Shown piece after piece: positions 1 through 64,000 of a stretch of DNA of 64,000 nt; the stretch's first letter is position 1; every line of letters starts with the position of its first letter. The position numbers and the translations under genes are program-made. Origin of the DNA: an uncultured Acinetobacter sp. (GTDB taxonomy: Bacteria > Pseudomonadota > Gammaproteobacteria > Pseudomonadales > Moraxellaceae); contig NZ_CANQTS010000005.1 in assembly GCF_947626835.1 (NCBI RefSeq), positions 1 through 64,000 on the forward strand, written 5' to 3'. The notes below the pieces were generated by a model that did no database searches, was not told the origin of the DNA, and worked only from the letters and a program-made list of their open reading frames with translations.

Positions 1-138
1 ATGGTTATGCCTGGTGACAACGTTGAGATGTCAGTAGAGCTTATCCACCCGATCGCAATGGACGCAGGCTTACGCTTCGCAATCCGTGAAGGCGGTCGTA
101 CAGTTGGTGCTGGTGTTGTTGCGAAAGTAATTGCATAA
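1..138 (+). CDS. tuf: Elongation factor Tu, C-terminal end (truncated by window start)
   Basis: Translation [45 protein letters not shown] is the conserved EF-Tu C-terminus. Confidence 0.97.
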
Positions 139-152
139 GTATTAATTGTGTG

Positions 153-182
153 AAAAAAGCGTCCCTTTGGGACGCTTTTTTT
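153..182 (+). terminator. Rho-independent terminator after tuf
   Basis: aaaaaagcgtcccTTTgggacgctttttt hairpin plus T-run. Confidence 0.9.
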
Positions 183-247
183 ATGGCTGGCTTTTTTATT
201 CAATCTTTCTATAATGCACATTTAATGTAATCGATAAGACCACGAAC

Positions 248-706
248 ATGATCCGTTTAATGCAACACAGTGATGTTCAAGCCGTTACTCAAATTGAAAA
301 AAGCGTGCAAACCCATCCATGGACGCACCAACAATTTGTTGATGCTGCGGCACAATACCAAAGCACAGTGCTTGAAAAAAATGGTAGTGTGGTTGGATTT
401 TGTATTTTACAACCTGTGCTCGATGAAGCAAATTTATTACTTATGGCAGTCGATCCAAGCCAGCAAGGGCAAGGTTTAGGTTATGAGCTGCTTACAGCTT
501 CGTTGGATTTATTACAGAATAATCCCGTTCAAATTTTTTTAGAAGTCCGAGAAAGTAATACCGCTGCAATTAAGCTGTATGAAAAAGCTGATTTTCATCA
601 GATTGATTTACGCAAGAATTATTATCCAAAAGCAGATGGCACGCGTGAACATGCCATTATTATGGTGAAATCTTGTAGTGATGACTTTGCCCAGTTGTTT
701 AAGTAA
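248..706 (+). CDS. rimI: Ribosomal protein S18-alanine N-acetyltransferase (GNAT)
   Basis: GNAT fold motif DPSQQGQGLGYELL and ESNTAAIKLYEKADF. Confidence 0.85.
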   Translation: MIRLMQHSDVQAVTQIEKSVQTHPWTHQQFVDAAAQYQSTVLEKNGSVVGFCILQPVLDEANLLLMAVDPSQQGQGLGYELLTASLDLLQNNPVQIFLEVRESNTAAIKLYEKADFHQIDLRKNYYPKADGTREHAIIMVKSCSDDFAQLFK

Positions 707-707
707 T

Positions 708-1523
708 TCATTTAATGATTGAATTGTTCCAACCTGACGGCAGGGTGGTCATTAAGGATCGCCCGAGTTGCTCAATTTCCTCGGCATTTAAAATACGATT
801 TAGGCGGCGCCATTGTCCATCAATCAGTAATTCTAAGGGTACGTATTGCGATTTATAGTTCATTTTGCCTGAATGTGGCACCCAATAGCCTAAATACACA
901 TAATTTAAGCCCTGCGCTTTGGCATATTCAATTTGCTTTAAGATCGCAAAAACACCCAATGAGCGACGATTTTCATCGGGATCAAAAAAAGTATAGACAG
1001 CTGAAATCCCATCGTCTAAAGGATCACAAGTGGAAACACTGACCAAGCGCTCACCATGCCAAAGTTCTAAAAAGAAGCTGTCTGTGCAGGTATGCATTAA
1101 AAATTTTTCAAATTGATCTTCATTGGGGGGATACATATCACCATCACAATGCCGCTGGTTAATGTAACGGGCATATAGATCATAATGAACCGAGCTGGCA
1201 TCTTGGGTACGCGTAATTTTAATGCTTAAATCCTGATTACGCTTCCATGCTTTTTTTTGTTGAGAATTCATTTGAAAAATATCAACAGGTACACGACAGG
1301 ATAAGCATTGGCGGCATAGGTGACATTCAGGGCGATAGACAAAATCGCCACTGCGGCGAAAACCTAAGCGTGATAGTTCTGAGAGCGTGACCACATCGAT
1401 ACGTTGTGCAGGGTCTAAAAACACCATACGTGCCGATTTATTGTCTAAATAACTGCAATTGTGCGGCGGTGTAATGTAATACTGTAATTCATTGAGCAGG
1501 GACTGCGGGTGATAAGAATTCAT
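708..1523 (-). CDS. bpt: Arginyl/leucyl-tRNA-protein transferase (Bpt/Ate family)
   Basis: Conserved YRPECHLCRQCLSCRVPV and YLGYWVPHSGKMNYKSQYVPLE motifs; next to aat. Confidence 0.9.
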   Translation of the reverse strand: MNSYHPQSLLNELQYYITPPHNCSYLDNKSARMVFLDPAQRIDVVTLSELSRLGFRRSGDFVYRPECHLCRQCLSCRVPVDIFQMNSQQKKAWKRNQDLSIKITRTQDASSVHYDLYARYINQRHCDGDMYPPNEDQFEKFLMHTCTDSFFLELWHGERLVSVSTCDPLDDGISAVYTFFDPDENRRSLGVFAILKQIEYAKAQGLNYVYLGYWVPHSGKMNYKSQYVPLELLIDGQWRRLNRILNAEEIEQLGRSLMTTLPSGWNNSIIK

Positions 1524-1546
1524 AACAAGCTCCCTCTAACTGTTTA

Positions 1547-2272
1547 TCATTCATTTAGGCACATGTTTTGCGCTATTGTTTTACTTGAAAATACACTGTC
1601 TTGATATTTTTTCCAATCAAGGGCAGGGGCATTTATCACATCTTGTAACGAATTAAGATAGGTTTGGCGAGAAAGTGTACTTGCTCCGAGGCTCAGTAAA
1701 TGCTCATTGACCAATTGGCAATCAATCCAAGGCAATTGGTTGTCCTGACCAATTAGCATTAGTGTATAAAAAGCCATTTTTGAGACGTCAGTTTGCCGAC
1801 TAAACATCGACTCACCAAAACAGCCTTGACCAATACATACGCCATATAAACCACCAATTAATTGGTGGTTTTGCCAAACTTCAATACTATAAGCATGCCC
1901 GAGTTCAAATAATTGGCAATAGCCTTGAATAATATCTTCTGAAATCCAGGTTTCATTGGCATAACTGCGTGGCATGCTACAGGCACGAATAACCTGCTCA
2001 AAAGCTCGATTTACACTGATTGTATAATCAAACTTTTTCATATTGCGTAGTAAAGATTTACTTGGTTTGTAAGCAAATGGTTGAATAATACAGCGTGGTT
2101 CAGGACACCACCAACAAATGGGCTCACCTTCAGAAAACCAAGGGAATAAACCATGTGTGTAGGCTTCAAGCAAGGTACTTGGGGCTAAATCAGCACCCAC
2201 ACAGATTAGCCCATGGCCTTCAGGATCTACGGCTATGGGGTCGGGGAAAATAAATTGAGAGGCTGTGAGCAT
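1547..2272 (-). CDS. aat: Leucyl/phenylalanyl-tRNA-protein transferase
   Basis: [27 protein letters not shown] and [19 protein letters not shown] motifs. Confidence 0.95.
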
Positions 2273-2331
2273 ATGAAATTATCCGCAAGATCATGCTCAA
2301 GCATAGAAGATCTTGCGGTTGAAGTTAAGAT

Positions 2332-3879
2332 TTAAGCAAATAATTTTAATTGCTGGGCAATTTTAATATGATCTGCATCAAGGAAATTTTGAGCTTTTTG
2401 TAGCACAATCTCTCGACTTATGGTCGGGTCTGTGACAGCTTCACCTTGATCATTAAGCACCAATAAATTCAGGCTTTGCAAGGTTTTCAACACAAAATCA
2501 GCAAACTGTTCTTTTGTAGTTAATTTTTCAATGAAATAGGCACGATAGAATAATTGTGCAAATTGATCAACGGGGATACCAATTCCTGAATATGGATTAG
2601 CAAGTACAGAATACTGGCTGTGGAAGCTGGCTTGTTGCAATAAAAACTGGTTTAAACGTTGTGATTGCTGCACCACAGCTTCACTTGGTTGCTCAAGGCA
2701 GGGCTGCATATGTCCTGAGTGACATAAGATAACCACTGCATTGAGCACTGCGGCAAAGTCAAGTTGAGTTTCATTGATCACTTGTTCAAGTGTTAAAGGT
2801 GCATAGTCATGTTGCAAGAAACATTGGGTTAAAGGTGTATAGATCTCTTGGAGTAAGTTAAATTCACCTAAATGACCAGAAATTTTCATAGGTATTTGGT
2901 GAGGCGCGCTGAGTAACACAAAAGAAATCTGCTTTAAACGATGCTTCAGTTGTAACGGACTTAAGGTATTTTTACCCCGAATATACAGATCACGTCTAAA
3001 TTGTGAATTGGTAAAATAGTCGCGGCATTGTTCTTTTAAAATAGGATGCTCAATGCTGTTCAGGAATTCTTGATGTTGTGCAGTAAAGTTAATTTTATCT
3101 AAATGACTATTTAAATCACTCGAGCCTGCATAGCTGAGTTTGACAGAATCCATGGTACGCATGACTTGCTGAAAAGAGAAACATTGCCAATCTTGGTTTA
3201 AATATTCATGAATTAAATAATGTGGGTTCTGCTTTTGGAGCTCTATAACTTTTTGTAGCGCATGGGGATTACGTTTAGCGAACAGAGGCTGTTGTTGTAG
3301 CAGCGCTTCACTAAACTGCAGTGAATCTTGTACTTTTTGAATTGGATTTAGACTTTTACTGTTGTATTCATAATGACTATGGAATAGCTCACGAATCGGC
3401 ATATTTGCCGCCCAACCGGTTAAACAGTTATAACTCACATAGACAATGCCATTGGGTTTTAAATATTGGCGTATAAATTTAAGAATAATGGCCTGATTTT
3501 CGTGACTGATCCAACTCCAAATACCATGTAAACTGATACTGTCAAATTGAGGTAAGTCACTGTTGAGCAATTCTTCAAAGCTAGCATCATAAAAATGGTG
3601 TGGCGCTTTGGATTTTTTTGCTAACATATTGGCATGCGCAGCATGAGCTGGATTAAAGTCTGTGCCATAAAATAACCCGTTAGATGAGGCAGCGTGTACA
3701 TTAATACTGACCCCTTGCCCAAAACCTAACTCACAGTGCTGTTGCTGTTCGGTGTCATTGAGCGTATCAATTCCATTTACCAATAAGCAAAACTTCTGAA
3801 AATTCGGACTCAGCTCTTTGTAGTAGCCATAGGTGTAATTTACCTCGGTTTGGTAGCCGTCTGTCCAATTCGTTGCCAT
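2332..3879 (-). CDS. Class I SAM-dependent methyltransferase with methyltransferase-regulatory domain
   Basis: ELGFGQGVSINVHAAS SAM motif, LHGIWSWI; long C-terminal regulatory-type domain. Confidence 0.75.
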   Translation of the reverse strand: MATNWTDGYQTEVNYTYGYYKELSPNFQKFCLLVNGIDTLNDTEQQQHCELGFGQGVSINVHAASSNGLFYGTDFNPAHAAHANMLAKKSKAPHHFYDASFEELLNSDLPQFDSISLHGIWSWISHENQAIILKFIRQYLKPNGIVYVSYNCLTGWAANMPIRELFHSHYEYNSKSLNPIQKVQDSLQFSEALLQQQPLFAKRNPHALQKVIELQKQNPHYLIHEYLNQDWQCFSFQQVMRTMDSVKLSYAGSSDLNSHLDKINFTAQHQEFLNSIEHPILKEQCRDYFTNSQFRRDLYIRGKNTLSPLQLKHRLKQISFVLLSAPHQIPMKISGHLGEFNLLQEIYTPLTQCFLQHDYAPLTLEQVINETQLDFAAVLNAVVILCHSGHMQPCLEQPSEAVVQQSQRLNQFLLQQASFHSQYSVLANPYSGIGIPVDQFAQLFYRAYFIEKLTTKEQFADFVLKTLQSLNLLVLNDQGEAVTDPTISREIVLQKAQNFLDADHIKIAQQLKLFA

Positions 3880-3930
3880 GTTACCCTCAAATTCTATTAA
3901 TTTTGTTTATAAAGTCATATTTACATAGAA

Positions 3931-3962
3931 AAAAACCACCATAACTGGTGGTTTTTGTATTT
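3931..3962. terminator. Bidirectional-looking hairpin between trxB and the methyltransferase gene
   Basis: aaaaaaccaccataactggtggttttt. Confidence 0.7.
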
Positions 3963-3971
3963 TAAGCGATA

Positions 3972-4964
<993 letters not shown>

Positions 4965-5185
4965 TTATACAGGTAAAAGCCCAAAGCGTCTTATGAGTTA
5001 AATGTGGATATTTTTGATCATGTAAATTGATTTAAGCTATATAGCCAACAAAACAAGTTTAGCATTGAGTTAACAATATCTAGCGATTCTGCTGCATCTT
5101 TTTTTTCGCAACAGGTGCATAATATTGCTCTTTAGTAGGTATTGCCTGCTTTGAATTTTGAACCCCATTAGCCACAGGATCGGAT

Positions 5186-8100
5186 ATGACTGCAATGTCG
5201 AGTGCTTATGCACAGCGCTTATTACAGACATTATTTTTGCTTTCATTTGGGACATATTGGTTCCTTGCAACAGTAACGTATACGCCGTTTGACCCAGGTT
5301 GGATGCACATTTCCAGTGATACACAGCAGGTATCTAATGCCAGTGGTGTGGCAGGGGCATGGCTTGCAGATTTGCTGTTTGGCTTTTTAGGTTGGGCAAG
5401 TTTATTGTTGCCAATTTACTTTTTTATGGAAGCTGTACAGGTGTGGTGGCCACATAGTTTTCTAACGCGTCCGTTTCGTTATGCAGCGCAATTTTTCATT
5501 TTACTGGCCACCTCAAGCTTATTGTATTTGTTTTGGGAGATGCCAGCCGATACGCTTGCCAATGCCTCAGGTGGTATTATCGGCTATGAACTTGGCCAAA
5601 GTTTAACTGGTTTATTAACCATTTACGGCGCAGCAATATTTTTAGTGGCTTTTTTAGTGTTGTTGTTTACCTTGGCTTTTGGTGTTAAGTGGAACAAAAC
5701 TTTGATTACCTTAAAAGCCCTACCGGCACAGTTACAAGACTTATTTTATAAAAATGTACCCGAAAGTGAAGCTGTATTTGATCGGACTACACCAGCGGCA
5801 AAAATAACACCGCTTGAGGCATCACAAGCAAGTATCGTGACACCCGTACAAGAGCATCAGCCGGTACAACAGGCACCTGTACGCGATGCTGTGGCAGAAC
5901 GTTTGTTTAACGATATGCTCCATAAAGAGCGTCTTGCTGAGGAGCAACGCGCACAACAACAACGCGATGCTGAACTGGCCCAACAACAGCAAATTGAACA
6001 GCAGGCAGCGGATTTACAAGCCAAACAACATGCTCAACAAGAACACGAACAGCGTCTTGTAGCTGCACAGCACGCCCAAGAACAACAACGTGAAGCGGCA
6101 GCTAATACCGAAGTATGGCGTGCGCTACAGAGTGAACAAGCCCAAGAACAAGAAATTGATGCCTTACTGAAAGCTGCTGATGCTGACCTTGTCGTTGAAG
6201 CTCAAGAATCTCCTGTCAAGCCTGTGGCAGTTGCAGTACAACAAAAGCCAGCGTTGGATTGGGATGACGACAAGATTTTTGATGAGTTAATGGCCAATGT
6301 GCCCAAAACAAGCACGCAAAAAGATGACAGTGATGTGCTGGTTGCTCCGGTGTTAACTAAGCCTGAGCATGAACAACAGCACGCAGATGCCGATATTGCA
6401 GCAGAACTTGCCGCGATTGATGAAATCTTAAAAGATCAGCCGCGTGTGGCAAGCAGTTATGCGCAATCTTCTGCCTTTGTACAAGCCCCAATTCAAACTG
6501 TCGTTGCTATGCCCAGCATAAGCGCAATGCCAGAGCAAGCTGATGAAGAGCTTGAATTAGAAAAAAGCCTTGCAGCTGCTCAAGAGCAAATGATTGAACC
6601 TGAGCCACAACCGAGTGTTAGTAGCGAAAAAAAAGAGCTGTCTAAAGAAGAATTTATTCAAGCGTGGCAAGAAACTGCAGGTCCTGTGCAAGAGATTCCT
6701 GATGAATTTGATGCACCTTTAACCGATGCTTTTGGTCGTCCTATGTCACGTGCGATGCAAGTGGCAAAAAAACGTCAGGATTTATCACCTTTACCGGGCA
6801 TCGATTTATTAGATCCAGTTGATCCAAATAAAAAAGTTAATTTTACCCAAGACCAACTCAGCCGTTTATCTGAGCTGCTTGAAATTAAATTACAAGAATT
6901 TAATGTTAAAGCCAAAGTCATTGAAGCACAGCCGGGTCCCGTGGTCACTCGCTTTGAATTGGATTTAGCACCAGGGGTAAAAGCCTCAAAAGTCACCAAT
7001 ATTTCACGCGATTTAGCCCGTTCTATGTCAATGGCGTCGGTGCGTGTGGTCGAAGTCATTCCCGGTAAACCTTATATTGGTATTGAAGTACCTAATAGCA
7101 GCCGTGAAATGGTGCGCTTGATTGAACTGGTCACAGCACCTGCCTTCACTGACCCACAGGGTTTACTGTCTATGGCAATGGGTAAAGATATTTCAGGTCG
7201 TCCGGTGATTGCTGATTTAGGTAAAGCCCCACATATGTTGGTGGCAGGTACCACAGGTTCAGGTAAGTCGGTGGCAGTTAACTCGATGATTTTATCGATG
7301 TTACTCAAATACAGCCCTGATGAATTGCGTTTAATCTTAATTGACCCTAAACAGCTTGAACTTGCCAACTATAGCGATATTCCACATCTGTTAACGCCTG
7401 TGGTCACAGATATGAAAGATGCCGTCAATGCACTGAATTGGTGTGTGAATGAGATGGAGCGTCGTTATAAACTGATGTCGTTCTTAAAAATTCGTAAACT
7501 TGCCGATTACAACCGTAAAGTGGAAGAGGCGATTGCCAATGGTGAAGATTTAATTGATCCGACTTGGAAAGCCAGTGAGTCTGTTGCCGGTGAATTTGCA
7601 CCACGTTTGCAGCCTTTGCCTGCCATTGTGATTGTGGCAGATGAATTTGCCGATATGATTATGCAAGTGGGTAAAAAAGCTGAAGAGATGATTACGCGCT
7701 TGGCACAAAAATCACGTGCCGCAGGTATTCATTTATTACTCGCCACACAACGTCCATCGGTGGATGTGATTACTGGTCTTATTAAAGCCAATATCCCGAC
7801 CCGTGCTGCCTTACGCGTCAACTCTAAAATTGACTCACGCACCATTTTAGATGCCAGTGGTGCTGAAGACTTACTTGGTCATGGCGACATGTTGTTTTTA
7901 GGGCCGGGTAAAATTGAACCAGAACGTGTACATGGTGCCTTTATTAGTGATGATGAAGTCAATCGCATTTGTGATGCGTGGCGTGAACGCGCAGCACCGA
8001 ACTATGTCGATGAGATTCTCACTCCTTATGATGAAGAACCTACAAGCCGTGGTTTTGAAGATGGCGAGGGTGGGGCTGATCGTGATGCTTTATATGACCA

Positions 8101-8263
8101 ATGTGTGGCATTTGTGCTCGAAACGCGTAAAGCCACCACATCATCTTTACAACGTAAATTTAGCTTAGGGTATAACCGTGCTGCACGCATTATTGACCAA
8201 ATGGAAGAAAACGGTATTGTCAGCGCCTTAGGTGCCAATGGTAAACGTGAAATTTTAGTGTAA
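5186..8263 (+). CDS. ftsK: DNA translocase FtsK
   Basis: N-terminal TM segments, Q/A/E-rich linker, HMLVAGTTGSGKSVAVNSMI Walker A, C-terminal gamma winged helix (SLQRKFSLGYNRAARIIDQMEENGIV). Confidence 0.96.
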   Translation: MTAMSSAYAQRLLQTLFLLSFGTYWFLATVTYTPFDPGWMHISSDTQQVSNASGVAGAWLADLLFGFLGWASLLLPIYFFMEAVQVWWPHSFLTRPFRYAAQFFILLATSSLLYLFWEMPADTLANASGGIIGYELGQSLTGLLTIYGAAIFLVAFLVLLFTLAFGVKWNKTLITLKALPAQLQDLFYKNVPESEAVFDRTTPAAKITPLEASQASIVTPVQEHQPVQQAPVRDAVAERLFNDMLHKERLAEEQRAQQQRDAELAQQQQIEQQAADLQAKQHAQQEHEQRLVAAQHAQEQQREAAANTEVWRALQSEQAQEQEIDALLKAADADLVVEAQESPVKPVAVAVQQKPALDWDDDKIFDELMANVPKTSTQKDDSDVLVAPVLTKPEHEQQHADADIAAELAAIDEILKDQPRVASSYAQSSAFVQAPIQTVVAMPSISAMPEQADEELELEKSLAAAQEQMIEPEPQPSVSSEKKELSKEEFIQAWQETAGPVQEIPDEFDAPLTDAFGRPMSRAMQVAKKRQDLSPLPGIDLLDPVDPNKKVNFTQDQLSRLSELLEIKLQEFNVKAKVIEAQPGPVVTRFELDLAPGVKASKVTNISRDLARSMSMASVRVVEVIPGKPYIGIEVPNSSREMVRLIELVTAPAFTDPQGLLSMAMGKDISGRPVIADLGKAPHMLVAGTTGSGKSVAVNSMILSMLLKYSPDELRLILIDPKQLELANYSDIPHLLTPVVTDMKDAVNALNWCVNEMERRYKLMSFLKIRKLADYNRKVEEAIANGEDLIDPTWKASESVAGEFAPRLQPLPAIVIVADEFADMIMQVGKKAEEMITRLAQKSRAAGIHLLLATQRPSVDVITGLIKANIPTRAALRVNSKIDSRTILDASGAEDLLGHGDMLFLGPGKIEPERVHGAFISDDEVNRICDAWRERAAPNYVDEILTPYDEEPTSRGFEDGEGGADRDALYDQCVAFVLETRKATTSSLQRKFSLGYNRAARIIDQMEENGIVSALGANGKREILV

Positions 8264-8293
8264 AAAAAGCCTGCAGATGCAGGCTTTTCTTTT
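8264..8293 (+). terminator. Terminator after ftsK
   Basis: aaaaagcctgcagatgcaggcttttctttt. Confidence 0.85.
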
Positions 8294-8310
8294 AGCTTCA
8301 TTGGCTTAAA

Positions 8311-8598
8311 TTAAGCGAATTTCGCCAATACAGCTAAAAACTCAGCGCTATGGCGTGGGAATTTTGCAATCACGTCATGAATACGTTGACCTTCAGGATT
8401 TGTAGCATTTACATTGCGACCATCTGCTACAAATTGAGTTAATAAACGTTCATAGTCACTTGGACGCATGTGTTTATATGCATGGTAAAGAACGTGAAAA
8501 TCTGCATCTACACTTGCAGGAGGCAGCTGAGTTAAATAGGCAAATACACGCTCGTCTGACCATTCTTCGTTAAACGTCGCTGGCTGAGATAATGCCAT
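8311..8598 (-). CDS. Small conserved hypothetical protein (PA4642-like)
   Basis: 95-aa ORF MALSQPATFNEEWSDERVFAYLTQLPP... in a plausible intergenic setting. Confidence 0.65.
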   Translation of the reverse strand: MALSQPATFNEEWSDERVFAYLTQLPPASVDADFHVLYHAYKHMRPSDYERLLTQFVADGRNVNATNPEGQRIHDVIAKFPRHSAEFLAVLAKFA

Positions 8599-8693
8599 CG
8601 CAATCTCCTTGGCTTGTTGTCAATCATTAAAAAGGCAAAATAACTTGCGCTATTTTGCCTTGATTCAATTTGCTTGACTAATCAGAATTGAGA

Positions 8694-8966
8694 TTATCGC
8701 TCTTCAGGCAAATTGATATTCATTTCTAACATTTCTAAATTGGCTTCTGAACGCACTGCCATTTGGATGTGCTGCTCATCGACACCACGCACGTAGCGGT
8801 TCACCACTTGCATGATTTCTTTTTTCATCTGCTCAATTTTTTCAGGGGTTAAGCGTTTGCTTAAGCCTTTTTCTGATGCCACGATGACTTTTAAACGATC
8901 TTTGGCGGTTTGCGCACTCGAGGGTTTTTCATCACCGCTAAACAACTTACTCCAAAATCCTGCCAT
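8694..8966 (-). CDS. minE: Cell division topological specificity factor MinE (start reassigned to MAGFW)
   Basis: AKDRLKVIVASEKGLSKRLTPEKIEQMKKEIMQVVNRYV; directly downstream of minD. Confidence 0.95.
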   Translation of the reverse strand: MAGFWSKLFSGDEKPSSAQTAKDRLKVIVASEKGLSKRLTPEKIEQMKKEIMQVVNRYVRGVDEQHIQMAVRSEANLEMLEMNINLPEER

Positions 8967-8967
8967 C

Positions 8968-9789
8968 TTAAGCTCCAAATAGTCGTGCTAACCAACCTTT
9001 TTGTTTGACTTCTAGGTGACGATAAGGACGATCTTCGCCTAAGAAACGCGCCACAAGGTCATCATAAGCTTGGCCTGCAGGTGAGTCTGTGTACAAAATA
9101 GCCGGCTTACCTTCGTTAGAGGCTTGTAAGATGCTCTTGCACTCAGGAATGACACCTAAGGTCGGGACTTTTAAGATATCTTTTGAAATATCGTCAATCG
9201 TGAGCATTTCTTGTTTTTCAGCACGTTCTGGATTAAAACGTGTAATACATAAATGTTTACGAATTCGACCTTCGTTGTTTTCTACTTTTTTGGTTTTGCT
9301 GTCGAGCATGCCAATAATACGATCTGAGTCACGCACTGAAGAAATTTCAGGATTGGTTACAATGATTGCTTCATCGGCATGGTACATGGCTAAAATCGCA
9401 CCACGTTCAATACCGGCAGGCGAGTCACAGATAATATAATCAAACTCTTGTGCGAGTTCGTCCATGACACGTGCGACACCTTCATCGGTTAAGGCATCTT
9501 TATCACGCGTTTGTGATGCAGGTAAGATATAGAGGTTTTCAATGTCTTTGTCACGAATTAAGGCTTGTTGTAAGCGTGCTTCGTTATTTAAGACATTGAC
9601 AAAATCGTACACCACGCGGCGCTCACAACCCATGATAAGATCTAAGTTACGTAAGCCTACGTCAAAATCAATAACAACAGTTTTGTGGCCACGTAGGGCT
9701 AAACCTGTTGCAAACGATGCACTTGTTGTAGTTTTACCTACGCCACCTTTGCCTGATGTTACGACAACAATTTTCGCCACCGAATCCAC
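8968..9789 (-). CDS. minD: Septum site-determining protein MinD
   Basis: VVTSGKGGVGKTTTSASFATGLA deviant Walker A; C-terminal amphipathic helix KGWLARLFGA. Confidence 0.97.
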   Translation of the reverse strand: MDSVAKIVVVTSGKGGVGKTTTSASFATGLALRGHKTVVIDFDVGLRNLDLIMGCERRVVYDFVNVLNNEARLQQALIRDKDIENLYILPASQTRDKDALTDEGVARVMDELAQEFDYIICDSPAGIERGAILAMYHADEAIIVTNPEISSVRDSDRIIGMLDSKTKKVENNEGRIRKHLCITRFNPERAEKQEMLTIDDISKDILKVPTLGVIPECKSILQASNEGKPAILYTDSPAGQAYDDLVARFLGEDRPYRHLEVKQKGWLARLFGA

Positions 9790-9845
9790 TCCTGTTAGGG
9801 TTTAAATACGCAGTTTTATGACGTATTTTGGTGATTATTTATACA

Positions 9846-10550
9846 TTAAAATTCTAAAGCTTCAAATACAAGCTCTTGAGCGTCATTTAAATAAATATGT
9901 ACAGGTTTTTTGGTCATATGAGCCGGGATATCATCCGCAACACAGTACGTACCTGCAATTGAAACCAACTCCGCTTCTAAGGAGTGGCAAAAGATGCGTG
10001 CTGCATGATTGCCGCCTGCACCGGCAATCACTCTACCTCGTACACTACCATAAATATGTATGTTTCCAGAAGCGATCACTTCTGCACCACTGTTCATTCC
10101 TGCACTTAAAATGATATCGCCGTGGTCTTGTACAAGGCATTGACCCGTACGCAACATTTCATTGTGATAAGAAGTTGCATGATGAATTTTTGCCGCAGCA
10201 GGCTGTGCTTCATCTTGCGTTGGTGCGGCAGTTTCCACCACTTGTTCTTGTGTGGCTTTAATCCGCTGCAAAGGACGGTCAGCCGGCAACACTGGAAATT
10301 GAATTAAACGTGCTGCATCGCCCAAAATTCCATCCACCACCGCCATAGGTTGTAAATCTAAACTGATTAACAATTGAATAAGAGCAATCAGCTCTTGTTC
10401 AACGGTTGAATCTAAGATGACCAACGTGCCTTGTGAGCCAGTGTCTTTGAGCATCTGGGTCAGTTGTTCTCGGATCGCACGATGATCATTTGTATCAAAG
10501 GTTAATCGGGTAAAATTAACCATTCTGCCGGTGATCCGGATATCCGCCAT
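9846..10550 (-). CDS. minC: Septum site-determining protein MinC
   Basis: [57 protein letters not shown] beta-helix domain; upstream of minDE. Confidence 0.95.
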
Positions 10551-10653
10551 ACTTGTTCCTTAAAACTTCTTTTTTAGGTCGAAGTCATGTTATTAAATAG
10601 AGCAAATCCTAGACCAATTTGCATGATTTCTCTAGCGTATCCGTTAAATATTT

Positions 10654-11718
10654 TCATGCCTTAGGTTCTTGCTCTGGTTGTTTTTGTTCTAGCACTTGTT
10701 GCCATTGTTTAATCTTCACTTGCTCACGTAAGGCTTCTAAACTTTCAAACACAGCAGATTCAACCAAACGGTCAATTTCAGGGTTATTTTCAATGGCAAT
10801 TTGACTGACTTTGTTGGCAATCATGCGATAGGTGGCATTTTCTTGGCGTGAAGATTGATGGGTAAAGGGTTGTAGTAAACCTTGGCTAATATTTTCACCT
10901 AAACGCTGTCCAATGCTTTGAATTTGTTGTTCGATACGTCCACCTACCAATGGAATTAAACGCAGCATTTGCGACAACTCAGGCGTATCTTCAATGGCTT
11001 TATTGACCACGATCCCCACATTTTTGGCAATTTCATGGCGTTGCGCTTGTAGTTCTTTGCCTAAAGATTCTTGTAACACATCTGTTAAAGCAGTGGCGAG
11101 CATCTCACGGTGGTGATTGACCAAATCTTCAATATATTTTTTATGTGTGGTACTGGTGCTCAGCTCATGTTTCACTGCATTAATAATGGTTAAAACAATA
11201 CGACTGGTCAGTTCTTCCATCACCAAACGATAATAAAAATTGCCACGCGCGTACCAGCGCTGCGGAATGACTTTATAGCCATGACTATGTAAGTTATAGG
11301 CGATGGCAAATGCACGTCCTAAACGTAAAAAACGGAACATTGGCAAAATAGAAATAATTTCATACCAATGAATAAACGGGAAAAACCACCAACGTTGATG
11401 ATGCTTAAAGCCAATCGCAATCAGCCAACGAATAGCAAGTTCAATGGCTAAAAATGAGGTAAACCAACCTTCTGTGGTTTTAACCCAAGGATGTAGCGCT
11501 TGCTCATAAAAATCTAACACTTGCGGCAGTTGTACGAAGTTAAATAACCATTCGGCATAGTCGCTCATTAAAAATGCATTGGCGCTTAAGCAAAATAGGT
11601 TAAAGATGATCAGCCCCATCATCAAAAAATCATAGACCAGTGCCACTTTCCATCCCCATGAGCCTTCTTTGACGAAGTGAAAGGAGGATTTTAAGACTTT
11701 GTGTTGAGGCTGTTTCAT
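10654..11718 (-). CDS. Ion-transporter/voltage-sensor-like membrane protein
   Basis: Several hydrophobic N-terminal segments including SILPMFRFLRLGRAFAIAYNL (S4-like), followed by a soluble helical C-terminus. Confidence 0.55.
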   Translation of the reverse strand: MKQPQHKVLKSSFHFVKEGSWGWKVALVYDFLMMGLIIFNLFCLSANAFLMSDYAEWLFNFVQLPQVLDFYEQALHPWVKTTEGWFTSFLAIELAIRWLIAIGFKHHQRWWFFPFIHWYEIISILPMFRFLRLGRAFAIAYNLHSHGYKVIPQRWYARGNFYYRLVMEELTSRIVLTIINAVKHELSTSTTHKKYIEDLVNHHREMLATALTDVLQESLGKELQAQRHEIAKNVGIVVNKAIEDTPELSQMLRLIPLVGGRIEQQIQSIGQRLGENISQGLLQPFTHQSSRQENATYRMIANKVSQIAIENNPEIDRLVESAVFESLEALREQVKIKQWQQVLEQKQPEQEPKA

Positions 11719-11727
11719 GGGGTTCCC

Positions 11728-12654
11728 TTAGCTACGTTGCTCGGCAAGTTGCTGTTTCATTTGGCTGATTAATTCATCTTTATCACGCCACACTTGTTGC
11801 AGCCATTGATGAAATTGCACACGAAATTCACGATCATTTTCATAATCACCGTCTAAAATCCAACTTGGCAACTCAATTTTGCGTAGATTCACTGCAATTT
11901 GTTGTACGTCCCCCAACCAAAATTCGCTGTATTCAGGCACTTTTTCATCATACACGATGGTCATATCCACTAAAGCATCGACCTCTTTGCCTAAGATTTT
12001 TAAGGCTAAGGCTAAACCACCAGCTTTGGGTTTAAGGAGATGTTTATATGGTGATTTTTGTGCAGTATGCTTGGCTTGGGTAAAACGAGTGCCTTCTACA
12101 TAGTTGAGTAAAGTAAACGGCTGACTGAGCAACTGTTCACAGGATTTACGTGCTTCTTCAATGTCGCGGTTTTTCAGCTCAGGATTTTTGGCAATTTGGG
12201 CTTTGCTATGCCGCTTCATCATAGGGAAGCCTAAAATTTTAAAAGCCTGCCCCACCAAAGGAATGAAAATCAGCTCCCATTTGGTAAAAAAGCGCGTTAA
12301 CGGCATACGGTTTAAACCAATATACTGATTGACTGTAGTATCGACCCAACTTTGATGATTACAAATCATCAAATAACGTCCTTGGGTGGTCAACTCAAGT
12401 GCAGGGTCCACTTGAATATCCCATTTTAATTCAGGCAATACCCGTTCAATCAGATGGTTGTTGACGTTAATCCAACTATTGGCAAGCTTCACATTGGTCT
12501 GATCAATGTGCGGTGACTTCTTGATCAGCTTGGTCAGACCTAAACCTAAAATGGGTGCTCCATGGACAAAGCTGTTAGTGGTCATCACTGAGGTTACAGT
12601 GAGCGCTTGCTGTACTTTTTTGAGTAATGACGTACGTGGCTGTGATTTGGGCAT
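11728..12654 (-). CDS. Lysophospholipid acyltransferase (PlsC-like); ORF extends to 12738 but MPKSQPRT is the more plausible start
   Basis: NHQSWVDT (HxxxxD-type) and NYVEGTRFT motifs. Confidence 0.8.
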   Translation of the reverse strand: MPKSQPRTSLLKKVQQALTVTSVMTTNSFVHGAPILGLGLTKLIKKSPHIDQTNVKLANSWINVNNHLIERVLPELKWDIQVDPALELTTQGRYLMICNHQSWVDTTVNQYIGLNRMPLTRFFTKWELIFIPLVGQAFKILGFPMMKRHSKAQIAKNPELKNRDIEEARKSCEQLLSQPFTLLNYVEGTRFTQAKHTAQKSPYKHLLKPKAGGLALALKILGKEVDALVDMTIVYDEKVPEYSEFWLGDVQQIAVNLRKIELPSWILDGDYENDREFRVQFHQWLQQVWRDKDELISQMKQQLAEQRS

Positions 12655-12894
12655 CGGTCGACCTATAAGCAAAGTGAAGGTACATGGTGCTGCACAATAT
12701 AAGGGCTGATGAAAAAAATACAAACTGTTGCTTGGCAACTATGGAGAAAACATGAGGAAAAATAGCCTAAATTCTCGATATATATTACATAATGTAAAAT
12801 AAGGCTTTATTATTAACAAAAAATCAATGTTACAAATTTGATTTTTATTCCATGATTCATCCAGATTAAAAAACATCAAACAAGGAGGCATGCA

Positions 12895-13527
12895 ATGCGT
12901 GCATTAGTCATTACAGCTGTAGCAGGGGCGTTGGCACTTACTGGTTGCCAAAGTATGGAATACGATAAAGCAGCACTTGGTACAGGCTTAGGCGCTCTAC
13001 TCGGTGCCGGCGTTGCTTACTCAAATGCTGACAAAGATAAAATGGGTCAAGCGGCTGCGATTGGTGCGGTACTTGGTGGTGGTGCAGGCTTACTTCTTGA
13101 TCGTAAAGAAAAGCGTTTAAAAGAAGAGTTAGCAGGTACAGGTATTGATGTTGGTCGTAACCAAGATGGTTCAATCAACCTTGTGATGCCATCGGTTACA
13201 TTTGCAACTAACTCTGCTGCCATTCAAGGTCAGTTCCAATCTGCGTTAAATGATGTTGCCAACGTATTACGTGAAGATGGTGCATCAAACAAGTTAGCGC
13301 TTGTGATTCATGGTCACACCGATAACACAGGTACAGATGCGGTCAATAACCCATTGTCACAAAACCGTGCTAACTCAGTGAAAAATTACCTTGCAGCTCA
13401 AGGTATTTCTGCAAGCCGCATGACAGCGCGTGGTTATGGTTCAACTTCACCAATCGCAGAAAACACAACTGCTGCGGGTCGTGAACAAAACCGCCGTGTA
13501 GAAATTACAGTTTACGAAACCAACTAA
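12895..13527 (+). CDS. OmpA-family lipoprotein (glycine-zipper plus OmpA C-terminal domain)
   Basis: Lipobox LALTGCQS; glycine-zipper GLGALLGAGVAY; OmpA motif HGHTDNTGTDAVNNPLSQNRANSVKNYLAAQGI. Confidence 0.92.
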   Translation: MRALVITAVAGALALTGCQSMEYDKAALGTGLGALLGAGVAYSNADKDKMGQAAAIGAVLGGGAGLLLDRKEKRLKEELAGTGIDVGRNQDGSINLVMPSVTFATNSAAIQGQFQSALNDVANVLREDGASNKLALVIHGHTDNTGTDAVNNPLSQNRANSVKNYLAAQGISASRMTARGYGSTSPIAENTTAAGREQNRRVEITVYETN

Positions 13528-13544
13528 GTTGTCGTAAATAAAAA

Positions 13545-13571
13545 AGAAACCACCTTCGGGTGGTTTTTTTA
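13545..13571 (+). terminator. Terminator after OmpA-family gene
   Basis: aaaccaccttcgggtggttttttt. Confidence 0.88.
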
Positions 13572-13652
13572 TGAGTAATGGGCAATTTTTTTGATTAGGC
13601 AATCGAGTGGTTGATGACTATAATCAGGCCTTAAATCTAAAGAGGATGGAAT

Positions 13653-15689
13653 ATGTCGACCGCAAGTCAGCTCAACGACAAGCAACTTGAAGCCATGAAA
13701 TACACTCAAGGACCCTTGTTAGTACTTGCAGGGGCAGGTTCAGGTAAAACCTCGGTGATTACCCGTAAAATCGCGTATTTGGTGCAGCATTGTGGTATTC
13801 CCGCTTATAAAATTACCGCCATGACCTTTACCAACAAAGCGGCACGTGAAATGAAAGAGCGTGTTTCTAAATTGTTGTCGCGTGAGGAATCTAAAGGTTT
13901 ATCGGTATCGACTTTCCATACCTTTGGTTTAAACCTGTTGCGTTTAGAGCTCAAACATACGCCACTGAAAAACAATTTTTCCATTTTAGATGCCGATGAT
14001 TGTAAGCGTATCTTAATGGATTTGATGCATCGTGATAATCTATCCGGTGCAGAGAGTAAGGATTTAATTGCCAAAGCCATGAAGAAAATTTCCGATTGGA
14101 AAAATGATCTGATTGCACCCGAGCAAGCGCATACTACCTGTGAAACCCAAGAAGATGTACAGTTTGCCCATTTGTATCAATTGTATGAGCGCAATTTACG
14201 TGCCTATAACGCCGTAGATTTTGACGATTTAATTGTCATGCCCACCCGTTTATTGCAAGACAATGCTGAAGTGCGCGATAAATGGCAAAACCGTGTGCGT
14301 TATTTATTGGTGGATGAATATCAAGACACCAACACGGCGCAGTATATTTTGGTCAAATTACTGGTGGGGGTGATGGGCCAATTTACCGCGGTGGGTGATG
14401 ATGACCAATCGATCTACGCATGGCGCGGCGCGAAACCTGAAAACATGGCACAGCTCAAAGAAGATTTTCACAATTTAAAAGTGATTAAGCTTGAACAAAA
14501 CTATCGTTCAACCAGCCGTATTTTAAAAGCCGCCAACTCAGTGATTGAAAACAATCCGCATATTTTTGATAAAAAATTATGGTCGGATAAAGGTCATGGC
14601 GAAGAGATTCGGGTCATTACCTGTCGTAATGACGATGATGAAGCAGAACGTGTGGTCAAAGATTTACTCACCCATAAACTGATGCAAGGTAAATCTTGGA
14701 AAGATTATGCGATTTTGTATCGTGGTAACTTCCAAGCACGGGTGCTTGAAACCCAACTGCGCCAAATGCAAATTCCGTATAAATTGTCGGGCGGTCAGTC
14801 GTTCTTCGCGCGTGCTGAAATTAAAGACGTGATGAGTTATTTGCGCTTAATCATTAACCCTGAAGATGACAGTGCATTTTTACGTATTATTAATACCCCA
14901 AAACGTGCTATTGGTCCTGTCACTTTAGAAAAATTGGGTTTATTTGCGCAAGAAACCAATCAATCTTTATTGGCTTCAGCAGGTGATCAGCGTTTAAGTT
15001 TATCTTTACCTAAAAAAGCCACCTCCCAGTTGCTTGAGTTCTATGAGTTTTTAGACGGCTTTACCCGTAACTTGCTTGAAGATGATGAGCCCGTGCCGAT
15101 TATTCGTCAAATGATGAATGAAGCCGGTTATATCGACTATGTAAAAGAGCAAGCTGCGACCCCTGCGCAAGAAAAAACCAAGCTGGATAACATTGAAGTG
15201 CTGTATAGCAGTATTCAAAGTTTGATTAATCGTGCCGAAGATGTCGATGAGAAAAACATTGAAAGTGTGATTCGTAAAATGGTGCTGCTGGATATGTTGG
15301 AACAACAACAAGAAGAGCAAGACACCGATAAAGTCAATTTAATGACCTTACATGCGGCTAAAGGCTTAGAGTTCCCATATGTCTATATGATTGGTTTAGA
15401 AGAAGAAATTCTGCCACATAAAAACTCAATTGCCGCAGAAACTGTCGAAGAAGAGCGTCGTTTGATGTATGTGGGCATTACCCGTGCGCGTCAGGGGTTA
15501 ACGCTGACCTTAGCTGAGCAGCGTAAAGCCGGTGGTCAAATGAAACAAATGACGCCAAGCCGTTTCTTAGATGAATTACCGCAAGACGATTTAGACTGGT
15601 TAGGGCGTAAAAAGAAAGCCAGCAATATTGACCCGAAATTGCAAGCGCAACATTATTTGGAAAATTTACGTGCGCTGATTAAGCGCTAA
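13653..15689 (+). CDS. rep: ATP-dependent DNA helicase Rep (UvrD/Rep family)
   Basis: LVLAGAGSGKTSVITRKIAYL, VDEYQDTNTAQY, DDDQSIYAWRGAKPENM, TLHAAKGLEFPYVYMIGLEEEILPH. Confidence 0.95.
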   Translation: MSTASQLNDKQLEAMKYTQGPLLVLAGAGSGKTSVITRKIAYLVQHCGIPAYKITAMTFTNKAAREMKERVSKLLSREESKGLSVSTFHTFGLNLLRLELKHTPLKNNFSILDADDCKRILMDLMHRDNLSGAESKDLIAKAMKKISDWKNDLIAPEQAHTTCETQEDVQFAHLYQLYERNLRAYNAVDFDDLIVMPTRLLQDNAEVRDKWQNRVRYLLVDEYQDTNTAQYILVKLLVGVMGQFTAVGDDDQSIYAWRGAKPENMAQLKEDFHNLKVIKLEQNYRSTSRILKAANSVIENNPHIFDKKLWSDKGHGEEIRVITCRNDDDEAERVVKDLLTHKLMQGKSWKDYAILYRGNFQARVLETQLRQMQIPYKLSGGQSFFARAEIKDVMSYLRLIINPEDDSAFLRIINTPKRAIGPVTLEKLGLFAQETNQSLLASAGDQRLSLSLPKKATSQLLEFYEFLDGFTRNLLEDDEPVPIIRQMMNEAGYIDYVKEQAATPAQEKTKLDNIEVLYSSIQSLINRAEDVDEKNIESVIRKMVLLDMLEQQQEEQDTDKVNLMTLHAAKGLEFPYVYMIGLEEEILPHKNSIAAETVEEERRLMYVGITRARQGLTLTLAEQRKAGGQMKQMTPSRFLDELPQDDLDWLGRKKKASNIDPKLQAQHYLENLRALIKR

Positions 15690-15705
15690 ATTTGATTGAT
15701 TAGGA

Positions 15706-16164
15706 ATGTACATGAAAGTTCAAGTTAAAGTATTAGATTCACGTTTAGGCAATGAATGGCCAATGCCAAGTTATGCCACACAAGGTTCAGCGGGTCTCGA
15801 TTTACGCGCATGCGTATCTGAAACCACAGTGATTGAACCGGGTCAAACTGTATTGGTTAAAACCGGTTTATCCATTTATATTGAAGATGTGAATTTTGCT
15901 GGTTTAATCTTGCCGCGTTCAGGTTTAGGGCATAAACACGGCATTGTATTAGGTAATTTGGTTGGTTTAATTGATTCAGATTATCAAGGTGAACTTATGG
16001 TTTCGGTTTGGAACCGGAGTCAAACTGCATTTAGCTTAGAGCCGGGCGAGCGTTTAGCACAATATGTATTGGTGCCTGTAGTACAAGCACAATTTGAAAT
16101 GGTGGATGAGTTTGTGGCCACAGAACGTGGTGCAGGTGGTTTTGGACATACTGGTCAAAACTAA
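15706..16164 (+). CDS. dut: dUTP diphosphatase
   Basis: [48 protein letters not shown] motifs. Confidence 0.96.
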
Positions 16165-16358
16165 AGCATCTTGCATGGATAGATAAAGCCTATTCATTAG
16201 GCTTTATCGCTTTTTTGTTGAAAAAATTGCATAAATATATTAAAAGCTCACTCAAGGTTCTTCGTTTACCCAAAGATAAAGATAACTGCAAAAACCTGCC
16301 TATTTGTGTGAAATGTACAACACTTTGTATGTTTTATTGCCTAGATCAATGATTAAAA

Positions 16359-18711
<2,353 letters not shown>

Positions 18712-18713
18712 AT

Positions 18714-18742
18714 TAAAAGCCTCCTAAATGGAGGTTTTTTTA
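18714..18742 (+). terminator. Terminator after argB
   Basis: aaaagcctcctaaatggaggttttttt. Confidence 0.85.
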
Positions 18743-18838
18743 TGCCACCTCATGCAAGCCTAACAACCCGAGCTAGATTTGAAAAGCCCATTTAACTCAT
18801 GCACAATAAGCCATTATTTATGCCCATGAGAAAGAATT

Positions 18839-19687
18839 ATGTGTCAACTGCTCGGAATGAACTGCGCAACTCCAACGGATATTACTTTCTCATTTCGTGG
18901 CTTTTCACAACGTGCAGGGATTACCTCCGATCATTGTGATGGTTTTGGCATCGCCTTTTTTGAAGACAAAGCCTGTCGTTTATTTGTCGATAATCAATCT
19001 GCAGTTGAATCGCCGATTGCTGAGTTAATTCGTAATTACCCCATTAAATCACGCAATGTGATTGCGCATATTCGTAAAGCCACACAAGGCAAAATTAATC
19101 TAGAAAATTCACATCCCTTTAGCCGTGAACTTTGGGGGAGACAGTGGATTTTTGCACATAATGGCGACCTTCATGATTTTGATCCGCCATTAAGTGGACG
19201 TTTTACCCCTGTGGGCAATACCGACAGTGAGCGTGCTTTTTGCTATTTATTAGAACAATTGGTGAAGCGCTTTGGTTATGAAGAACCGAGTTTAGCGCAA
19301 ATTTTTGATTTGCTGGTCGAGATTTCGCCAAGCATTGCCGAGCATGGCACGTTTAATTTTTGCCTATCGAATGGTCAAGCTTTATTTGCGTATAACATTA
19401 CCAAATTGCATTGGTTGGTACGCGAATATCCATTTAAACCTGCACAATTGATTGACCTTGATGTCGAAGTCGATTTTAGTCAAGTCACGACCCCTGAAGA
19501 TCGTGTGGCAGTCATTACCACTGAACCTTTGACTCAAAATGAGACATGGTGTGCTTTTAAACCCGGTCAGATGATTTTATTCAAAGATGGTCAGCCAATT
19601 AAAGATGAAATCACATTTATTGCACGTTTAGAGCGAGAGCGCATAAATCCAAGCTTAAAACGCATAACTAAAGCAGATCAGTATTAA
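18839..19687 (+). CDS. Class II glutamine amidotransferase (YafJ-like)
   Basis: MCQLLGMNCATPTDITFSFRGF N-terminal Cys; HIRKATQGK and FAHNGDL motifs. Confidence 0.9.
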   Translation: MCQLLGMNCATPTDITFSFRGFSQRAGITSDHCDGFGIAFFEDKACRLFVDNQSAVESPIAELIRNYPIKSRNVIAHIRKATQGKINLENSHPFSRELWGRQWIFAHNGDLHDFDPPLSGRFTPVGNTDSERAFCYLLEQLVKRFGYEEPSLAQIFDLLVEISPSIAEHGTFNFCLSNGQALFAYNITKLHWLVREYPFKPAQLIDLDVEVDFSQVTTPEDRVAVITTEPLTQNETWCAFKPGQMILFKDGQPIKDEITFIARLERERINPSLKRITKADQY

Positions 19688-19943
19688 GCAATGCGATCAA
19701 GTTGGTGTTTTAATATGCCAACTTGATATTCTTAAAATAAAATAAAAATAATGTTAAATATAAATTGGTTAAAAAATATCTGACCTTTTTAGTTGGCTTA
19801 AAATAATTTTTATATGTTAATCATATATTTAAGTGAATAAAACCCCTTTTTATATAATCCCTAGTAAATCAGTTTATTTTTATTCTAGTCAATTCAATAT
19901 ATGATCAATTTTAACGAATTTGGGGATACCGATAGGTAGTCGT

Positions 19944-20399
19944 ATGAAAATGAGATGGATTCCAGAATATAATACTGGCATTGATGTGATTGACGAACAA
20001 CACCGCCGCATTCTCGACTACATTAACGAGATTGATAGCATTGGCGCCAATACGGATCGTGCACGTATTCGTTCAATCTTAAATAATATTATTGATTACA
20101 CACAGTCACATTTTACCTTTGAAGAATCTTTACAAGAAGAAGCAGGTTACAAATACCGTGTGCCACACAAGCGTGTGCATGATTTATTTATTAAGAAGAT
20201 TGAAAGCTACCGTGATCGTTATGAACAAGGTGAAGCAATTGAATCTGAATTGCACGAAATTCTATCAAAATGGCTGATCAATCATATTCAACATGATGAT
20301 GCTGATTATGTCGGTGCAGTCAAAGAAAATATGATGGGTATTATTAAAGAAAAAGAGAAGAAAAAAGGTAAAAATTGGTTTGCACGTTTTTTCTCGTAA
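19944..20399 (+). CDS. Bacteriohemerythrin (start reassigned to MKMRWIPEY)
   Basis: DVIDEQHRRILDYIN, HFTFEESLQEE, HKRVHDLF, HIQHDDADY iron-ligand pattern. Confidence 0.92.
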   Translation: MKMRWIPEYNTGIDVIDEQHRRILDYINEIDSIGANTDRARIRSILNNIIDYTQSHFTFEESLQEEAGYKYRVPHKRVHDLFIKKIESYRDRYEQGEAIESELHEILSKWLINHIQHDDADYVGAVKENMMGIIKEKEKKKGKNWFARFFS

Positions 20400-20547
20400 A
20401 ACCTTAACGCGATAAAAATAAAGCAAAACTATAAGTCTTTCAGCCGAGCAAATCATCTTGAGGTGGTTTGCTTTTTCTTTGTTTGGGTTTTGCTTTTTGG
20501 TCATGACATCGGCAAAATAGCGCTAGATTTTATATTAGGAAAGCATT

Positions 20548-21624
20548 ATGCAGGACAATGCGATGTCTCGATGGCTATCCCCGCTGATGGCATTTTGTTT
20601 ATCGTTTATTATTATTGCGACATTAGCCCCGATTTTAGGCATTGGTGCTGAGCGTCAATTAGATTTTTGGTTGTTGTGGTTAGGCACCATGGTGATTTTG
20701 GCTTTGCCGATTACCTATATGGAAGTGGCATTAGCAAAGCGTAGCCGTTCAACAGCACTAAATGCTTTATCTAGCCTCACCCGTGATGCTGATGCACAAG
20801 CACATTGGCGTGTGGTGGGGTGGTTGGCTGTGGTGTTTATGCCATTTTTAGCTGGTGGTATGTTATTTAATGCCTCAAGTATGCTTGAGGGGCTGGCATT
20901 GCCGCAGCTTGCTTTATTTGCAGCTTTAGCAGTTGCTGCATTGCTTTTATCAGTTGCGCCACGCCTTGTGATGGTTGGGCTGACTTTACTGGCTGTGTTG
21001 GCATCCTTAGGCTTGTCTATTGTACTGGGTGAGCGCTTACCGACATGGCAAGTCACTGCACTTGAATTTAGTGAGTGGGGTGCTGCAACGGTATTGGCTT
21101 TAGTAGCCAGTGGTTTAGGACTTGGGGTGTATTCTCAGGTCAGTTTAAATCAAGTCAAACACAGTGATGCTGCAAGCTCAACTGTATTGCCTGTATGGAT
21201 TGCACAATTGTTGGCTGTGGTGGCATTTGGTTTCTTTATTGCCAATACCCAAATTCCAGCGCTGGTGTTTGTGGTCAGTGTGGTTACAGGTTCAGCGTTG
21301 TTAATCAATTTAGCGCGTCAGCAATTGGCTGAACGTCAATTGCCAGCTTTAATTCAATGGGCTATCTTGGCGGTGGCTGTGTTGGTTTGGGCGATTCCAA
21401 TGGCAGCTGGTGTATTGAATGTGCTGCTCTTGCTTTGGGGCTTAATCATCTGCTTGATTTATGCCATCTTTGCCGGTTGGATCATGAAGATTAGCCATTT
21501 ACGTAAGGCTTTAAATTTTGGCAGTGAAGCCATGTATAACCTTTGGCGTGTGGCTATGCGTATTGTGTTGCCTTTATCCATTGTAATCGCCATCATTAGC
21601 GTGCTTGGAAAAGTACTGTCATGA
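20548..21624 (+). CDS. Multi-spanning membrane protein, sodium-dependent transporter-like
   Basis: Many hydrophobic segments; translationally overlaps the following RnfH-like ORF. Confidence 0.6.
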   Translation: MQDNAMSRWLSPLMAFCLSFIIIATLAPILGIGAERQLDFWLLWLGTMVILALPITYMEVALAKRSRSTALNALSSLTRDADAQAHWRVVGWLAVVFMPFLAGGMLFNASSMLEGLALPQLALFAALAVAALLLSVAPRLVMVGLTLLAVLASLGLSIVLGERLPTWQVTALEFSEWGAATVLALVASGLGLGVYSQVSLNQVKHSDAASSTVLPVWIAQLLAVVAFGFFIANTQIPALVFVVSVVTGSALLINLARQQLAERQLPALIQWAILAVAVLVWAIPMAAGVLNVLLLLWGLIICLIYAIFAGWIMKISHLRKALNFGSEAMYNLWRVAMRIVLPLSIVIAIISVLGKVLS

Positions 21625-21929
21625 GCCAAGGCAAAGTGTGGGTGGCGTATGCTGGCTTAGACGCACAATTTCATGTGGCTTTAGATTTTGTTGAGGGGAT
21701 GACGGCCAAGCAAGCGATTGCTCAAAGTCAATTGGCAACTAAAACTCAATTGCCTGAGCCATTAATGATTGGTATTTTTGGACAAAAGGTCGATCTAGAA
21801 CAGTTATTACAGGTTGGAGATCGGGTTGAAATTTATCGTGCTTTAACCATTAATCCTAAAGATATCCGCCGTAAGCGTGCGGCACAAAATCCGGTAGGCA
21901 TTTATGGTCGTGGCAATCGGCATAAATGA
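21621..21929 (+). CDS. rnfH: RnfH family ubiquitin-like protein
   Basis: FHVALDFVEGMTAKQAIAQS...IGIFGQKVDLEQLLQVGDRVEIYRALTINPKDIRRKRA. Confidence 0.88.
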   Translation: MSQGKVWVAYAGLDAQFHVALDFVEGMTAKQAIAQSQLATKTQLPEPLMIGIFGQKVDLEQLLQVGDRVEIYRALTINPKDIRRKRAAQNPVGIYGRGNRHK

Positions 21930-21930
21930 A

Positions 21931-21962
21931 AAAAAAGAAACCCCTTAAATAGGGGTTTCTTT
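21931..21962. terminator. Bidirectional terminator between rnfH and bamE
   Basis: aaaaaagaaaccccttaaataggggtttctttt. Confidence 0.87.
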
Positions 21963-21975
21963 TGAGCTGAAGATT

Positions 21976-22374
21976 TTATAGTGGCGGCGCAGTTAAAATG
22001 GCTTCTTTTGACGCAGGTAAACCCGGTTGAGTTGTCGGAATAGTCTCTAAACCTTCAATTTTTTCAACAATACCACTGTTATTAAAGTAGATTTTTAGAT
22101 GCTGACCCGAAGCCGCTGAAATCTTGGCTTTTTTAGCATTGGTGCCTGGAATGTAGTTGTAAATATAGTCCCAACGCAATGGATTCATTGGATCAGTCAC
22201 AGTTGGGCTGCCCAATAAGAAGCGCACCTGTTGATGACTCATACCGACTTGGATTTTAGCAGCTTGTGCTTGAGTCAATGGTGTTCCTTGAGGAATATCG
22301 ACTTTGTAGACACCCAAAGTTGAACACCCTGCAAGTACGGAAGAGACGAACAACGTCAACATAATTTTTTGCAT
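21976..22374 (-). CDS. bamE: Outer membrane assembly lipoprotein BamE (SmpA/OmlA)
   Basis: Lipobox SVLAGCST; VGMSHQQVRFLLGSPTVTDPMNPLRWDYIY. Confidence 0.93.
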   Translation of the reverse strand: MQKIMLTLFVSSVLAGCSTLGVYKVDIPQGTPLTQAQAAKIQVGMSHQQVRFLLGSPTVTDPMNPLRWDYIYNYIPGTNAKKAKISAASGQHLKIYFNNSGIVEKIEGLETIPTTQPGLPASKEAILTAPPL

Positions 22375-22486
22375 TTTGCTACACTATCCCAAATTATTTA
22401 TGATGCATTTGATCTGGTCATAGATCATACTGCATCTTATCTTTATTGCCTATTGCAACTTTGATTTTGTTGAGAGACCTTTTTTC

Positions 22487-22924
22487 ATGCCTATTTCCAA
22501 CCAAGATTTACGTAAAGCTGGACTGAAAGTTACCCTTCCGCGCATTAAAATTTTAGAACTATTAGAAAATTCAAAACAACATCATCTAAGCGCAGAAGAC
22601 ATTTATAAAACTTTACTTGAACAGGGTGAAGATGTCGGTTTAGCAACCGTATATCGTGTGTTAACTCAGTTTGAAGCAGCAGGAATTATTCAACGTCATC
22701 ATTTTGAAAATAACCATTCTGTTTTTGAAATTATGCAAGATGATCATCACGATCATTTGGTTTGTCAAAATTGCAACAAAGTGGTTGAATTTAGCAATGA
22801 CGTGATTGAGCACGAGCAACATGAAGTGGCCAAAAAATTCGGCTTTGAATTAACTGGTCATTCTCTGAATTTATATGGCTATTGTGATTCAAAAGAATGC
22901 CAAGATGCATTTCGTAAGAAATAA
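22487..22924 (+). CDS. fur: Ferric uptake regulator
   Basis: LRKAGLKVTLPRIKILELL, HHLSAEDIYKTL, DDHHDHLVCQNCNKVVEF. Confidence 0.96.
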   Translation: MPISNQDLRKAGLKVTLPRIKILELLENSKQHHLSAEDIYKTLLEQGEDVGLATVYRVLTQFEAAGIIQRHHFENNHSVFEIMQDDHHDHLVCQNCNKVVEFSNDVIEHEQHEVAKKFGFELTGHSLNLYGYCDSKECQDAFRKK

Positions 22925-22932
22925 GTAGTATT

Positions 22933-22964
22933 AAAAAAGGCTTATCCATGATAAGCCTTTTTTC
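22933..22964. terminator. Bidirectional terminator between fur and pilU
   Basis: aaaaaaggcttatccatgataagcctttttt. Confidence 0.87.
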
Positions 22965-22972
22965 TTAGGTCT

Positions 22973-24094
22973 TTAGTGCGAATCAAAGGTAATATTTTTA
23001 CCTGCATGCATGAGGCCGGCAGCACCTTCTTCTGAAAGTTTAATTTGCAAACGTAAATCATTAGGAGAATCGGCGTGTTTTAAGGCTTCATCATAGCTAA
23101 TAATTTCGGCTTTATATAAATCAAACAAGGCTTGGTCAAAGGTCTGCATACCCAATTCAGTTGAGCGCTTCATCAGTTCTTTGATCTTATGGACATGACC
23201 TTCGCGAATTAAATCTGCAACCAATGGTGTATTAATCAGCACTTCAATCGCAGCAGCACGACGAGATTTACCATCAATGGTAGGTACCAATTGCTGAGCA
23301 ACAATGCCTCTAAGATTTAAAGATAAATCCATAAAGACTTGATTTTGGCGGTCACCATCAAAGAAATGCACAATGCGATCGAGGGCTTGGTTGGCATTGT
23401 TGGCATGCAAAGTGGCAAAAACCAAATGACCGGTTTCAGCAAAGGCAATGGCATAGTCCATGGTTTCGCGTGAACGAATCTCACCAATTAAAATCACATC
23501 GGGGGCTTGGCGCAGCGTGTTTTTCAGCGCCACTTCAAAGCTTTCGGTATCAATGCCGACTTCACGTTGTGTGACAATACAGCCTTGATGTTGATGCACA
23601 AACTCAATGGGGTCTTCAATGGTAATGATATGACCTTTGGAGTTTTTATTACGATAACCAATGAGTGAGGCTAACGAAGTTGATTTACCTGTACCCGTTG
23701 CCCCGACAAAAATCACAATGCCACGTTTGAGCATGGCTAATTCTTTAAGTATTGGCGGCAGTTTAAGCTCATCAATGCTTGGAATCACCGTTTCAATACG
23801 ACGCAACACCATGGCAGGTTCATCACGTTGTTGAAAAGCACTGACACGAAAACGTGCGCTACGCTCTTGATTGGTAATGGCAAAGTTACATTCACGAGTA
23901 CGGTTAAATTCTTCGCGTTGGCGTGGTGACATAATTGACAACACCAATTGTTCAATAATTTCACCATTGAGTTTGGTTTTAGCAACAGGGACAATTTCAC
24001 CATTAATTTTCATTGAAGGTTCAATGTCGGCGGTGATAAACATATCTGAAGCTTTTTGCTCAATCATTAGATTGAGTAAATCATTAAATTTCAT
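22973..24094 (-). CDS. pilU: Twitching motility ATPase PilU
   Basis: FVGATGTGKSTSLASLIGYRN, ITIEDPIEFVHQHQGCIVTQREVG, downstream of pilT. Confidence 0.93.
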   Translation of the reverse strand: MKFNDLLNLMIEQKASDMFITADIEPSMKINGEIVPVAKTKLNGEIIEQLVLSIMSPRQREEFNRTRECNFAITNQERSARFRVSAFQQRDEPAMVLRRIETVIPSIDELKLPPILKELAMLKRGIVIFVGATGTGKSTSLASLIGYRNKNSKGHIITIEDPIEFVHQHQGCIVTQREVGIDTESFEVALKNTLRQAPDVILIGEIRSRETMDYAIAFAETGHLVFATLHANNANQALDRIVHFFDGDRQNQVFMDLSLNLRGIVAQQLVPTIDGKSRRAAAIEVLINTPLVADLIREGHVHKIKELMKRSTELGMQTFDQALFDLYKAEIISYDEALKHADSPNDLRLQIKLSEEGAAGLMHAGKNITFDSH

Positions 24095-24119
24095 TGCCTT
24101 GTCCTAATTATTATTAAAA

Positions 24120-25157
24120 TTATAAGAAGCTTTCAGGTTGTTTTGCGGCAGTACGTGCAACTTGATTGGTGATAATGCCTTTAGAAACAAGGTTCTTTAA
24201 GCTTTGATCCAGTGTGGTCATACCATAGTTGGCACCAGTTTGAATGGAGGAGTACATTTGTGCCACTTTGTTTTCACGAATCAAGTTACGAATAGCAGGA
24301 ACACCAATCATAATTTCATGTGCTGCCACACGACCACCACCATTTTTCTTCAGCAGTGTTTGTGAAATCACCGCTTGTAATGATTCCGACAACATGGCAC
24401 GCACCATATCTTTTTCTTCAGCAGGGAAGACGTCAATCACACGGTCAATGGTTTTGGCCGCAGAAGTGGTATGCAGTGTACCAAACACCAAGTGACCAGT
24501 TTCCGCCGCGGTTAAAGCCAAACGAATGGTTTCTAAGTCACGCATCTCACCGACCAAGATAATATCTGGATCTTCACGTAATGCTGAGCGCAAGGCTTCA
24601 TTAAAGCCATGCGTATCACGGTGCACTTCACGTTGGTTGATTAAGCACTTTTTTGATTGATGTACAAATTCGATTGGGTCTTCAACCGTTAAAATATGGT
24701 CGTAACGGTTGTCGTTAATATAATCGAGCATGGCAGCTAAGGTGGTAGATTTACCAGAACCAGTCGGTCCTGTCACTAAGACAATACCACGTGGATATTC
24801 ACAAATATCTTTAAAAATTTTTCCCATGCCTAAGTCTTCCATCGTGAGTACTTTCGATGGAATGGTACGAAACACCGCACCTGCACCACGGTTTTGGTTA
24901 AATGCGTTAACACGAAAGCGCGCTACACCTGGCACTTCAAAAGAAAAGTCAGTTTCTAACTTTTCTTCATAATCGCGGCGCTGTTTATCGTTCATAATGT
25001 CGTACACCAATTTATGTACTTCTTTATGTTCAAGTGCCGGTAAGTTAATACGGCGCACTTCACCATCAACACGAATCATCGGCGGCATGCCCGCAGACAA
25101 GTGTAAATCCGATGCCCCATTTTTAGCCGAAAACGCTAAAAGTTCTGTAATATCCAT
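24120..25157 (-). CDS. pilT: Twitching motility ATPase PilT (start reassigned to MDITELL)
   Basis: VTGPTGSGKSTTLAAMLDYIN, AIRNLIRENKVAQMYSSIQTGANYGMTTLDQSL. Confidence 0.96.
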   Translation of the reverse strand: MDITELLAFSAKNGASDLHLSAGMPPMIRVDGEVRRINLPALEHKEVHKLVYDIMNDKQRRDYEEKLETDFSFEVPGVARFRVNAFNQNRGAGAVFRTIPSKVLTMEDLGMGKIFKDICEYPRGIVLVTGPTGSGKSTTLAAMLDYINDNRYDHILTVEDPIEFVHQSKKCLINQREVHRDTHGFNEALRSALREDPDIILVGEMRDLETIRLALTAAETGHLVFGTLHTTSAAKTIDRVIDVFPAEEKDMVRAMLSESLQAVISQTLLKKNGGGRVAAHEIMIGVPAIRNLIRENKVAQMYSSIQTGANYGMTTLDQSLKNLVSKGIITNQVARTAAKQPESFL

Positions 25158-25273
25158 AATAATCCCCACAAGAATTAATCTTAATTATTTTGTTAGAATA
25201 ATACGGCTTTCTCCGCACTTAACCAACAGTTGAGTAAAAGCTAAAGTAAAAAAATCACCTGCAAACGAGAGCA

Positions 25274-25969
25274 ATGACGATGAATGGTTTAGAGATAGCC
25301 CGAAATCAAGTGTTACAACAGATGGTAACAGCCTGCCAAAATGCTGGGCGTGATGTCGCACAGGTGAGTTTGTTAGCGGTTTCGAAGACCCATCCAAGTG
25401 ATATGGTGGCAAAGATGTATGCCACAGGGCAACGTGCCTTTGGTGAAAATTATTTGCAAGAAGCCTTAGATAAAATTGAATCCTTACATGAGCTAGACAT
25501 TGAGTGGCATTTTATTGGTCATGTACAGCGCAATAAAACCAAGCATTTGGCCGCGCATTTTGCTTGGGTGCATGGTGTAGACCGTTTAGTGATTGCTGAG
25601 CGTTTATCTAACCAAAGACAAGCCACCCAAGCACCTTTAAATATTTGTTTACAAGTCAATATTGATGATCAAGACAGTAAAGATGGTTGCGCACCTCAAG
25701 ATGTGGCGGATTTAGTCAAGCACATCAGCCAATTGCCTCATCTGCGTTTACGCGGTTTGATGGTGATTCCAGCGCCTAATAATCATCAAGCATTTACAGA
25801 CGCCAAAACTTTATTTGATGCAGTAAAGTCGCAACATGCCCAGCTGCAAGATTGGGATACCCTAAGCATGGGTATGTCGGGTGATATGCCAGCAGCAATT
25901 GCCGCCGGCTCAACCATGGTACGTGTTGGCACAGCATTATTTGGTGCACGCGATTATTCACAGAATTAA
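25274..25969 (+). CDS. YggS family PLP-dependent homeostasis protein
   Basis: LLAVSKTHPSDMV, GENYLQEALDKI, WHFIGHVQRNKTKHL, LSMGMSGDMPAAIAAGSTMVRVGTALFG. Confidence 0.93.
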   Translation: MTMNGLEIARNQVLQQMVTACQNAGRDVAQVSLLAVSKTHPSDMVAKMYATGQRAFGENYLQEALDKIESLHELDIEWHFIGHVQRNKTKHLAAHFAWVHGVDRLVIAERLSNQRQATQAPLNICLQVNIDDQDSKDGCAPQDVADLVKHISQLPHLRLRGLMVIPAPNNHQAFTDAKTLFDAVKSQHAQLQDWDTLSMGMSGDMPAAIAAGSTMVRVGTALFGARDYSQN

Positions 25970-25998
25970 AAAAAACCTCCTGATTAGGAGGTTTTTTG
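25970..25998. terminator. Terminator between yggS-like gene and sbcC
   Basis: aaaaaaacctcctgattaggaggtttttt. Confidence 0.87.
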
Positions 25999-25999
25999 A

Positions 26000-28900
26000 T
26001 TAGCCCACAATCTTAATGGTACTTGCCCCTGAGCCCAAAGGCTTGACTTGAATCTGCACCGGAATACGTTCATGCATTTCTTGAATGTGTGAGATCAGCA
26101 CCACTTTACGACCTTGGCTTTGTAAATGATCCAGTGCATTCATCACCATATGTAAAGAGGCAGGGTCGAGCGTGCCAAAGCCTTCATCAATAAATAAAGA
26201 TTCAAGTTTCATCGAGCCTGCTGCCATATTGGCAATGGCTAACGCCAAAGCCAATGACACCAAGAAGGTTTCGCCACCAGAGAGTGACAGTACAGGACGA
26301 ATTTCGCTGTTCATGTCTAAATCAATCACTGCCAAACTTAAACTATCGGCAATACGGTGTAATTGGTAACGTGGGGCGAGGGGTTGCAGTTGTTGGTTGG
26401 CGTATTCCACCAAAATATCTAAATGATGCTCTTGGGCAATTTTTTTAAACTTGGTGCCTTCTTTATGTCCAATCAAGTCATAAATACGTCCCCAACGATA
26501 TTCTTGCGCCTTGATGTGCTCAATTTGGCTTTGATATTTGGCGTAATTGGCCTGATTGCTTGCATTCATGCGCAGTTTGGCATCGAGGGTATTAAAGGCA
26601 TCTTGCTGGTTTTGTTGTTGGCTTGCCAGCACTTTTAATTGCTCTTGCACCTGTTCAAAACTCAGGTCAGGTTGTTGCTTGAGATGTTTGGTATAGTGTT
26701 CCTCAAGCGTCTGCCATGCACTTTTGGCTCTTTCTAAAGCCTGTTGATGATTAAGCAAGTCCTGACGAATTGTTTGATGTTGATCATGCTCAATTGCAAG
26801 GCACTGTTCAATTATACTCGGTTGCATCTCAGGATGGGCGTTCATCCATAGCGCAATGTGCTCCACAGCCTGTTGTAGTTGTTGGGTATTGAGTGTGATC
26901 TGACTGTCTAAATGCTGTTGTTGTAGTTGTAATTGTTGGCGCTGTTGTTCACTATTTTTTAACGCAAGGCGCTGTATGGCAATTGCCTGTTGTAATGCTT
27001 GGTGCTCTTGATCAAGCGTTGCTTGCCATTCACTCACCTTTTGATATGGGCGACCCGCATAGGCTTTGGTGAGCGTATTGAGTTGATCACGCAGTGATTT
27101 GCCAGCATTTGCAATCTGAGCCAATTGATCTAATTTTTCCTGCGATTGCTTTTGCAATATTTCAAGTTTGAGTTGTTGTTGATTCAACTCAGCTTGTACT
27201 TGCTCACAGTGTTGTTGTTGCTCAGCCAGCGCTTTTAAAAGTTGTTGACGTTGTTGTAATTGTTGCAAGATCTGCGCGGCATAATGCACAGAATTTGCCT
27301 GCCAATGTTGTTGTTGCACGTCGTTGAATTGCAAAACGATAGCTTCAATCAATTGCTCAAGTTGCTGACGCTGTTGTAAGCCAAATTGCAGTTGCTCCGC
27401 TTGTCGCTGTACTAAGCGCCATGTATCCACAATCTGCTGATCGTGTTGTAATTCAAGTTGTAACTGCTGAATGTTTTTTGACACCTGCACTAAATTGAGA
27501 CAAATAGCTTGTAAAATTTCTGTCGTAGGTTGCTGAGCATCAAAATTGAAGGCTTGAATTTGCAATTCAGTGTGTAGTTTTTGCCTTTGTAAGCCGATGC
27601 TTTGTGCTAGTGCATCAATCTGATGTTGCTGTTGTTGCAAGGTGGCATCTGCTTTTGACGCTTCAATTTCCAACTCTTTAAGCTGTTGATGCAGTTGTTC
27701 ATACTCCTGCTTGGCCTGTTGTAATTGCTGATCTTGCAATTGTCCTAAAGCATTCGTGAGCAAATCTGCATGTTCCACAAAAGGATGAGTATGGCTACCG
27801 CAGACCATACAGGCTTCATTGGGTTTCAACTGCGCACGAAGCTCTTGTACGCTTTGATGTTGTAATAGGCGTTGTTGCTCGAAAACTTGCTCCAGTTGTT
27901 GCAGGGTAATTTGACTATGTTGAACTTTTTGTTGGTGGGTGCTGATGCTTAGCTTGAAGTCATCAGCAATTTTTTGCTTGCTTGCGTGTTGTTCAATCAG
28001 TCGCTGATGCTGTTGCTCATTTTGAATAATCTGCGTGGCGTGTTGTTCAAGGCGTTCTAAGCCACGCGAAGATTGATCTTGTTGCTGAAGCAGATGCTGT
28101 TTTTGTTGCAGTTGTTGTTCAAGTAAGCCCAGTTGTTGATACTGATTTTTCCATACAAAAATACGCTGTTGTAATTCAGAGTGTTGTTGCTGTAATGCTT
28201 GTAGCGGGTGTTGCAATAGCTCAGGCTGCGTCGTTTGCAGTAGTTGATATTGCTGCACATAATCGTTTAAACGCTGTGTGGTTGTTGCACATGAAGTATC
28301 AAAAATAGCCCATTCTTGCTGTTGTTGCAGTTGCAGTTCTAACTGTTGCTTATGTTTTAGCGCTTGGTTGAAGTTGGTTTGTAGTTGCTGCCATTGCAGT
28401 TCAAGTGGTTGCACTTGGCGTGTAAAAAATAGCTGTTGTTCCTGTTTGAGGGCTTGATGTTGTTGAAGCTTGCTGTGAATCTCATGATCCAGTTGGGTGG
28501 CTTTTTCTAATTGTGGTTTGAGTTGTTCTCGTTGGCTGTGCCATAGATTAAGATTTTGCTCAGCTTGATGCAGTTGCTGCGCGGCTTGCTCATATTGAAT
28601 GTGGGCTTGCTGTAATTGTGGTTCGAAATTTTTTAAATCTTGTGTCAGTTGGCTCAGTCTCAATTGAGCATCTTTTTGCGTTTGATATTGGGCACGAATT
28701 TCTTGAAATGCATCGAGTTGTGCGAGTAATTTTTTTTGAGCATGTAGTTTTACATCAGCATCTAATTGCACCTCATAGACTTCTTTTTTGGCTTGTGTGC
28801 TGGCATACAGCTCATGGTGGTCTTTATGCCATTTTAGATCATTTTCAAGCAGCTTTTCTGTTTGGCTAAGATGCTCAATTTGATATTTAAGCCCTTGATG

Positions 28901-29611
28901 TTGTTGCTCAAGTTGTTGTAGTTCTTGTTGCGATAAAACTTCAATATTGCCAAGCTGTTTTTCTAAGTTGGCACGTTGTTGTTTAATCTCGCTGTATTTA
29001 TCCGCCGCTTTTTTACTGACCTCAGAGAAAATTTGTGAGTTGGTTAAATATTCAAGTAAATCGGCGCGCTCGTGGTCTTTGGCTTTTAAAAAAGCACCCA
29101 CCTCAGATTGTGCCAATAGCACGGCACGGGTAAATTGCTCAAAGCTTAAGCCCAATAATTGTTCGATAAGCGGAGTTGCTTCAGAAACCTTATGATTTAA
29201 AACACGTTGCTCATCAAGGCAAGTAATGGCGCGGTTATATTTTAAATTGCCATCGAGTTTTTTATGCGCACGCCATACTTCCCAACGGGCTTGGTAACGC
29301 TTCCCATCTAGGGCAATAAACTCAAGTTCGGCAAAACCTGAAGTCGCACCGCGGCGTAAAATATGCTTGGGATCTTTTAAAGATAAATCTGCACCACCGA
29401 CATCTTTTATACTGCCCACAGCACCATTTAAGCGCGGTACACGGTCATAGAGTGCTAAACACATGGCATCAAGCAGCGTCGATTTTCCTGCACCGGTTTT
29501 ACCGGTAATGGCAATTAATCCAGCATGTGCTAAAGGCGCTTGTTCGAATAAAATTTCTTGCTCACCTGCAATGGATGCCAAATTACTTAAGCTTAGACGT
29601 AAAATTTTCAT
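26000..29611 (-). CDS. sbcC: Exonuclease SbcC (Rad50-like SMC ATPase)
   Basis: Walker A ITGKTGAGKSTLLDAMCLALYD; zinc hook CMVCGSHTHP; signature LSLSGGETFLVSLALALALANM-like; very Gln-rich coiled coils; next to sbcD. Confidence 0.94.
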   Translation of the reverse strand: MKILRLSLSNLASIAGEQEILFEQAPLAHAGLIAITGKTGAGKSTLLDAMCLALYDRVPRLNGAVGSIKDVGGADLSLKDPKHILRRGATSGFAELEFIALDGKRYQARWEVWRAHKKLDGNLKYNRAITCLDEQRVLNHKVSEATPLIEQLLGLSFEQFTRAVLLAQSEVGAFLKAKDHERADLLEYLTNSQIFSEVSKKAADKYSEIKQQRANLEKQLGNIEVLSQQELQQLEQQHQGLKYQIEHLSQTEKLLENDLKWHKDHHELYASTQAKKEVYEVQLDADVKLHAQKKLLAQLDAFQEIRAQYQTQKDAQLRLSQLTQDLKNFEPQLQQAHIQYEQAAQQLHQAEQNLNLWHSQREQLKPQLEKATQLDHEIHSKLQQHQALKQEQQLFFTRQVQPLELQWQQLQTNFNQALKHKQQLELQLQQQQEWAIFDTSCATTTQRLNDYVQQYQLLQTTQPELLQHPLQALQQQHSELQQRIFVWKNQYQQLGLLEQQLQQKQHLLQQQDQSSRGLERLEQHATQIIQNEQQHQRLIEQHASKQKIADDFKLSISTHQQKVQHSQITLQQLEQVFEQQRLLQHQSVQELRAQLKPNEACMVCGSHTHPFVEHADLLTNALGQLQDQQLQQAKQEYEQLHQQLKELEIEASKADATLQQQQHQIDALAQSIGLQRQKLHTELQIQAFNFDAQQPTTEILQAICLNLVQVSKNIQQLQLELQHDQQIVDTWRLVQRQAEQLQFGLQQRQQLEQLIEAIVLQFNDVQQQHWQANSVHYAAQILQQLQQRQQLLKALAEQQQHCEQVQAELNQQQLKLEILQKQSQEKLDQLAQIANAGKSLRDQLNTLTKAYAGRPYQKVSEWQATLDQEHQALQQAIAIQRLALKNSEQQRQQLQLQQQHLDSQITLNTQQLQQAVEHIALWMNAHPEMQPSIIEQCLAIEHDQHQTIRQDLLNHQQALERAKSAWQTLEEHYTKHLKQQPDLSFEQVQEQLKVLASQQQNQQDAFNTLDAKLRMNASNQANYAKYQSQIEHIKAQEYRWGRIYDLIGHKEGTKFKKIAQEHHLDILVEYANQQLQPLAPRYQLHRIADSLSLAVIDLDMNSEIRPVLSLSGGETFLVSLALALAIANMAAGSMKLESLFIDEGFGTLDPASLHMVMNALDHLQSQGRKVVLISHIQEMHERIPVQIQVKPLGSGASTIKIVG

Positions 29612-29616
29612 CGCAT

Positions 29617-30876
29617 TTATCCTTGTTGTTCATCAAGCGCTTGTTGGGCTTCAGCCAAAAGCTGCTGAAAATCACGTTGTACGTCTGGATCTAGGCGATA
29701 GCCCATTTTTTCCCATAAGTCGTCAAACAAACCTTCAGGCGTTGGAGGTTCAAGATCAATGGCACTTGTTGTAGAAGGCGCTGTTTGTTTGTCATAAATG
29801 CGGCTGATGCGTAATAAACGATAACGTTTTGGTGGTAAGGCATGTTCAATCTGTTGTCTTAAATCAATGGGAGGCGGTGCATCTGAGCGATATTCAATTT
29901 CTATAAAATGCCGTGCGGCAACGTTTTCAATTTCACCCTTAGGTAGGGCATGTAAGGCAGGTATAAGCTGTGGTAAATCTTCACGAACACGAATTAAATC
30001 CACTTGGCGTGGAATCAACAAGGCTTCACAGTGCACTCTGTGTTCACCTTGAAGTGTGGGATCAATCGTCACTTCTAAGATTTGATGCTTATAGTCACGT
30101 TCACTAAATGACAGTGGAATCGGTGAGCCACTATAGCGAATATGTGCTTGCCCGACTTTTTGCGGTTTATGTAAATGCCCAAGTGCCACGTAATCAATGG
30201 CTTCATCAAATAAAGCAGTTGATAGAGCTTCTTCATGGCCAATCACAATCGGGCGTTCTGAATCTGAAGTCTGTGCGCCTTGCATATGCGCATGTGACAT
30301 TAAAATTAAAGCTTGATCGGGCTGTTTACGTGCTTTGGCTTCGCTGATTAATTGTTGATGCAAATAGGCGATGGCATTTTGGCTATTGCTGGTGTATTGA
30401 TTTAAACCGGTAATTTCAGCGCTACGTAAATAGGGCAGAGTTAGACACCATGCAAGGGTATGTCCTGTTTGATCAACAATCGGCACCAATAACCGTGATA
30501 AATCAAATTCTTGTGCTGTAGTTTTACCAATCACGCCGACGGCTTTGGCATTGAATTTGGCTAAAAATGGCTCGACTTGTTCAATCCGATAGCCTGAATC
30601 ATGGTTACCAGCAATCATTAAAGTTTGCATATGTGGGGCAATTGCATGCGCATCGGCTAAAAATTGATACAGTTGTTTTTGTGCCGTAGATGCAGGATTG
30701 ACCACATCAAAAATATCGCCTGCAATTAATAAAGCATGCGGTTGTTTGTCTTGAATTTGTTTGAGCAACCATGCTAAGAAATGTTGGTGTTCATAGTCAC
30801 GTTCATGGTTATGAAAAAATTGTCCCAAATGCCAATCTGAGGTGTGAAAAAAACGCACAGTCATGTTATTGCTCAA
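29617..30876 (-). CDS. sbcD: Exonuclease SbcD (Mre11-like nuclease)
   Basis: FFHTSDWHLGQFFHNHERDYEHQHFL, IAGDIFDVVNP, IAGNHDSGYR. Confidence 0.95.
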   Translation of the reverse strand: MSNNMTVRFFHTSDWHLGQFFHNHERDYEHQHFLAWLLKQIQDKQPHALLIAGDIFDVVNPASTAQKQLYQFLADAHAIAPHMQTLMIAGNHDSGYRIEQVEPFLAKFNAKAVGVIGKTTAQEFDLSRLLVPIVDQTGHTLAWCLTLPYLRSAEITGLNQYTSNSQNAIAYLHQQLISEAKARKQPDQALILMSHAHMQGAQTSDSERPIVIGHEEALSTALFDEAIDYVALGHLHKPQKVGQAHIRYSGSPIPLSFSERDYKHQILEVTIDPTLQGEHRVHCEALLIPRQVDLIRVREDLPQLIPALHALPKGEIENVAARHFIEIEYRSDAPPPIDLRQQIEHALPPKRYRLLRISRIYDKQTAPSTTSAIDLEPPTPEGLFDDLWEKMGYRLDPDVQRDFQQLLAEAQQALDEQQG

Positions 30877-30934
30877 AAAAATACCACTGCCTTACTATAA
30901 GGAAAACCGAGGTCAAAATACTAGAGCTAGAAAA

Positions 30935-31110
30935 TAAAAGACCGACGATTCGAGTGATGAGAAATCGTCGGTCAAAAAAGTCTTTTGCAAGAACATCAGT
31001 GGCTGCTACACCTAGATCAAACAAAATTTATTATTATTACTGTAAGGTCAGCAAAAATTTGCAGATGCCATCATCAAAGCTTTCGGCTGCTACAGTCCTA
31101 TAGTCTTCAT
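30935..31110 (-). ncRNA. Candidate small RNA with strong 3' terminator hairpin (boundaries approximate)
   Basis: Intergenic; on the minus strand GACCGACGATT...AATCGTCGGTC hairpin is followed by TTTTATTTT; upstream has two TGTAGCAGCC copies. No convincing promoter found. Confidence 0.35.
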
Positions 31111-31203
31111 AACGTTTGATTGAGCGGATTGGTTGACAATAAAACTTAAAAAAACTCAAAATTTTTCTATACTGTGCTCCAATAAAGTTTTAAAGCAGGA
31201 TCA

Positions 31204-31659
31204 GTGCGGTATATGTGGCAATATTTGTTAAGATTTTTTATTTATTTGGTGTTATTTACCATGCTCGTTGGTGTAATCGCTGCATTGTTACCACAAGGCA
31301 TGGGGCAAGTACTCACCGCATTTCCTTTTTTGATTAGCATTATTTTGCTATTATTTCACTTTTTAAAGCGCGAACGCCGTGCACCAAGTGCTGTAGAGCG
31401 CAACCGTTTTAGCTTGATTTATGTACTTATTTTCTTTTTATACAACTATATTTTTGCCGTGCTTGGACCCTTAATCTTTAATTTAAGTATCCCTAATGTA
31501 TTTGAGCTTTGGCTTAAACAAGCTTTTAATCTTGATTTTCAGCTACTCCTGATTACGCGCTTATTAATCTTTATGATTCCGTTTTACCTGATTGTGTTTT
31601 GGTTTTATGGACCACAAGCCAAAAGAATGGCTGCAAAAATGTTTTCGTCCACAAAATAG
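31204..31659 (+). CDS. Conserved hypothetical inner-membrane protein
   Basis: 151-aa ORF with about four hydrophobic segments. Confidence 0.65.
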   Translation: MRYMWQYLLRFFIYLVLFTMLVGVIAALLPQGMGQVLTAFPFLISIILLLFHFLKRERRAPSAVERNRFSLIYVLIFFLYNYIFAVLGPLIFNLSIPNVFELWLKQAFNLDFQLLLITRLLIFMIPFYLIVFWFYGPQAKRMAAKMFSSTK

Positions 31660-31713
31660 TCAGATCATGTATGCTAGAGCTAAGAAAATAATAATCATCT
31701 CAATAGGTATTGC

Positions 31714-33677
<1,964 letters not shown>

Positions 33678-33744
33678 TTACTTTATTGTAGCTCTATAAT
33701 ACGGCTTTGATCATTGTAAATTGTTGTTAAGGTAATTTAAAAAA

Positions 33745-34242
33745 ATGAATGATGCTGTGAAAAAGTGGACTGGTGAGTTAAATCTTGGTGAGAAAGTTGA
33801 AATTAATGCCGTTGTTGAAAAGTTATGCCAAGCCTTTAATAGTTCGCCATTTTTTCAACATAATGCGATGCAGATGCGTGTGGTCGATGGTCAGCTCCAA
33901 GCCTATGTTGCCATGCAGCCGCATTTGATTGGCAATATGCAATATCAAATTTTACACGGTGGCTCCACAGCAACCATGCTCGATAGTGTAGGGGGGATTG
34001 TGGCGATGGCAGAGCTGTATAAGCGTGCCACCAAAGAAAATTTTGAGCAGGTGAGTATGCAAGTGGCACGGGTTGCGACTTTAGATATCCGTGTAGATTA
34101 TTTAAAACCCGGACGTGGTCAATATTTCATTGCCACCGCCGAAGCGCTACGTATGGGACGTAAAGGCTGTACCATGCGTATGAATATGGTCAATGATCAA
34201 GATAAATTGATTGCCACCGCCATTGCCTCTTATGCTTATTAA
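33745..34242 (+). CDS. Hotdog-fold thioesterase family protein
   Basis: QILHGGSTATMLDSVGGIVAMAE and DIRVDYLKPGRGQYFIATAEALRMGRKGCTMRMNMV. Confidence 0.85.
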   Translation: MNDAVKKWTGELNLGEKVEINAVVEKLCQAFNSSPFFQHNAMQMRVVDGQLQAYVAMQPHLIGNMQYQILHGGSTATMLDSVGGIVAMAELYKRATKENFEQVSMQVARVATLDIRVDYLKPGRGQYFIATAEALRMGRKGCTMRMNMVNDQDKLIATAIASYAY

Positions 34243-34262
34243 AGTGTAATTACATATTCATC

Positions 34263-34290
34263 AACCGCTTCGATTGAAGCGGTTTTTTTT
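34263..34290. terminator. Terminator between thioesterase gene and glpK
   Basis: aaccgcttcgattgaagcggtttttttt. Confidence 0.82.
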
Positions 34291-35767
34291 AAGATTTGGC
34301 ACGTTGTAGCGCAGCATGCCATTTGGCTAAATGTGCTTCACGCTCGGCGGTTGGCATGTTGGGTTCAAAAGCACGATCGAGTTGCCAACACGCCGCAATA
34401 TCGTCTAAACAGTCAAATACGCCCACTTTTAAACCTGCCATGGCTGCTGCGCCCCATGCGGTAGATTCAAGCATTTTAGGACGCAGAACTGGCACATTTA
34501 AAATATCGGCTTGAAATTGCATTAGCATATTGTTTTGGCTTGCTCCACCATCTACGCGTAGCTCAGTGAGCCCTTGACCGACATCAGATTGCATGGCGCT
34601 TAAAACATCTGCCACTTGAAATGCAATCGCTTCTAAAGCAGCACGTGCAATGTGGTGTTTGGTGGTGCCACGCGACATACCACACAATAAAGCGCGTGCT
34701 TCACTATCCCAATGCGGTGCCCCCAGCCCAGTAAAGGCAGGCACCAAGACCACGCCTTCGGTATCGCTGACTTGAGCAGCAAGTTTTTCGATGTCACCAC
34801 TATGTTGTAAAAGCCCTAAACCATCGCGTAGCCATTGCACAATTGCACCTGCCATAAACACACTGCCTTCTAAGGCATAAGTGGCCTGGTTTTGCGCGTG
34901 CCATGCCAGGGTGGATAGTAATTGATTGTCACTGCGCTGAATTTGGTGTCCGGTATTAAACAGCATAAAGCAGCCCGTGCCATAGGTGTTTTTGGCAGTA
35001 CCCGCTTTAAAGCAAGCTTGACCAAACAGGGCGGCGTGTTGATCTCCTAATACACCAGTAATTGGAATACGAGCGCCCAATAAACCCGGTGCTGTATCTG
35101 CAATATAGTCATCTGATTGAATAATGCGGGGTAGAATTTTCTGTGGGATATTAAAATGCTCAAGTAGCGCCTGATCCCATGTTTGATGCTGTAAATTCAT
35201 TAGCATGGTACGTGAAGCATTACTGGCTTCGATTACATGTTCAGCACCTTGGGTTAAATTCCACAGCAGCCAACTGTCTATGGTGCCAAAAGCGGCATGA
35301 CCTTGCTCGGCAAGTTGGCGTAAATCAGACACATGCTCTAGCAACCACACCAATTTTCCTGCACTAAAATAAGGGTCAATACGCAATCCTGTACTGGCAA
35401 AGATTTTAGGACTTAAGCCTTGTTCAATCAGGGCTTGGCACCATGCACTTGCTCTGCGATCTTGCCAAATAATCGCAGGTGCTAGGGCGCGTCCTGTGCG
35501 TTTGTCCCACACCACAGTCGTTTCTCTTTGATTGGTTAATCCCAATGCAGCAATATCTTTGGCCAGTAAACCTGCTGCGGCAAGGGCTTGTTGTACCACG
35601 CCCAATTGGTTGCTCCAAATCTCATGGGCATCTTGTTCTACCCAACCTGAATGTGGGGTGGTTATTTTGGTTTCACGCTGCGCCGTGGCTTGGATTTCAC
35701 CTTTTTGATTAAAAATGATGGCACGGCTTGAGGTTGTGCCTTGATCTAAAGCAAGTAAATAGCGCAT
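34289..35767 (-). CDS. glpK: Glycerol kinase
   Basis: LALDQGTTSSRAIIFNQKGEI, GVLGDQHAALFGQACFKAGTAKNTYGTGCFMLFNTG. Confidence 0.96.
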   Translation of the reverse strand: MRYLLALDQGTTSSRAIIFNQKGEIQATAQRETKITTPHSGWVEQDAHEIWSNQLGVVQQALAAAGLLAKDIAALGLTNQRETTVVWDKRTGRALAPAIIWQDRRASAWCQALIEQGLSPKIFASTGLRIDPYFSAGKLVWLLEHVSDLRQLAEQGHAAFGTIDSWLLWNLTQGAEHVIEASNASRTMLMNLQHQTWDQALLEHFNIPQKILPRIIQSDDYIADTAPGLLGARIPITGVLGDQHAALFGQACFKAGTAKNTYGTGCFMLFNTGHQIQRSDNQLLSTLAWHAQNQATYALEGSVFMAGAIVQWLRDGLGLLQHSGDIEKLAAQVSDTEGVVLVPAFTGLGAPHWDSEARALLCGMSRGTTKHHIARAALEAIAFQVADVLSAMQSDVGQGLTELRVDGGASQNNMLMQFQADILNVPVLRPKMLESTAWGAAAMAGLKVGVFDCLDDIAACWQLDRAFEPNMPTAEREAHLAKWHAALQRAKS

Positions 35768-35898
35768 ATTTTTATAATACAGTGCTTGAAAGGCAAAATA
35801 TTAACCTAATTCAGCAATCAAACGCAGAAAGTCGCATGAAATTCTTCGCAAATAGCCTCGTAATCTTTGAAAGTTATGCTATGATGAGTCCGTACTTT

Positions 35899-36257
35899 GG
35901 GGGTGTTTCTGGCTTCGACGCTGGTGATGAAACTCATAGATGCATGCCGAGAGCGCATTTTCTCTCGTAAATCAAATTTGCATTTTTTAGTCGCAAACGA
36001 CGAATCATACGCTCTAGCTGCCTAAGGGCAGCTTGTCCGCCTCTCCGAATACTTGTGGTTAGAGAGTCCGACTGAAGCGCACGCACACAAGTCCGTATTA
36101 AAGTCACGCCTCGGGGCTTTGTACTAAATTTAGAGGATCGCCTGAGCACCCTGTTCGTCGGGTCGCAAAGGGTTAAAACAATAGACGATATCTAAGCATG
36201 TAGTATTCTCGAGCGTAGTGCTGGCGGACGCGGGTTCAACTCCCGCCACCTCCACCA
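35899..36257 (+). ncRNA. ssrA: Transfer-messenger RNA
   Basis: 5' GGGGGTGTTTCTGGCTTCGACG pairs with 3' CCACCTCC-ACCA; internal tag ORF 35993-36025 GCA AAC GAC GAA TCA TAC GCT CTA GCT GCC TAA = ANDESYALAA*. Confidence 0.97.
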
Positions 36258-36300
36258 AATACTTAGCTGAATATAACTGAACATAGTGTTGTATAAAGCG

Positions 36301-36337
36301 GAAAGGCTTGATTCTAAAGGGATCAAGCCTTTTTTTA
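36301..36337 (+). terminator. Terminator downstream of ssrA
   Basis: aaggcttgattctaaagggatcaagccttttttt. Confidence 0.85.
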
Positions 36338-36434
36338 TGCCTAAACATAACTGAATATAACTAGGCATAGGGATACATGGCATGTATCCTAGTCTGTATC
36401 CCCTGTATTTTATTGAACTGGAAGGGATACAAAG

Positions 36435-37016
36435 ATGAAAAGATTAGATATTAAACGCCGCCCAGTAGCCGATACAGTATTGGCTACTCTTGAACCTGAA
36501 ACTAAGGAATATCGTGAGTTAGATAGTAGTGGTCTATATTTTAGAGTTAAGCCTGATGGCAAATGGTCATGGTTATTCAGATATAAAAAAGCTGCTGGCA
36601 AATTGTCATGGTTAGGTATTGGGACTTATCCTGAGCTATCAGGCAAAGGAGCAAGAAAGAAAGCTGCTGAGATAGTCCAAGATATTTCACACGGCGATAA
36701 CCCCATCATTACTAAGCAAGAACGAAAACGCCAAGAGCTTGAGCTGAATAATGCTACGTTTGAAGTATTGGCTAGGGAATGGCTAGATACAAAGTTAAAT
36801 GCTTGGGTACATGACACCATGACCCGAAATAAAGGTGCATTAGAAAAACATATCTTTCCTGTGTTTGGTAAACGCTTATACACCAATATTAAACCGATTG
36901 AATGGATGAACCATTTAAAAGGGATTCAGCAGCAGCATGGTATTTACGAGCAAGTGAATCGAGTTCGAGCCATGTGTCGTGATATTTACGACTATTCAAA
37001 GCTGAATAGCCACTGA
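36435..37016 (+). pseudogene. Truncated tyrosine recombinase/integrase (N-terminal arm-binding domain plus part of core-binding domain)
   Basis: YRELDSSGLYFRVKPDGKWSWLFRYKKAAGKLSWLGIGTYPELSGKGARKKAAE is the integrase DUF4102-like N-terminus; ORF ends at 193 aa with no catalytic R-HxxR-Y region; adjacent to ssrA. Confidence 0.85.
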
Positions 37017-37136
37017 TTTTGTATGGTTTTATTAAAAATGATATGTTTATTTGCTTAATTTAATTGATGGCACGGCACTCCACCAAAATTCTTAAAAACA
37101 ATCCAAGCCTAAACGTCTGGCTTTTTTTTATACTCA

Positions 37137-37170
37137 TAAAAAAATCCCGCCATGAAGACGGGAATTTTTA
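37137..37170. terminator. Terminator downstream of nrdB
   Basis: aaaaaaatcccgccatgaagacgggaattttt. Confidence 0.82.
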
Positions 37171-37188
37171 AGATGCTAAACTAAACTG

Positions 37189-38472
37189 TTACCAGCTTAA
37201 TGCACCACCCGTTTGATAATCGGTTACGCGTGTTTCAAAGAAGTTTTTCTCTTTACGTAAGTCCATCATTTCAGACATCCATTGGAATGGATTGGTCACG
37301 CCTGCAAATTGTTCAGGTAAGCCCAATTGAGCCAAACGACGGTTTGCAATGAATTTTAAGTATTCTTCCATCATTGCAGCGTTCATACCCAACACGCCGC
37401 GTGGCATAGTGTCTTTGGCATATTCAATTTCAAGCATGGTACCTTCAAGAATCATTTGGATGATTTCTTGTTGGAATTCTGCTGTCCATAACTGTGGGTT
37501 TTCGTTCTTGATTTGGTTAATCATGTCGATACCAAAGTTCAAGTGCATTGATTCATCACGTAAGATGTATTGGAATTGCTCGGCAACACCATTCATCTTA
37601 TTACGACGACCCATCGACAAAATTTGGCTAAAACCACAGTAGAAGAAGATCCCTTCTAATACACAGTAGAACGCGATCAAGTTGCGCAGCAAAATTTGAT
37701 CGTTTTCAGGTGTACCAGTTTTAAAGGTCGGATCAGTTAAAGACTGGGTGTACTTTAAGCCCCATGCCGCTTTACGTGCCACCGATGGCACTTCGCGGTA
37801 CATGTTAAAGACTTCGCCTTCGTCCATACCCAAAGATTCGATACAGTATTGGTAAGCATGGGTGTGAATTGCTTCTTCAAATGCTTGACGCAATAAGTAT
37901 TGACGACATTCAGGGTTGGTAATGTGACGGTAGATGGCAAGTACCAAGTTATTGGCAACCAAAGAATCGGCGGTCGAGAAAAAGCCCAATGAGCGCATGA
38001 CAATGGTACGTTCATCTTCAGTTAAGCCATCTTCTGATTTCCACAAGGCGATGTCGTGGTTCATGTTGACTTCTTGTGGCATCCAGTGGTTAGCACAACC
38101 ATCTAGATACTTTTGCCAAGCCCATTCGTATTTAAATGGAACCAACTGGTTTAAGTCAGCACGACAGTTGATCATGGCTTTGTCGTCAACTTGAACACGC
38201 TGCGCACCCATCTCAAGTTCTTCAAGACCCGGTGCTACATCTAAGTTATTTAGAGCGTGAGATGCTCTTGCCAGCGGATCGGTTGAATCTGCTGCGGCTC
38301 CACGATAGGTTGTAGCGGGTTGTGGTGCTGCCACATTCTTCTGTGGCTGCTCTGTATGAGATACCACTTGCGAATCAACCGCTTTTTGCGGTTGGACGGG
38401 CGTAGGCTGCTGTTCAGGTGCAGCCGATTTTTGCGAATCATCTTCGAAATCGTCCCAACTCAGGATAGACAT
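37189..38472 (-). CDS. nrdB: Class Ia ribonucleotide reductase beta subunit
   Basis: [51 protein letters not shown]. Confidence 0.95.
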
Positions 38473-38499
38473 ATCATACTCTCTTAAAGTTGCAATTTT

Positions 38500-38826
38500 T
38501 TAAAAATCAGTAGCAGGTCTAAAACTAATACTGACTTTTATAGCAATATTATTCATTACTACAATCACACCGCATACTATGAAGAGTAAACAGTTTAATG
38601 GAATGGAGTAATTTCCTATCTGTAACGATTCTTCAATCAGTAAGTAATAAAATACCCATTGCAAGAAGGTAATCGCTTTAAATCTATAACTGGACTTAAA
38701 CAAATAAGGTAACGCTAATGGATTATTAAGTAGGGATAATGGAAAAAAGATAATCATTATTCCTGTAAAAATCCATAAAAAAGCAAAAGCTACCTCACAG
38801 CGTCTTGACTCATTCATGTGTAGCAC
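38500..38826 (-). CDS. Hypothetical membrane protein
   Basis: 108-aa ORF with hydrophobic segments in nrdB-nrdA interval; no family recognised. Confidence 0.45.
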   Translation of the reverse strand: MLHMNESRRCEVAFAFLWIFTGIMIIFFPLSLLNNPLALPYLFKSSYRFKAITFLQWVFYYLLIEESLQIGNYSIPLNCLLFIVCGVIVVMNNIAIKVSISFRPATDF

Positions 38827-38925
38827 TCTTAATTATTAATCGAACAAAATCTTTATTTAGATCAGTTAGATATAGCAACGTCTTGAAAAATATCTCTTTA
38901 AAACAGGTAGTTATAAGAGGTTGAC

Positions 38926-39046
38926 GTTGACAGAGTTTTACGACACAATAGCGTCCAATATATGTTGGCTCTGTCAACTAAGAATCAACGCTGTTGGCGC
39001 AGTTTTGATTCTGTAACAAACCTCTGCATTAGCAGGGGTTTTTTAT
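38926..39046 (+). ncRNA. Candidate structured small RNA (approximate limits)
   Basis: Two successive inverted repeats (GTTGACAGAG 38926-38935 / CTCTGTCAAC 38969-38978; AGAATCAA 38981-38988 / TTGATTCT 39005-39012), then terminator-like cctctgcattagcaggggtttttt. Confidence 0.35.
39018..39046 (+). terminator. Rho-independent terminator-like hairpin
   Basis: aaacctctgcattagcaggggtttttt. Confidence 0.7.
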
Positions 39047-39168
39047 TGTCTATGTTTTTTGTTGCGTACTTTAATTAAAAAATATGCCACAGGTACATAA
39101 AATAAAACGACAAAGGAAATAATCAGGGCAGCAAGTCCTAACATATAGTTGGGGGTCATGGTTTCCAT
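39043..39168 (-). CDS. Small (41-aa) single-pass membrane protein, absent from the supplied ORF track
   Basis: METMTPNYMLGLAALIISFVVLFYVPVAYFLIKVRNKKHRQ*; AAGGA ribosome-binding-like sequence just upstream of the ATG; one hydrophobic helix with basic C-terminus. Confidence 0.6.
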   Translation of the reverse strand: METMTPNYMLGLAALIISFVVLFYVPVAYFLIKVRNKKHRQ

Positions 39169-39280
39169 AAAAATATCCTTTTGTTGTTTTTAAATTATTC
39201 TGTACCCCCGAAGTTCCTCTTAAAAAAGAGGAACTTGCTACCACCTTAAATGCAGGCTAGGGGGATTAGAAACTCACCAA

Positions 39281-42097
39281 TTATTGGCAAGCCTCACAAT
39301 CAGGATTATCAATTGAACATGCTTGTGGCACTGGTGCTGCTTGCGCAAAACCATCTTCTTCTACCGCAGCAGGTTTCGCTTCTACAGGTGCAGCTGTTGG
39401 AGCAATCGTAGATTTCACAGCGTTTAATGCGCCAGTATTAATCGTCGATTTCTCAGCAGAGGTTGCACCTAAAGCACGTAGATAGTAAGTGGTTTTTAGA
39501 CCACGTAACCACGCCATTTTATAGGTAATGTCAAGTTTCTTACCGTTTGCACCTGAGATGTAAAGGTTAAGCGATTGTGCTTGGTCAATCCATTTTTGAC
39601 GACGAGATGCTGCATCTACAATCCAACGTGGCTCAACTTCAAACGCTGTGGCAAAGATCGCTTTTAACTCTTCAGGGATACGAGAAATTTTCTGTACCGA
39701 ACCTTCAAAGTGTTTAAGATCATTCACCATTACCGAATCCCAAAGACCGCGATCTTTTAACGCACGGACTAAGTACGGGTTGATCACTGTGAATTCACCA
39801 GACAGGTTAGATTTCACATATAAGTTTTGGAAGGTAGGTTCAATTGATTGCGACACGCCACAAATGTTTGAAATGGTAGCTGTTGGTGCAATTGCCATCA
39901 CATTTGAGTTACGCATACCGTCTTTTTGAACTTTGGCACGTAAAGTATCCCAGTCCAAACGTTGTGTACGGTCAACTTCAAACATGCCTTCAGGACGTGT
40001 TTTTGCCACAAGATTCAGTGAGTCAATTGGTAAAATACCTTGATCCCATAATGAACCTTTAAATGTTTCGTATGTGCCACGTTCAAGCGCTAAATCGCTA
40101 GAGGTTTGAATCGCATAGTACGAAATCACTTCCATTGATTCATCGGCAAAGTTTACAGCTGCATCAGAACCATACGCCATACCCATCTCGTAGAGTGCAT
40201 CTTGGAAGCCCATGATACCCATACCGACAGGACGGTGTTTTAAGTTTGAATTACGTGCTTGTGGTACAGCGTAGTAGTTAATGTCAATCACGTTATCAAG
40301 CATACGCACTGCTGTTTTTACCGTGCGCGCTAATTTTTCGCGATCGAGCACACCACCTTGAACGTGTTGTACTAAGTTAATTGAACCTAAGTTACAGACC
40401 GCGATTTCGTCTTGGTTGGTGTTTAAGGTAATTTCAGTACACAAGTTTGATGAATGCACCACGCCTACGTGTTGTTGTGGCGAACGTAAGTTACATACGT
40501 CTTTAAACGTGATCCACGGGTGACCTGTTTCAAATAGCATCGACAACATTTTTCGCCATAAGTCTTTCGCACGAATGACTTTATGTAGCATGTTGCTTTC
40601 TTTAGCAATGCCTTCGTAGTAAGCATAACGCTCAGCAAATTCTAAACCAGTCAAATCATGCAAATCTGGTGTTTCAGACGGCGTGAACAGTGTCCATTCT
40701 TTGTCTTCAATGACACGTTGCATAAACAAGTCAGGAACCCAGTTGGCTGTGTTCATGTCATGGGTACGACGACGATCATCACCAGTGTTTTTACGAAGTT
40801 CTAAGAATTCTTCAATGTCTAAGTGCCACGTTTCAAGGTAGGCACAGACTGCACCTTTACGCTTACCACCTTGGTTGACAGCAACTGCGGTATCATTCGC
40901 CACTTTTAAGAACGGTACCACACCTTGTGATTTACCATTCGTGCCTTTGATATACGAGTTTAAAGCACGTACTGGTGTCCAGTCGTTACCTAAACCGCCT
41001 GCCCATTTTGACAACATGGCGTTATCACGCATTGCGCCATAGATGTTGTAAAGATCATCGGCAATAGTGGTTAAGTAGCAGCTTGATAACTGTGGACGTA
41101 GCGTACCTGAGTTAAATAGGGTTGGTGTAGACGCCATGTAGTCGAAGCTAGAGAGTAAGTTATAGAACTCAATCGCACGGTCTTCGCGGTTTTGTTCGTT
41201 TAAGCTTAAGCCCATCGACACACGCATAAAGAACAATTGCGGTAATTCAAAACGTACGCCATCTGAATGGATGAAGTAACGGTCAAATAAAGTTTGTAGA
41301 CCTAAGTAGGTAAATTGGTTTGAGCGTTCTGGTTTGATCGCAGCTGCCAATTTTACAAGGTCAAAGTTCAATAATTCTGGTGATAATAGGTCAAGCTCGA
41401 TGCCTTTCTTTAAGAAAGTCTCTAAAGCATCACCTTCAGCAGTGTTGCTTGCTAAATCTAAGAACTCAAGACCTGTTGCCACCAAGTTGTCACGTAGTAA
41501 ACGTGCAGTCACGTAAGTGTAGTTTGGTTCTTGTTCAATACGGGTACGGGTCGCCATCATCATTGTGGTTGAGATGTCAGTTGCTTTGACCCCGTTGTAT
41601 AAGTTCTTAACGGTTTCATCGACAATGGCTTGAACATCAATGCCTTCTAAGCCTTCAGCAGCAGTTGCAATCGTCGCGGTTAATTCGTTTAAATCTAGCG
41701 GTGTTAACTGACCGTTTTGACCTAAAATTTGTAAGGTTGGATGATGATGAGCATGGGTCGCTTTACGCGCTTCGGCACGTTGTTCGCGATAAATTACGTA
41801 AGCACGCGCCACTTTTTGTTCGCCTGTACGCATCAGTGCCAATTCAACTTGATCTTGAATCTCTTCAATATGGATCGTGCCACCTGATGGTAAACGACGT
41901 TTGAAGGTATTGAGCACCATATCGGTCAATTGCGCGATACGATCATGAATACGGCTAGATTCAGCACTTGGTTGGCCTTCAACAGCCAAAAATGCTTTGC
42001 CAATGGCAACTGAAATCTTTTCAGCATCAAAAGCGGCAACTTCACCAGTGCGTTTAATCACTTGAAGTTGACCGGGGGTCGCTGTGGTTACGCTCAT
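39281..42097 (-). CDS. nrdA: Class Ia ribonucleotide reductase alpha subunit
   Basis: N-terminal ATP-cone, LSSCYLTTIADDLYNIYGAMRDNAMLSKWAGGLGNDWTPVRA, C-terminal CSIDNPDCEACQ redox tail. Confidence 0.95.
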   Translation of the reverse strand: MSVTTATPGQLQVIKRTGEVAAFDAEKISVAIGKAFLAVEGQPSAESSRIHDRIAQLTDMVLNTFKRRLPSGGTIHIEEIQDQVELALMRTGEQKVARAYVIYREQRAEARKATHAHHHPTLQILGQNGQLTPLDLNELTATIATAAEGLEGIDVQAIVDETVKNLYNGVKATDISTTMMMATRTRIEQEPNYTYVTARLLRDNLVATGLEFLDLASNTAEGDALETFLKKGIELDLLSPELLNFDLVKLAAAIKPERSNQFTYLGLQTLFDRYFIHSDGVRFELPQLFFMRVSMGLSLNEQNREDRAIEFYNLLSSFDYMASTPTLFNSGTLRPQLSSCYLTTIADDLYNIYGAMRDNAMLSKWAGGLGNDWTPVRALNSYIKGTNGKSQGVVPFLKVANDTAVAVNQGGKRKGAVCAYLETWHLDIEEFLELRKNTGDDRRRTHDMNTANWVPDLFMQRVIEDKEWTLFTPSETPDLHDLTGLEFAERYAYYEGIAKESNMLHKVIRAKDLWRKMLSMLFETGHPWITFKDVCNLRSPQQHVGVVHSSNLCTEITLNTNQDEIAVCNLGSINLVQHVQGGVLDREKLARTVKTAVRMLDNVIDINYYAVPQARNSNLKHRPVGMGIMGFQDALYEMGMAYGSDAAVNFADESMEVISYYAIQTSSDLALERGTYETFKGSLWDQGILPIDSLNLVAKTRPEGMFEVDRTQRLDWDTLRAKVQKDGMRNSNVMAIAPTATISNICGVSQSIEPTFQNLYVKSNLSGEFTVINPYLVRALKDRGLWDSVMVNDLKHFEGSVQKISRIPEELKAIFATAFEVEPRWIVDAASRRQKWIDQAQSLNLYISGANGKKLDITYKMAWLRGLKTTYYLRALGATSAEKSTINTGALNAVKSTIAPTAAPVEAKPAAVEEDGFAQAAPVPQACSIDNPDCEACQ

Positions 42098-42565
42098 TGC
42101 ATCAACTCTTTATTTGTTTATTAACCAACAAGTTTGTATGGGTTTTACGAGGCTACAATAGGCAAGACTTACCCATCGCGTTTGTAAAAAACACAAGACT
42201 TAGTGGTTTAAAGTAGGATTGGGCACAAGATACGGGAAAATCCGTGGTAGATCAATATTGACATTTTAGAAAAGTTTTTGAATTTAACTTCTGTCAAAAC
42301 ATAAAAAAAGGCAGACTCAATTGCTAAGCCTTGCCCCATAAGGCATAGCATAGCAAAGCTTGGCAAAAGAGCATATAGCTAAAGTTGTTGATCACTCAAA
42401 AAGTCACAGATTTAATTTTTATGAGGTAAAAAATAGCCAATTTTTGCTAAAAAACTTATCTGATTAAAATAGCAGCGAACACAAGCGCAGTCATTCAATG
42501 CATCACAGCTTATCGAAATATAACAAATTGCTACTTTGATGTATCAGTTTGGTGAATAGCATCTT

Positions 42566-42580
42566 GTTTACAATGTAAAC
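42566..42580. promoter_or_regulatory. 15-bp perfect palindrome, candidate operator upstream of bfmR
   Basis: GTTTACA-A-TGTAAAC, about 80 bp upstream of the bfmR start. Confidence 0.45.
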
Positions 42581-42660
42581 GTGTGTATATTGCAAGATAT
42601 ATTGAAACGTATCTATTGGATTTTTAAAGGATACGTCAAGTTAATAAAGGGGCATTATGC

Positions 42661-43377
42661 ATGAGCCAAGAAGAAAAGTTACCTAAAATTTTAATTGTTG
42701 AAGATGACGAACGTCTTGCACGTTTAACGCAAGAGTATTTGATTCGTAATGGTCTAGAAGTTGGGGTAGAAACCGACGGTAATCGCGCCATCCGTCGTAT
42801 TATTGCTGAGCAACCTGATTTGGTGGTGCTTGATGTGATGTTACCTGGTGCAGATGGTTTAACCATTTGTCGTGAGGTGCGTCCGCATTTTCACCAACCG
42901 ATTTTAATGCTCACTGCACGCACCGAAGATATGGACCAAGTGTTGGGTCTAGAAATGGGTGCCGATGATTATGTAGCAAAACCTGTGCAACCGCGCGTGT
43001 TATTGGCACGTATTCGTGCTTTATTGCGTCGTACCGATAAAGTCGCTGAAGATGAAGTGGCACAGCGCATTGAATTTGACGACTTAGTGATTGATAACGG
43101 TGGTCGCTCAGTGACCTTAAATGGCAACTTGGTGGACTTTACCAGCGCTGAGTATGATTTATTGTGGTTATTGGCCTCTAATGCGGGTCGTATTTTATCG
43201 CGTGAAGACATTTTTGAGCGTTTACGTGGCATTGAATATGACGGTCAAGACCGTTCGATTGATGTGCGTATTTCTCGTATTCGTCCAAAAATTGGCGATG
43301 ATCCTGAAAATCCAAAACGTATTAAGACGGTACGTAGTAAAGGTTACTTGTTTGTCAAAGAAACCAATGGCATGTAA
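42661..43377 (+). CDS. bfmR: Response regulator BfmR (OmpR family)
   Basis: LPKILIVEDDERLARLTQEYLIRNGLEVGVETDGNRAIRRI; receiver plus winged-helix DNA-binding domain; followed by sensor kinase. Confidence 0.92.
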   Translation: MSQEEKLPKILIVEDDERLARLTQEYLIRNGLEVGVETDGNRAIRRIIAEQPDLVVLDVMLPGADGLTICREVRPHFHQPILMLTARTEDMDQVLGLEMGADDYVAKPVQPRVLLARIRALLRRTDKVAEDEVAQRIEFDDLVIDNGGRSVTLNGNLVDFTSAEYDLLWLLASNAGRILSREDIFERLRGIEYDGQDRSIDVRISRIRPKIGDDPENPKRIKTVRSKGYLFVKETNGM

Positions 43378-43411
43378 GACCTTCACAGCACTTTTGATGT
43401 AGGACGACTTT

Positions 43412-45037
43412 TTGGTGTTTAAACACAGTATTTTTTTGCGCATTTACGCAGGGCTTTTGATCTTGATGGTGTTGGTGGCCTGTTCAGGTTACATCCTCAC
43501 CCAAATGATCAACTATCAGCGTGCGCAAGAATATCGTGAGTCGCTCACCGATGGTATGGCCTATATCATGAGTGAGGGCATTGCACGGCAACCGAATCGG
43601 CAACAAAAAGAAGATTGGATTTCAGACGCCTCTAATTTATTGGGCATTCCGATTTTTTATGTAGGTGCCGATCAAGTTGCCTTGTCGCGTGCCGAAATGC
43701 GCCGCATTGAGCAGCAAAAAGCCGTGGTGCGCTACGAAGCGGAAAATGGCATTGCCTATGTAGTGATGGGCATTAAAAATGACCCACAGCATTATCTATA
43801 TGCACAGATTGAAGAAATCACTGAACAGCAAATGAAATTTTTGCCAGTGTTTATTCAAGACTATTTGGCGTATTACTCAGGGCAAGAGGCCAAATACCTA
43901 GCCAATATTCAACAGCATTTTTCTCATCCTGTGAGTGTGCAAAGTATCCGCGATTTAGATCTAGATTCTGAGCAACTCAGTCGTTTGCGTTTAGGCAACG
44001 GGATTATCTTGTACCGCGACAATCCTTCAATTCGTGGTACCACCATTTCGATTATCAGTCCACTTGAGCGTGATCCTAGCCAAGCGATTGTGATAGGGCC
44101 TGTACCTTTATTTAACTGGATGCCATTTGAGTTAGCAGCCGGCATTACCTTACTAAGCTTATTTATCTTAAGTTTAGGGGTATATGGCTTAATGATTCCA
44201 ATGCAAGCCAAGCTGCGTGAAGTGAATCGTGCCTTAGATCAGATGCAAGGCGGTGATTTATCGGTGCGTTTACCGGTAGATGGTACCGATGAACTTGCCA
44301 ATTTGGCCAGCAGTTACAACAACATGGCTGAACATATCCAGCGTTTAATTGAAGCACAGCGTGAGTTAATGCGTGCGGTATCGCATGAATTACGTACCCC
44401 TGTAGCACGTATTCGTTTTGCTTTAGAGATGTTGGTGGATGAAGACGACTACGACTATCGTGTGCAACAAATGGACATGATTGATAAAGATATTGAAGCA
44501 CTCAATACCCTAATTGATGAAATCATGACTTATGCCAAGCTTGAACAAGGCATGCCGTCTTTAGATTTTGAGCAAGTGTCTTTATTTGAAGTGCTTGACC
44601 AAGTGTTAATTGAAACTGAAGCTTTAAAAACCGGCAAAGTATTAGAACTGATTGCTCCGCCGATTGGTCTAGAGGTAGAAAGCGAACGACGTTATTTACA
44701 TCGCGTGATTCAAAATTTAGTCGGCAATGCAGTGCGTTATGCAGAAAATAAAGTCATCTTAAGTGGTGGTTTAAATGCACAGGGCATGGCCTATATTTGT
44801 GTTGAAGATGATGGACCGGGTATTCCTGTTGAGGAGCGTGAACGTGTCTTTGAAGCCTTTGCCCGTTTAGATGACAGTCGTACCCGTGCATCAGGTGGCT
44901 ATGGTTTAGGTTTATCCATCGTCAGCCGTATTGCTTATTGGTTTGGTGGTGAGATTGGGGTTGATGAAAGTCCACGTTTGGGTGGGGCACGTTTTACCAT
45001 GACTTGGCCACTTGAGCGACCAACTAAAAAGAAATAA
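43412..45037 (+). CDS. bfmS: Sensor histidine kinase BfmS
   Basis: HAMP region, AVSHELRTPVARIRFALEML, NLVGNAVRYAENK, GYGLGLSIVSRIAYWFGGEI. Confidence 0.92.
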   Translation: MVFKHSIFLRIYAGLLILMVLVACSGYILTQMINYQRAQEYRESLTDGMAYIMSEGIARQPNRQQKEDWISDASNLLGIPIFYVGADQVALSRAEMRRIEQQKAVVRYEAENGIAYVVMGIKNDPQHYLYAQIEEITEQQMKFLPVFIQDYLAYYSGQEAKYLANIQQHFSHPVSVQSIRDLDLDSEQLSRLRLGNGIILYRDNPSIRGTTISIISPLERDPSQAIVIGPVPLFNWMPFELAAGITLLSLFILSLGVYGLMIPMQAKLREVNRALDQMQGGDLSVRLPVDGTDELANLASSYNNMAEHIQRLIEAQRELMRAVSHELRTPVARIRFALEMLVDEDDYDYRVQQMDMIDKDIEALNTLIDEIMTYAKLEQGMPSLDFEQVSLFEVLDQVLIETEALKTGKVLELIAPPIGLEVESERRYLHRVIQNLVGNAVRYAENKVILSGGLNAQGMAYICVEDDGPGIPVEERERVFEAFARLDDSRTRASGGYGLGLSIVSRIAYWFGGEIGVDESPRLGGARFTMTWPLERPTKKK

Positions 45038-45067
45038 AAAAAAGCCCGCAACTTGCGGGCTTTTTGT
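45038..45067. terminator. Bidirectional terminator bfmS/putP
   Basis: aaaaaaaagcccgcaacttgcgggcttttt. Confidence 0.88.
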
Positions 45068-45077
45068 TAAGGCTAAA

Positions 45078-46571
45078 TTATTTAGTGGCTTGTTTATAGA
45101 CACGATCAGCTTCATCAAAACGATCAGTGACCTCACGATCAGGTGCTTTACCCAATAAACTCACCACAATGATGGCAATAGTGGAACAGATAAAGCCCGG
45201 AATGATTTCATAAACCCCTGTATCACCCCAGATATTTTTCCATACAATGACCATTAACGCACCGACCAGCATACCGGCCAAAGCACCGTTTAAGGTCATA
45301 CGACGCCAGAATAAGGATAAAATAATTAAAGGACCAAATGCTGCGCCAAAACCTGCCCATGCATAAGCGACCAAACCCAACACTTTAGATTCAGGGTTGC
45401 CCGCCATCCAAATGGCAAGTAAGGCAATCAGTAACACCATAATACGACCTACCCACACCAATTCATTTTGGCTGGCATTTTTGCGTAATAATGATTTGTA
45501 AAAATCTTCAGTTAAGGTACTTGAACACACCAAAAGTTGACAACTTAAAGTACTCATTACAGCTGCTAAGATTGCTGCCAAGACAATACCTGCCACCCAT
45601 GGATTAAACAAAATTTTGGTCAGTTCCATAAATACGGTTTCAGGATTGGCATTGACCACACTGGCCATAGCAGGGTTGGCTTCAAAGTAGGCAATCCCAA
45701 AGAAGCCAGCAGCGACTGCACCACCTAGACATAAGATCATCCATGTCATACCAATACGACGTGCATTGGGAATGGATTTAACAGAGTCGGCTGCCATAAA
45801 GCGTACTAAAATATGCGGTTGACCAAAGTAACCTAAACCCCATGCCAATAACGATAAAATCGCCACCACACCTAAATCACCGACCAAATTGGTGGCTTGG
45901 GGGCGTGCCGCTTCAAGTGCCAAGGTCACTTGTGACATGTCCGAGAAGGTCATGAGTGTCACAACAGGCGTTAAAATTAACGCAAAGATCATTAAGCCAG
46001 CTTGAAAGGTATCTGTCCAAGACACCGCCAAGAATCCACCAATAAACACATAACTGATGGTGGCAATGGCACTGATCCAAAGCGCGGTGCTATAAGACAT
46101 GTCAAACATGCTTTCAAACAAACGCGCGCCTGCCACCATGCCAGATGCACAGTAAATGGCAAAGAAAATTAAGATCACACATGCCGATACAATACGTAAG
46201 ATTTTCTTTTGATCGTTAAAACGATTCGAAAAATAATCTGGTAAGGTCAGGGCATTATGCTGCACTTCGGTGTGCACACGTAAACGCCCGGCAACGAGCA
46301 ACCAGTTGAGCCATGCACCAATAATCAGACCAATCGCGATCCACATTTCAGACAGACCGGACAAATAAATGGCACCGGGTAAGCCCATCAGTAACCAACC
46401 ACTCATGTCTGAAGCGCCCGCCGAAAGTGCAGTCACAAAACTACCTAAACGACGACCACCTAAAATATAGTCAGAGAAGTTGGCGGTGGCACGATAAGCC
46501 ATTAGGCCAATCGCCACCATGGCGACAATATAAAATAAAAACGTAATCAGGGTGGGATTCAGGGAGAGCAT
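45078..46571 (-). CDS. putP: Sodium/proline symporter
   Basis: FSDYILGGRRLGSFVTALSAGASDMSGWLLMGLPGAIYLSGLSEMWIAIGLIIGAWLNW. Confidence 0.94.
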   Translation of the reverse strand: MLSLNPTLITFLFYIVAMVAIGLMAYRATANFSDYILGGRRLGSFVTALSAGASDMSGWLLMGLPGAIYLSGLSEMWIAIGLIIGAWLNWLLVAGRLRVHTEVQHNALTLPDYFSNRFNDQKKILRIVSACVILIFFAIYCASGMVAGARLFESMFDMSYSTALWISAIATISYVFIGGFLAVSWTDTFQAGLMIFALILTPVVTLMTFSDMSQVTLALEAARPQATNLVGDLGVVAILSLLAWGLGYFGQPHILVRFMAADSVKSIPNARRIGMTWMILCLGGAVAAGFFGIAYFEANPAMASVVNANPETVFMELTKILFNPWVAGIVLAAILAAVMSTLSCQLLVCSSTLTEDFYKSLLRKNASQNELVWVGRIMVLLIALLAIWMAGNPESKVLGLVAYAWAGFGAAFGPLIILSLFWRRMTLNGALAGMLVGALMVIVWKNIWGDTGVYEIIPGFICSTIAIIVVSLLGKAPDREVTDRFDEADRVYKQATK

Positions 46572-46776
46572 ACATCATCCATATTCAAATTGGACAGTTA
46601 AGCAAAGCCATGACTGAATCTGCCACGGCTGTGCGATATTCCTGACCACAAATTTTAAGTTGTTGAAAAAACAAAGGCGAAATTTAAGCATACTTTTTTA
46701 TCAACTGCTGAGTTTTTAATACATGCCACCGCAGTTGAATTTTTTATAAATCGTATGTTATTGATTAAAATAAAAT

Positions 46777-47172
46777 TTAACGATTTTGTCCCATCACGCC
46801 GCGAATGGTGCTGAGGATGTCAGCAGGTAATACCACAGTTTTGGCATTGTTGGATTTGGCTATATCTTGCATGGCTTTGACATATTGCTCACCCAATAAA
46901 TAGGCCACAGGAATTTCTTTGTCACCTACAGCCGACGACACCATTTCAATGGCTTTTTGTGAGGCTTGGGCCAACACCACTTGCGCTTCTGCATCACGGC
47001 GTGATGCTTCTAAACGACCGTCTGCTTCTAAAATTGCCGCTTGTTTTTCACCATCAGCTTTGGTGACTGTGGCACGACGTTGACGTTCTGCCGCAGCTTG
47101 TTCTTCCATGGCGGTTTGCATGGTGTGCGATGGTTTAATATCCTGAATTTCGACCGTTTTTATTTGACACAC
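46777..47172 (-). pseudogene. 3' fragment of interrupted SPFH/stomatin (QmcA-like) gene
   Basis: KTVEIQDIKPSHTMQTAMEEQAAAERQRRATVTKADGEKQAAILEADG... continues the N-terminal half encoded at 54796-55281. Confidence 0.93.
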
Positions 47173-47180
47173 GACACCAA
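47168..47180. repeat. Terminal inverted repeat, left in window
   Basis: cacacgacaccaa; 12/13 match to reverse complement of 54799-54811. Confidence 0.75.
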
Positions 47181-47196
47181 AAAAATAGAATTAACT

Positions 47197-47290
47197 TTCT
47201 ATATGTATGAAAATAAAGGTATTTATTGGTTTTTAAAAATTCTATATAGAATTCTATATTTTTTTAGATTTTTAAGTAGAATTTCTATAT
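47197..47290. repeat. Four direct TTCTATAT motifs near element end
   Basis: TTCTATAT at 47197-47204, 47240-47247, 47252-47259, 47283-47290; another at 54751-54758 near the opposite end. Confidence 0.65.
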
Positions 47291-47346
47291 TTCCTTAAGG
47301 TGAAAAATATACAGTAAATGATTAAATTAAACCTATTAAAAGTATG

Positions 47347-47378
47347 AAAAAGCCAACATTCTACTGTTGGCTTTTTAA
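47347..47378 (-). terminator. Terminator after cargo gene
   Basis: aaaaagccaacattctactgttggcttttt hairpin just downstream of the 507-aa ORF. Confidence 0.85.
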
Positions 47379-47401
47379 ATTGTAGAAATCAACAAACAAC
47401 A

Positions 47402-48913
47402 TTAGTGAGCAGCAAGCATCGAGCCTGATTGAACAACATGAATTTTTGTTCCTAACAAAGACTCTAAGAATAATTCAGGTGCAAGCCTTTCATATACGAA
47501 TAAAAATTCTTCTGTAAGAGCTAAATAATTTTCATACTGTCCAGTTACTACACTTCGCCATATACTCGGTCTATACCTAACTAAAATAGAGAGAGAATAC
47601 AAGATTACAGTAGCAATGCATCTATAATCATTGATTGATGAGAATATTGGTAATATGTAGCTTGTTGATGTAAAAGGGCTTTTATGAAGTTTGATAATTT
47701 CATACCAATATTTATGATCAGGATGATTTAGCAAAGCTCTGAAATGCAAATAAGGTTCATTTGTTTCTATATACTCAATCTGTTCGAGGGGCAGATCTAA
47801 ATTTTCAATATCTTCTAAAGTTTTACTGCAAGATTTATCGGTAATTTTTAGATATGTTGCGCCACGATCTTTAAATTTTAGCCCATTAGCTTCCATATCG
47901 TAGTTAAACAGCAACCAATTTTCTTGATTCTCTGTAAGCATACCCAACAAGTCTTCTAGTTCAGGTACGCGAGAAAATAGTTCTATGAGATTAGTAACAT
48001 AAGGGTTGGTTATATCAATATCTTCTGCTCTTCTAGGTTTTTTTGAAGGAAATTCTGATACATCGTATTCTAAAAATTCTACCCATTTTTTAAAAAAGCC
48101 ATTTGATAATACTCCAACTACAAATCCCTCAAAAGCATTATCGGTAAGCGAGTCAAAAGTATATAGACCATGACCAAATTTGGTCATGTCTTCAACTTCT
48201 TGTAATGATGTTGGGCCATTTGGAGAAGCTAACATCTCAGCAGATGCAAATGCGATAGCTCCATAATATAGACTTATAATTCGTTGATTAGTTTTTTGAG
48301 TAATTGCATTTTCAAAATAATCACAGCCATTTTGGACGCAGAAAGCTAAGCCTGATGCCTTAGAAATAATATCATCCTGCGATAAATTTATACCTAGCTG
48401 TTGGCTACGTTGAATAACTAATTTTTCGGCCAAACCTTTTGTTTTAAATTGGCGTATCCGAGTCCAAATTTGGTTAATAGGGTTCTCGGATTGAATGTGG
48501 TTATTAAACTCTTTAAATAAAGTTTTAGGTCTTTGAGGATTAGGGGAAGAAATTTTACCGTTTGAAGCAGATTTATTCCATTCTAATACATAATCCTGAA
48601 TATCTTTAGATTCTATAACCTTTGTAGAAATGCCGTATGCAAATGATTCAATATGGTAAAAACTACCGTTAATGATTATTAGATCAACATCACTATCTAA
48701 TCTTTTATAAACTGAATTATTTGTAGCAGAACAATATAAAAAGCCTATTTTATAAGTGGCATTATTCTTCTTGAGTTGGATTAATAGGTATTCTCCGTCT
48801 TCTATAGCATCGGTGATTACACACTGCCAGTTATGTTTTTCAAAAGGCTCAATAATTTTCCTTTTTGCATCGTTAGTTAAGATATTTAATCTTTGCTGTT
48901 TACCTGTATCCAT
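47402..48913 (-). CDS. Cargo protein: unassigned N-terminal alpha/beta domain plus YaaC-like C-terminal region (ORF extends to a GTG at 48925)
   Basis: C-terminus YRCIATVILYSLSILVRYRPSIWRSVVTGQYENYLALTEEFLFVYERLAPELFLESLLG resembles YaaC-like proteins; N-terminal about 110 aa not recognised. Only non-recombination gene in the element. Confidence 0.6.
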   Translation of the reverse strand: MDTGKQQRLNILTNDAKRKIIEPFEKHNWQCVITDAIEDGEYLLIQLKKNNATYKIGFLYCSATNNSVYKRLDSDVDLIIINGSFYHIESFAYGISTKVIESKDIQDYVLEWNKSASNGKISSPNPQRPKTLFKEFNNHIQSENPINQIWTRIRQFKTKGLAEKLVIQRSQQLGINLSQDDIISKASGLAFCVQNGCDYFENAITQKTNQRIISLYYGAIAFASAEMLASPNGPTSLQEVEDMTKFGHGLYTFDSLTDNAFEGFVVGVLSNGFFKKWVEFLEYDVSEFPSKKPRRAEDIDITNPYVTNLIELFSRVPELEDLLGMLTENQENWLLFNYDMEANGLKFKDRGATYLKITDKSCSKTLEDIENLDLPLEQIEYIETNEPYLHFRALLNHPDHKYWYEIIKLHKSPFTSTSYILPIFSSINDYRCIATVILYSLSILVRYRPSIWRSVVTGQYENYLALTEEFLFVYERLAPELFLESLLGTKIHVVQSGSMLAAH

Positions 48914-48966
48914 TATTACTTCCACGCCCTTATATTACTTACATTTTAATCAAAATAAATTGATAA

Positions 48967-49392
48967 CTAATTGTTAAATTTAACTATGTACTTATTTAAT
49001 GCTTCTTTAGTTTCTTTCAATTGCTGCTGCAACAAATGATTGTGATAGATCAGGGAGTTATTCTCACTTAACTTAATTTCATATAGTTCCTGTAATTCAG
49101 CGAGTTCTTCTTTTAACTCTTGAATTTGCTCTTTTTCAGCTTTTTTTTGCGCTTTTTTATTAGCATTAATATCTTTCTCAGTAGCTTTACCAGTACGAAT
49201 TTGCTCTGCTTCTTTAATCTTGATAAGAAGACTAGCTAATTCAGGACGTTGTTTATTTACAGAACCTCTTTTAAGTCCTGCTTCCAAAGCTACTGCATCA
49301 TTATTGATTTTATAAGGTGGCTGTACTATTAAAGTTTTACCATCTATCAGTCTTTGCAATGCTGCTTCAAGTTTTTCTACTGCTTTAGACAT
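48967..49392 (-). CDS. TnpC-like small HTH plus coiled-coil accessory protein (ORF extends to 49407)
   Basis: KINNDAVALEAGLKRGSVNKQRPELASLLIKIKEAE HTH-like segment then Lys/Glu/Leu-rich coiled coil; start overlaps the end of the upstream recombinase gene. Confidence 0.7.
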   Translation of the reverse strand: MSKAVEKLEAALQRLIDGKTLIVQPPYKINNDAVALEAGLKRGSVNKQRPELASLLIKIKEAEQIRTGKATEKDINANKKAQKKAEKEQIQELKEELAELQELYEIKLSENNSLIYHNHLLQQQLKETKEALNKYIVKFNN

Positions 49393-51349
49393 TTTTGACA
49401 GCCTCAATCAATGTAATTCGTTTCTCTAGAACCTTATTTATAGATGCAATTTCTACCTTTAATTGGTCATGGAAATAGTTTCCTGACTCATATTGAGATA
49501 ATTGTCTTTCCATAGTGCTTTTTACAATTTCAAGTTTCTTAACTGAGGATTGGTCAAACACAGCATTTTCACACGTTACACAGGCTGTGGTATAAGCAAA
49601 GCCTAGGCGATCACAGTTTGTTTCAAGAGTGCAGCCACCAAGAGGGGTTTGTTTATAATGTATTTGACCTGCTCTAACTAATTTTTCAGTATTCTTTCGA
49701 TCAGAATTAAAAATTTTTCTTAGACCTTCTTTCTGAGTTTCTAAACCTATACCCCTAGCACCAAATAGCATTTCATCCTGCTCAATGATATTTAAAAACA
49801 GTTCAGTGGTATGTTCGATTCTTTCAGTATGAAACTCTCTAATGAGGTCAGACTCAAAGAGGAAATTCTTGCTATCAACAGCATTGTTTCCATAGTGCAG
49901 AGTCATGTCATAACTAATGTGTTGAAGCTGTTTTTTTAAAGTTGGTATTTTCACTAAACCACTTCTAATGGAATAGACAGTAAGCGATCTTCTGAATTGA
50001 TGTGTTTTAAATCGCCACGGTTTTCCAATTTCTATGTCTTCATAGCTCTCCCAATCTTCTAAAGGATTGAAAACATATAATTCATTCAAATCTTCTTTGG
50101 TGAAATTTATGGGATTTAAAAGGCGTTCAACCCAATTATTCATTCCTTGATAAACTTCGGTTACTGGTATGCCATATCTAGGTTGTGGTGTGCCTGTATT
50201 TCCAAATGAAGGAAATAAAGGATAATCCTCTAACTCCAACACTTTTAGGTTTTTATGCTTTCCGTAGCTACCTGAAAAGAACTTTTTAAGTGAATAGAAC
50301 TCTCTATGAATCTCACAAATAACCTTTAAACATTCAATAGCCTTAGAGATTTTGTCACTTGTAATCCATGTAGTACATCTAAGACCTGAAACGGTTTTCT
50401 TGGAAGTAAAACCATTTAAAAGATAGATTTTCTCACCATTATAGGTGGTTGTTGAGTAAGCATTAATTGGAAGGTTCTGCAATTCATTGATACGCATACC
50501 ACTAAAGCACATAATCACCATCGCTGCTATAGATTGAAAGCTTGTGAATAATGAATAAGACGATACTTGATTTTCTATTCCAACAGCTTCATGGAGTGCA
50601 TCTAATTTATAGTGTGATATTAGCTCTCTATAATCTTCGACATTAAATTTTTCCGAATAAAGCTCCAAGCCAAATTGGCTAATTTGATTAATTTGAGAAT
50701 GGTAGTGGTCAATATAATCTAAACTTTTAGTAATAAAATCAGCGTAGATATTTGTAGGGATCAGAGTTGTTTGCTTGGCATCTGACTCCATATTCTTAAC
50801 GAATTTTTCTAATTTTTTTATTTCCTTTTCAGTAATACCAAAGTTATCAAAACCATATTTAAGTTTGGTATTATTGATAGCGGTGAACTCTTTAACATAT
50901 TTTGAAGCTGTTGATTTTTTTAGATTACAAAGATATTTCAAAATATCATTCATTGCTTCTTTACATAATCTCAAATTATTGAAATTACAGTTATGTTTAA
51001 GGCAGATATTGGCTAATTTTTTTAAACGTTGCCCTTGTTTAATCAACACGTTAATTAATCGTGCGGAACTATTCTGCTGAACATCCATTATGACAGAATA
51101 AAGCACCAGTTTGATCTGTTCGATTAAGATTTTAGCATTCTCTGAGTCATTATCTAGTTGGAATATAACTCTTGAAGAAGATTGCTTTTTATAAGCGTAA
51201 CAAAGCAAATCCCACTCAGCATCTTTATATCTAGACAGAGGATTTCCTTCACCATCAAATGAAATGATAAAGTCAGGTTGAGGTAATGAATCAAAATTAC
51301 AGTCATTTACCTCTGTTAAAAGGTGATTATTAAATTGCTGTTCAATCAT
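49385..51349 (-). CDS. Large tyrosine recombinase, catalytically complete by inspection
   Basis: GMRINELQNLP (R), HQFRRSLTVYSIRSG (HxxR), LQHISYDMTLHYG (H...Y); C-terminal Cys cluster CTLETNCDRLGFAYTTACVTC. Confidence 0.82.
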   Translation of the reverse strand: MIEQQFNNHLLTEVNDCNFDSLPQPDFIISFDGEGNPLSRYKDAEWDLLCYAYKKQSSSRVIFQLDNDSENAKILIEQIKLVLYSVIMDVQQNSSARLINVLIKQGQRLKKLANICLKHNCNFNNLRLCKEAMNDILKYLCNLKKSTASKYVKEFTAINNTKLKYGFDNFGITEKEIKKLEKFVKNMESDAKQTTLIPTNIYADFITKSLDYIDHYHSQINQISQFGLELYSEKFNVEDYRELISHYKLDALHEAVGIENQVSSYSLFTSFQSIAAMVIMCFSGMRINELQNLPINAYSTTTYNGEKIYLLNGFTSKKTVSGLRCTTWITSDKISKAIECLKVICEIHREFYSLKKFFSGSYGKHKNLKVLELEDYPLFPSFGNTGTPQPRYGIPVTEVYQGMNNWVERLLNPINFTKEDLNELYVFNPLEDWESYEDIEIGKPWRFKTHQFRRSLTVYSIRSGLVKIPTLKKQLQHISYDMTLHYGNNAVDSKNFLFESDLIREFHTERIEHTTELFLNIIEQDEMLFGARGIGLETQKEGLRKIFNSDRKNTEKLVRAGQIHYKQTPLGGCTLETNCDRLGFAYTTACVTCENAVFDQSSVKKLEIVKSTMERQLSQYESGNYFHDQLKVEIASINKVLEKRITLIEAVKNV

Positions 51350-51351
51350 TA

Positions 51352-53340
51352 TTAATCCATTAATTCAGTTATCAAGTCTATTTGTTGTTGCCAGTATTCA
51401 GCATAGTTTCCATTTTCAATATCTCTTTCCACTGCTTTAATAATTTCAGCAGTTTCAGGATAAGCAGCCACCGCTTGTTCCAAAATTTCATCAATTCTGT
51501 GCCTGATATACAGAACTTCATCTTCTTTATTTCTATTGATAGATAAGAAAGTCATTTCTTTAAGAGAAAGTAATTTCTTAATATCTATAGCATCTGTGTG
51601 TAAAACATATTTGTCACAGAAAAGGCATGATGCAGGATTACTACAATTTGGCTGACTAATGTTCTGAAATCCAGCATCCAACTGAGGTTGTTGGGCACTA
51701 CTACATTGGCCTATAGGAGTGGTAACATTTTCTTCAATTTGGCCAATTTGAATTTTTACAGGAACAGGCTTCTCACTAACTCTATTTCTTTGGAATGAAG
51801 CTTTATAAACAGCATTAAAATACTCGTTCATTTGACCATAGAATTGTTCAGGAGTAGCTTCTGAGTAGGCTTTTTCAGTTGTCTTAGGGGTATTACCTGC
51901 TTTTTCAGCAATTACCACAGAACTGCCTGATTTCTGATGGTAATAGTTAGTGATACTTGCCCTTGCTATAGATGCAGGTATGTAATCAATACTAGGAAAT
52001 TTTGATTTAAGCCAATTCTTATATGCACCTGAATAATGTTCAAGTTTATAAGGTGCAACTAATCTAGTAATTTGATCTTCAGATTTTCTTTCTACCTCAT
52101 TAATTGAAAATAAAAGCGTTTTTTCTTCAAATAAAGGATCAAGAGGAAGGTTGTTAAGAACCCATTCCCGAAATTCTATGAACTCCTTAGCGATCTTCTT
52201 AAAAGAAGCTGTGAAACTCACAGGAACTAATTTTTTGTTTGCTCTATTCTTAATTAAATATGTGCGTATTGTTTTATTGGTCGCTATTAGGTTGTCAAAG
52301 CTATCGATCAGCAATTGAGTAACTAAAGATGGATTTATCGCACTATCGCAGAATATACACGCTACAAAAGCATTTACCGCTTTATTGATTAGCCTGATCC
52401 TAAATAGGTTAAAAGGTTTATTTCGCTCTTCATAAGTCGCCTTGTATTTCTCATAAATTAGTATAAGCCTTTCATCTTTTAGGTTTTTTTTGATTGCCAC
52501 ATATCGAGCTTTAGCTTTTTCGTAATCTAGAAACTCACCGTTCTCACCAATGAAAATATCATAATATTCACTGGTTCTATTGGTATGTGACTCAATACAA
52601 TGAACACCAAGTTTCTTGCTTTCAATTATTAATGGGAAAACTTTATCACCCATTAAAAAGGTCTTAATGTTTCTAAAAATTAAAAGGTTAACGTTGGAAT
52701 ATGCTTTAAGTTCATTTTGACCTACTGGTTTTCTATGATTGTTTTGTTGCAATGGAGCTTGCCAAGCAACTTTTTTGACATTGAGAGGTTCAAGATCAAT
52801 ATTAAAACCAATGAAATTAGCAAGAAGGGCTTGTTTCATATAAAAAGTATTGCCTACAGTTTCATCTTTTAACGCCTTTTGAAACTCAAGGTATAAATAT
52901 TCTGAGTATTTTTTATATGCATTAAGTTGCGAGTTTTTATCAGACCAATCTTGTTCTATTCCTAATGAATCTAATTCTTGTAATATCCGAACTAATAAGT
53001 GAATATCGCCTTTTATTGTTGAATAGGAATCCCCAATCACAATATTACGAGCTATATAGCGTCTAATTGTGTTAAGGGTGGTGCTATCTCTTAATGTACC
53101 CCTTACAGGTGATACGATATGTCTAATGCGATTAGGAGCTTTTTTAGTCGCAGCTACCCAATCCTTGAAACATATCTTAGCCAAGTCGATTTTTGAAGTT
53201 TGATTCACAATATTAAGTGTGAGGATCATGTTTTGAAGAGGTACATTTTCTGATTTCAGGAATTCTTCTGGAGTCACATATACCAAATCACGTTCCTGAT
53301 GGAACGATACAATATTATTCAACTTAAATTCCCCCCTCAT
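51352..53340 (-). CDS. Large tyrosine-recombinase-like protein with degenerate active-site residues
   Basis: PASIARASITNYYHQKSGSS...AEKAGNTPKTTEKAYSEA aligns by eye to the HxxR...GHxxxxTTxxYY block with His replaced; C-terminal Cys cluster CSNPASCLFC. Confidence 0.68.
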   Translation of the reverse strand: MRGEFKLNNIVSFHQERDLVYVTPEEFLKSENVPLQNMILTLNIVNQTSKIDLAKICFKDWVAATKKAPNRIRHIVSPVRGTLRDSTTLNTIRRYIARNIVIGDSYSTIKGDIHLLVRILQELDSLGIEQDWSDKNSQLNAYKKYSEYLYLEFQKALKDETVGNTFYMKQALLANFIGFNIDLEPLNVKKVAWQAPLQQNNHRKPVGQNELKAYSNVNLLIFRNIKTFLMGDKVFPLIIESKKLGVHCIESHTNRTSEYYDIFIGENGEFLDYEKAKARYVAIKKNLKDERLILIYEKYKATYEERNKPFNLFRIRLINKAVNAFVACIFCDSAINPSLVTQLLIDSFDNLIATNKTIRTYLIKNRANKKLVPVSFTASFKKIAKEFIEFREWVLNNLPLDPLFEEKTLLFSINEVERKSEDQITRLVAPYKLEHYSGAYKNWLKSKFPSIDYIPASIARASITNYYHQKSGSSVVIAEKAGNTPKTTEKAYSEATPEQFYGQMNEYFNAVYKASFQRNRVSEKPVPVKIQIGQIEENVTTPIGQCSSAQQPQLDAGFQNISQPNCSNPASCLFCDKYVLHTDAIDIKKLLSLKEMTFLSINRNKEDEVLYIRHRIDEILEQAVAAYPETAEIIKAVERDIENGNYAEYWQQQIDLITELMD

Positions 53341-54694
53341 TGCTGAGGTCTATATCTTCATACAACATATTTTCAAATGCTTGATTGGTATCTAGGCTTA
53401 GTTCTTCATACCCTGCGTACTGCATGTATAAGTGAGTAGTTTCAACATCTTTATGACCCATGCGCTGCTTGAGATAGAGCATTGCTTGGTCAGGCGCACA
53501 ATTATGTTTAAGCAAGTTACGAAGCATATTTAGGCCAAATGTCGCTCTAAAGTCATGGAATGAGAAATGTCTAATTTCTTCATTATTGATCTTCATTTCA
53601 TTTTGAAGTTTTCTCAGCAGCTCACGTACAGCACCACCTGTTTGCAGAGAATATTTCTTGTCCAAAGACTCATCATTTTTTCTTAGAACTTTCTCTGCTC
53701 TAGATGTATAGAAAGGATTTCCATATCTACTTAAAAAGACATAATTTGAAGCCGATACCCCATAAAAACTCAGTTCAGCTCTTGCCATCCATTCCTCTGA
53801 ATGAACGTAATTCCATAAGTTTTCAACAACACGCACAGGTATTCGTAATGTGTATTTAGCCCCATCTTTGGTGTCAATTGTTCCACCAACGCTTATGGAG
53901 TAGGTATTGTCGTTTGAATTGATCTTACTGTTTCTTTTAAGGTCTAAGATATGTTGTTTTTTAAGCGTACATACTGTTTGAAGTCTAGCACCAGTATGAA
54001 GAGCGAAAGAACACATTAAGTACAGTTCAATTGGAGCTTTCTTTAGATATTTATCAAGAATTTTTTGTTCAGCAACAGTCAAAGGGTGAAGACGACCACC
54101 ATCAACAATTTCGTCAGAAGTAACAGTTCTACTTTTTACTTTAATTGCTAAATTTGTTGTTTCAACTTCTCTAGTCTGCCGATCACCAAATTGGCTCTTT
54201 TGGGTAATGCGTGTAAGTAAGGTTTTATAAGCACGACCTTTTATTTGATCGCTGAATAGCTTGTATTCGATGCAGAATTTATAAAGTTTAATAACATTTC
54301 TCATTGACTCACTGGCATAAGTGTCTGAGTAAGTACCACTATCTATTTGATCATTCAAATATTTAAAGTACAAAAATGTAGGACGTTTTTCTTCTTCAAA
54401 TGGAAAAACTTCAAAATCTAAAGAATTTTCTTCTAAAAAACGCAAGTAGTTTAAAAGATGGTATGCACGACTAATGATAGTTGTTGGGTCTTTGGTTTCG
54501 GTAATTAGTAGTTCTTGAAAATAGATTGATGCTATCTGCCATGTTTCTCCATTGCTTTTAAGAAGTGTTGGGAATTTCTCAGCTTTGAAATTATCGACAA
54601 TATAGAAGGATGCTGTTTCAGGGTTATAACGTTGAGGTCGGAAATCTTTAATGAACTTAATGTCTGCTTTTGATATTTGAAAACTGGACTGCAT
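53324..54694 (-). CDS. Tyrosine recombinase (XerD/phage-integrase-like)
   Basis: HTGARLQTVCTLKK (R), HDFRATFGLNMLRN (HxxR), MGHKDVETTHLYMQYA (H...Y). Confidence 0.92.
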   Translation of the reverse strand: MQSSFQISKADIKFIKDFRPQRYNPETASFYIVDNFKAEKFPTLLKSNGETWQIASIYFQELLITETKDPTTIISRAYHLLNYLRFLEENSLDFEVFPFEEEKRPTFLYFKYLNDQIDSGTYSDTYASESMRNVIKLYKFCIEYKLFSDQIKGRAYKTLLTRITQKSQFGDRQTREVETTNLAIKVKSRTVTSDEIVDGGRLHPLTVAEQKILDKYLKKAPIELYLMCSFALHTGARLQTVCTLKKQHILDLKRNSKINSNDNTYSISVGGTIDTKDGAKYTLRIPVRVVENLWNYVHSEEWMARAELSFYGVSASNYVFLSRYGNPFYTSRAEKVLRKNDESLDKKYSLQTGGAVRELLRKLQNEMKINNEEIRHFSFHDFRATFGLNMLRNLLKHNCAPDQAMLYLKQRMGHKDVETTHLYMQYAGYEELSLDTNQAFENMLYEDIDLSNEGGI

Positions 54695-54772
54695 TACACA
54701 AATGCCCCATTTAACTGTCTAAGTCTATTATATATTTCAATCCTTAAAAATTCTATATTTTATTTTATATTT

Positions 54773-54811
54773 TTGGTGTTATGTGGTTTTTTATATTATT
54801 GGTGTTGTGTG
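54773..54811. repeat. Element end: tandem copies of ttggtgttRtgtg, the outer forming the terminal inverted repeat
   Basis: 54773-54785 ttggtgttatgtg and 54799-54811 ttggtgttgtgtg (12/13), 26 bp apart. Confidence 0.7.
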
Positions 54812-55281
54812 AAGGTAATGCCCCAATCAGAAATATCATCGGAAATGGCGGCTTTCAGTTTGGCTTTAATATGATCACGCGAAGACAGGGCATCATCGAG
54901 GTCCATTTCACCAACAATGGAACGCAGTGACGTTTGCACCATGTTTTGAATCGCCCATGAATAGTTTTCAATCCCATACACGGCTTTTTCAGGTGTGGTT
55001 AAATTAATATATGCCACGGCATTCATCAGCAATACCGCGTTATCACGGGTAATCACTTCTTGGGATGGAATATCTAACACAATATCTTTGGTGGTGACTT
55101 TATACGCCACTTCATCTACATAAGGAATGACAAAGTTTAAGCCTGGTTGCAAGGTGGTGTGGTATTTACCTAGGCGCTGAACAATCCATTTATAACCTTG
55201 CGGTACAATACGTACCCCTTTAAAAATGGTAATGGCGACAAAAGCCAATAAAATAAAAACAATAATGGTGCTAATCGGCAT
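54796..55281 (-). pseudogene. 5' fragment of interrupted SPFH/stomatin (QmcA-like) gene
   Basis: TM N-terminus, GVRIVPQGYKWIVQRLGKYHTTLQPGLNFVIPYVDEVAYKV; natural sequence ends at SDWGIT and runs into FTQHQ* from the element. Confidence 0.93.
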
Positions 55282-55286
55282 GTTAT

Positions 55287-55754
55287 TTAATCTCGTTGTG
55301 GTGTGTTATGGGGTTCAACCAACAGGTCGTTGCCTAAAATATCGATGACGCGAACCCGCTCACCGACTGTAACTGGATGTATGCTGCGGCATTGCCATTC
55401 ATCGGCACCTAATACAGGCACAGAAAAACGCACTTTGATGTGCTCGTGGCTTAAATGCGTTTCGATCACCATGCCCACTTGACCAATGGTGGCTTCGCGC
55501 GATAAGCCGGCTTTGGTTTTGTCAATGGACAAAGGTTTGATCCATCTAAACCATGCAAAAGTGGCGCTGACTGAAAAGATCATCCATAAAATCACTTGTA
55601 AGCTTGGGCTTAAACTGGGCACTAACCAATAAATCAAGCTGACCAAAATGGCCGCCACACCAAACCAAAGGGCGGCAAAAGAGGGCAAAATCAGTTCGGC
55701 TAAAATGAGTAAAATACCCAAGGCAAACCAATGCCAAGGCTCAAGGATTAACAT
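55287..55754 (-). CDS. NfeD family membrane protein (partner of SPFH protein)
   Basis: Hydrophobic N-terminus, GQVGMVIETHLSHEHIKVRFSVPVLGADEWQCRS...GERVRVIDILGNDLLVEP OB-fold domain; upstream of SPFH gene. Confidence 0.88.
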   Translation of the reverse strand: MLILEPWHWFALGILLILAELILPSFAALWFGVAAILVSLIYWLVPSLSPSLQVILWMIFSVSATFAWFRWIKPLSIDKTKAGLSREATIGQVGMVIETHLSHEHIKVRFSVPVLGADEWQCRSIHPVTVGERVRVIDILGNDLLVEPHNTPQRD

Positions 55755-55832
55755 GTGTATCTCCTACATTGGAGGAAGGTTTGACTGTAGCATAGGCATA
55801 CATTTGCTCAAAATTTAACGTGTATTTAAAAC

Positions 55833-55858
55833 AAAAAAAGCTCCACGAGGAGCTTTGA
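55833..55858 (-). terminator. Terminator downstream of acyltransferase gene
   Basis: On the minus strand: caaagctcctcgtggagctttttttgt. Confidence 0.75.
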
Positions 55859-55873
55859 TTGCAGGGTAATACC

Positions 55874-56485
55874 TTAGTGCTTTTGTAAGGGTTTCGCCAA
55901 GCGTCGAGGATGCTTGGCAGAAATTTTACCTTCATATAAGGCTAAAATTTTTTCTAAATCAGCCTCATAATCACCAGTTGGGCAAAATGTACCTAAGCAA
56001 TAAATGGTTTTATGGGCATAGTCCATGGCAAACATCACAATTGGCACTTGAGCGCCTAGGGCAATATGATAAAAGCCGCGTTTAAAGTCTGTGGCATTAT
56101 GTCTGGTACCTTCTGGGGTCATACCCACCCAAATTTGCTCGCGTTTTTGAATTTCTGCAATGATTTGCTGGGTTAAACCTTGTGCGGCATGGCGTTGGAC
56201 AGGAATAACATCCAGCCAATTGAGCAAGGGCTTCAGTGGGGTATTAAAGAGGCTTGCTTTGGCAAAGATCTGAATTTTTAAATCCATCGCCACCACAAAA
56301 TTAAAGCCATACCAACCATCAAGGTTAGAGGTATGTGGCAGAACAATGGCAACTGCTTTGGCAAGGTTGGGAAATTCTCCTTTAAACTGCCAGCCTTGGG
56401 CTAAATACAATTGCTTAAAAAACTTTTGACTGAAATTGCCAGCACGTCTTGGCACTAAATCAGGCAAAACAGGCAATCTGGACAT
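55874..56485 (-). CDS. 1-acyl-sn-glycerol-3-phosphate acyltransferase-like protein
   Basis: VLPHTSNLDGWYG and GMTPEGTRH motifs. Confidence 0.85.
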   Translation of the reverse strand: MSRLPVLPDLVPRRAGNFSQKFFKQLYLAQGWQFKGEFPNLAKAVAIVLPHTSNLDGWYGFNFVVAMDLKIQIFAKASLFNTPLKPLLNWLDVIPVQRHAAQGLTQQIIAEIQKREQIWVGMTPEGTRHNATDFKRGFYHIALGAQVPIVMFAMDYAHKTIYCLGTFCPTGDYEADLEKILALYEGKISAKHPRRLAKPLQKH

Positions 56486-56588
56486 GCAAAATCCTTGCTT
56501 GATTTACAACCTTTATATTTTAGGCTTTTCAGCTAAAAAATATAGCGGCAAAATGTGCCTTTGCATCTGATGCCTAGTTTTTAAGCGT

Positions 56589-57799
56589 ATGCCATCTATT
56601 TATGTGTTGTTGTTTTCATTGTATTGGGCACAAGGTTTGCCGGTGGGGTTTATGACGCATGCTTTACCGGTGATTTTACGGCACGAAGGGCTGTCGCTTG
56701 CACACATTGGTGGCTTTGGACTATTGATGCTGCCATGGTCAATCAAAGTACTGTGGGCGCCTGTGATGGATCGCGTGGGGCAGTACCGACAGTGGATTAT
56801 AGGCTTACAACTGTTGATGTGTGTCAGCCTGATGATTTTGGCTTATATTCCTATTGATCAGTTGCAACACCGCCATGTGTTAATGATATTTTTTGTGGTG
56901 TTGTTTGTGATGAATATGGCCGCTGCCAGTCAAGATATTGCCACCGATGGCTTGGCGGTGCGTAGCCTAAATCATCAGCAACAACATTGGGGCAATAGCG
57001 TACAAGTGATTGGCTCACGGCTTGGTTTTATTGTGGGTGGTGGTACACTGCTATGGCTAATTGATGTATGGCAGTGGCACAGTGTCATTTTAGGCTTAGC
57101 GCTATTGGTTGCGCTCAACACCCTGCCAATCCTGTTTCAGCAACAGTCTTCTTTACATGCCAGTCAGCCAAAAAGCCGATCACGTTTTGATGTCAAAGCC
57201 TATTTGTGTGATCTAAAAATTCGCCCTGAACTATGGGCGTGGATTGGGGTGTTGCTCAGTTTTAAACTGGTCGATGGGCTAAGCGGTGCCATCATTAAAG
57301 CCTTGTTGGTGGATGTAGGGCTAAGCCTACAACAGATTGGTTTATATATTAGTGGGCTTGGGGCCGTGGCCGCTTTGCTTGGTGCGGCTTTAGGTGGGTT
57401 GTTACTTAAATATTACTCGCGTCCTAGAGCGTTGTGTATTTTATCATGGCTAAAATTAAGCACCTTGTTGGGCTATGTAGGGCTGGCCTATGCACTTGAG
57501 CAACAATACCGCATGGCGCCGTGGTTGATTTATAGCTTACATGCCCTAGAAGATTTACTGGCCAGTATGTTATTGGTGGTGATGCTTAGCTTGATTATGC
57601 ATTACAGTCGCCCAGCATGGGCAGCTACAGATTTACCCTACAAGTGTCGATCATGGCGACGCTAAGCGGTGTGTTGTATGTGCTCAGCGGCATTGTGGCA
57701 GATGCATTGGGTTATATAGATTATTTTATGCTCTTACTTGGTTTGGGAGTGCTTAGTCTTTATCCAATTTATCGCTGGAAGAAATATTATAGCGCTTAA
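56589..57799 (+). pseudogene. MFS transporter (AmpG-like), split by a one-base frameshift
   Basis: ORF 56589-57665 runs into ...AATDLPYKCRSWRR*; the true C-terminus FTLQVSIMATLSGVLYVLSGIVADALGYIDYFMLLLGLGVL continues in another frame (57617-57799). Confidence 0.85.
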
Positions 57800-57908
57800 A
57801 AATTAATCTAAAGCATTAGAATATAGATAAAAATTAAAAATTAATCCTTTTTGTTGTTTGTCACTTAACTGTAATATTTGCGCTTCTTTGATGTTTAGGA
57901 ATCTTCGC

Positions 57909-59048
57909 ATGAAAGCGAAATTGGCTGCAATCTTGGCACTTTCAAGTCTTAGCGCGACCGGTATCGCAGCACCGACCTTTTATGGTGAAATTGATTTAAG
58001 TATCGACTATTTAAAAGAAGACAACGCCAATGGTCGTGATCGTGATGTCACAGAATTAAGCTCAAATAATTCATTTTTAGGTTTAAAAGGTGATGCCAAG
58101 CTTAATCCACGTTTAAGCGCCTTATACCAAGCCGAATTTACCCTGTATGGTGATGATGGTCAAAGTGGCAGCAACGATACGTTTGTACCGCGTAACATTT
58201 TTTTGGGTTTAAAAGATCAGCACTTAGGGGCGATTAAACTCGGTAAGATTGACACGCCACTCAAACAGCTTTCAAGCCAAGTCGATAGCTTTAATAACTA
58301 TGTTGAAAACAATGCTGATATTCACGGCATCATGGCCGGTGAAACCCGTATTGATAACAGCTTAGTCTATGAAGCACCAAGTATAAAACTTGCCAATGGT
58401 CAATTAGAGGCCAAAATACAATTGGCTACTGGTGAGGGTGAAGAGCGTATTCAAGCCAGTAAAGGCGGTTACGCAGTTGCCGGTCGTGGCTTAGGGGATT
58501 CTTGGTCATCTTCGTTGCTCTATAGCCAACCAACATGGCTTGCAGGCTTAGCCTATGACCAATCCATGCCAACCCGTTTTTTAAGCCGTGGCTTTTTAAA
58601 TGCACAAGATCGCGCAGTCACGGCTGATCGTAATGTGATTGCTGCCGCAGATAACTTACGTGCCATTGCACGTGTTAATTTGGACAATGGCGTATCGTTA
58701 CGTGCTTTATATCAAGTGTCTGAAATTGCCGATCACAATTCAGGTGAAAAAGCTAATCAAGATGCGTTGGTCAAAAATATTGATCAAGCCCAAGCATGGT
58801 TGTTGGGTGCTGAATACAAACTACCCCAAGCCCAAGCATGGACAGTTAAAGCACAATATAGTCAAAATGTCGTGAGTTTTCATGATGCAACAGCAGATTA
58901 TCAAGTACAGCAAATCTTAACAGGTGCTGATTATGCATTTTCTAAGCAAGTCAAAGCCTATGCACATGCAGGTTATTTAACCATTGAACAAGCCAGCCAA
59001 GAAGATAAACAGCTGGTATTGGGTACGGGTTTAGAATACAAATTCTAA
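57909..59048 (+). CDS. Gram-negative porin (start reassigned to MKAKLAAI)
   Basis: Signal peptide AILALSSLSATGIAAPTFYGEIDLSIDYL; C-terminal Phe ...VLGTGLEYKF. Confidence 0.9.
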   Translation: MKAKLAAILALSSLSATGIAAPTFYGEIDLSIDYLKEDNANGRDRDVTELSSNNSFLGLKGDAKLNPRLSALYQAEFTLYGDDGQSGSNDTFVPRNIFLGLKDQHLGAIKLGKIDTPLKQLSSQVDSFNNYVENNADIHGIMAGETRIDNSLVYEAPSIKLANGQLEAKIQLATGEGEERIQASKGGYAVAGRGLGDSWSSSLLYSQPTWLAGLAYDQSMPTRFLSRGFLNAQDRAVTADRNVIAAADNLRAIARVNLDNGVSLRALYQVSEIADHNSGEKANQDALVKNIDQAQAWLLGAEYKLPQAQAWTVKAQYSQNVVSFHDATADYQVQQILTGADYAFSKQVKAYAHAGYLTIEQASQEDKQLVLGTGLEYKF

Positions 59049-59170
59049 AAGGGTTGAGATAAAGGCATCATCAGATGCCTTTATTATTTTTGGCTTAAGT
59101 ATTACAAGAAACAGTCTAAAGCTTAAGTGAAGGCCATGTTAAATTCAGGCTTATTTAGGGCAGATGATGT

Positions 59171-59797
59171 ATGGTGATTCAAGCGGTTTTATTTGATTTA
59201 GACAATACCTTAACCCATCGGGATTTAAGCATAGAGGCGTATAGTCGCTATTTACACCAAGCTTATGCTCACTCTTTGGCACATGATCAAGTGACTGCCA
59301 TAACAGCCATTATTAAACACATTGATCAAGGCGGTTACCCTCAAAAACAATTATTGACCCACCCCAGTATTGCCGCGTCGGTGGCTTATGCATTACAACA
59401 ACAATTGGTATGGACGCATACACCACATGTAGATGAGCTCACCCAATTTTGGTTTAAATACTTTGGCAGCTGTGCTGTGCCTATGTTGGGTGCGCAAGCC
59501 TTACTTGAACAGCTCAAGCAACAAAGCTTTAAACTTGGTGTGATTTCCAATGGTGAGCATCAAAGTCGGCTCAATATTTTACAAGGTTTGGGTTTTTTAG
59601 ATTATTTTGATGTAGTACATAGCTCAGAACTTGTTGGGATTGCCAAACCCAATGCTGAGATTTTTTTACATACAGCACAGGCTTTAGACCTTGCGGCACA
59701 TGAGTGTGTATTTATAGGTGATCATCCTGTGAACGATATACATGGCGCACAACAAGCAGGGATGCGCGCCGTGTGGTTGCAAGGTTTTCACGCCTAG
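59171..59797 (+). CDS. HAD family hydrolase
   Basis: VLFDLDNTLTHRDLS, GVISNGEHQSRL, FIGDHPVNDIHGAQQAGMRAVWL. Confidence 0.92.
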   Translation: MVIQAVLFDLDNTLTHRDLSIEAYSRYLHQAYAHSLAHDQVTAITAIIKHIDQGGYPQKQLLTHPSIAASVAYALQQQLVWTHTPHVDELTQFWFKYFGSCAVPMLGAQALLEQLKQQSFKLGVISNGEHQSRLNILQGLGFLDYFDVVHSSELVGIAKPNAEIFLHTAQALDLAAHECVFIGDHPVNDIHGAQQAGMRAVWLQGFHA

Positions 59798-59859
59798 ATC
59801 CAGCCATTCAAGGTGGCCAAAATCGAATATTTGGCTGAACTTTGGCACCATCTTGAGCC

Positions 59860-60600
59860 TTAATGTAAAATTTTCTCCAAGAAATGTTGGGCACGTTCAC
59901 TACGTTGGGTATTAAAAAATTCCTCTTTAGAGCAATCTTCAATGATTTTGCCTTGATCCATAAAAATAATGCGATGCGCCACTTGACGAGCAAAGCCCAT
60001 TTCATGGGTCACACACATCATGGTCATACCATCTTTAGCAAGTTCCACCATAACATCTAACACTTCATTAATCATTTCAGGGTCAAGCGCAGAGGTAGGT
60101 TCATCAAACAACATGGCAATCGGGTCCATGCATAGGGCCCGGGCAATCGCCACACGTTGTTGTTGACCGCCTGAGAGCTCTGCTGGATATTTTTTGGCAT
60201 GTTGGCTTAAACCCACACGATCTAAATATGCTAAGCCTTTTTTAAGTGCTTCATCTTGACTGCGACCTAAGACTTTGACTTGGGCAATTGTCAGATTTTC
60301 CTGAATGCTTAAATGTGGAAATAATTCAAAGTGTTGAAACACCATACCCACGCGACTACGCAATTGGTTTAAATTGGTTTTGGGGTCTTTTAAAGCTAAA
60401 CCATTCACTACAATGTCGCCTTGTTGGAAAGGCTCTAAACCATTGACGGTTTTAATTAGGGTTGATTTTCCTGAACCTGAAGGACCGCATACCACCACCA
60501 CTTCACCTTGGCGAATTTGGGTGTTGCAGTCGGTTAAAACTTGAAAGTCGCCATACCATTTACTGATGTTTTGAATATCAATCATTAAGGGTTGTGTCAT
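59860..60600 (-). CDS. gltL: Amino acid ABC transporter ATP-binding protein (GltL-like)
   Basis: VCGPSGSGKSTLIKTVNGLEP, LSGGQQQRVAIARAL, VTHEMGFARQVAHRIIFMDQGKI. Confidence 0.93.
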   Translation of the reverse strand: MTQPLMIDIQNISKWYGDFQVLTDCNTQIRQGEVVVVCGPSGSGKSTLIKTVNGLEPFQQGDIVVNGLALKDPKTNLNQLRSRVGMVFQHFELFPHLSIQENLTIAQVKVLGRSQDEALKKGLAYLDRVGLSQHAKKYPAELSGGQQQRVAIARALCMDPIAMLFDEPTSALDPEMINEVLDVMVELAKDGMTMMCVTHEMGFARQVAHRIIFMDQGKIIEDCSKEEFFNTQRSERAQHFLEKILH

Positions 60601-61280
60601 ACGCGTAACCTTTGTTGCAGTTTTTTCACCAAGAATGTTGCAAGTAGACTGAAACTAAAGTACACCAAACCGGCAAATAAAATATATTGTGTTAGTAGTG
60701 CCATAAGGTCACCACGGACATAGGTGGTTCTAAAGAAATCTAGTAGTCCAATGGCATAGACCATGGTGGAATCTTGAAATAAAATAATACTTTGTTGTAA
60801 TAATAAGGGCGTCATTTTACGAAATGCTTGCGGCAAAATAATAAAACGCATCGATTGACTATAGCTCATGCCAAGCGCTGCCGCTGCTGCACTTTGTCCT
60901 TTGGGAATAGATTGAATTCCTGCACGTACAATCTCGGCAAAATAAGCAGCTTCAAATAGCATAAATGCCACAATACTGGACACCAAAGCAGTGTCTATAC
61001 TTAAGTATTTGCCCGTGATGCCGGTATAGATAAACGGTACGGCAAAATAAAACCACATTAAAACCAAAAGCAGTGGAATAGAGCGAAATAAATTGATGTA
61101 GCTTTGTGCAAACAGATTAAAGATTTTAATAGACGATAAACGCATTAAAGCCAACAGCGTACCAATTAAAATACCGCCCACTGTGGCAAACACCAACACT
61201 TTTAAAGTGATACTAAAACCATGCCATAACGCAGGATAGGAAGATTGTAAGTCGCTGAAAAAAACAGTGAGCCATTCCAT
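60597..61280 (-). CDS. gltK: Amino acid ABC transporter permease (GltK-like)
   Basis: INLFRSIPLLLVLMWFYFAVPF; EIVRAGIQSIPKGQSAAAAALGMSYSQSMRFIILPQAFR EAA motif. Confidence 0.9.
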   Translation of the reverse strand: MEWLTVFFSDLQSSYPALWHGFSITLKVLVFATVGGILIGTLLALMRLSSIKIFNLFAQSYINLFRSIPLLLVLMWFYFAVPFIYTGITGKYLSIDTALVSSIVAFMLFEAAYFAEIVRAGIQSIPKGQSAAAAALGMSYSQSMRFIILPQAFRKMTPLLLQQSIILFQDSTMVYAIGLLDFFRTTYVRGDLMALLTQYILFAGLVYFSFSLLATFLVKKLQQRLRV

Positions 61281-62026
61281 TATTTAGACCCTCCTGTCAT
61301 GAGTCCTGGAATACGTAAACGTTTTTCCAGTAAATTCATGCCTTGAATCAAGCAGACATTAATGACAATAAACACAAGGGTAACGTAGGTATAAATCTCA
61401 ATGGTATTTTGGGTGTACTCACTGATGGTTTTCATTTGTGAGATGATTTCTGCCACACCCACCAACGAGGCGATGGATGTATTTTTAACGCAGTTGGTTA
61501 GCTCTGAGCTTAACGGCGGCAAAATCATCCGAAACGATTGCGGCAAAATAATGTAACGGTATAACTGAAAAGTCGAAAAACCCATGGCATAACCGGCATT
61601 GATTTGACCGCGTGGTATGGCCTCAATTCCGGTACGGACTTGTTCACACACCCTTGCTGCGGTAAATAAACCTAAACCCACACTGGCTGAAATCAGTGCT
61701 GTGGTATTGGCACCTAAATCATTGATCCACCAATTTTGAAGGGCAGTGGGCAAAAAGTTTGGCACCACATAAAACCAAATAAACAACTGAATCAGTAATG
61801 GCACATTGCGAAATAAAGTCACATAGCCTGTGCCAATCGCGCGTGCCGTTTGGCTTGGCAGTGTGCGCATAATGCCAAGTACACTACCTAAGACTAAAGC
61901 AATGCTCCATGCCACCACGGCAATTACAAACAGCCAACCTAAACCGGTGATTAACCAATCTAAATAGGTGGTGTCAGCTACACCGGTGGCTTGCCATAAT
62001 ACGCCCCAATTCCAACTATAATTCAT
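61280..62026 (-). CDS. gltJ: Amino acid ABC transporter permease (GltJ-like)
   Basis: VTLFRNVPLLIQLFIWFYVVP; EQVRTGIEAIPRGQINAGYAMGFSTFQLYRYIILPQSFR. Confidence 0.9.
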   Translation of the reverse strand: MNYSWNWGVLWQATGVADTTYLDWLITGLGWLFVIAVVAWSIALVLGSVLGIMRTLPSQTARAIGTGYVTLFRNVPLLIQLFIWFYVVPNFLPTALQNWWINDLGANTTALISASVGLGLFTAARVCEQVRTGIEAIPRGQINAGYAMGFSTFQLYRYIILPQSFRMILPPLSSELTNCVKNTSIASLVGVAEIISQMKTISEYTQNTIEIYTYVTLVFIVINVCLIQGMNLLEKRLRIPGLMTGGSK

Positions 62027-62076
62027 AGGCTCTCCTTATGCTTAAAGCCAATTTTTGGCTTTAAGCAGGATCAATC

Positions 62077-62991
62077 TTATTGATCACGGTCGTGTGGGTT
62101 GGCAATTAAGGCTTTGAGGGCATCCGACATTGGGAAATTTAAGTTAATATTTTTGGGTGCAATCGGTTGCTCAAACCATTTTTTATACATGTCATTGATT
62201 TGACCTGAAGCATAAGTGGCTTTAATGGCATCATCTACCACTTTTTTAAAGCCGACATCGCCTTTACGCACCATACAACCATAGATTTCTTGAATAGGCG
62301 CCGTGCCGACAATCACCCATTGATTTGGATCTTTGGCTTTGGATTTTTCACCTGCCAATAAAATGTCATCCATCATAAAAGCTGCGGCACGACCATTTTG
62401 TAGCATTAAGAATGATTCGGCATGGTCTTTGGCAGAAATCACTTCACTAATACCTAACTCTTTTTCATGCTGACGGATATAACGCTCTGAAGTGGTGCCT
62501 GCGGTGGTGACTAACTTTTTACCTTTTAAATCGGCAAAATCTTGAATGCCTGAGTCGGTTTTAGTCAGTAAACGTGAACCCACTTGGAAGAAACCAACTG
62601 AAAAATCTACTTGTTGTTGGCGTTCTTTATTGTTGGTGGTGGAGCCACATTCTAAATCTACCGTGCCATTAGACACCAAAGGAATACGGTTTTGACTGGT
62701 GACTAAATTATAACGAATTTTTAAATTTGGTTGATTCAACTCTTTTTTCAAGGCTTCAACCACTTGCAGTTGTAGGTCATGGGCAAAACCCACCGGTTGA
62801 TTTGGATTGTCGGCAATATAAGAAAATGGAATGGATGAATCACGATAACCCAACACCACCGTACCTGATTGCTTAATTTTATCTAAAGTGCCTGATATGG
62901 TAGCAGTCTGGGTGTCGGTTTTTGTAGTTTGATCATTGCTACACGCCGTGACAGCAAGTACTGCAGCCAAGCAGCATAATTTTTTTAACAT
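62077..62991 (-). CDS. gltI: Glutamate/aspartate ABC transporter substrate-binding protein (GltI-like)
   Basis: Lipobox AVTACSND; GTVVLGYRDSSIPFSYIADNPNQPVGFAHDLQ. Confidence 0.92.
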   Translation of the reverse strand: MLKKLCCLAAVLAVTACSNDQTTKTDTQTATISGTLDKIKQSGTVVLGYRDSSIPFSYIADNPNQPVGFAHDLQLQVVEALKKELNQPNLKIRYNLVTSQNRIPLVSNGTVDLECGSTTNNKERQQQVDFSVGFFQVGSRLLTKTDSGIQDFADLKGKKLVTTAGTTSERYIRQHEKELGISEVISAKDHAESFLMLQNGRAAAFMMDDILLAGEKSKAKDPNQWVIVGTAPIQEIYGCMVRKGDVGFKKVVDDAIKATYASGQINDMYKKWFEQPIAPKNINLNFPMSDALKALIANPHDRDQ

Positions 62992-63230
62992 TCTTATTCC
63001 TCTATTTTTTGTTTATGGGGTATTTATTGCAGCAAAAAGATAAAAACTGCCTAAAAATGCAGCTTTTTTCATCTTAAGCGAGATCAGATTGCAAGCTCAA
63101 GCACTATTTTGTGGCGATTTTAAGCTTAAGCAAAAACAGTATGTCTAATGAATGAACAACTGAAGCAAGGGTTATGCCAAGCAAACTGATGATGTTTATA
63201 CTCAGGCAATATTTAGCAATCAAAGCTTGT

Positions 63231-63908
63231 TTAGGTGACGCGTATGGGATTGATGGCTTCACTCCAGATAGTGCAACCACAGCGTAGGCATGGGCTATGG
63301 AGTGCGCTTAAAGCGCTGACAAAACCACAATGGGTACAGGCATATTGTACATTGGCATGAACTTTATGAAGCGGTTGGATGGCTTTGGGAAATAGAGCTA
63401 AGCCATAGCGTACCTCATGATCAGGATAAAATAACAGGCTTAACTTGCCGTCACTTTCTAACAATGCCACGCGCACTTGGCCTAAATGTTCAACGCCTTG
63501 CTGACGCATTTCGGCAAAGAACTCATCATGCGACATTTTGCCACGCCGAATTTGATCTAATACCAACATGCCATCTTCAACAATATATAAAGCTTTGCCC
63601 TCAATTAAATCTTCAAACGGCTGATACTTCATCATTAAAAATGTGGTCAGGCGATACATCACAATCACCACACTCATCACCAATAATGCTTGTAAGATTG
63701 GAATATCTGCATCAAACATCGGATCGCCTGAGATTGAACCCAAAGCCAATAAAATTGCCACTTCAAAAATGGACAGCTGGCGTACACCCCGTTTACCGGT
63801 TAAACGTAAAAATACAATAATCAATAAATACATCAGCATACAGCGCAGCACGATTTCTAAGCCAAAGCTGAAGGTGGTGTCGTGAATAAACAGCTGTTGC
63901 AGATCCAT
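63231..63908 (-). CDS. DUF421 (YetF-like) membrane protein
   Basis: FLRLTGKRGVRQLSIFEVAILLALGSISGDPMFDADIP; LIEGKALYIVEDGMLVLDQIRRGKMSHDEFFAEMRQQGV. Confidence 0.88.
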   Translation of the reverse strand: MDLQQLFIHDTTFSFGLEIVLRCMLMYLLIIVFLRLTGKRGVRQLSIFEVAILLALGSISGDPMFDADIPILQALLVMSVVIVMYRLTTFLMMKYQPFEDLIEGKALYIVEDGMLVLDQIRRGKMSHDEFFAEMRQQGVEHLGQVRVALLESDGKLSLLFYPDHEVRYGLALFPKAIQPLHKVHANVQYACTHCGFVSALSALHSPCLRCGCTIWSEAINPIRVT

Positions 63909-64000
63909 GTTTTAATCTCATACTTTATTGTTTTATGGACTGTAGCAATTTAGCCGATCTGTCATATAAGCATTTTTGTGAAATTTATGTGTAAGCAAAG

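Follow-up and report, generated by a model that had tools for sequence, protein, structure and literature searches.

Within the 64,000-nucleotide window that we analysed (positions 1 to 64,000 of contig NZ_CANQTS010000005.1), which derives from an Acinetobacter host (Gammaproteobacteria), a qmcA/SPFH gene is split by an insert of 7,644 bp at positions 47168-54811. Both parts of the host gene lie on the minus strand: the N-terminal part occupies 54812..55281 (Band_7, E 2.8e-30, with a match in 58 of 59 genomes of the genus), and the C-terminal part, which also matches Band_7 and is collinear with 29 intact alleles, occupies 46777..47161, the listed open reading frame start at 47172 falling inside the end of the element. 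The gene adjoins nfeD (55287..55754, minus strand; PF01957), which provides context outside the element. All 29 relatives examined have an uninterrupted qmcA across the same junction, and comparison with these intact alleles places the ends of the element at 47168 and 54811; the insert has a GC content of 32.7% as against 42.1% in the flanks. A preliminary description of this DNA had proposed a QmcA-like gene beside nfeD, cut into collinear halves by an AT-rich insert with these same limits, and each of these points was borne out. Neither half contains a stop, and the deduced attB puts qmcA back in frame (WGIT-LKTVEIQD), just as in the relatives. We considered and rejected an artefact of gene finding or assembly: the halves keep their order and reading frame, the 6-bp rule set out below holds at the junctions, and the insert has coding genes and a base composition of its own.

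The deduced empty site reads GGCAT-TACCTT-AAAAACGGTC, the left junction in the window GGCAT-TACCTT-CACACAACACCAA and the right junction TTGGTGTCGTGTG-TCAAAT-AAAAACGGTC, and from the comparison of these junctions with the empty site the ends form an imperfect inverted repeat of 13 bp, of which 12 are identical (19/25 over a longer span). Motif C (CACACAACACCAA... in element orientation) marks the left end (54787..54811), as placed by junction comparison and repeat agreement, and motif C' (CACACGACACCAA...), inverted with respect to it, marks the right end (47168..47192). Only 2 of 200,000 random 13-mer pairings within the element reached an agreement of 12/13; a chance origin of the terminal repeat is unlikely. 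The 6 bp beside the left end, TACCTT (54812..54817, minus strand), are target DNA and agree with the attB of relatives. Beside the right end, comparison of attL, attR and attB gives a 6-bp footprint, TCAAAT in element orientation (47162..47167, minus strand), which is absent from the attB of relatives and probably derives from an earlier donor site. The same 6-bp rule is obeyed by a sister element (locus L037), with TTGCGG on both sides. Further repeats lie close to the ends: at the left end, intA is preceded by a pair of 26-bp direct repeats (54754..54805) that are 81% alike, and an AT-rich inverted repeat near the right end (47234..47287) may represent accessory binding sites.

Four minus-strand genes form a packed operon inside the insert. 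The first, intA (53324..54694), encodes a tyrosine recombinase of 456 aa with a full R-H-R-H-Y set (PF00589, E 1.5e-11); it is followed by a tfp-like gene for a 662-aa protein of recombinase fold (51352..53340), by intB (49385..51349), which encodes a large tyrosine recombinase of 654 aa, again with the full R-H-R-H-Y, and by a srap-like gene for a small coiled-coil protein (48967..49407, 146 aa from a TTG), homologues of which occupy the same place in all relatives. The start of srap is likely the ATG at 49393 rather than the listed TTG, which would reduce its overlap with intB from 23 bp to 9 bp; intA and tfp overlap by 17 bp, and tfp and intB are separated by 2 bp, so that the packed arrangement described earlier, with overlapping first and third junctions and a 2-bp gap in the middle, is confirmed throughout. 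The catalytic set is complete in IntA of 94/94 relatives and in IntB of 101 of the 102 relatives. R286 is present in the third protein (IntB), and it is the second (Tfp) that lacks the first arginine; the resulting order of complete, altered, complete and small proteins recurs in every complete related operon. Of the three recombinases originally proposed, IntA and IntB are thus complete, but the active site of the 662-aa protein is missing its first arginine as well as the histidines of box II.

In Tfp, the Arg-I position is occupied by asparagine in the window and sometimes by T, S, G or Y elsewhere, the first histidine of box II is missing and the second is variable. Tfp nevertheless has the tyrosine-recombinase fold. 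Its profile finds XerA and XerD (E 3e-5 and 6e-5), and a Foldseek search with its AlphaFold model (mean pLDDT 78) gives XerH (E 4e-4) and XerA (E 1e-3). Y492, the tyrosine at the nucleophile position, is conserved in 93/93 sequences, and R460, the arginine of box II, in 92/93; in a wider set, to which SE-Pda04Ya311 and SE-PaeBT2436 belong, each is conserved in 51/51. K364 and R366 are invariant in the sequences compared; the HMMER alignment pairs the tyrosine and arginine of Tfp with those of XerD and XerA. The C-terminal region of Tfp has four cysteines that do not vary in any group, and a comparable set in IntB is nearly invariant, which suggests that both proteins carry zinc-binding domains. 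Published Tfp has been described as being without the RHRY motif (PMC10214605), and the retained tyrosine and box-II arginine contrast with that missing catalytic motif.

The preliminary description had also credited the element with minimal cargo. The cargo is indeed small, but it is not absent: a fifth gene had been overlooked, which encodes a YaaC-like protein of 507 aa (47402..48925, minus strand; PF14175, E 1.3e-20) and is followed by a hairpin resembling an intrinsic terminator (47347..47376, minus strand; 12-pair stem). It is 62% identical to genes on plasmids of E. coli, Citrobacter and Yersinia (Enterobacterales); the homologue lies next to a recombinase-family gene in E. coli, and in Citrobacter next to both such a gene and a Tn3 transposase. 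Approximately 100 residues at the N-terminus of the cargo protein are similar (28% identity) to a gene that neighbours int in a P2-like Yersinia phage. A full-length homologue was present in one of 175 other Acinetobacter genomes. The cargo had no match in PADLOC or PHROGs, and its single-sequence AlphaFold model (pLDDT 39) allowed no fold to be assigned. The sister element in L037 is flanked by the halves of a flotillin gene and contains Gabija genes; at another locus (L039) a CBASS set directly follows the operon. Because of these defence genes in sister elements, together with the plasmid and phage homologues, one may reasonably guess, but only guess, that the YaaC-like gene serves in defence.

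The SE plan is intA-tfp-intB-srap with complete IntA and IntB, and SE ends are imperfect inverted repeats, C and C', of 13-19 bp (PMC9345347, PMC10214605), with 6 bp next to C that belong to attB and 6 bp next to C' that come from the donor (PMC9345347). Each of these features is present in the window: the gene order intA, tfp, intB, srap; complete active sites in IntA and the large IntB beside a recombinase-fold Tfp with an incomplete motif; a 13-bp inverted repeat with 12 matching positions; and TACCTT beside C with TCAAAT beside C'. The Acinetobacter host agrees with the Gammaproteobacterial hosts described for SEs, and the insertion inside qmcA is compatible with their use of selected target sites. 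Because gene order, active-site pattern, ends, spacer rule and phylogeny all match, we assign the element, with a probability of roughly 85%, to the SE class as a precisely bounded member of the intA-tfp-intB-srap type. Membership in a named family, which had been thought impossible to settle from sequence, can therefore be assigned at this level of confidence.

Both named SEs were retrieved in our searches, SE-Pda04Ya311 as a locus (L029) whose Tfp is 100% identical to that of pAQU1, and SE-PaeBT2436 as a locus (L223) with both published protein accessions within one operon. For a tree, IntA, Tfp and IntB were concatenated and the root was placed on a group of operons with smaller proteins (group c); it joined the window's clade and the SE-PaeBT2436 clade with a support of 0.998 and left SE-Pda04Ya311 outside both. 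Therefore, any group containing both named SEs includes the element, except in the case of a root within the group of the window itself. Pairwise BLASTP of Tfp accords with the tree: the window's group and the SE-PaeBT2436 group match in 63% of pairs, and the SE-PaeBT2436 and SE-Pda04Ya311 groups in 8%. Plain BLASTP of the window's Tfp and Srap against proteins of Vibrionaceae SEs gave no or weak matches, and the link of these two proteins to Vibrionaceae SEs runs via profiles and SE-PaeBT2436.

Relatives lie at other sites and carry different cargo. Among 176 Acinetobacter species genomes, 21 contain a related operon, and a search of named genomes yielded 80 loci in Acinetobacter, Psychrobacter, Pseudomonas, Halomonas and many Betaproteobacteria (Cupriavidus, Herbaspirillum, Burkholderia, Paraburkholderia, Vogesella and Deefgea), with a constant gene order wherever the operon is complete. 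SE-order operons in Betaproteobacteria run counter to a published survey that placed SEs in Gammaproteobacteria only: either the range of SEs is wider than published, or the Betaproteobacterial elements have been filed under another name.

One such name would be GInt (the ginABCD island), and a GInt would be capable of ordinary excision that restores attB. GInts likewise have a four-gene operon, which encodes a small protein beside three of recombinase type; their cuts are staggered by 6 nt, and their hosts are Gamma- and Betaproteobacteria (PMC5385486, PMC10214605), a host range that the window's clade also spans. In GInts, however, the first arginine is missing in the third protein (GinC), whereas in the window the second protein is altered and the third complete; their ends are reported as direct imperfect repeats of 10-17 nt, whereas those in the window are inverted and flanked by TACCTT and TCAAAT, which do not repeat; and the tree joins the window with SE-PaeBT2436. 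Judged by the published description of GInts, the element does not fit, and we regard this assignment as quite improbable. Insertions in ABC-transporter genes or ssb were found neither among the retrieved operons nor beside 30 ssb loci. Group c (e.g., L178) was considered as a GInt-like set and may be one, but its second protein is without Arg-I, and we left it unlabelled. A Gamma-Mobile-Trio (GMT) island under another name is similarly improbable: such islands are described (cited in PMC12715929) as mobile, recombinase-bearing and defence-rich, in line with the Gabija and CBASS genes of sister elements, but a GMT is by description a trio, whereas the window holds a quartet. No GMT-named NCBIfam family matched, it being uncertain that this collection includes GMT models, and the one generic recombination-associated NCBIfam family tried in this comparison did not match either. 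The names could also overlap, GMT denoting a portion of this superfamily.

The original proposal of a four-gene relative of Tn554, RIT or GMT elements stands insofar as this is a mobile element, and one akin to Tn554 with an extra protein; its RIT-like and Tn554-like readings fall away. Tn554-type transposons share two complete recombinases, a small protein of TnpC/Srap type, a 6-bp footprint and specific targets (PMC10214605), but they consist of tnpA, tnpB and tnpC only, with no counterpart of the 662-aa Tfp-like gene (PMC10214605). In RIT elements, all three recombinases are complete and measure 315-410 aa, and the terminal repeats are 34 bp long (PMC10214605, Table 1), as against proteins of 456, 662 and 654 aa, the second of them altered, and a repeat of 13 bp in the window, so that a Tn554-type or RIT element is highly implausible. 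Within the SE assignment, the element might no longer move and be a fixed remnant: it is present as a single copy in its genome and has no near relative in the 176 Acinetobacter genomes, where the closest IntB is only 37% identical. Yet all of its genes are open and full length, with the catalytic residues of IntA and IntB intact, both ends match, and the qmcA halves are free of stops, which leaves loss of mobility rather unlikely, if less remote than the readings above.

As an SE, the element would move as follows. IntA and IntB, the complete tyrosine recombinases, would cut at C and C' with a 6-bp offset, while Tfp, with its altered active site, and Srap, a putative coiled-coil helper, would complete the recombination complex. 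Recombination of attL with attR would exchange mainly one strand, as in tested SEs, strand-biased recombination having been reported for SE-Pda04Ya311 (PMC10214605), and host replication would then generate a double-stranded circular copy that carries the 6 bp of the left flank. After integration of this copy at a preferred site, the 6 bp of the circle would end beside C' (TCAAAT here) and those of the target would stay beside C (TACCTT); the donor copy would be retained, leaving no empty donor site. The strand bias might arise if the place of Tfp in the complex is one at which an Arg-I, absent from Tfp, is required for the second strand exchange, and we infer that Tfp is the factor that limits exchange to one strand. 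Direct support exists for the anatomy, the exact ends, the 6-bp pattern, the protein families and the tree placement; the circular copy, strand bias and donor retention would follow by analogy with the tested SEs. A more far-reaching proposal, that Tfp is a purpose-built recombinase subunit forcing one-strand exchange rather than a dead DNA-binding protein, in a system spanning Gamma- and Betaproteobacteria, is speculative, and we advance it only tentatively.

SEs carry antibiotic-resistance and defence genes between hosts, and their termini in Acinetobacter have been reported as mostly not definable (PMC10214605). With exact ends, a known empty site and one cargo gene, the element offers a small natural test object, and the kept tyrosine and arginine of Tfp allow the reason for one-strand exchange in SEs to be tested directly with point mutants. 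The published host range would become broader with the SE-order operons of Betaproteobacteria. The SE class is already published; what makes this element of further interest is its clean ends in Acinetobacter, together with the conservation of residues in Tfp and a broader range of hosts.

Compared with known systems, the element is nearest in the tree to the group of SE-PaeBT2436, the tmexCD-toprJ-bearing SE of Pseudomonas, Klebsiella and others, with which it shares gene order, complete IntA and IntB, a small fourth protein, and a Tfp in which Arg-I is replaced by Asn and the Tyr and box-II Arg are kept; it differs from SE-PaeBT2436 in that SE's umuC-region target and large resistance cargo, and the two are distant in sequence (best E about 1e-6 for the window's Tfp to that group). 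The Vibrionaceae elements SE-Pda04Ya311, SE-6945 and SE-6283, all tested for strand-biased recombination, share its operon plan, 13-19-bp imperfect inverted ends, and 6-bp fingerprint and footprint rule (PMC9345347, PMC10214605), but their Tfp is beyond plain BLASTP from the window, their targets are bcp, insJ and the yaaA promoter, and their cargo is different. GInts are alike in having four essential genes (three recombinase-type and one small), specific targets and a 6-nt stagger, and differ in the position of the altered protein (third, not second), in direct end repeats and in a usually large cargo (PMC5385486). Tn554 resembles the element in pairing an ordinary recombinase with a large one, in its small accessory protein and in its 6-bp footprint, and differs in having no Tfp and in its Gram-positive hosts (PMC10214605).

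Genes of the SPFH family host three elements: the element of the window, which lies in qmcA, and two sister elements at retrieved loci L037 (7475-16251) and L039 (around 7537), both of which lie antisense within one and the same flotillin gene, each at a position of its own. This shared location possibly reflects a target preference, or it may be due to chance. Both sister elements are associated with defence genes: the Gabija genes GajA and GajB lie within the element at L037 (13350-15700), and a set resembling type II CBASS (14766-19749), made up of phospholipase, E1-E2, cyclase and JAB genes, directly follows the operon of the element at L039. Elsewhere in the window, an MFS-transporter-like ORF (56589-57665; 358 aa) overlaps with the next ORF, 57617-57799, which lies in a different frame, and the two (56589-57799) are perhaps one frameshifted gene.

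The same genome contains another four-gene operon of this class (L034, G000:C2:66500-86400; operon at 7657-13408), which is distant from that of the window (IntA identity 35%) and whose surrounding region is conserved with other Acinetobacter operons. A third group of the four-gene operon (L165, L169, L177-L180 and L188) is deeply diverged and encodes smaller proteins; its hosts are Pseudomonas and, going by plasmid hits, also Burkholderiales and some Alphaproteobacteria, and it may be GInt-like (i.e., resembling the ginABCD islands). Conserved across all groups are C-terminal cysteine clusters in Tfp (residues 546-575) and IntB (residues 573-593, both in the numbering of the window proteins), which are possibly zinc-binding domains.

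At a further locus, L035 (element-oriented 18392-19234), the element interrupts an S-formylglutathione-hydrolase-like gene, and a related ORF of full length sits downstream (gene families at this locus were assigned by eye). This arrangement recalls the Vibrionaceae element SE-6283, whose target, bcp, is also present as a copy on the element itself.
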